Source: Phycisphaerae bacterium (GTDB lineage Bacteria; Planctomycetota; Phycisphaerae; Sedimentisphaerales; Anaerohalosphaeraceae). Taken from it: a DNA stretch of 33,075 nucleotides. Below the pieces are notes generated by a model. It was not told where the DNA came from and searched no databases. It worked only from the letters and a program-made list of their open reading frames with translations. Each line of letters begins with the position of its first letter. Positions within the stretch are counted from its first letter, which is position 1. The position numbers and the translations under genes are program-made. Below, piece by piece: positions 1 to 33,075 of this stretch. The DNA is taken from assembly GCA_029858345.1 (NCBI GenBank), contig JAOUFG010000020.1:1-33075 (forward strand), given 5' to 3'.

Positions 1-37
1 TGATGCGGGATAATCCACGAATATCAGACTGATTCAT
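1..37 (-). CDS. possible 5' end of a minus-strand gene running off the window
   Basis: Reading leftwards, an ATG at 37 opens a frame that stays open to the window edge (12 codons: MNQSDIRGLSRI). The residues would suit the first helix of a LacI-type DNA-binding domain, which commonly begins with an acidic residue, Ile, a few residues and a hydrophobic-Ala/Ser pattern, but twelve residues are far too few to assign a family. Only a weak AGGCGG lies upstream and no convincing promoter was found. A transcriptional regulator beside a sugar operon would be unsurprising, but that is inference. Confidence 0.22.
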   Translation of the reverse strand, partial: MNQSDIRGLSRI

Positions 38-428
38 CGTCGAAGCCGCCTGCACCTGGAAGTGTTTTCAAGAAAATGTAAAAATAACAAAATGATAACT
101 TGACAAAGGTCGTTCCATATCAGCCGCATAGAAACGGGAATTTTCAATCGTGATCGTATATAAATGACCGATCAATGATACCAATATAAGCCCTTAAAAG
201 TCAAGTAATTATAACACGTTGGCAAGCGGGACCAATGGAATTGACTTTGGCGGTGAAAAATGCGGTCAATTTGAAGTCGGGGTGACTGGCTGGATTCTGG
301 GCCGTCAATGACCACAATTGGCCAGGCCCCGACATCTTCTGTCGTAAATTGCCACTGCCTTTGGGTCTGTATAGGTGAGCGAGTTTATTTAGCGGCACAC
401 TCAATCCGACTTCTTCAGCCCATCAGAG
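38..428. other. non-coding stretch, nothing recognised
   Basis: This stretch holds no frame with protein-like composition or a ribosome binding site. It is AT-rich near 60-200 and more balanced afterwards. A TTGACA occurs at 100-105 on the plus strand, but no acceptable -10 box sits 16-18 bases downstream. It separates the end of the fucose operon and its flanking repeats from whatever gene lies to the left. Confidence 0.5.
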
Positions 429-490
429 CCTGCCCCGAGCGAAGCCGAATGGGGCGATATGTCGTAGCCCCATCCCGTCAGGGTGGGGAA
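429..490. repeat. GC-rich hairpin element, possible dispersed repeat
   Basis: A short GC-rich segment carries GCCCCGAGC...ATGGGGC, a central GATATGTCGTA, and then CCCCATCCC-GTCA-GGGTGGGG, a hairpin with one bulged T. The architecture of stems around a short ATATGTYGTA core resembles the neighbouring element at 522-680 and intergenic repeats common in this type of genome. No coding potential or transposase is present. Genome-wide copy number cannot be judged from one window. Confidence 0.45.
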
Positions 491-521
491 TAAAAAGCGT
501 TTCCCTTCTCATTTTTTACAA

Positions 522-680
522 GCCCTAGCGGGGCGGCATAATCGTTGCCGAGCACATGCCGCCCGCTGCACGGGCTCTGGGGCGAGGGTGCATTCCTGAC
601 CCCGGGCTTCCGTCGTCGCTCTAAGAGCTATGACGGACAGGTGCGCCGCGGGGCTACAACATGACGGCCCCTGCGAGGCC
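522..680. repeat. 159-bp GC-rich element with imperfect terminal inverted repeats
   Basis: The left end reads GCCCTAGCGGGGCGGCAT and the right end reads CATGACGGCCCCTGCGAGGCC on the opposite orientation, giving imperfect terminal inverted repeats of about 20 bases. The interior is much more GC-rich than either flank and contains further short inversions, such as CCGTCGTCGCTC...AGCTATGACGG. A 60-codon open frame crosses it but is Cys/Arg/Ala-rich and protein-unlike. It starts 35 bases after the end of fucU and may contribute to 3'-end formation of the operon transcript. It fits a small non-autonomous or REP-like element. Confidence 0.5.
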
Positions 681-714
681 TTTACCGCCACTAAAAAATC
701 GCACAGCTAAAAAA

Positions 715-1164
715 TCAGACAACAACCCCCTTCTTTAAGATAATGTTGGCGTAAAGGGCCGTCTCGCTGGTGGCGATGACGGCGTAGGCCTTTTTAGCTC
801 TCTCATAAAACGCAAAACGCTCAATGAATTCAAAGTCATTAAACTTCTTGCTTTCATCGCTGGCCTTGATAATGTTGCGATACTCATCCCAGATCGGTGT
901 TTTGACGGTGTCGCCGGGAACCAGTTCCATCAGGCCGACCGCCTTGTCCACATACGGGTCCAGCGGAAAGACTTTCAAGATCGCCTCCAGCACTTCCGGA
1001 ACGCCGTGGCCGTCCATGCGGATCAGGTTGCCCGAGACGGTCTCGGCGGCGATGGACGCGGACGGGAAATTCCCGTCCGCGATCACGATTTCATCAGCGT
1101 GCCCCATCTCCATCAAGATTTTCAACAGTTCGGGGCTTAATATATTCGGTATATTTTTGAGCAT
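715..1164 (-). CDS. fucU: L-fucose mutarotase (RbsD/FucU family)
   Basis: The protein has 149 residues, the usual length for FucU, and interconverts alpha and beta anomers of L-fucose in the cytoplasm. It starts ML-K-ISPELLK-like (MLKNIPNILSPELLKIL), followed by EMGHADEIVIADGNFP, which holds the conserved His and Asp of the family, and ends with RFAFYERAKKAYAV and LYANIILKKGV. Both the N-terminal and C-terminal blocks closely match E. coli FucU. The ATG at 1164 is preferred over an earlier start at 1194 because AAAGGA lies 8 bases upstream and the family's first residues begin here. It is the last gene of the leftward fucose operon, 26 bases after fucP. No strong hairpin terminator follows; two GATTTTTTAG tracts and a GC-rich repeat do. 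Confidence 0.95.
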   Translation of the reverse strand: MLKNIPNILSPELLKILMEMGHADEIVIADGNFPSASIAAETVSGNLIRMDGHGVPEVLEAILKVFPLDPYVDKAVGLMELVPGDTVKTPIWDEYRNIIKASDESKKFNDFEFIERFAFYERAKKAYAVIATSETALYANIILKKGVVV

Positions 1165-1190
1165 CTGTAAGGTCCTTTCTATCTGTCGAA

Positions 1191-2618
1191 TCAATACTTA
1201 TGGCCATGTACATTGGAGGTTCGAAACCCAAAAATTGCAATCACCACGAAACAAATCAGCGGAAGAACAAACGATGCGGCCGTGCTTGTCAGTGTTGTAA
1301 ATCCAAGATTGACTGCGTTTTGGTCCATAATCCAGCCCTGCACCGGCGGCATCAGGCACCCGCCGCCGATGGCCATAATCAAACCGGCCGCCCCCAGTTT
1401 GGCATCGTCGCCCAGGCCTTTGAGAGCGATTCCGTAAATCGTCGGGAACATCAGCGACATACAGGCCGACACGCCCACCAGGCTTAAAAGCCCGGCCGTT
1501 CCATCGACCTTAAACAACCCTGTAAACAGTCCCTTGATATAGCCGACAAGGCCGCCTGTTTCCGCAGACTGATCAATGTATCCCTGAATCAGAGCACCCG
1601 CATCCGGGTTGCCTTTTGAAAAAATGGTCACACACACTAAACCGAATCCGGCAATGGCCAATGTCATCAACAACCCGCCCGGACTGAAAAATTTCAGCAG
1701 GAAGGTACAGATAAACCTGGACGAAACAAAGATGAACATCGCCGCAATGTTCACGTTCTGAGCCATTGCCTTTTCCATACCCAACTGGGTTCCGGCGTAC
1801 TGAATGATAAAGGTCCAGCACATGATTTGCGCCCCGACATAAAAGGCCTGTGCAATCACGCCTTCAACGTACTTGGGGGTTTTCAGTAAACGGCTCAGCG
1901 TTGCTCCGAAATTCACGACATTGTCATCTTCACCTTTGATTCTCGGCAGCTTTGAAATCGCAAAGAGCACCAATGCGACCAGAACCACAATCCCTAAAAT
2001 CATATAGGGGCCAATGATCACATCGAGGTCAGCCTGCTGAATGGCTGCAAACTGTTCCGGATCCGTCTCCAGCATGACCCTGCGGGCTTCCTCTGAGGCA
2101 GCGTTGAGTTTGGCCAGGATAAAATGACTGGCAACGAACATGCCGGTAATAGACCCCATCGGATTAAACGACTGGGCAAAATTCAGCCGCTGTGTGGATG
2201 TCTCTTCTGGTCCCATGGACAAAATGTACGGATTGGCGCTGGTTTCCAGAAACGACAGTCCGCAGGTCATAATGAAATAAGAAATTAAAAACGCCCAGAA
2301 CGCCATCATCCAGCCGGAAGGGATAAACAGAAGGCACCCCGTCGCGTAGAGGGCCAACCCCAAAAGAATCCCGGTCTTATAACTGAAACGTTTAATGAAA
2401 ATCGCAGCCGGCACCGCCATGAAACAGTACCCTCCATAAAACGCAAACTGAACCAGTGAACTTTGGAAATTGCTAATCAACAGAATGTTCTTAAATGCCG
2501 CAACCATGGGATTGGTAATATCATTGGCAAATCCCCACAGCGCAAACAACGTTGTCACTAATACAAACGGCAACAGATACTTCCCTGGAATAACGGACGC
2601 TGACTTTTTCTCTTCCAT
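1191..2618 (-). CDS. fucP: L-fucose:H+ symporter (MFS, FucP family)
   Basis: The protein has 475 residues, somewhat longer than E. coli FucP, with about twelve hydrophobic membrane segments and a charged cytoplasmic loop near the middle (around residues 210-225). It imports L-fucose with protons across the inner membrane. FANDITNP near residue 31 carries Asp33, and LSFLETSANPY carries Glu126; these correspond to the acidic residues known to be essential in FucP. The block ETSTQRLNFAQSFNPMGS after Glu126 is also typical of FucP/NagP/GluP transporters. GGAGA sits about 8 bases before the ATG. It lies between isomerase and mutarotase genes, which supports fucose as substrate, although related sugars cannot be excluded by sequence alone. 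A second extended segment near residues 355-385 is an insertion relative to the enterobacterial protein. Confidence 0.93.
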   Translation of the reverse strand: MEEKKSASVIPGKYLLPFVLVTTLFALWGFANDITNPMVAAFKNILLISNFQSSLVQFAFYGGYCFMAVPAAIFIKRFSYKTGILLGLALYATGCLLFIPSGWMMAFWAFLISYFIMTCGLSFLETSANPYILSMGPEETSTQRLNFAQSFNPMGSITGMFVASHFILAKLNAASEEARRVMLETDPEQFAAIQQADLDVIIGPYMILGIVVLVALVLFAISKLPRIKGEDDNVVNFGATLSRLLKTPKYVEGVIAQAFYVGAQIMCWTFIIQYAGTQLGMEKAMAQNVNIAAMFIFVSSRFICTFLLKFFSPGGLLMTLAIAGFGLVCVTIFSKGNPDAGALIQGYIDQSAETGGLVGYIKGLFTGLFKVDGTAGLLSLVGVSACMSLMFPTIYGIALKGLGDDAKLGAAGLIMAIGGGCLMPPVQGWIMDQNAVNLGFTTLTSTAASFVLPLICFVVIAIFGFRTSNVHGHKY

Positions 2619-2674
2619 TAGACAATCTCCAAAAACGTTACAGGTTCAAAATGATCCACGTTTGTCAATATCAC

Positions 2675-4387
2675 TTACAGACTCTTAAAGGCCGCTTCGC
2701 CTCCGTTGAGATGGTAGATCAGCGGCAGCGGGCGATCGGTGCCTTCGACAAACGAGGGACGTGCCGCCCACGGGGTCGCACTGATCACACCGCTCAGGTC
2801 CATCCAGTACTGCAGACGCGATACCGGCAGATCCCACGTCATGTGGAAGTGGTTGGCCGGGGCGTACTGCTTGTACTCGAGCATACTGGCGTATTTCGGC
2901 ACGACAAAGGTATGCGGCCAGGTCGGGGTGGTCAGGTCGCACATCGCCTTGCCCAGTTTGTCCGGAACGCTGGTCGAATAGGCCTCGTCCCAGATTAAGC
3001 TGAACTTATCGTTGAGACTGCTGTAGGCCATCCGTCCGGCGATGCCTTTTACGCCGGCCGGGGTCATGAAGGTGACACTGTTGCCGCCGCCGGGGAAGTA
3101 GCCCTCGTCAGCCAGGGGCATGGAAATGCGGCTCATGAGCTGCTTGACGCTGGTGCCCGGCTTGCCGGCCCAGTCAAAGGATGCGCTGCCGGAGTTATCG
3201 CCGTCAACCAGACCCTTCTTGATATAGTCGGCCTTCGGGTTGATCTTGACACCGACCTTCTTAGCCAGGGCCTTGATTTCCCAACCTTCCCAGACTTTGC
3301 GGAAGTCCATGAACAGCGGCGGATTGCCGCCGGACAGATAGGTCATAAACAGCATTGTCAGCAGTCCCTGAACATCGGCTTCGGTCGCATAGGGCTGCGG
3401 GGCCTTGGGGCCATTGTGGTCAAACGTACTGTTGAACATCGACTCCATCGCATCGGCCACCGGAAGCGGCAGACCTCGATTGTCGCTGCCCCATTCCAAT
3501 TGACTCATAAACCCGCCGCCAACGGCATTGAGGTCGGCCATCAGGTCGCGGTTGATCAGGTACATCGCCAAACTGGTATCAAAACGTTTGCTGTCGTCTT
3601 CGGTTTTCAGCTCCAGCCGCTTGCCGAGATGACCATCGATCCAGCCGCGCAGTGCCTTGAGTTCTTTCTTGCTGTAGGCGCCCTTCTTGAGCATGTCCGC
3701 CAGCAGTTTCATATCCAGGCGGGTAATCTCAAGGCCGAAGGTGTTCCGTGTCGGCAGGATATGTGCCAGGGCTGTCTCCATGCCCATCGAATCATGCCCG
3801 AAGACCATCACGCGGCGGCCCTTGAGCGCCATTGTCGTCACGGCCGCATAGCACCAGTCAATCAGGGCGACGGCGGTCGGTTTGGTCATGACCGGATTCA
3901 TCCCGGTATCGGCCCAGTTGCCCACATTCAGATGCACCATCTTGCCGTACTGGCTGATCGCACCGGCTAAGGCATGGGCATACACGACGCCCGGCTTAGG
4001 CCCGCTGTTGCCGCAAGTGATGTTGATGGGGGTGTCTTTGGGAAACTGCTGCAGCAGCGAGATCGTCGTCAATTGCGGGAACGCCCAGGTGTCCGGGGCA
4101 CAAACGAGAATATTGACGCCTGCCTGGCGAAACTGCTGGGCCACGACATCGGCCTGTGCCTCACTGTCGATCAGGACATCTGAATAAACCACCGGCACCG
4201 GGGTCTTGTCCGGCAGGACGACCTGGCCGCTGATGGTGTCAGCAACCATCGCGATGATGTTCTGTGCTCGCTTGCGGCTGGCGGCATCAATGCGCGGATC
4301 GCAGGGCGAGAAAACGCCGATGACAGGAACCTTGGGACTGGGTTTTTTGATTTCCGGTAAACAACTTGCTTTTACATTTTTGGCCAT
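2675..4387 (-). CDS. fucI: L-fucose isomerase (FucI family)
   Basis: The 570-residue enzyme isomerises L-fucose to L-fuculose in the cytoplasm with a divalent metal, usually Mn2+; D-arabinose is a common alternative substrate. The metal and catalytic residues known from E. coli FucI (Glu337, Asp361, His528) have clear counterparts: Glu336 in YATEADVQG, Asp361 in FMDFRKVW and His513 in ANHFHMTWD. NSTFDHNG before the first of these is another family signature. I start it at the ATG at 4387, which has GAGGAG four bases after-spaced upstream; an upstream start at 4423 would overlap the kinase gene. The kinase stop is only 10 bases upstream, so the two are probably translationally linked. Length is within the family range of roughly 560-600. 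Confidence 0.93.
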   Translation of the reverse strand: MAKNVKASCLPEIKKPSPKVPVIGVFSPCDPRIDAASRKRAQNIIAMVADTISGQVVLPDKTPVPVVYSDVLIDSEAQADVVAQQFRQAGVNILVCAPDTWAFPQLTTISLLQQFPKDTPINITCGNSGPKPGVVYAHALAGAISQYGKMVHLNVGNWADTGMNPVMTKPTAVALIDWCYAAVTTMALKGRRVMVFGHDSMGMETALAHILPTRNTFGLEITRLDMKLLADMLKKGAYSKKELKALRGWIDGHLGKRLELKTEDDSKRFDTSLAMYLINRDLMADLNAVGGGFMSQLEWGSDNRGLPLPVADAMESMFNSTFDHNGPKAPQPYATEADVQGLLTMLFMTYLSGGNPPLFMDFRKVWEGWEIKALAKKVGVKINPKADYIKKGLVDGDNSGSASFDWAGKPGTSVKQLMSRISMPLADEGYFPGGGNSVTFMTPAGVKGIAGRMAYSSLNDKFSLIWDEAYSTSVPDKLGKAMCDLTTPTWPHTFVVPKYASMLEYKQYAPANHFHMTWDLPVSRLQYWMDLSGVISATPWAARPSFVEGTDRPLPLIYHLNGGEAAFKSL

Positions 4388-4397
4388 GGTACTCTCC

Positions 4398-5879
4398 TCA
4401 GGAAATAGGTTTGTATTTTTCACTCTGTGCCTGCCAAACAGAAATGTCCTTAGGCAGGTATTCTTTCACGTCAAATGAATTTCGAACGATCTGGCGGATC
4501 TGCTGCATGCTTTCAACCTGACCGGTCGCTTTGGCCTGCATCAGGATATTGCCGGTCGCCGTCGCTTCAATCGGGCCGGCGACGACCTTCTTGCCCGTCG
4601 CATCGGCGGTGAACTGGCACAGCAATTGGTTCTGTATCCCGCCGCCGACGAGATGCAGCGTCTCAATGGGGTTGCCGGTCAAATCTTCGATTTGCTGCAG
4701 GACCCAGGCATAATTCAGCGCCAGACTTTCCAAAATCGACCGGATCATTGTGCCTTTGTCATTGATTTTGTCCTGTCCGGTTTTAGCGAGATACTGGTTT
4801 ATTTTTTCAGGCATTTGACCGGGCGATAAGAAGTCAGAATGGCTTGGATCAATGTAGGCCGCAAACGGGGTGGCGTTTCGGGCCATTTGGGTGATTTCAG
4901 CATACGAGAGATCCTGCCCTTCGGTCTGCCACTGCCGGCGGCACTCCTGTACCAACCATAATCCCATGATATTTTTGAGCAGCCGAATGGTTCCGTCAAC
5001 GCCGCCTTCATTGGTGAACTGGTAGTCAAAGGTTTCGTCATTGATGACGGGAGCGGCGATCTCCACGCCCAGCAGGCTCCACGTCCCGCAGGACAAATAG
5101 GCCCAGCCGCCTTCACCGGACGCCGGCACCGCGGCGACCGCCGAGGCCGTATCATGCGAGCCGATCGCCGCAACGGGGATCCTGGGGCTGCTGAATTCGG
5201 CGGCTGCCGCCTCGGTCAACTCGCCGACGACAGTTCCCGGCTGGGTCACCGGCGGCATGATGTCCCGCGGCAACTTAAGTTTCTCAAAAAGATCATCGGC
5301 CCATTGGCCGGTTTTCATGTCCAGCAGTTGCGAGGTGCTGGCCAGCGAGTATTCCGCATAGGGCTTGCCGCACAAATGGTATGCATACAGGTCGGCTGTA
5401 AACAGCAGCGTTTGGGCCTGTTTGAGAACGGGGTCGCCGGACTGCTGCATGGCCAGCAGTTGATAGAGGGTGTTTAACTGCATGAACTGAATGCCGGTTC
5501 GGTCGTAGATCGCGCGCTTTCCCACGATCTCAAACGCCTTCTCCAGCATTCCGTCGGTCCGGCTGTCGCGATAATTATACGGATCTTCCAGCAGCCACCC
5601 TTCGGCGTCCAATAGCCCGAAGTCCACGCCCCAGCTGTCGACGCCGATGCAGGCGACCTCGCCGCCGGTTTGCTGGACCGCTTTTTTGATGCCGGCTTTG
5701 ATTTCGGCGAGGGTCTTCGCGAAGTCCCAGTGCAGGGATCCGTCAACTTCAATCGGGCCATTGCCAAACCGGTGGACTTCCTCTAAGACCACTTTGTCCT
5801 GAGAAACGGTCCCCAGCATAACGCGGCCGCTTTCGGCCCCCAGATCTACCGCAATATAACGTTTTGATTCCATTTGCAT
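4398..5879 (-). CDS. FGGY sugar kinase, rhamnulokinase (RhaB) family; probable L-fuculokinase
   Basis: The 493-residue protein has the two-domain FGGY fold. The N-terminal block IAVDLGAESGRVMLG and HRFGNGP are characteristic of the RhaB branch rather than FucK. GVDSWGVDFGLLD (about residues 79-91), QFMQLNTLYQLLA and SHDTASAV with the presumed catalytic base Asp243 follow, and LHLVGGGIQNQLLCQ near the C-terminus is the adenosine-site motif. RhaB enzymes phosphorylate L-rhamnulose at O1, but the neighbours here are all L-fucose-specific, so I infer L-fuculose is the substrate, perhaps with L-rhamnulose and L-xylulose as others. AGGA lies five bases before the ATG. It sits 27 bases after the fucosidase gene and 10 bases before fucI. 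Confidence 0.88.
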   Translation of the reverse strand: MQMESKRYIAVDLGAESGRVMLGTVSQDKVVLEEVHRFGNGPIEVDGSLHWDFAKTLAEIKAGIKKAVQQTGGEVACIGVDSWGVDFGLLDAEGWLLEDPYNYRDSRTDGMLEKAFEIVGKRAIYDRTGIQFMQLNTLYQLLAMQQSGDPVLKQAQTLLFTADLYAYHLCGKPYAEYSLASTSQLLDMKTGQWADDLFEKLKLPRDIMPPVTQPGTVVGELTEAAAAEFSSPRIPVAAIGSHDTASAVAAVPASGEGGWAYLSCGTWSLLGVEIAAPVINDETFDYQFTNEGGVDGTIRLLKNIMGLWLVQECRRQWQTEGQDLSYAEITQMARNATPFAAYIDPSHSDFLSPGQMPEKINQYLAKTGQDKINDKGTMIRSILESLALNYAWVLQQIEDLTGNPIETLHLVGGGIQNQLLCQFTADATGKKVVAGPIEATATGNILMQAKATGQVESMQQIRQIVRNSFDVKEYLPKDISVWQAQSEKYKPIS

Positions 5880-5906
5880 TGTCTTCCTAAACGGTTATCC
5901 AACATT

Positions 5907-7697
5907 TCATTTGACCGGCGTTAACGTGACCGATCGGAGATTGATCGGCTGCCATTGCCCTTTTTTCGGGTTAATCTGGAGCGTATAGACACCGGCTTTG
6001 GACACTTCGATCTGCCCTAAACTCACTTTTTTATATTGCTCGAATCCGCTGGTCGAAGCAACTGCGGCCTGCAGTTTCGATGATCCAACAGCCACTTCAA
6101 ATTTTGTTTCAGCCGCCTCAGTCGATAAGTCAGCGATGACTTCAAATGAACCGCTCTGTTCAATCTCAAAAGTCCACTCGATCCAGGACCTGTTATCCGT
6201 CCACGAGCCGATATTCTGTTTGCCGTTTTTCCTTTCAAGTTTGGCATGGGTACCATAGCCGCGATTATGAATATCCGCCAGTTCAGCCGAAAGCGTAACC
6301 GTGCCTTTGTCGTTTTGCATCGGTAGGACCATTTCGACGTCCAGCGCCCCCGCCACCTTCAAAACCACCACGGTATCAATCGCATCCAGTGGCTTGGACG
6401 GCAGTTCAACCGTAACTCCGGTGTCATCTTTCGTGGTTTTAAGTTTCCCAAGGTCCGCCAGTAAATAGGCCTGCTGAACCTCATTTTTCAGTCCCTTCAG
6501 AACCAGTTTTCCATCCACAGGCCAGTCGAAGATATGAAGATAAAGCGTCGCACCGTTGATAAATGTCTTCTTGGTGCAACGACCCCATGAATGCTTTCGA
6601 AAGGGACTGGCCGTAGTTTCGTAGATTGATTCGCCGTTGACCTTCATCCACGCCCCGATGGCTTTTAAGCGTTCGATACTGGGCTGCGGGATTTCGCCTT
6701 CAGCGGTCGGACCGACATTCAGCAGATAATTGCCGCCCTTGCTGGCGATATCGACCAGGTTGCGGATCAGTGTTTCGGTGGATTTCCAATCGTGGTCATA
6801 GCTCTTAAAACCCCACGTGCGATTCATCGTCATACACGCTTCCCAGTCGCTATCAAGTCCCGTCGCCGGAATATGCTGTTCCGGTGTCGAGCAGTCACCG
6901 TCATAACCGCCACCAAGCCGGTTATTGGTAATGATACCCGGCTGCAAGCTAATAAGCGGCTGAAGCGCATCGGCACGTTCTTCATTCATATCATGCGGCG
7001 TATCCCACCACAGCACAGCAATATCACCATAGTTAGTCAGTATCTCCTTAACCTGCTCCGCCGCAATATTCTTAATATACTCATCCATACTGCCTTCCTG
7101 GGCCGGATCCCATTTTGTCCCACGCGCAGCGGCTCCACCGGGATGGTTCCAGTCCTGCGCCTGCGAATAATAAAACCCCAGCTTTATCCCATGCTTGCGG
7201 CACGCCTCAGCCAGCGGCTTGAGCAGATCCTTACCATAAGGCGTCGCATCAACGATATCCCAGTCGGTAACTTTTGAATCGAATAATGCAAAGCCGTCAT
7301 GATGCTTGGAGGTGATCACAATGTACTTCATCCCGGCTTCTTTGGCTAAACGCACCCACGCATCGGGATCATATTTAACGGGATTAAACTGTTTGGCATA
7401 CCCCTTGTATTCTGCCACGGGGATCTCGCCTCGCAGCATAATCCATTCGCCGATGCCTTTGATTTGCTCTCCTTTATAAGTCCCTGCAGGTACGGCATAG
7501 ACGCCCCAATGAATGAACATGCCGAAACGGGCCTGCCGCCACCAGGCCATCCGGGCATCCCGCTGTTCCCTGGTTTCATCCTGATACGGCCAGGAGGACG
7601 CCTGCACAGTTCCAATCAGCCCGCCAATAAAAATGCTGAATAAAACGATACAAATCGAACAGAAATTGGTTTGATGTGTGTGGCTCTGATGTCTCAT
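5907..7697 (-). CDS. secreted alpha-L-fucosidase, GH29
   Basis: The 596-residue precursor begins with a basic N-terminus and hydrophobic core (to about residue 30) and VQA-SS as a likely signal-peptidase site, so it acts in the periplasm or outside. The GH29 barrel follows: FGMFIHWGVYAVPAG, ITSKHHDGFALFDS, LGFYYSQAQDWNHPGG and GDIAVLWWDTPHD, with Asp232 as the probable nucleophile; Glu273 in CSTPEQHIP is a candidate acid/base. GGNYLLNVGPTAEGEIP is another hallmark. The last ~100 residues (GSFEVIADLSTEAAETKFEVAVG...) look like a separate beta-sandwich, possibly carbohydrate-binding. The ATG at 7697 is chosen because AAAGG precedes it and a signal peptide follows; an upstream ATG at 7814 would put a strong hairpin inside the gene. 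It supplies fucose to FucP. Confidence 0.93.
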   Translation of the reverse strand: MRHQSHTHQTNFCSICIVLFSIFIGGLIGTVQASSWPYQDETREQRDARMAWWRQARFGMFIHWGVYAVPAGTYKGEQIKGIGEWIMLRGEIPVAEYKGYAKQFNPVKYDPDAWVRLAKEAGMKYIVITSKHHDGFALFDSKVTDWDIVDATPYGKDLLKPLAEACRKHGIKLGFYYSQAQDWNHPGGAAARGTKWDPAQEGSMDEYIKNIAAEQVKEILTNYGDIAVLWWDTPHDMNEERADALQPLISLQPGIITNNRLGGGYDGDCSTPEQHIPATGLDSDWEACMTMNRTWGFKSYDHDWKSTETLIRNLVDIASKGGNYLLNVGPTAEGEIPQPSIERLKAIGAWMKVNGESIYETTASPFRKHSWGRCTKKTFINGATLYLHIFDWPVDGKLVLKGLKNEVQQAYLLADLGKLKTTKDDTGVTVELPSKPLDAIDTVVVLKVAGALDVEMVLPMQNDKGTVTLSAELADIHNRGYGTHAKLERKNGKQNIGSWTDNRSWIEWTFEIEQSGSFEVIADLSTEAAETKFEVAVGSSKLQAAVASTSGFEQYKKVSLGQIEVSKAGVYTLQINPKKGQWQPINLRSVTLTPVK

Positions 7698-7768
7698 TTT
7701 TGGGCCTTTCGATAGTCGAACTTGTGTACAACGATTTTCGAATCTAACCGTTAGACTCGATGGTTGCA

Positions 7769-7807
7769 GGGAACAGGCAGCTCTCCCGATACATCGGGAC
7801 TGTTCCC
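7769..7807. repeat. nested hairpin with CCCGAT-NN-ATCGGG core
   Basis: Outer arms GGGAACAG (7769-7776) and CTGTTCCC (7800-7807) enclose an inner CCCGAT-AC-ATCGGG (7785-7798), giving an uninterrupted-looking nested stem between the dehydrogenase and fucosidase genes. The same core palindrome recurs in the intergenic regions at 24723-24736 and 30682-30695. It lacks a T-run, so it is not an obvious intrinsic terminator. It could attenuate or stabilise the downstream GH29-fucU message; that is inference. Confidence 0.5.
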
Positions 7808-7869
7808 CAAACACCTTTTATTAACTATATGTAATTGTGTTTTGACCGAAAAATCAAGCAAAATTACGC

Positions 7870-7898
7870 ATCAAATCTGCAAACGGCCTTTTTGTCAA
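7870..7898 (-). promoter_or_regulatory. weak sigma-70-like promoter candidate for the fucosidase-fucU half
   Basis: On the minus strand a perfect TTGACA (7893-7898) is followed after 17 bases by TTTGAT (7870-7875), four of six matches to TATAAT. It lies in the 266 bp gap that separates the dehydrogenase genes from the fucosidase gene, upstream of the nested hairpin. This would let the uptake and isomerisation genes be expressed separately from the dehydrogenase complex. No experimental or comparative support is available. Confidence 0.3.
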
Positions 7899-7963
7899 TT
7901 CCAGGGGGCCTTTCGATTTCTCCACAGCTTCATTAAGACCATGCCTTCCAACTTGTCTGCCAA

Positions 7964-9643
7964 TTATCCGGCACTTTTTAATAATTCCGCTTCGGCGGCC
8001 TGGGTCCAGATGCCGTTTTCCAGTTTCGCCGCAACATCGGGGACTTTTTCACCAAGTGTTTCCAGAGGCGTCAGCGGCAATTCCTTCAATTGCGGATAGA
8101 CGATGATCTTACCGGCCAGCGTCCGGTTTTCCACCGCGCGAATGCCGTCAATCGCCCCGGCCATGCCGCAGACCGCATCGACCGACAGGTTGGTATCCAG
8201 TTGTCCTGAAACGACCTTGTTCAACACGATCTTCATGTCGTCCAGCGTCGAGCCGCTGGTGCCGAACATAAAGCAGCGGTTGGCGATGTACGTATCCAGG
8301 TCCAGGTCCTGCTTGACCGTGGCGGGAATCCCGGCAAAGATGTTAATGATCGCCCCATCGGCGCTGTCCTTGACCGCCTGTGCCACGAGCGGCCCAACCG
8401 GCGCCATGATGGCGAAATAGCTGAACTTTTCATTGACCGGGTTTGTTTTGGGATTGACCAGTGACAACCCGACGCCGCGTTCGTCGGCCAGCCGGTCAGC
8501 TTTGGCGTTCAGGGATGCCAGCCGCTCGTCATCGAAATCAGTGCCGACGATGGAAATGCCGTCAATGCCCGAGCAGATCAGCCGAATCACATGCATCTGC
8601 CCCATCGGTCCTGCAGCGCCGACTACCAGTGCTGTGTCGCCTTGACGCAGTTCGCCGGTGGCAGGGATGTTTTGATAGCTTTCGGCGGCATTGCTGCCGG
8701 TGGTGCCGACCCAGCGAGTCAGGCCGTAATGTGTTCGCCCGACGCCGACGCATACCTCCTGGCCGATGGTTTTGTTGCCGAGGGCGATATTGATGATGCC
8801 CTTAGCGGCCAGCTTGTCGTTGAGGGTTTCGATAGTATCTTTTTGGGCACCGAAATAAACGATATCGTCAAAGGCCTCGTCGGCCAAGGTGCTCAACTCG
8901 GCGGTTGTGACCTCGATGCCCGCAGCCTTGACGCTTTCAAGCTGTGCGGCGTCCGCGCAAACCACGGTGATCGCCGCGGGCTTTCCATTCGACGCGAAAC
9001 TGGCGGCCAGTCCCTCAACTGCATGACCGGCATCTGCTACGACCAGCAGTTTGCTGCCGGCGAGAATCGTATTGCGTTCGGCGGTGACGTAAGAGCTTTC
9101 CACGCACGCCCACGGCTCCACCAGTGCAATCGCCGAAGCACTGAGTTCTTTCTCGACGGGAATTAGAAAACTCTCGTCGCGGTCCGGGTCCACATAGATC
9201 CGCTCATCCATCACGACATATTCCTGCAAAGCGCCTTCAAAATTATAGCCGAACGCGGCGTTGGACGCGGCGGTCTTGAGCCAGCGGTAATCCGTCTGGA
9301 TCAGCACCTTTTGCCCGGCGTGATGATGCCGCACTTTCTCGCCCACCGCAACGATCACCGCACAGGCCTCGTGACCGGGAACTGTGGGTTCTGACTTTGG
9401 CTTGTAGCTGGAAACCTCCGACAACACCGAAGCATCGACACCGGACAGAACTTCACTTTTGCGGGCGTGCTGATCGAACTGCTTGAGCAGCTTCAAATCG
9501 GAAAAACACAGGCCTACCGCCTCGACTTTGGCAACAACCTGATAGGGACCCGGTTGACAGGCTTCTTTTTCGCTGTTGAGTTTCAGTTCATCGGGACCGA
9601 CCAACTGAATCGCATATTGTGTTTTGGGCAATGTTTGTTCCAT
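7964..9643 (-). CDS. zinc-binding medium-chain dehydrogenase with two Rossmann segments
   Basis: The 559-residue protein is far longer than the usual 340-410 of this superfamily. The GroES-like part has VGLCFSDLK (Cys46), PGHEACAVI (His91, Glu92) and ALVEPWACVE (Glu176), the expected catalytic zinc ligands. No cysteine cluster for a structural zinc is present around residues 105-150. A first nucleotide-fold-like segment (about 196-300) has a degraded glycine motif, VVADAGHAVEG. A second (about 335-445) has a good one, LVVGAAGPMGQM, with VGTDFDDERL after it, as in sorbitol or sorbose-phosphate reductases. I infer oxidation or reduction of a polyol, ketose phosphate or lactaldehyde; the substrate is not readable. 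AAGGA precedes the ATG. It lies 34 bases after the SDR gene. Confidence 0.82.
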   Translation of the reverse strand: MEQTLPKTQYAIQLVGPDELKLNSEKEACQPGPYQVVAKVEAVGLCFSDLKLLKQFDQHARKSEVLSGVDASVLSEVSSYKPKSEPTVPGHEACAVIVAVGEKVRHHHAGQKVLIQTDYRWLKTAASNAAFGYNFEGALQEYVVMDERIYVDPDRDESFLIPVEKELSASAIALVEPWACVESSYVTAERNTILAGSKLLVVADAGHAVEGLAASFASNGKPAAITVVCADAAQLESVKAAGIEVTTAELSTLADEAFDDIVYFGAQKDTIETLNDKLAAKGIINIALGNKTIGQEVCVGVGRTHYGLTRWVGTTGSNAAESYQNIPATGELRQGDTALVVGAAGPMGQMHVIRLICSGIDGISIVGTDFDDERLASLNAKADRLADERGVGLSLVNPKTNPVNEKFSYFAIMAPVGPLVAQAVKDSADGAIINIFAGIPATVKQDLDLDTYIANRCFMFGTSGSTLDDMKIVLNKVVSGQLDTNLSVDAVCGMAGAIDGIRAVENRTLAGKIIVYPQLKELPLTPLETLGEKVPDVAAKLENGIWTQAAEAELLKSAG

Positions 9644-9654
9644 GATTGATCCTT

Positions 9655-9680
9655 AACTAAAAACTATGAACTATGAACTA
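9655..9680. repeat. AT-rich spacer with TAGTT(C/T) direct repeats
   Basis: On the minus strand the spacer after the SDR stop reads TAGTTCATAGTTCATAGTTT and continues TTAGTT before the AAGGA of the next gene. The 12-mer TAGTTTTTAGTT is also present in the spacer at 13526-13549, again starting at a TAG stop codon. It may be a recurrent intercistronic sequence. Confidence 0.35.
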
Positions 9681-10766
9681 ATGAAGCATCACCTGTCCGC
9701 CGGTCACGGGGACGGCCTGGCCGGTTTCGTATTTTTGTTCGATCAGGTAATACACCGCCGCCATCACATCCGGCGTGGTGCAGCCGCGGCGCATCGGCAC
9801 TTTGGCTTCGTAGGCCTTTTTGACGTCATCGATGGTCTTGGCGCCGGGGATTTTTCCAGTACGCAGGTACTGCACGAACAGCCCGTTATCAGGATCCGAC
9901 CAGAGCGGGCCGTCGAAGAAGTTGCCGGGACAGATCGAGTTGACCTTGATGCCGTCTTCGATCAATTCAAGGGCAAATGACTGGGTCAGTCCGATGCCGC
10001 CGAATTTGCTGCCGGCATAGGCGAAGTTGCGATTGGAGCCGACCAGACCGGATTTGGAATTGATCTGGATGATGTCGCTGAGATACGCCGGGTCAGCTTT
10101 GTGCTGGGCCGCCAGAATTTTCGACGCGGCCTGCGTACAGAGAAAATAGCCCTTGTAATTGACCGCGGTGGAAAAATCGAAATCCTTTTCCGGCTGGGTT
10201 TTGACGCTTTCGGCCTTGAGCACCCCGGCGTTGGAGATAAATACATCAAAGCCGCCGTAGGTTTTGACGGTCTCGTTAATGGCCGCCTGAATGGACTCTA
10301 AACTTGTCACGTTCATGGCAACGGCCATCGCGCGGTCGGGGCCGTATTGTTTTTGGAGTGATTCCGCCTGCTTTTTGGCCTCGGTATCGTTGATATCGGC
10401 CAACACGACGTATGCCCCTTGTGCGGCCAAATCCTGTGCGATCTCCAATCCGAACCCCTGGGCGGCACCGGTGACGACGGCAACCTTGCCAGCAACACGC
10501 CCGGCGCTTTTTTCAGCAGCGTAGATGACCTCAAACGCACCGACGCCTTCAACCGCAACGGCCTTAACATCCGATGCCCCCTCGACTGTTTTTGTAACCG
10601 CAGCGATCACAGCGTTGTCATCCGCCGCATCCGGCAGCGAAAGCGACATTGCCGGTACGCTGGTTTTGTCCGTGAATCGAATAATAGGTGACTGTCCCCC
10701 TTTTGTCAGCCGCATTCGCAGCACCGGGGCGATTGTGTTAATGGTTTGTTCTTTGGTTAAACTCAT
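9678..10766 (-). CDS. SDR-family dehydrogenase with aldolase-tail-like N-terminal extension
   Basis: The 362-residue protein has a complete classical short-chain dehydrogenase from about residue 93: KVAVVTGAAQGFG (TGxxxGxG), LADIND with the acidic residue favouring NAD, NAG at 179-181, and the Ser237/Tyr250/Lys254 triad in INSKSG...FAYAGSKFGG. GNFFDGPLWSDPDNG resembles sorbitol-6-phosphate dehydrogenases and the C-terminal half of bifunctional rhamnulose-1-phosphate aldolase/lactaldehyde dehydrogenases. The first ~92 residues, ending VKAVAVEGVGAFEV, look like the tail of such an aldolase domain, lacking its metal-binding part. I start it at the ATG at 10766, with AAAGGA 10 bases upstream, rather than a TTG at 10796 overlapping the previous gene. 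Likely substrate: a 6-deoxyketose phosphate or lactaldehyde. Confidence 0.85.
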   Translation of the reverse strand: MSLTKEQTINTIAPVLRMRLTKGGQSPIIRFTDKTSVPAMSLSLPDAADDNAVIAAVTKTVEGASDVKAVAVEGVGAFEVIYAAEKSAGRVAGKVAVVTGAAQGFGLEIAQDLAAQGAYVVLADINDTEAKKQAESLQKQYGPDRAMAVAMNVTSLESIQAAINETVKTYGGFDVFISNAGVLKAESVKTQPEKDFDFSTAVNYKGYFLCTQAASKILAAQHKADPAYLSDIIQINSKSGLVGSNRNFAYAGSKFGGIGLTQSFALELIEDGIKVNSICPGNFFDGPLWSDPDNGLFVQYLRTGKIPGAKTIDDVKKAYEAKVPMRRGCTTPDVMAAVYYLIEQKYETGQAVPVTGGQVMLH

Positions 10767-10782
10767 ATCACGAAAATCCTTT

Positions 10783-12045
10783 TCACTGTTTTTCAAAATA
10801 ACGTTTCAAAACCGCCGCACCGATACGGCCAAAGCGGGCGATACGGTCGTTGGGGTCATCCTGATTGGCATCGACAAAACCCGGCTGGCCGTGTGCTTTC
10901 AAAAAGGCGTGTGCGGCGAGCACACAAACCCCTTCGATGAAGATCGCGTTGACCTCATCAGGAATCGCTGCGCCGCCGACGCACGTCGGCTGGATCGGCA
11001 GCAGGTCCAGTGTATTATGCTCGGTGCCGGCCACCACCGCGATGCCCGCGTTGCGAATCGCCATCACATATTCAGCCAACACCCCCGGCGTATTGCGAAT
11101 GGGAATAAGCTCCACCATTGCATAGCCATTGGCTTTGAGCGTTTCGATGAACTGGGCAAGCGGTGTTTCATACTCGCAACGCTGTTTAGAACCATCGGCC
11201 AGCACCGGGTAGCAGGGAATGCCGCCCAGTTCGACAATCAGTTCCTTGGCCTGTGCGAGGTTTAGAAATGTCTCCGGCACAAAACACATCTTACCGGCTT
11301 TCATCAAATAAGAACGAATTTCATTTTGAATCCCGACGGCATCATCGGCGGACGATTTCGGAGCGGCCCCGAACAGTTCAGTCAGCTTGGCGACACGCTC
11401 ATCGGCGAGCACGGTCTCAAAAAAGACCTCCTGAAACGCCTGGCACAGGTGTCGTTCCTGCAGGGTCACCATATCGGCCGTGCAGCCGTGACGTTTGACC
11501 ACACGCGCGATTACGGCCGCTTCGTCCAGGCCGGTATCAATACCATGTGCCTTGAAAACCTCGGCCATTTTTGCCGTCATTTCACGCATTCGCAGGGCGT
11601 CATTATTGCGAATCGTCGTCAGCAACTCAGCGGCCCTGTCGGATAGCGACTCAAAGCGACTGATGCCCTTGCCGCAGATGTAATACTTGCCGGGGTTGCC
11701 GGGGTCGTTGATACGGATGCCGCGGGCCTGCAAGTCGGTTTCCAGTGCGATGATTTCAGTACCGAACAGAGGAAAGATTCCCTTGTCCTGAGCGATTTCC
11801 GTAAAGGACTGATACACCGAATAATCATAATAGTTGCCGCACCCCAAAACCTGAACGCCCTCGTCAGCGGCGATCTGTACGGCCTGGGCGACCGTTTCAA
11901 AGGCCGAGAAATTCGGCGGCAGATGAATATGTGAGTTGTAGGTCAGCGACCGGGGCAGATCGACGTTGTCCGCCTGAGCCAACAACACATCCACACCTTC
12001 CAGCGACCTTAAGAAATCTGTTGCCTGTGTTACGGTATTATCCAT
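10783..12045 (-). CDS. PHP-like metal-dependent protein, function unassigned
   Basis: The 420-residue protein has PHP/amidohydrolase-like signatures: SHIHLPPN (His39, His41), GCGNYYDY, FPLFGTEIIAL (Glu97) and VVAGTEHNT (His343), the kind of metal ligands found in PHP phosphoesterases and polymerase PHP domains. A helical insertion of about 130 residues (roughly 135-270) separates the N- and C-terminal metal motifs. No signal peptide or membrane segment is present, so it should be cytoplasmic. AAGGA lies 8 bases before the ATG. It is tightly packed between dihydrolipoamide dehydrogenase (15 bases) and the SDR (16 bases), so it should act in the same pathway. A role as phosphatase, lactonase or even lyase on a fucose intermediate is possible but is inference. 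Confidence 0.7.
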   Translation of the reverse strand: MDNTVTQATDFLRSLEGVDVLLAQADNVDLPRSLTYNSHIHLPPNFSAFETVAQAVQIAADEGVQVLGCGNYYDYSVYQSFTEIAQDKGIFPLFGTEIIALETDLQARGIRINDPGNPGKYYICGKGISRFESLSDRAAELLTTIRNNDALRMREMTAKMAEVFKAHGIDTGLDEAAVIARVVKRHGCTADMVTLQERHLCQAFQEVFFETVLADERVAKLTELFGAAPKSSADDAVGIQNEIRSYLMKAGKMCFVPETFLNLAQAKELIVELGGIPCYPVLADGSKQRCEYETPLAQFIETLKANGYAMVELIPIRNTPGVLAEYVMAIRNAGIAVVAGTEHNTLDLLPIQPTCVGGAAIPDEVNAIFIEGVCVLAAHAFLKAHGQPGFVDANQDDPNDRIARFGRIGAAVLKRYFEKQ

Positions 12046-12060
12046 GAAATCATCCTTAAT

Positions 12061-13491
12061 CTACTTAATCGTCTCCGTGTCGGCAGCAATCCGTGTGATT
12101 TTTCGCGGCGGCAGATGCAGGGCCTGCTGGAAACAATCTTCCGCCGCTTCTTTAACGGCTTCCGAAAGGGTCGGATGCGCAAAAATCATTTCCGCCAAGT
12201 CCTTTGCCGATGCTTTCAGCGACAGCATGGCGGTCGCGCTTTCAATAATTTCTGTTGCGTTATGTCCGATGACGTGCACACCCAGCAGCGAGTCGTTGTC
12301 CTGATGACGAATGACACGCACAAAGCCGAATTCTTCACCTACGGCCATCGCTTTGCCCAAAAAGCCGGTCGGAAATTCACCGACGCGAATCGGGATGTTC
12401 TGCTGGTTGGCTTGTTTGACAGTGATACCCACAGAGGCGATCTCCGGGAAGGTATAAACGGCATTCGGCACCGGCAATGTTTGTGCCTCATCATGGCCGA
12501 GGGCGTTTTTGACAGCTACTTCGCCCTGTGCACTGGCCGCATGGGCCAGCAGACAGCGGCCGTTGGCATCGCCGATGCAGTAGTAATTCTTGACCGCTGT
12601 TTCCATCTTATCGTTGACGCGGATGAACCCGCGGTCGGTTTCCAACCCGATGCTTTCCAGTCCAATATCTTTGGTGTTGGGTCTGCGCCCGGTAGCAACA
12701 AGTACCTTATCGGCCTGGATGGTTTGTCCGCCGGAGATGGTCGCTTCCACACCGCCGTTTTTGGTTTCGATATTTTCGACTTTGACCCCGGTGTGGATTT
12801 TCATGCCGCGTTTGGTGAACACACCGGCCAGGGCCTGACCGAGTTTCGGTTCCATTTCCGGCAGCAGCGAGTCCATCAGTTCCACGATGGTTACTTCGAC
12901 GCCGTATTCGTGCATCATGCAGGCAAATTCACAGCCGATGACACCTCCGCCAACAATCAGCAACCGCTTGGGCAGCGTTTTCCAGTGCAGCGATTCGTCC
13001 GAGGTGCACACCCGTTCCGGATCCTCCGGCCAGCCCGGAATGCGGGCCGGAACTGAACCGGTTGCAAGGATGATTTTGTCAGCGGTGAAGGAGTCTGTTT
13101 CGCCCTTGTCATTCGTTACATTAACTTTACCGGCTCCATCGAGCATGGCTGTACCGGTGTAAAGCGTGACATTGCGGGCACCGAACAGGCCCTTGATGCC
13201 GCCGCGGAGTTTAGTCAGCACCTTGTCTTTGCGTTTTTGGATGGCATCCCAGTCAAATGTGACATTGCCGTCAACAGCAACGCCCAGCGACTTGGCCCCG
13301 TTGATGCGATGAATCAATTCGGCCGACGCCAGCAGGGCCTTGGAAGGGATACACCCGTAATTCAGGCAGGTCCCGCCGAGGTAATGTTTTTCGACCACGG
13401 CCGTTTTAGCTCCCATTTGAGCGGCCTTCAACGCGGCGATATATCCGCCGGGGCCGGTTCCGATGACTGCAATCTGATAATGTTCCGCCAT
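12061..13491 (-). CDS. lpdA: dihydrolipoamide dehydrogenase (E3)
   Basis: The 476-residue flavoprotein reoxidises dihydrolipoyl groups of the E2 subunit and passes electrons to NAD+. It shows the FAD motif VIGTGPGGYIAA, the redox disulfide GGTCLNYGCIPSK (Cys42, Cys47), a second nucleotide motif LIVGGGVIGCEFA, the GDANG...LAHAASAQG flavin-contact block, and the C-terminal AHPTLSE with His439 and Glu444, the base pair of the active site. Length matches the family. The ATG is preceded by AGGA. It follows the E2 gene by 51 bases and precedes the PHP-like gene by 15, so it is a dedicated E3 for this complex, although E3 proteins can be shared among complexes in the cell. Confidence 0.96.
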   Translation of the reverse strand: MAEHYQIAVIGTGPGGYIAALKAAQMGAKTAVVEKHYLGGTCLNYGCIPSKALLASAELIHRINGAKSLGVAVDGNVTFDWDAIQKRKDKVLTKLRGGIKGLFGARNVTLYTGTAMLDGAGKVNVTNDKGETDSFTADKIILATGSVPARIPGWPEDPERVCTSDESLHWKTLPKRLLIVGGGVIGCEFACMMHEYGVEVTIVELMDSLLPEMEPKLGQALAGVFTKRGMKIHTGVKVENIETKNGGVEATISGGQTIQADKVLVATGRRPNTKDIGLESIGLETDRGFIRVNDKMETAVKNYYCIGDANGRCLLAHAASAQGEVAVKNALGHDEAQTLPVPNAVYTFPEIASVGITVKQANQQNIPIRVGEFPTGFLGKAMAVGEEFGFVRVIRHQDNDSLLGVHVIGHNATEIIESATAMLSLKASAKDLAEMIFAHPTLSEAVKEAAEDCFQQALHLPPRKITRIAADTETIK

Positions 13492-13525
13492 AATCCTGTT
13501 CCTTGTATCACTTAAAAAGTGTTAT

Positions 13526-13549
13526 AAACTAAAAACTAAGAACTACGAA
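13526..13549. repeat. AT-rich spacer sharing TAGTTTTTAGTT with 9655-9680
   Basis: On the minus strand the E2 stop codon TAG opens TAGTTCTTAGTTTTTAGTTT, which shares TAGTTC at its start and the 12-mer TAGTTTTTAGTT with the SDR-dehydrogenase spacer. No hairpin with a T-run is present here. Confidence 0.35.
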
Positions 13550-15564
13550 ATAAGCTGTTCCGGATCTTCCAGCAGTTCTTTCAGTGTCTTCAGGAATTGT
13601 GCTGCCAGCACGCCGTCGATCACGCGGTGATCCACGCTGAGCGTCATGGTCATCAACCGCCCCGGACGCATCGCGCCGTTTTCGACAATCACGCCTTCAC
13701 GAATCGCACCAACCGCCAGGATCGCCGACTCCGGCGGATTGATAATCGCCGAAAATTCTTCGGTGCCGAACATCCCCAGGTTCGTGATCGTAAAGATGCC
13801 CTTCCCGAAACCTTCGAGTTTCCCGTTGCGGGCCGATTCTACGACATTGCGGGTTTGGGTTGCCAATTGTTCCATCTTCATTCGGTCGGCATTCAGGACG
13901 ACCGGCACCGTCAGGCCATCATCGGTCCCGACAGCAATGCCGATATTGACCGCGGGCTGTTCGATGATCTCGGTGTCCTTGAACTGGCTGCGGAATGCCG
14001 GGTATTGACGAATCGCCTTGGCACAGGCCGCCGTCACAAAATCGTTGACGCTGCACTTAAACTGTTCTTTGGTCTTGCGATAAGTCGCAAACAGCAGCGT
14101 TGCATCGACGGTCACTTTGGCGTAGAAATGCGGAATCGTCTGCTTGGAATAGGCCAGGTTTTGGGCGATCGCTTTACGCATCTTAGACAGCGAATAAGAT
14201 CTCACCTCGGTCGAAACCACATCGGCGTTTTCCACGTCTGTTGAGATAATGCGGCCTTGCGGTCCGGAACCGCTGCCGATGGATGCCAGGTCGATGCCTT
14301 TGTCCTGTGCGGCTTTGCGGGCAGCCGGCGAGGCCTTGACGCGGCCGGATGCATCCGTAACTGCTGCCTGTTTAACGGTTTTAGCCGGAGTCCCCTTGGT
14401 TTCCACTTTAGCTGCGGTTTTTTCAGCTTTTTGAGCAGATGCTTCTGTTCCGCCGGCCACAGCGTCAACATTGACACCCTCTTCGGCCAGATAAGCCACT
14501 GGTTGTTTCACTTCGACAATGTCACCTTCGGCGGCAACGATTTTCGCAATGCGTCCGGCGTCCACCGCTTCCACTTCCATCGTCGCCTTGTCGGTTTCGA
14601 TTTCCATAATCACCTGGCCGACTTCGATGCGGTCGCCTTCCTTGACCTTCCACGACAGGATCGTGCCCTCTTCCATGCTCTGACCGGCCTGCGGCATCAG
14701 GATCGGGGTCACATCCTCCTGCTCGCCGGCTGGCTGGGCCTGAGGTTGGGCCTCTTTTTCAGGTGCCTTCCGTGTAGGTCTTTCGGGCTTTGACTGTTTT
14801 GGGGATTCTTTCTGTTCTTCCTTTTTCGGTGCGGGCTTCGGGGCCGGGGCCGCCTTTGCTTCGCTGCCGTCGAGATAGGCATCTACATCGGCGTCATTGG
14901 CGGCGATAAACGCCACCGGCTTTTTTACTTCAACAATATCGCCCTCTGCGGCAACAATCCGCGCCACGCGGCCGGCATCGGTGGCTTCCACTTCCATCGT
15001 CGCCTTATCGGTTTCGATCTCCATGATCACCTGGCCGACTTCGATGGTATCGCCCTCTTTGATTTTCCAGGACAGGATCGTCCCCTCTTCCATACTTTGA
15101 CCGGCTTGCGGCATCAGGATCGGGGTCACGTTATTCGCATTTCCAGAAGATTCAGAAGCCATTGCTTCCTCCTTTTGTGTATTTTGGGTTTGTTTTTCGG
15201 TCTTGTGTTGGGGCTTGGCCGTTGAGGCGGGCTGATTGTCCTGCGAGGTAGCGGCCCGCGGGGCCTGCTTGGCAGGGGCGGGTTTGTCCTCTTTTTGAAG
15301 CCGCGCCAACACCTTGGATGCATCCTCGCCTTTTTTGCCGAGGATCGCCAGCGGGTCGCCGGATTTGACGAAACTGCCGGGGGCGGCAACCTGCTTCAGC
15401 AAGGTACCATCGGAGCCGGATTCGATCTCCAGCAATTCGCCCGCCGCTTCGATCAGCAACAGTAAATCGCCCTTTTTGACGGTATCGCCTTCGGTTTTCT
15501 TCCATTCAGAAAGAATCCCGTCGAGCGAAAAACGCCCTTTTTCAGGGTATTTCACGATATTCAT
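13543..15564 (-). CDS. dihydrolipoamide acyltransferase (E2) with three lipoyl-type domains, the first lacking the lysine
   Basis: The 673-residue core subunit of a 2-oxoacid (or acetoin) dehydrogenase complex carries acyl groups on lipoyl-lysine and transfers them to CoA. Domain order: lipoyl-like domain 1 (about 1-77), Ala/Pro/Lys-rich linker, lipoyl domain 2 (about 146-232, Lys187 in ETDKATMEVE), linker, lipoyl domain 3 (about 285-370, Lys326), E1/E3-binding domain (about 409-445, KASPAARKAAQDKGIDL), and the catalytic domain (about 455-673) with DHRVIDG (His646, Asp650). Domain 1 has Gly42 where the lipoyl lysine should be, so it cannot be lipoylated. GGAG precedes the first ATG. It is the first gene of the leftward operon, facing the regulator and E1. 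Substrate (pyruvate, acetoin-like or branched) is not decidable from E2. Confidence 0.93.
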   Translation of the reverse strand: MNIVKYPEKGRFSLDGILSEWKKTEGDTVKKGDLLLLIEAAGELLEIESGSDGTLLKQVAAPGSFVKSGDPLAILGKKGEDASKVLARLQKEDKPAPAKQAPRAATSQDNQPASTAKPQHKTEKQTQNTQKEEAMASESSGNANNVTPILMPQAGQSMEEGTILSWKIKEGDTIEVGQVIMEIETDKATMEVEATDAGRVARIVAAEGDIVEVKKPVAFIAANDADVDAYLDGSEAKAAPAPKPAPKKEEQKESPKQSKPERPTRKAPEKEAQPQAQPAGEQEDVTPILMPQAGQSMEEGTILSWKVKEGDRIEVGQVIMEIETDKATMEVEAVDAGRIAKIVAAEGDIVEVKQPVAYLAEEGVNVDAVAGGTEASAQKAEKTAAKVETKGTPAKTVKQAAVTDASGRVKASPAARKAAQDKGIDLASIGSGSGPQGRIISTDVENADVVSTEVRSYSLSKMRKAIAQNLAYSKQTIPHFYAKVTVDATLLFATYRKTKEQFKCSVNDFVTAACAKAIRQYPAFRSQFKDTEIIEQPAVNIGIAVGTDDGLTVPVVLNADRMKMEQLATQTRNVVESARNGKLEGFGKGIFTITNLGMFGTEEFSAIINPPESAILAVGAIREGVIVENGAMRPGRLMTMTLSVDHRVIDGVLAAQFLKTLKELLEDPEQLIS
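15160..15176 (-). promoter_or_regulatory. strong internal ribosome binding site and start within the E2 gene
   Basis: Inside the E2 frame, AAAAGGAGGAAGCA immediately precedes an in-frame ATG at 15162 (residue Met135, MASESSGNANN). This is a near-perfect Shine-Dalgarno at ideal spacing, better than that of the annotated E2 start. Initiation here would give a 539-residue E2 with two functional lipoyl domains and without the lysine-less first domain. It may mark an old gene boundary where a separate small lipoyl-like gene fused to E2. Confidence 0.55.
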
Positions 15565-15581
15565 ACGATCTCCACATCAGC

Positions 15582-15587
15582 ATTATA
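15582..15587 (-). promoter_or_regulatory. possible -10 box for the leftward operon
   Basis: TATAAT occurs on the minus strand 18 bases before the E2 start codon, in the AT-rich divergent region. No good -35 box lies at the right distance (AAGATA at 15605-15610), and the resulting leader would be only about ten bases, barely including the GGAG ribosome site. The true leftward promoter may therefore lie further upstream. Confidence 0.25.
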
Positions 15588-15671
15588 TAAATAGAAACGT
15601 CTTATATCTTCATATTTAAATGATAAATGAACAAAAATCAATCAAAATTATGAATTTTTATGTTGTTTTTT

Positions 15672-15697
15672 TGATTATTTGTGATTAAATATAATCA
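15672..15697. promoter_or_regulatory. putative operator with three TGATTA half-sites at 10-bp spacing, overlapping a -10 box
   Basis: TGATTA at 15672-15677 and 15682-15687 are direct repeats exactly 10 bases apart, and the inverted copy TAATCA follows at 15692-15697. The last two form a 6-bp-arm inverted repeat with spacer AATA. A perfect TATAAT (15690-15695, plus strand) is embedded in the inverted copy and lies 35 bases before the regulator's start codon. One-turn periodicity is expected for multiple protein contacts on one DNA face. I infer that this is the binding site of the adjacent DeoR-type repressor, controlling itself and E1, and perhaps the leftward operon. Confidence 0.5.
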
Positions 15698-15730
15698 TAT
15701 ACGAATTATTGAGCCAAAAACGAGGTTTCT

Positions 15731-16642
15731 ATGACATCAACAATTCAACAAAGACGAGACGAGATACTTTCGCAGGTCTATCAATCCGGTCATGTCTCTG
15801 TGCGTCAGGTTGCAGAGCGGCTGGATGTTTCTGAAGCCACCATCCGCCGGGATCTGCATGAATTGGCCGCCGAAGGACTGCTTGAACTGACCCACGGCGG
15901 GGCCACCGTCACACGAATCAGCGATTATTCTTTTCTCTCTAAGTCTACCCGAAACATCGAGGCAAAGAAAGCCATTGCTGAAATTGCAGCGGATATTATT
16001 TGTGACGGGGACCAGATATTCCTGGACTCCGGCACAACGTGTTTTGTGACCGCCCCGGTCTTACGAGGCAAAAAACAGCTTTCCGTTATCGTTAACTCGG
16101 TCCGGACAGCCCAGGAACTCCATGCGCCCGGAGTGGAGGTTTTGCTGCTGGGCGGACAGTTTCGACAGGACCGAATGGATACCGCCGGACCCATCGCGAT
16201 TGAAACGCTGGAGCATTTCCGCGGATACCGGGCGTTTCTGGGCGCTGACGGAATCAGCATGGATGTCGGGCTGACCTCTGTGGATATTGAGAGCGCGCAT
16301 GTCAATAAACTTGCCGCCAAAAACGCGAAAGAATCTATTTTGCTGGTCGACAGCAGCAAATTCGATAACCCTAAACTGTATAAAATCGTGGACTTCGAGA
16401 CGCTTTCTCTGGTGATTACTGAAAAGCAGCCGCCGGCGGAATGGATGTCATTTTTCGACGCCTGCCAAATCGATGTTCTGTACTCAAAAGAGTCATCTGT
16501 AAAAAAAAAATTAACCCATATTCATAAGGACCATCAAAATGCCAAAATGTCAGATTGTCAACCCCGAACAGGCACGGAAGAGCGGTCAGATCGAATTCAA
16601 ACCGATTCCGATCAATCAATACAAGACCCCGGTCAAGGATGA
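15731..16642 (+). CDS. DeoR-family transcriptional regulator; 3' end affected by an A10 tract
   Basis: The protein has the DeoR N-terminal helix-turn-helix (about residues 6-58, [28 protein letters not shown]) and the phosphosugar-sensing C-terminal domain (IFLDSGTTC near 97-104, VNS, LGG, GADGI, and LLVDSSKF near 205-211). It should repress catabolic genes until a sugar phosphate binds. GAGG precedes the ATG. Family members have about 250-260 residues, but this frame runs to 303 and overlaps the E1 gene by 104 bases. The extra 43 residues follow a run of ten A (16501-16510), are hydrophilic and not protein-like. In either other frame a stop occurs at once: TAA at 16512-16514 or at 16525-16527. 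The functional protein probably ends near Lys260. Confidence 0.88.
16501..16510 (+). other. A10 homopolymer at the natural end of the regulator
   Basis: Ten consecutive A residues encode the end of the domain (Val-Lys-Lys-Lys). A one-base shift in either direction, by polymerase slippage, ribosomal slippage or a sequencing error in the run, would end the regulator at TAA 16512-16514 or TAA 16525-16527. The latter stop overlaps the AAGGA that serves E1 and lies 11 bases before the E1 start codon, a normal operon junction. Confidence 0.6.
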
Positions 16643-19013
16643 GCTAAAGCGCTACAGCAAAGAGGATATGATTCGCATCCAGCGGGACATGGTCATTATC
16701 CGCACCTTTGAGAACATGCTGAACGAAATCAAACTTCGCGGCTCTTTCATGGGCGTCGAATATATGCATAAAGGCCCGGCCCACCTGTCCATCGGTCAGG
16801 AAGCCGCCGCGGTCGGGCAGGCCTATCATCTCGGCATTGATGATCACATCTACGGCAGCCACCGCAGCCATGGTGAGATTCTTGCCAAAAGTTTGTCCGC
16901 GATCGAAAAACTCGATGACAAGTCGCTCATGCAGATTATGGAAAATTATTTCGATGGCGAATGCCTGAAGATCGTCGAAAAGGACGCTTCCGGCAGTGTC
17001 AAGGATCTGGCCATTGATTTCCTGATCTATGGCACACTCGCTGAAATCTTCGGCCGCGAACCCGGTCTGAACAAAGGCATGGGCGGTTCGATGCACGCGT
17101 TCTTCCCGCCGTTTGGTGTTTACCCCAACAACGCCATCGTCGGCGGTTCCGGCGACATCTCCGTGGGTGCAGCCCTGTTCAAGAAAGTCAACAAAAAGCC
17201 GGGCATCGTCATCGGCAACATTGGCGACGCCTCCTCGTCCTGCGGGCCGGTCTGGGAAGGCCTGTGCTTTGCCACAATGGACCAGTTTAAGAAATTGTGG
17301 GATGAATCGCATCGCGGCGGACTGCCCCTGATCCTGAACTTTTACAACAATTTCTACGGCATGGGCGGCCAGCCGGAAGGCGAAACGATGGGCTTCGGTG
17401 TTCTGGCACGTCTTGGTGCCGGTATCAATCCCGAACAAATGCACGCCGAACGTGTGGACGGCTACAATCCGCTGGCCGTGGCTGATGCGATCCTGCGGAA
17501 GCGCGACATCCTCGAAAAAGGCGATGGTCCGGTCCTGCTGGATACCATCACTTATCGTTACAGCGGCCACTCACCGTCGGACCAGAGCAGCTACCGCGAA
17601 AAGGCGGAAATTGAAGCATGGCAGGAACACGACCCGACCGTGCATTTCGGCAAAGAATTGATCAAGGCCAAAGTCTGCGATGAGGGCAAGATCGAAGAAC
17701 TGTGGAAATACGCAGAAGTACTGGCTGTAAAGGCATGCAAGAAAGCTGTCGATTTGTCAATCTCTCCGCGTGCGGATCTGATGAAGCAAAACCATCTGCT
17801 TGAACAGACGATGTATTCCAACCAGAAGATCGAATCGATGGAGCCGGGCCGTAAACCGGATGTCCTAATCTCCACCATTGAAGAAAATCCACGTACCAAA
17901 GGCCTCGAATCCCGAAGCCGCTCGGCGTACGACGAAAAGGGTGAACGCCTCAAAGATACCCGCTGCATCGGCGTTCGTGACGCCCTTTTCGAAGCCATCA
18001 TCGACTGCTTCTATACTGACCCGACGCTGGTCGCTTATGGCGAAGAAAACCGTGACTGGGGTGGGGCATTCGCCGTTTACCGCGGCCTGACCGAAGCCCT
18101 GCCCTATCATCGCCTGTTCAACTCGCCGATTGCCGAAGGGGCCATCGCCGGCACCGCCGTTGGGTATGCCCTGGAAGGCGGGCGTGTCCTGATCGAACTG
18201 ATGTACTGCGACTTCCTCGGACGTGCCGGCGATGAAGTGTTTAATCAGATGTGTAAATGGCAGTCCATGAGCGGCGGCCTGCTGAAAATGCCGCTGGTCA
18301 TGCGTGTATCCGTGGGCAGCAAATACGGCGCCCAGCACAGCCAGGACTGGACCGCCCTGTGTACCCACATTCCGGGCCTGAAAGTGGTCTTCCCCGCGAC
18401 ACCTTACGATTCCAAGGGCTTGATGTACTCGGCGCTGCGAGGCACGGACCCGGTGATCTTTTTTGAAAGCCAGCGCCTGTACGGAGCCGCTGAAGAATTC
18501 GTCGAAGGCGGCGTGCCGAAAGAGGCCTACGAAGTGCCCTTCGGCGAACCGGCCGTTCGCACTGAAGGCAATGACCTGACGATTTTGACCATCGGCGCGA
18601 CACTGTACCGCGCCCTCGATGCGGCGAAGATTCTCGAAAAAGAGTACGGCCTGACCTGCGACGTCATCGACGCCCGCACGCTGGTGCCGTTCAACTACGA
18701 AAAAGTGATCGAATCCGTCAAGAAAACCCGCAAGATCCTGCTGGCCTCGGACGCCTGCGAACGCGGCAGTTTCCTGCATACCATGGCCTCGACGATCAAC
18801 ACGCTGGCGTTTGACGAATTGGACGGCCCACCGGTGGTACTGGGTGCCCGCAACTGGATCACCCCGCCGGACGAAGTCGAAGAAGCATTCTTCCCGTACC
18901 CGGCTGACTTCCTGGACACGGTCAACGAGCACATCATCCCGCTCAAAGGATACGCAACAAAACGCCCCTGCTCCGCTGAGGAATTGATCCGCAGGAATAA
19001 ACACGGGATTTAA
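16539..19013 (+). CDS. fused E1 alpha/beta thiamine-diphosphate 2-oxoacid (or acetoin-type) dehydrogenase
   Basis: The 824-residue protein joins both E1 subunits in one chain. The alpha part (about 35-410) has [33 protein letters not shown] and a thiamine-diphosphate motif [17 protein letters not shown] (Gly229-Asp230) ending at LNFYNN; the usual GDG is GDA. About 45 extra residues (near 118-164) lie between SHRSHGE and [10 protein letters not shown]. The beta part (about 475-824) has [10 protein letters not shown] (Glu533), [21 protein letters not shown] (His600) and the transketolase C-terminal domain [14 protein letters not shown]. It should decarboxylate or cleave the substrate and reductively acylate the E2 lipoyl arms. 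AAGGA lies 8 bases before the ATG. E2 and E3 are transcribed divergently from the same control region. Substrate unassigned. Confidence 0.92.
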
Positions 19014-19040
19014 ATGACTTCAATAAGTCGCTATTAAAAA

Positions 19041-19080
19041 GGTGGTTTTTCTCATTGTCCCGGGAAAAACCATCTTTTTT
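19041..19080. terminator. bidirectional intrinsic terminator
   Basis: GGTGGTTTTTC (19041-19051) pairs with GAAAAACCATC (19064-19074) with one G-T wobble, followed by six T on the plus strand. On the minus strand the same stem is followed by TTTTT. It lies between the convergent E1 and GH13-GT5 genes and should end both transcripts. Confidence 0.85.
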
Positions 19081-19095
19081 GCGCTTTATGGCCGT

Positions 19096-22000
19096 TTACC
19101 TGGGCGAGGGACTGTTTGCGTTCAGACGATTGCACAACTGCTCGATCTGTTTGTTTCCCGGCGAGGCGGCCATCGCTTTGGCGAGAGCTTTCTTTAGTAT
19201 TCCATCGGTTTCGCTTTCAAAGGTATCATAAAGCCGCAGGAGTACCTGTGCCGAAGCGTCTTTGACGGAGGACACCGGACACGATAAGGCCTCAACCAAG
19301 CAATTCATCGCTTCCGGGATCTTCATGCCGTGCCTGAGGATGATGTCCGGCAGTTCGGGGTCCGTCACCGAAGCCGCATCGGTAATCAAACGAACGGCAT
19401 GAACATGCTCGGGCAGCTCAACATTGGCCATCAGGCAATAGGATTTCACATAGTCCCGCAGCAGCCGCAGCCAGCGATGATCGGTGGTGAAGGCGTTATA
19501 GGACAGGTCTGCATAGCGAAGTTTCCGCGGGTTTCCTTTTTTGTCAGCATACAACAGGCGGCGGTTGTGATAATAGACTTCGACGGCATCCAGCATCGCC
19601 ATCAACAGCGATTCTCCGGTAAAGCCCCGGAACTTGATGCCGTTGGGCCGCGATTCAGAATCTCCGAAATCCGCATCGCAGACCGTGCGAATCAGGCCGT
19701 CCTGATGATGGGCGACCACGGGGGTGCCGCTGGCGTGGGCCTCCTGTTGGCTGATTCCGCAGGGCTCGCCCACTTCGCCGCCGGACGGCATGACGAAGTA
19801 TTGGCTGCCGACATACAGGTTACGGTATAATGACGGAGACAAGGCACCTTGCGGGTAATAGCCGAATCGCCCATGGAACTGCGTCAGGGACCGGATCCGT
19901 TGAAAATGCATGTCAAACCGACGGCCGTCAAACGAATCTTCGACGCTGCCGCAGACGACATATTGAATCCGCTCGTCACGGGAGAGAAAATACTCCAGCA
20001 CTGTCGGCCCCATCATTTTCCACGGTTCGTAAACAACCCAGCGTTTGCCGTGGTCTTCATAGACTTTCCAGTCCAGCAGAAGCTCAAAGCCCTTCTGCTT
20101 ACAAATACGATGGAGCATTGAAAAAATCACGTGTTTCGTCAGGCTGTCGTCGGGCCGGAGCCGGAGGTTGGGGTCGTTTTGAAGGCCCGCCTTGGCGAGT
20201 TTTTTGGCGCGGGTGTATTTGGCAAAAAGCCGCTTGCGGGCCGCGGTACGATACACTTCCAGTATGCTTTTCTTGCTGCGAAACCAAAAACGCTGACGCG
20301 CAGCCATGTTAAACCCATTGCGGCGGCCCAAAAAACGCCCTTCCGCATCCATCTGCCGGAAAAGAGACGCATATCGAAAAACCTGGGGTTCGTCGAGGAT
20401 TCGCTGTTTCATGGCCCGGCTGACCGTTCCGATATGATGGGAGGTCCTGAGCATCATATACGTCATGTCAATTTGTCCGCCGGCAGGCCCTTCGGGATTG
20501 ATGCAGGCGTCGGCATGGACAACGGCATCCATCCCCAGCACCAGGCAATAAAAATACCTGCGGAACGGGTTGGCTTCCTCCATTTTGATACTGTATGACG
20601 GATGCGGATTGTGCATCATGCTGACGACGTGGGTGTTTTGGAAATGCGGGTCCGTATTGTATTGGGGCCAGCGATCCAGATAAGCGGGAACAAGCCATGT
20701 CGGCCATTCATTCGTCTGGATAATGGTGGGGTAATAATTATAGGCCCGCAAGGCCTCCAGCGCTCCCTGCGACAGAACGCGCGCACGGCGGAGTTTATCT
20801 TCTCCTGTTTGGCCGCCATAAGGAGCATCAAGGTATTTACCGTTTTCCAGGTAAAGCACCTCGACTCGAACACGCTTGCCGTGTTTTTGACGGAGTAAGC
20901 TGGTGTGGAGAATGTTTACCACATCGCCAATCGTATTGCGAGAGATGGACTGGGTCTGTTCATCAAATTCCGGGAACTGAATTCTGAAACTGTGGCCATC
21001 ATAACGGGGCGTATAGTTTTTGATGATTTTATCCCGATGCTTTTCATATAAGGGCGTTACGACGACAATATGAAATCCAAGCTCGCTGAGGACATCGGCA
21101 ATGTCCGTGGTATAGATTCCGACACCGCCGGCGTGGCCGCTGTATTGGGATTCCGGAGACACCAGCGCAATGGTGCCGAGGTTCATTCCATGCAGGATGT
21201 CCGCGGCGGCCTGACACGTATGATTTTGAAATTCGGCTCTGTCGTTTACCGCAATCCGCATCAGATGCTGGATAATTGTCTTACGCCGCCGGGCGTCATC
21301 TTCACTGATTTCCTTCAGCAACAGCGAAAGGGTGGTCAGGCCCAGCTTCCGTTTTTTATGAATCCAATCCGTCAGCAAAACAAAAAGGGATGTAAATTTT
21401 GGATAGCCCTCTTTGATGTTCAAGCCGGCGGCATCGTAAAACGCATTGGCACTATAACTGTGACGGACACGGTCGTATTTACCGTACCGTAAATACCGGA
21501 CAAATGAATCCACCAGCAACTGCTGTTGACTTTGTAAATCATTTTTCTCATGTATCTCATAGACGTGCGAAGACACCGGATCAATCGATCCGCCAAACCC
21601 CAGGCACGTCAGTTCGTGTCCCGACCAGTGCTCTTTGTAGATCTGGCGGCGCGAACGGCTTTCGGTGTTACTGTACAGCTCTGTAATCTCGTAGATTTTT
21701 TCCACATGAATCTGCTCTGCAAGAGATTGCCCGCATCGGTATTGCAAGTGGAAATTAAAGGCCCGCGACACGGCTGCCTGGCCCTCTGAATGGGGATCCG
21801 GAAAATTAAAGATACATAAATACGCCTGTCCCTTATAGAGCCGCAAAAAAGCGGCAATCCGGGCATTTTGCGTTTTTATCGGGACCAATTCCCCCCGAAT
21901 AAATGCGGGGTGTTTATCCACAAAATTAAAGAGCCGCCGGAGGTATTTTCCAAAACCAAACAGGATCGGGTAATTGGAAATAATCTGCCAGCGTGCGCGG

Positions 22001-24624
22001 TTTTCATCATCCCATGGATGCCGAAACCGGTTATTGACCCAGTGCTTCCAGCACTCGGTATAGGCCTCGTCAAATCGCTGCTGCATGGTTCCGGCTTCCG
22101 GCCCCGGCAGACGGCTCATGTGATACATCATCGGCCCCTGACTGCTTAACACCAGCAGCGCCGCGGCGGGCCAGATCATATTCTGATAATTGCTCGCGGG
22201 AGATTCTTCGTCATGACTGTTAAACAGGGACAGGGTTTGCCCCCCCTGCCGACGATAAACCGTGTTCAGATACGCAAAATTATCATTGAGGCCCAGCGGC
22301 GCATTGACATCCTGGCCGCTGCGGATGTGCTCCAGATTTTTAATCAGTGAATTGTAGGGAATGGTGCCGGACCGGATCATGCGCGTTTCATTACCGTGCC
22401 ACTGCTCGGAGTAAACCAGCAGCGCGTTGGGAACGGCTTTCTGCACCTTATAGCACAGATACAGCAGCGGAATATTGGCCTCTTCGGTCCCGCGCAGATC
22501 CACCGCTTCAAACCCCTTCCCGACAACGTCTCCCAGAAGACGAGACGAACCGTTCAGGCCCGAGTGAATGGGAAACACCGTATCAAATCCGTGGCCTACA
22601 TCCACACGAAGACCGAATCCCATCGCAGCCAACTGAGTTGCCAGTTCCGCAAGGAAATCGATGTTGGAAAAATCCCGCATGTTGACCATAAAGCTGTCAA
22701 GCCACTCGCTCCATTCTCCGTCCCATCCGGCGCGCGGACTCAGGCCGCCCTTTGCGTTGACGATATACACCGGGAACCGGTATCGAAACGACGTGTTGGC
22801 GCGAGAGTAGTGAGACAGGATACAAAGCAGCACCTTCATTCCCAGTGCCTCGGCTCTTTGGCGTAATCGCAGCAGGCCTTCAAGGCCGCCCAAATCCCGC
22901 CGAACGGTCTTTCCGTCGAGAACCGAAAACACAGACGGGTCCGGACCGGCTTCTCCCGCCCAGCCCAGTTCGAGCGCTCCCAGCGGATACACGCGGGTAT
23001 AGCCCTCATTCCGAATGGCCTCGAGCTGATCGGCGATGTCATCAAAGGTTCCATAAACAAACATCCCGTTTTCGTCTTTGACCGGTCTGTATTGTTCATC
23101 AATGCGCAGATTAAACGTGTCGGCATAGAAACTCAAGACACGCTGGCCTCTCTCGTCAGCGACATATTTCAGCAGGCCATGCGAATGCTCGTCCAACTCC
23201 TCCCATTGCCAGTTTTGGCCGCCGTCCGTGGAAAACTGAACCGAATAATGAATCCAACCGCTTCGAGCAGGAAAAACAGCAGAAAACGTCATGACTCCCC
23301 CCTGCTGGATACTTCCCACAGGCGTCATCGGTATCGCTTTTTTTCTGCGACCATTCACCAACCACAGCACACAGACCTTAAAACACTCTTTTCGAACATT
23401 TCGAGGTTTACGAACTCCAATGGTAACGGCCGCACTTTCAGAGCGAAATACGGACCGGTTGATCCGACTGGGCGGAAATGTGAAAGGTCTTTCCGTCAGA
23501 ACATCCTCCAGCAGCGCACTGACTTCCAGACAAATGGACCGGCAGATGCCCTTGTCCGGATGGTTCCAGTAATACAGCGCCGAATACAAAATTCGATAGG
23601 CCTGCTCAAGGCATTCCTTTCGGCGGATTTTCTTTGCAAGCTGGTCGATTGCGCTTCTGACATGATGAATGTCCTCAGACAGCAGCATCTGCTCGAGTAT
23701 CTTCAGGGAAGGGTCTTTGGAATACGCCTGGAGTTGGTCGATCCATTCGCCAATCCAGTGACCATGATCGTGAAAGATATCCGTTCGCACAGAACCACAG
23801 CGAACAGAAGTACAGGCAAATTCCGTACTCATCGCATCCATCAGCCCGGCCGCACAGAGGCGAATCACCTTCAAGAGCTGATTCTGTAATTGATAGACGA
23901 TGACAACAGCGTCGGCCTCTATAAAAATCCTCTTGAAACCGGTCAGGAATGTGATGTCCCGCGAGACGGTCTTGGGCAGTGTTTCCGGAGCCGTTCTGGC
24001 AAAAGCCGCGATCGCCTCCTTAATCCTCGGACGGAGACGAGCGCCAATTCCCCGGGCGGTAGCAAAAATGGTCTTTGCTGAAGACGTCGAAGCCAACCGA
24101 TTCCAAAAACGGTCCAGCAGCATCAAATCGTCAACCTGACGGAGCGATTCCAGCCAATCGGGTTCATTGAACGCTTCCGCATGGTTCTGAATTTCCTGAA
24201 TTGAGGCGTTCCGGATAGACTCATGCTTGCAGAGGAATCGCAGTGTATGCAGACGAATCTGAGTCACATGCAGTTCCGGGTTGCACCAGTGGTAAAGCAT
24301 TCGATACAGGATTCCAACCAGCAGTTGCTGACGGTGTTTAAGCCGACCTTTGTCGGGATCCAGCAACGCGGCCTTTAAAAGAATCTCATGCGATAATAAG
24401 CAGGCCGGGCCTTCCAGGACATCGACAATCCTTAGTTGAACCCGTTTATGTGTTAACAAGCCGCAAAAAGAAGCGGTGTCATTTTTGATCAGTTCATACG
24501 TTTGCAGCAGCGCCGAATCGAGAAGTGCTTTTTGCTCTTTGCCAAGCTCTTTGAACGTCGATTCGGCGCAGGTGTACCGTAACGAACCCGAAGCATCATA
24601 GTGAAATGAGATCATGGTGTTCAT
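19096..24624 (-). CDS. giant GH13 alpha-amylase/maltosyltransferase-like and GT5 glycogen synthase-like fusion
   Basis: The chain has 1842 residues from the ATG at 24624, chosen because AGGGA lies upstream; an ATG at 24657 has no ribosome site. Positions below count from that upstream ATG; subtract 11 for this start. Residues 1-400 are helical and unrecognised. About 405-500 is a beta-sandwich (SGWIHYSVQFSTDGGQNW). About 530-960 is a GH13-type barrel with FGLRVDVGHG (Asp686), VYSEQWHGNE (Glu751) and FNSHDE (Asp816); the first conserved region reads LCILSHYS, so the usual Asp is Cys. About 1155-1720 is a GT5-like synthase: ALVSPESQYSGHAGGVGIYT, IIQTNEWPTW and EPCGISQQEAHASGTPVV. A helical tail follows. 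No signal peptide or membrane segment. It probably makes or remodels alpha-glucan storage polymer; architecture recalls fungal alpha-glucan synthases. It is monocistronic here. Confidence 0.85.
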   Translation of the reverse strand: MNTMISFHYDASGSLRYTCAESTFKELGKEQKALLDSALLQTYELIKNDTASFCGLLTHKRVQLRIVDVLEGPACLLSHEILLKAALLDPDKGRLKHRQQLLVGILYRMLYHWCNPELHVTQIRLHTLRFLCKHESIRNASIQEIQNHAEAFNEPDWLESLRQVDDLMLLDRFWNRLASTSSAKTIFATARGIGARLRPRIKEAIAAFARTAPETLPKTVSRDITFLTGFKRIFIEADAVVIVYQLQNQLLKVIRLCAAGLMDAMSTEFACTSVRCGSVRTDIFHDHGHWIGEWIDQLQAYSKDPSLKILEQMLLSEDIHHVRSAIDQLAKKIRRKECLEQAYRILYSALYYWNHPDKGICRSICLEVSALLEDVLTERPFTFPPSRINRSVFRSESAAVTIGVRKPRNVRKECFKVCVLWLVNGRRKKAIPMTPVGSIQQGGVMTFSAVFPARSGWIHYSVQFSTDGGQNWQWEELDEHSHGLLKYVADERGQRVLSFYADTFNLRIDEQYRPVKDENGMFVYGTFDDIADQLEAIRNEGYTRVYPLGALELGWAGEAGPDPSVFSVLDGKTVRRDLGGLEGLLRLRQRAEALGMKVLLCILSHYSRANTSFRYRFPVYIVNAKGGLSPRAGWDGEWSEWLDSFMVNMRDFSNIDFLAELATQLAAMGFGLRVDVGHGFDTVFPIHSGLNGSSRLLGDVVGKGFEAVDLRGTEEANIPLLYLCYKVQKAVPNALLVYSEQWHGNETRMIRSGTIPYNSLIKNLEHIRSGQDVNAPLGLNDNFAYLNTVYRRQGGQTLSLFNSHDEESPASNYQNMIWPAAALLVLSSQGPMMYHMSRLPGPEAGTMQQRFDEAYTECWKHWVNNRFRHPWDDENRARWQIISNYPILFGFGKYLRRLFNFVDKHPAFIRGELVPIKTQNARIAAFLRLYKGQAYLCIFNFPDPHSEGQAAVSRAFNFHLQYRCGQSLAEQIHVEKIYEITELYSNTESRSRRQIYKEHWSGHELTCLGFGGSIDPVSSHVYEIHEKNDLQSQQQLLVDSFVRYLRYGKYDRVRHSYSANAFYDAAGLNIKEGYPKFTSLFVLLTDWIHKKRKLGLTTLSLLLKEISEDDARRRKTIIQHLMRIAVNDRAEFQNHTCQAAADILHGMNLGTIALVSPESQYSGHAGGVGIYTTDIADVLSELGFHIVVVTPLYEKHRDKIIKNYTPRYDGHSFRIQFPEFDEQTQSISRNTIGDVVNILHTSLLRQKHGKRVRVEVLYLENGKYLDAPYGGQTGEDKLRRARVLSQGALEALRAYNYYPTIIQTNEWPTWLVPAYLDRWPQYNTDPHFQNTHVVSMMHNPHPSYSIKMEEANPFRRYFYCLVLGMDAVVHADACINPEGPAGGQIDMTYMMLRTSHHIGTVSRAMKQRILDEPQVFRYASLFRQMDAEGRFLGRRNGFNMAARQRFWFRSKKSILEVYRTAARKRLFAKYTRAKKLAKAGLQNDPNLRLRPDDSLTKHVIFSMLHRICKQKGFELLLDWKVYEDHGKRWVVYEPWKMMGPTVLEYFLSRDERIQYVVCGSVEDSFDGRRFDMHFQRIRSLTQFHGRFGYYPQGALSPSLYRNLYVGSQYFVMPSGGEVGEPCGISQQEAHASGTPVVAHHQDGLIRTVCDADFGDSESRPNGIKFRGFTGESLLMAMLDAVEVYYHNRRLLYADKKGNPRKLRYADLSYNAFTTDHRWLRLLRDYVKSYCLMANVELPEHVHAVRLITDAASVTDPELPDIILRHGMKIPEAMNCLVEALSCPVSSVKDASAQVLLRLYDTFESETDGILKKALAKAMAASPGNKQIEQLCNRLNANSPSPR

Positions 24625-24672
24625 AGACAATCCCTGAATACAATATACCAATCCCATAAAAAATTGCGCTCA

Positions 24673-24754
24673 CTGCGCGGCTATGTCTTTTATGTAAGGA
24701 ACGTTAGACTTTCCTCGCGGGTCCCGATATATCGGGATATTACCCTAAAGGGTA
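24673..24754. repeat. intergenic repeat: CTGCGCGGCTATGT + CCCGAT/ATCGGG + CCCTNNAGGG modules
   Basis: Upstream of the GH13-GT5 gene, CTGCGCGGCTATGT (24673-24686), the perfect palindrome CCCGATATATCGGG (24723-24736) and TACCCT-AA-AGGGTA (24741-24754) occur in this order. The same three modules in the same order and orientation are found at 30660-30740. The rest of the 24658-24907 gap holds no gene or clear promoter. Confidence 0.6.
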
Positions 24755-24907
24755 TTCGCACGTTGATTCGTTACGTTCAAATCCATTTTTCGCATCATTG
24801 AAAATACTTTATATGGAAGGAAATGAAAAATCAACCTTAATTAATGGGATTCATGCCTGCTGAGACAGCGATCCTGAGAGTTGAGGCGGATAAACCGTGA
24901 ACAATGA

Positions 24908-26206
24908 TCATTCATGGCGGAGCGATTCGATGGGGTCCATGTTCGCTGCGCGATAGGCCGGATAAATCCCGAAAGCAATACCCACAGCAGCACTAATCCC
25001 AAAGGCCATCACCAGTGAAACGGGGGTAATGACCGTACGCATCTGGCCAAAATACGTTACCAGAGCCGGAACCAATGAACCGACCGCGATACCCAGAATA
25101 CCCCCGCACAGAGTCAGGATGAGAGTTTCAGAAAGAAACTGCATGACGATATCAAGCTTTCTGGCCCCCAATGCTCGTCGAATACCGATTTCACGGGTTC
25201 GCTCGCTAACCGTAGCCATCATGATATTCATAATCCCGATACCGCCCACCAGCAATGAAATGGCAGCGATGGAACCGAGCACAATCGTAAAAATCCGCTG
25301 AACATCTTTGGCCCGCTGCATCAATTCAAGCGGAACCACAATCTCATAATCGTTTTTCTTATGAAACCGTGACAGGATGGTCTGGGCGCTTCGGCGGGTC
25401 AGCAAAACTTGATCAATGGTTTGTGACTGAATAATGATCTCCTGCAATTCCACACGTTCAAGCGAGGCCCCGCCGGTTCCAACCTGAATAGTCATTTCCC
25501 CAAAACGGGTTCGTGCTGTCGTGAGAGGGATGTAGATTTTTCCAACGTTGGCTCCCCCGCCGTTATTTGCGGGTTTATTCCGATTGGTGATTTCTGACGT
25601 GGAAACCACTTTTTGTGCGGTTGCAATTCCGATGACCCGATAGTAATCCCCGCCGATCTTAACATGTTGGCCCAACGGATCATCAAAAGCAAAAAGCTCT
25701 TTGCGAACATACTCATCAACGACGCACACCGCCTGTTTGTAGTGTGTATCGGTCGTTGTGATGAAACGACCGTATCTGATCCGCAGGGATGAAATTTCAG
25801 GATACCACGGAACCGTTCCGATGACTTCAATCGGTATACGGCTGTTGCGATACAGAGCCTGTTCGGAAATGCGGCGGTTAGGAACGAGCACCCGAACATT
25901 TGGAATCGCTCCGCGAAAACGCTCCGCATCATCGTACGTTAAACCGTATTCTTTCATTGTCTGCTGCTGACCAACAGAAGATTTGTCTTCGGGAGGAGGC
26001 AGGGTTTTGACAATAATATTGCGGCTGCCCAATTGAGATATCTTTTCCTGCGCATCCCGACTGGCACCTTCGCCAATGGCCAGCATGGCAACAACGGAGG
26101 AGACACCGAAGATGATGCCGGTCATCGTCAATGTGGACCGCAGTTTATGCATCCATAAGCTCTTAAAGCCGAGTTTCAATATGCGTTTGAATCGAAATAA
26201 GAACAC
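24908..26206 (-). CDS. MacB/FtsX-type ABC transporter permease
   Basis: The 432-residue inner-membrane protein has the MacB layout: a cytoplasmic N-terminus with LGFKSLWMHKLRSTLTMTGIIFGV leading into the first membrane helix (about 25-45), a large periplasmic domain (about 50-300), then three helices near the C-terminus (about 305-330, 355-380, 395-420). GGIGIMNIMMATVSERTREIGIRRALGA is the FtsX-family signature, and it ends YPAYRAANMDPIESLRHE. It starts at GTG (26206) with AAAGGA, part of the ATPase gene's last codons, nine bases upstream. Unlike E. coli MacB the ATPase is a separate gene, ending 6 bases before. It should act as a mechanotransmission permease, coupling cytoplasmic ATP hydrolysis to export of a substrate via the adaptor and outer-membrane factor. 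Substrate unknown. Confidence 0.93.
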   Translation of the reverse strand: MFLFRFKRILKLGFKSLWMHKLRSTLTMTGIIFGVSSVVAMLAIGEGASRDAQEKISQLGSRNIIVKTLPPPEDKSSVGQQQTMKEYGLTYDDAERFRGAIPNVRVLVPNRRISEQALYRNSRIPIEVIGTVPWYPEISSLRIRYGRFITTTDTHYKQAVCVVDEYVRKELFAFDDPLGQHVKIGGDYYRVIGIATAQKVVSTSEITNRNKPANNGGGANVGKIYIPLTTARTRFGEMTIQVGTGGASLERVELQEIIIQSQTIDQVLLTRRSAQTILSRFHKKNDYEIVVPLELMQRAKDVQRIFTIVLGSIAAISLLVGGIGIMNIMMATVSERTREIGIRRALGARKLDIVMQFLSETLILTLCGGILGIAVGSLVPALVTYFGQMRTVITPVSLVMAFGISAAVGIAFGIYPAYRAANMDPIESLRHE

Positions 26207-26212
26207 CTGGTA

Positions 26213-26944
26213 CTATCCTTTGTTATTATATGTATCTTCAGCAATGCAGCCGTCAAACAACCGGATTATGCGTTGCGCCTGTGTCGCAATATTCTCATCG
26301 TGAGTGACCACAATCAGCGTCTTTCCCTCGCTGTGCAGGCGATCCAGAATTCCCAGAATATCTGCACCGCTGCTGGAATCCAAATTACCCGTCGGCTCAT
26401 CGGCCAGGATAATCAAAGGGTCATTAGACAGTGCCCGCGCGATTGCCACACGCTGCTGCTGGCCGCCGGACAGTTCGGAAGGACGATGTCTCATTCTGTC
26501 GCCAAGTCCGACCAGCGTCGCTAATTCCGTAGCCCGCTGCATGCTTTCATGCTCAGGCTGGTTTTGGTAGAACATGGGAATCTCAATGTTCTCGATTACA
26601 TTGAGCTGAGCGATCAGATTGAACGATTGAAAAACAAACCCGATTCGAGACCCCCGAATCGATGATAATGCATTGTCATCGAGTTGGGAGACGTCCATGC
26701 CACCGAGCCGATAGCTTCCGCTGGTGGGCCTGTCCAGGCACCCGATCATATTAAGCAGCGTCGATTTACCGGAACCGCTTGGCCCCATGATAGCCACATA
26801 TTCACCGCTGCAGATCGTGATATCAATCTCGCGAAGCACACGCAGTTCGACGGTGCCCAACTGATAGTTCTTGCAGAGCCGATTCATGACTAAAATGGGG
26901 TCGCCATCGTTCGGATTTGGATTATTATTGGTAGTATCAGTCAT
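26213..26944 (-). CDS. MacB/LolD-type ABC transporter ATPase
   Basis: The 243-residue nucleotide-binding protein has Walker [10 protein letters not shown], a Q-loop [17 protein letters not shown], the signature [15 protein letters not shown], Walker [14 protein letters not shown] and the switch His in VVTHD. These are typical of the LolD/MacB/FtsE group. About sixteen Asn/Asp-rich residues precede the core. The ATG at 26944 lies 14 bases after the adaptor gene, with only a weak GATGAT as ribosome site, so translation may depend on coupling. It partners the permease immediately downstream and energises the tripartite exporter. Confidence 0.94.
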
Positions 26945-26958
26945 ATCATCAATTACTG

Positions 26959-28992
26959 CTAAGAAGGTGTGTCTGTGGTTTCCGATCTGTTTCGCGATCC
27001 CCTGCCGGAACCGCGCGGCACCTGGTCCCGAGACCTGGAACCTCCGCGGCTGCCTGAGGGGGCCATTTCCTTGGCATCGATAAAACCGTCCTCGTTCACA
27101 TCCAGTTTTTTCAAAAATTGCTTTGCCTGCTCCGGCACCTCGTCCGACAAACTGATCTTCCCGTCACCGTTTGTATCCATCTGTTTGAATCTGTCGCTGA
27201 CGGGGTTAGAATCGGACACGGGCTGGCCGGTAGAGGATGGGGTGTTTTCTTCGGAACGGCCCTGCCAATCATCGGAACGGTCCGCTGTCAACTGGCCGGA
27301 CATCTCATCAAATAAGGGTGGATTCAAAAGAACCTCTTCGCCTTCTTCCAGTCCATCCAGAATTTGTACCAGCGTATCCGTGAACTCGCCGGTCTGCACG
27401 ATGCGTTCTTTGGGGCCGGTAGCCGTTGCCACATAGCAGACCTTTCGCCCGCTGCGGTTGGTAACAACCTGAACCGGAACCAGCAGCGCATTCTCAATCC
27501 GCCGGTTAAGAATTTCAACCCTGCACGACATACGGGTTTTGAGAAAATCATGTGTTCCGTCAACACTCACCAGGGTCTCATAAACCTTCAGATCAGGGTT
27601 CATCCATCCTCGCTGCTGGTCAGGCAACGAAGCCACTTCCAAAACCCGACCCTGCAGGATTTTATCGGGGAAAGCATCCATCACAATTTGTGCCGGTTGA
27701 CCCGGACGGACCTTTTGCACCTCTGTTTCATGAACGCTAACCTCGGCGACCATGGCCGCGGTATCCGGCATCGAGATAATCGTCTGTCCTTCGTAAACCG
27801 CTTCACCTTCAGCGATGATCCCGCTCCCGCCGTAGCTGCCGCGCCGGTAGGACCGGAACATATCGCCGCTTCCACCCTCCCCGTAGATTACCAGTCCCGG
27901 AGCAATGGCCCGAATGGTACAGTGTTCGATCTGCTTTTTGTAATCATCGACGCGACTGCGCTGTGAAGTAAAACTTTCCTGGGCATTACTCAGACGGGCC
28001 TGAGCCTGTGCCAGACGTGAACGGCATTCGGCATAAGTACGCTCCATTTCACGGCCGGCTTCGATATAGTTACTGAGGTTTTGCTCTGCGTTTTTGGGGA
28101 AATCATAGCTGAGGAATAAATCCAGGTTCACCTTGGAATTCTGATAGGCAAACTCGCGGCTGATGACACTCAGGCGGTCCCGCTCCAGTTCCAGATCGGA
28201 CACGTACTCAGCAGCGTGCAGTTTTTCTGTACCGACCAGCGTATCTTCGGCCGTCGCCAGATTACCTTCGGCCAGCACGATCTCGTCCCGCAGTTTTTTG
28301 AGATCCTGACCGGCCAATGACCCGTCCAGCAAATTCGGCTCGTTGTTGACACGATCCAGGAACGGTGCCACATGCGAACTCAGATCCTCGGTCTGGCCGA
28401 TTTTCGCGGTCATCTGTTCGGCTAATTCTTTGCCAAGATATTTTTCAAGATCCATCAAAGCAAACCGCACCTTCAAACGGGCGGCGGCTACGGCACTTTC
28501 ATTTTGAATGATCTGAATATCATAGGCCTCTTTAGAAGCGGTGTAATTCTCTTGAGCACTGACAAGTTCCATCTCTTCCCGCTGCAGTTGGTCCTCCATC
28601 GTCGAAGCGTCCAGTTCCACAAGCACCATCCCGGCGTCGACATCCTCCTGAGTAATATAAGTACCGGGAGGAACAACACTCAGAATTGTGATTTCCCCGC
28701 CGCCGCGTCCGCGTTCGACCCGGCATTTGTATTGTATGGAGTCCTTGGCCCGGATACTGCCGCTTTCGGTGACGGTAACAACCAAGTCACCCCGGCGAAC
28801 CTTAACGGTCTGCCCGTTGCCCACATCAGATCCGCCCCGTGAGATAACGAATAAAATGGAGGTCGCCACAACCACCACAACAAACAGAGAAAGAACCAGC
28901 GGCCCCATTTGTTTTTTATTACGCAATGGTTTTCCCGTTTTTTGTTCAGTATTCCCTTTTAGTATCAATTTTCGCTCTCTATCTGGCTTCAT
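26959..28992 (-). CDS. membrane-fusion (HlyD/MacA-type) adaptor with C-terminal EF-hand pair
   Basis: The 677-residue periplasmic adaptor has an inner-membrane anchor (about 31-50), a beta-barrel/lipoyl half (about 60-130), a long helical hairpin (about 130-355) with many heptad-like stretches, the second lipoyl half and beta-barrel (about 358-500), and a membrane-proximal domain to about 560. Unusually, it then has two EF-hands: Asp606-Asn608-Asp610...Asp617 and Asp631-Asn633-Asp635...Glu642, followed by a Gly/Ser/Arg-rich tail. The ATG at 28992 overlaps the preceding stop as ATGA, so it is translationally coupled to the outer-membrane factor. It should bridge the ABC permease and the outer-membrane channel; the EF-hands may make this calcium-responsive, which is inference. 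Confidence 0.92.
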   Translation of the reverse strand: MKPDRERKLILKGNTEQKTGKPLRNKKQMGPLVLSLFVVVVVATSILFVISRGGSDVGNGQTVKVRRGDLVVTVTESGSIRAKDSIQYKCRVERGRGGGEITILSVVPPGTYITQEDVDAGMVLVELDASTMEDQLQREEMELVSAQENYTASKEAYDIQIIQNESAVAAARLKVRFALMDLEKYLGKELAEQMTAKIGQTEDLSSHVAPFLDRVNNEPNLLDGSLAGQDLKKLRDEIVLAEGNLATAEDTLVGTEKLHAAEYVSDLELERDRLSVISREFAYQNSKVNLDLFLSYDFPKNAEQNLSNYIEAGREMERTYAECRSRLAQAQARLSNAQESFTSQRSRVDDYKKQIEHCTIRAIAPGLVIYGEGGSGDMFRSYRRGSYGGSGIIAEGEAVYEGQTIISMPDTAAMVAEVSVHETEVQKVRPGQPAQIVMDAFPDKILQGRVLEVASLPDQQRGWMNPDLKVYETLVSVDGTHDFLKTRMSCRVEILNRRIENALLVPVQVVTNRSGRKVCYVATATGPKERIVQTGEFTDTLVQILDGLEEGEEVLLNPPLFDEMSGQLTADRSDDWQGRSEENTPSSTGQPVSDSNPVSDRFKQMDTNGDGKISLSDEVPEQAKQFLKKLDVNEDGFIDAKEMAPSGSRGGSRSRDQVPRGSGRGSRNRSETTDTPS

Positions 28993-30596
28993 GGTTTTGT
29001 CTCTTCCCACATTCCATCCGGAAGTACGCGCAGGATACCGACGTCCCGGAAAAAAATTAATTTTGCTGTCATGTGATCAACCAAGGCGCTAACCACATCG
29101 TTCTGTGCCTGTACCAAGGCATCTTCTGAATCCAACAAAAGCCGAACCGTGCCGCGACCGGTCTGGAGCGAGAGTTTTTCAACTTCCACCCGTTTTTGAG
29201 CCAGTTCCAGACCGATTTTTTGAATGCGATAACTCTCGGTCGTCTGAACCATTTCCCGGTAGGCGGCACGAACCTGAAGTTTGATCTTGTCAATTTCTTC
29301 ATCATAATCACGCTGTTGTTGGCGTACATTAATCAATGATTCACGGTACGCATTTCGTTGATTCACACGATCAAGCGGCAAATCCGCCATAATCCCCAAA
29401 GAATAATCCCCATCATGAAATCGCAGCCTGGTCAGTTCGGTATCCGGCGTTGATTCCACATTTGCTGCCGCAACGAAAACAACCTGCGGGCCCAATCCTT
29501 CAGCTGCCAGTATCAATTTACGTTCGCTATCATCCAACCCGTCACGTACATTGGCTAAATCCAGTCGCTGAACCAGAGCTATTTGAATCGCTTCTTCAGC
29601 CGAATAGTCCGGCAGATCGACCCCGATAACATCCAATATCCTTAATTCGTTAGGATCCAGTTGAATTTCTATATCGGTCGGTAACGCAAGTCTGATCTTG
29701 AAGTTATCCAGTACTTGTTCGTAACTTTGCACGGCGGAAACAACACCTTGTTCGCCGCTGAGCAGCCGCTGTTCGGCTTCTGCCAGATCGTATGCGGGCC
29801 GTTTCCCGACCTCAACTTCCATACGCAACTGGTTGGTTGAATCGACGAGTCGTTGATAGCTTGCTTTCTGGATTACAACGCTGGCTTTTTGCTGTAAAAC
29901 ACGATAATAATCTGAAATAATCGAAACAACAAATGTCTTCCGATAGCGATTGAATGATCTGATGTTATACAAGATGTTTCGCTCGGCTTGGGTGAGGTTT
30001 TCACGTGCCACTTTACCAGCACCATTTCCCAGCAGTGGAGCTTCAAGGGTCGCACTCAATACCGATGCCAGCGAAGTCTCTGGATCTCCGGTCAGAAACC
30101 GTGTCCAGTCCACTGCCAACCCCGCCCCGATAAGGATACCATCGCCCAGCAGAAACTGCTGGTTAACACCGCCTTGGGCATTAAAAGGCGTTTCTTCTGT
30201 ACCGTCGGATGTTTCATAAAAAGCATCAATCGTACCGAACCACTGCCGGGCATACTGATGACGAACCGATGTCAGGTCAAGGGCTGAAAGATAGAGGGAT
30301 TCTTTTCGATTTTGATAATCTCTGTTATACCTCGTGGAAATTCCTACGGCCTGCGCCTGGCTCAATGTCCCCGACGGCGGGATTAATTTTATCACATCCA
30401 GCGCATTCGGCTCACCATCTGTTACTTTATAATTGGCCTTGTATCCGAAGCTATCTTTCCACTTCTGATCAAGGATTGTGTACACTTCCTCATCGGCCTG
30501 CTCTTTAAACTGTTCCGGCGTCGTGCAGCCGAAAAAGCAAATCGCAAAAGCCGGTGTCATTAACAGACCTGTGATGATTTCTTTTACGCGAATCAA
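28989..30596 (-). CDS. TolC-family outer-membrane efflux lipoprotein
   Basis: The 535-residue protein starts at TTG (30596) with GAGGA five bases upstream. The start gives a textbook lipoprotein signal: MIRVKE, a hydrophobic core and FFGC with Cys24 as lipidated residue; the first ATG (residue 13) would remove the basic N-region. Long helical stretches in two repeats (about 95-300 and 330-520), such as YDLAEAEQRLLSGEQGVVSAVQSYEQ and RQQQRDYDEEIDKIKLQVRAAYREM, are typical of outer-membrane factors. It is the first gene of the four-gene exporter operon, overlapping the adaptor by 4 bases. It forms the exit duct for the substrate. Length and arrangement match the NodT/TolC group. Confidence 0.92.
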   Translation of the reverse strand: MIRVKEIITGLLMTPAFAICFFGCTTPEQFKEQADEEVYTILDQKWKDSFGYKANYKVTDGEPNALDVIKLIPPSGTLSQAQAVGISTRYNRDYQNRKESLYLSALDLTSVRHQYARQWFGTIDAFYETSDGTEETPFNAQGGVNQQFLLGDGILIGAGLAVDWTRFLTGDPETSLASVLSATLEAPLLGNGAGKVARENLTQAERNILYNIRSFNRYRKTFVVSIISDYYRVLQQKASVVIQKASYQRLVDSTNQLRMEVEVGKRPAYDLAEAEQRLLSGEQGVVSAVQSYEQVLDNFKIRLALPTDIEIQLDPNELRILDVIGVDLPDYSAEEAIQIALVQRLDLANVRDGLDDSERKLILAAEGLGPQVVFVAAANVESTPDTELTRLRFHDGDYSLGIMADLPLDRVNQRNAYRESLINVRQQQRDYDEEIDKIKLQVRAAYREMVQTTESYRIQKIGLELAQKRVEVEKLSLQTGRGTVRLLLDSEDALVQAQNDVVSALVDHMTAKLIFFRDVGILRVLPDGMWEETKP

Positions 30597-30659
30597 AATG
30601 TCCTCGAAATCCCTTTACTTCATTTATTCTATACTGCTCACAGTTGAAAATTCCCGTTC

Positions 30660-30740
30660 CTGCGCGGCTATGTAGGGTTGTCCCGATGCATCGGGGTAAG
30701 TTATGAGTTTACCCACGGGAATTTACTGCCCTGAAGGGCA
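30660..30740. repeat. second copy of the three-module intergenic repeat
   Basis: CTGCGCGGCTATGT (30660-30673), the perfect palindrome CCCGATGCATCGGG (30682-30695) and TGCCCT-GA-AGGGCA (30727-30740) repeat the order seen at 24673-24754. Between the last two modules an additional small stem, GGGTAA...TTACCC, is present. It lies just upstream of the exporter operon. Confidence 0.6.
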
Positions 30741-30922
30741 TAATAAGGTTATCGTTCATCCCGGACCGGCACTTTCGTACATTCTAAAGGCGCACCTAAA
30801 CCCTTTTTATAGGTTTTTGCTTATTTTCGAGTGATTCCTTCGTTGTTTACAGGAATACTGTGCATCGGGAAGAGCAAAAATCCCCAAAGTCCTTATACCA
30901 AAACAACTTATTGCACGGCAGA

Positions 30923-30958
30923 AAAAAAACCTGCCCCGCTTAGCCCCTACCTGGGCAT
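30923..30958 (-). terminator. possible intrinsic terminator with T8 tail
   Basis: On the minus strand TGCCC (30958-30954) pairs with GGGCA (30937-30933) around a 16-base loop, and after GG a run of eight T follows. The stem is short, but the position downstream of the pyrC-NYN pair fits. Confidence 0.4.
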
Positions 30959-30970
30959 AAATACAGACGC

Positions 30971-30989
30971 AAAAACCCCTTGTAAAGGG
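30971..30989 (-). terminator. weak intrinsic terminator candidate
   Basis: On the minus strand CCCTT (30989-30985) pairs with AAGGG (30981-30977) around TAC, followed by G and five T. It may work in tandem with the T8 hairpin a few bases further on. Confidence 0.35.
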
Positions 30990-31100
30990 TAAGACGTATG
31001 AAATGATAGTTATATTTCATAGCGGAATGGTTACACCAAAAAACTGAGAATTTAGTCTCCAATTCGCTGTTTTATCGGAAGTATTGTGCTTTTCGGTCGG

Positions 31101-31583
31101 TTATTGTTCAAGATCAAAAATATCCAGCCACACATCCGTTTCCCGTTCGGTCAGGCCATGCCGCTTCTCGGAAGGTTCCGGGGCGGGACGAGAGGCCTGT
31201 TTTTCAAGCTGAATCAGCAGATTCTGCCAGAAGAACTCCGAAGAAACATCTTTTGCTTTGCGTTTTGCCGTAGCCGTCCTGAGACGCCGGTCGGAACTGA
31301 CAACCACCAAGCTTTTAGGAGCTGTATTATCGGAAATCTTTTCTTCAATAACATCATCCGCTTCTCTGGACTGGCCTGAAAAGTAGATTTCAAGATGCGA
31401 CATTCCCCCAAAAGCACTCTTGTCCGGCGGACCAATCCCATCGAATACAATATGGCCATGGTCGCGGACGCAAGAAAGATAATCCGAAACAGCCCGACAC
31501 AACTGCACATCTGTCAGAACCGCGAACTCCTCCAGTTTCTGGACCGCTCGGAGCAGGTTATAGCCGTCAATCAAATACGGCAT
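31101..31583 (-). CDS. NYN-domain protein (YacP-like), putative ribonuclease
   Basis: The 160-residue protein begins MPYLIDGYNLLRAV, the Asp-x-Tyr-Asn opening of NYN/PIN-like nucleases of the YacP (DUF901) group. FDGIGPP, GQSREADDVIEEKI and VVVSSDRRLRTATAKRKA supply the other conserved acidic and Ser-Asp-Arg positions of this metal-dependent fold. The last ~40 residues are charged and variable. It probably acts on RNA in the cytoplasm, as for B. subtilis Rae1 in the same group, but a specific target cannot be inferred. It follows pyrC by 3 bases with AAGGA from the pyrC 3' end as ribosome site, so the two are co-transcribed. Confidence 0.85.
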   Translation of the reverse strand: MPYLIDGYNLLRAVQKLEEFAVLTDVQLCRAVSDYLSCVRDHGHIVFDGIGPPDKSAFGGMSHLEIYFSGQSREADDVIEEKISDNTAPKSLVVVSSDRRLRTATAKRKAKDVSSEFFWQNLLIQLEKQASRPAPEPSEKRHGLTERETDVWLDIFDLEQ

Positions 31584-31586
31584 ACG

Positions 31587-32882
31587 CTAATCCTTCGCTT
31601 CAAATCTGATTTCACCGGCGACGAGGGTATAGAGGACCTTCCCTTTGACGGCCCATCCCTGATAGGGACAATTGCGGCTTTTCGAATAAAATTTCGTCGC
31701 GTCAATGATCCAGGGGGCATCCGGATCGATCACCACAACATCCGCGCGGTCACCCACCGCCAAACTGCCCTTTTCGACATTGATGATGTGTGCCGGTCGC
31801 CAGGTCAGCATCGACAGCATTTGCGGCCAGTCGCACACGCCCGCGTCAATCAGGGCCTTGCGGTAAAGGGGCAATGCGCATTCGATTCCCACCATTCCGC
31901 AGGGAGCGGCAAGGAATTCCAGTTCTTTTTCGCTCTGAAGATGGGGGGCGTGATCCGTCGCTAATGCATCGATCAGACCGTCGTGAACGGCCTGTTTGAG
32001 TGCCTCGATATCTTTTGGGGTTCTCAGGGGCGGATTCACTTTGAAATTCGTGTTATAATCCGCAATAGCTTCCTCGGTCAACAGCAGATGATGCGGTGTA
32101 ACCTCGCAGGTCACGGGCAATCCTTCGGACTTGGCTTGCCGAATGATTTTTACCGCACCCGCTGTGGAAATGTGCTGAGCATGGTAGCGCGTGCCCGTTT
32201 TTTTTGCAAGCTGAATATCCCGCCACAGCATCATTTCTTCGGCCAGCGGATCTATCCCCGGAAGGCCCAATACGGTTGCGTTATAGCCGGCGTTCATTAC
32301 GCCGTTTCCGGCTAGGGACCGGTCTTCGCAATGCTGTGAAACCACCTGGTTAAGCATCGAAGCGTACTTCATGGCACGAAGCATCACCGCGGTATCCTGC
32401 ACGCCGCAGCCGTCATCCGTAAATCCGACGGCCCCTGCTTGGGACATCAGGCCCATTTCAGATAATTCCTGTCCCGCACGATCCTTGGTAATGGCCCCCA
32501 TCACATGGATAAATGTCTTACGGGCCTGCCGTCCCATACGATGGACATATTCGACCGCCGTCGCCTCATCAATCGGCGGGTTGGTATTGGGCATACAGAC
32601 GACGGACGTGTAGCCGCCCGCCACCGCTGCGGCGGAGCCGGAAGCAATGGTTTCTTCCTCTTCATCACCGGGTTCACGAAAATGAACATGAATATCGATC
32701 AGACCGGGGGCGACGATTTTTCCGGAGGCATCAATCGTATGGTCCGCCGATTCGGTAATGTTTTTGGCGATTTTGGTAACCTGAAAATCGTCAATCAGCA
32801 AATCCGTCACCTGATCGACATTATTCTTAGGATCGATCAGCCGTCCGTTTTTAATCAGTGTTTTCTGTGGTATTGTTTTCAT
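31587..32882 (-). CDS. pyrC: dihydroorotase, type I-like
   Basis: The 431-residue amidohydrolase catalyses cyclisation of N-carbamoyl-aspartate to dihydroorotate, the third step of UMP synthesis. The metal site is complete: DIHVHFREPG (His65, His67), SQHCED, HISTAGAV and ALATDHAPH. FTDDGCG (Asp156-Asp157) occupies the position where type II enzymes have a carboxylated lysine, as in the type I enzymes. NPPLRTPKDIEAL and CGMVGIECALPLY are further signatures. Type I enzymes often work with aspartate carbamoyltransferase, but no pyrB is in the window. AGG lies 6-8 bases before the ATG. It heads a two-gene unit with the NYN protein. Confidence 0.95.
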   Translation of the reverse strand: MKTIPQKTLIKNGRLIDPKNNVDQVTDLLIDDFQVTKIAKNITESADHTIDASGKIVAPGLIDIHVHFREPGDEEEETIASGSAAAVAGGYTSVVCMPNTNPPIDEATAVEYVHRMGRQARKTFIHVMGAITKDRAGQELSEMGLMSQAGAVGFTDDGCGVQDTAVMLRAMKYASMLNQVVSQHCEDRSLAGNGVMNAGYNATVLGLPGIDPLAEEMMLWRDIQLAKKTGTRYHAQHISTAGAVKIIRQAKSEGLPVTCEVTPHHLLLTEEAIADYNTNFKVNPPLRTPKDIEALKQAVHDGLIDALATDHAPHLQSEKELEFLAAPCGMVGIECALPLYRKALIDAGVCDWPQMLSMLTWRPAHIINVEKGSLAVGDRADVVVIDPDAPWIIDATKFYSKSRNCPYQGWAVKGKVLYTLVAGEIRFEAKD

Positions 32883-33027
32883 AATAAACCTAAAACTTCA
32901 AATCCAAAAACTAAAAGTATAACTTAAAATTTCAAACTAACGCTTTCCCGTAACCATTCACAATTATTTTTGAAAAATTCACAAAAAAGACTTGCGCGAT
33001 ACACAACTATCTGCTATTCCATGATTT

Positions 33028-33075
33028 ATGGACGATAAAGATGTTGTCATATCGCAGTTACTCGAAGAGATTGCT
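33028..33075 (+). CDS. possible 5' end of a plus-strand gene
   Basis: An ATG at 33028 opens a frame reading MDDKDVVISQLLEEIA to the window edge, a plausible amphipathic start. There is no clear Shine-Dalgarno and no family can be named from sixteen residues. The 145-base gap before it is AT-rich and would have to hold the divergent promoters for this gene and pyrC. Confidence 0.35.
   Translation, partial: MDDKDVVISQLLEEIA

Follow-up and report, generated by a model that had tools for sequence, protein, structure and literature searches.

The window, which is the whole stretch of DNA analysed here (contig C127, 33,075 bases, from a genome with a completeness of 99.5%), carries on its minus strand one uninterrupted open reading frame with both a GH13-type and a GT5-type domain, confirming that the two are joined on a single chain, as proposed by the original prediction without mention of the strand. 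The frame is open from 24657 and, counted from the first ATG, spans 19096-24657 and encodes 1853 amino acids. The starts of the orthologues coincide with residue 12, corresponding to the ATG at 24624, and a GGGA stretch lies just upstream of this codon, so that a start at 24624 is preferred, yielding a protein of 1842 amino acids with a mass of about 211 kDa. The end coordinate given originally, 24624, fits this better start. An assembly chimera or a fused pseudogene can be ruled out, since about 20 genomes hold an intact or near-intact chain. The peak hydropathy over 19 residues is 1.41 and no transmembrane-like segment is seen, bearing out the predicted absence of a membrane part, and the protein is presumably soluble and cytoplasmic. 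The features are as follows, with residues numbered according to the 1853-residue frame and with approximate domain boundaries:

19096..24624 (-): complete GH13-GT5 fusion gene, 1842 amino acids plus stop; frame open from 24657, start as in orthologues
23458..24624 (-): N-terminal alpha/beta domain, mostly helical, residues 12-400; confident model, orthologue identity 39%
23158..23457 (-): beta-sandwich before the GH13 barrel, residues 401-500; strands in the model, position as in neopullulanase/MalZ and GlgE
21808..23157 (-): divergent GH13 barrel and start of the C-terminal beta region, residues 501-950; motifs, profiles and fold
22600..22602 (-): D686 codon, predicted GH13 nucleophile (LRVDVGH); invariant in 19 orthologues, aligned with eight references
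22405..22407 (-): E751 codon, predicted GH13 acid/base (SEQWH); invariant in 19 orthologues, assigned by motif
22210..22212 (-): D816 codon, predicted GH13 transition-state stabiliser (NSHDEE); invariant in 19 orthologues, region IV aligned
21538..21807 (-): C-terminal beta region of the GH13 unit, residues 951-1040; profile matches, conservation and model
21178..21537 (-): helical linker between GH13 and GT5, residues 1041-1160; model helices, pLDDT about 90
19423..21177 (-): GT5 glycogen/starch-synthase-type GT-B domain, residues 1161-1745; profiles and fold
20092..20109 (-): GT5 donor site R1517...K1522 (LHRICKQKG), equivalent to R300 and K305 of E. coli GlgA by alignment
19765..19767 (-): GT5 E1631 (EPCG), equivalent to E377 of E. 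coli GlgA by alignment
19099..19422 (-): C-terminal helical tail, residues 1746-1853, poorly conserved; model helices, identity 34%

The assignment of the GT5 domain is secure by both profile and fold. PF08323 matches it with 73.4 bits against a cut-off of 22.7 (E 3e-20), and TIGR02095, the profile for GlgA of the ADP-glucose type, with 101 bits (E 5e-29), far under its cut-off of 328. The model of the domain (pLDDT 82, pTM 0.80) has starch synthase IV as its best match in the PDB (5e-19) and superimposes on E. coli GlgA with a TMt of 0.72. Furthermore, H1349, R1517, K1522 and E1631 align with H161, R300, K305 and E377 of E. coli GlgA, respectively, and the lysine of the KTGG loop is replaced in the same alignment. 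In E. coli GlgA this lysine touches the donor, so that its loss makes a donor other than ADP-glucose plausible. A search of the organism's own genome returned nothing above the cut-off for GlgC; the lost lysine and the lack of a clear GlgC together hint at such a different donor.

That the preceding region is a divergent GH13 domain is supported, rather than proven, by motifs, weak profile matches and a structure search with a low-confidence model. A Pfam search finds no match to PF00128 in the fusion protein itself, and two of 19 orthologues match it weakly; PF16657, the C-terminal domain of maltogenic amylases, is matched by 18 of the 19 (best 3.7e-5). A profile search of the PDB retrieved sucrose isomerases as well as trehalose synthases, with values of about 1e-4 to 1e-3. 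In Foldseek, the top 50 matches of the modelled N-terminal half are all GH13 proteins (E about 1e-11, probability 1.00), obtained with low TM-scores and a low-confidence barrel (pLDDT about 30-60 over much of GH13); maltodextrin glucosidase-type and neopullulanase-type enzymes come first, GlgE is found at rank 20 and a single branching enzyme at rank 39. When compared profile to profile with GlgB and GlgX of E. coli and with the cyclomaltodextrinase-like GH13 protein of the own genome, the family gave nothing informative, its alignment being too shallow. All three catalytic acids nevertheless appear intact, as had been predicted, since D686, E751 and D816 are invariant in 19 of 19 full or near-full orthologues, as are R684, H815 and H616. 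D686 falls on the nucleophile column of all eight reference GH13 sequences, D816 lines up with region IV in seven of the eight, and E751 of region III is assigned by motif, having been left unaligned with the references by MAFFT. The position of the region I aspartate is unusual for GH13, with a cysteine in 17 of the 19 orthologues and an aspartate in two. A pure GlgE identity is not supported, with PF11896 (GlgE domain N/S) matched by one orthologue of 19 at an E-value of 0.23 and a fold rank of 20. The earlier leaning towards a maltosyltransferase could thus not be upheld, GlgE ranking behind the maltodextrin glucosidase/neopullulanase type in structure matches and motifs. A pure GlgB identity is not supported either, with no PF02806 in the fusion or elsewhere in the genome and the branching enzyme at rank 39 by fold.

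The N-terminal 400 residues gave no convincing match in a Pfam search or a PDB sequence search. Their model is confident (pLDDT about 80-95 across most of residues 12-400), and the region, described originally as a 400-residue helical N-terminus, is indeed mostly helical and contains a small beta-sheet in addition. Mean pairwise identity among the orthologues reaches 70% in GH13 and 68% in GT5, compared with 39% in the N-terminus, 47% in the sandwich, 46% in the linker and 34% in the tail. Since both catalytic domains are far better conserved than their flanks, both are probably active, judging from sequence. Pairwise distances of the GH13 and GT5 domains correlate (r = 0.90), which fits their inheritance as one unit.

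Within the scans made, the architecture is limited to one planctomycete order. In the Sedimentisphaerales (Planctomycetota) it is present in 26 of 161 genomes, belonging to two families (f1 and f7). A search of 59 relatives gave 20 matches, including 18 real fusions, every one within the family of the window; G007 and G042 were rejected as carriers, being weak matches to other glycosyltransferases. Across the phylum (392 genomes), full-length matches are confined to two f1 members, the others being ordinary domain-level matches. A scan of 84,980 species, which needs exact conserved peptides and misses distant relatives, found 24 fusion loci, all in Planctomycetota and mostly in Phycisphaerae (e.g. 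Sedimentisphaerales, Anaerohalosphaeraceae). GH13 proteins of 1300-1500 amino acids from other families of the order were also considered, and both of those scanned proved to be debranching enzymes of the AGL type rather than the fusion. Such two-domain AGL-type enzymes (GH13 plus GDE_C, about 1400-1500 amino acids), with a eukaryote-like layout, lie at L080:4039-8265 (-) and L082:5740-10281 (+).

A search covering part of the literature turned up no account of a bacterial protein combining GH13 with GT5, and the available part of a 2024 review on prokaryotic alpha-glucan enzymes describes TreS-Mak fusions and mentions no GH13-GT5 fusion (PMC11046441). With one order in the scans and no description in the literature searched, the protein does not present itself as a common, characterised family; its parts are of known kinds and, as far as the available sources go, their combination is new.

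Family searches of the own genome found no GT3 synthase, no GlgE and no match to the PF02806 branching enzyme (GlgB), the fusion included, so that neither glgE nor glgB turned up elsewhere. One further clear GH13 protein, cyclomaltodextrinase-like, and two alpha-glucan phosphorylases are encoded. On contig C185 (L084:5729-10394, plus strand), a glycosyltransferase (452 amino acids), a GH57 protein (406 amino acids) and an archaeal-type glycogen debranching enzyme (694 amino acids) are clustered, a grouping that likely forms the organism's core alpha-glucan pathway. Almost every relative searched, whether or not it has the fusion, encodes a GH57 protein of comparable length, and the fusion is therefore probably an accessory rather than a housekeeping synthase. 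The suggestion that it may make a storage glucan unaided is unproven: with this cluster and the two phosphorylases also present, the fusion is not clearly the sole or principal glucan synthase. An enzyme beside a glycosyltransferase on contig C118 was considered as GalU and rejected, since by eye its sequence and neighbours resemble RmlA in a dTDP-rhamnose cluster.

A parallel fusion, in which GH57 precedes GT5 on a chain of about 912 amino acids, is found in eight of the 59 relatives, mostly from other families, with one f1 genome among them; three of the eight chains were confirmed by Pfam. Loci of this type are L090:4836-7568 (+), L091:3981-6710 (+) and L092:4495-7245 (+). None of the 18 genomes with GH13-GT5 carries GH57-GT5, as against eight of the 41 others, a distribution that hints at mutual exclusion (Fisher two-sided p = 0.09, one-sided 0.04, with relatedness ignored).

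In the vicinity of the gene, three genomes of the genus to which the window belongs have TolC/HlyD/ABC/MacB-like exporter genes beside the fusion. Between fusion and exporter lies a gap of 250 bases; no exporter linkage was seen in the other genera checked, and the neighbourhood is conserved within this genus only. In the window, the OEP-HlyD-ABC-MacB set beside the fusion includes an HlyD/MacA-type membrane-fusion protein with C-terminal EF-hand calcium-binding motifs (26959-29010, minus strand). On the other side, the alpha and beta regions of pyruvate dehydrogenase E1 are joined in a single chain of 824 amino acids (16539-19013, plus strand), near an E3-like flavoprotein (12061-13491) and an E2 in which lipoyl domains are matched three times (13543-15564). 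A cluster for the use of L-fucose, composed of fucose isomerase, an FGGY kinase and an alpha-L-fucosidase with CBM6, occupies 2675-7814 (minus strand).

On balance, we lean slightly towards the fusion being a soluble bifunctional enzyme that would synthesise and remodel an alpha-glucan, as suggested by residues and models. The GT5 half would draw on a nucleotide-glucose donor to lengthen an alpha-1,4-glucan, its GH13 partner on the same chain would cut and/or transglycosylate the same glucan, thereby providing primers, trimming or rearrangement, and the N-terminal helical domain and the linker would act as a scaffold. We infer activity of both sites, a glucan chain shared by them as substrate and storage of the product. 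This two-site reading is supported by the same architecture across the order, the retained catalytic residues and the conservation of both domains, by the organism's phosphorylases and debranching enzyme, which could use the product, and by the fusion of GH57 to GT5 in sister lineages. It is weakened by the low-confidence GH13 model, the region I cysteine and the loss of the KTGG lysine, by the conserved GT-GH57-debranching cluster, which competes with the fusion for the role of main synthase, and by the fact that the presence of the fusion does not follow the absence of GlgB.

It is unlikely that GT5 alone is catalytic and that the barrel now serves as a glucan-binding or structural module. 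The distance of the barrel from known GH13 families and the exchange of the region I aspartate for cysteine in most orthologues would fit such a loss of activity, but nucleophile, acid/base, stabiliser and the Arg/His residues are invariant, and the barrel is the best-conserved part of the protein. Branching activity of GH13, by which the protein alone would make branched glycogen and replace GlgA and GlgB, has quite a low probability. The lack of a PF02806 enzyme in the own genome and the region IV SHDE motif, common to the fusion and GlgB, are consistent with it; the closest neighbours by fold and motif are instead maltodextrin glucosidase and neopullulanase, then GlgE. Replacement of GlgB by the fusion was rejected, as there is no anticorrelation within the family of the window, where a PF02806 enzyme accompanies the fusion in 4 of 18 genomes and occurs in 5 of 17 that lack it (p = 0.71). 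Improbable, finally, is a bacterial analogue of Ags1, in which GT5 would make an alpha-1,3 or mixed glucan and GH13 would join chains, possibly with export by the neighbouring MacB/TolC-type exporter, because the shared domain order (PMC5753165) and the exporter genes in the three genomes stand against the missing membrane part, the lack of exporter linkage in the other genera checked, the 250-base gap and the fact that the glucan linkage is not set by domain order alone.

The synthesis and remodelling of one glucan by two sites can be extended to a tentative and rather doubtful proposal of a self-contained soluble factory, in which GT5 would polymerise glucose from a non-ADP donor, with priming or rearrangement of the chain in cis by a new GH13 subfamily, the whole having evolved apart from Ags1 and in parallel to GH57-GT5. 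If both sites work, the protein would be a natural one-chain maker and shaper of alpha-glucan in a genome without GlgB or a clear GlgC, would expose a GH13 group missed by standard profiles, and would offer a testable answer to how priming can be coupled with elongation without glycogenin or a separate enzyme.

Compared with known systems, the fusion shares with fungal Ags1 the order of GH13 and then synthase domain on one chain; in Ags1 the GH13 part is extracellular and membrane spans are present, whereas the fusion has no membrane span or multi-membrane C-terminus, the two being compared by description (PMC5753165). The resemblance to alpha-1,3-glucan synthases noted in the original prediction is thus a formal one of domain order (PMC5753165). 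With GlgA and starch synthase IV, the GT5 half has in common the GT-B fold and the catalytic His, Arg, Lys and Glu, but it differs in the missing KTGG lysine, a score far under the TIGR02095 cut-off and the attached GH13. Its EX7E pattern (E1631, E1639) resembles that of aligned GT4-like sequences, a further difference from GlgA and starch synthase IV. The GH13 half is most similar to maltodextrin glucosidase, neopullulanase and cyclomaltodextrinase, which provide the best fold matches and share the N-terminal beta-sandwich and, in MalZ, an RLDVVH-like motif; the GEIWH-like motif of neopullulanases presumably resembles that of the fusion as well. In contrast to these enzymes, the fusion evades PF00128, mostly has a cysteine in place of the region I aspartate and carries GT5. 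GlgE (GH13_3) likewise shows a fold match, a beta-sandwich ahead of the barrel and a D-x-x-H behind the nucleophile, but PF11896 is nearly absent among the orthologues, and the own genome is without GlgE. Finally, in GH57-GT5, too, a GH domain acting on glucan precedes GT5 within a single chain, the differences being that GH57 replaces GH13, the chain is about 912 amino acids long and GT5 retains the KxGG lysine. The occurrence of both GH13 and GH57 fusions to GT5 within one order suggests that such coupling is favoured there.
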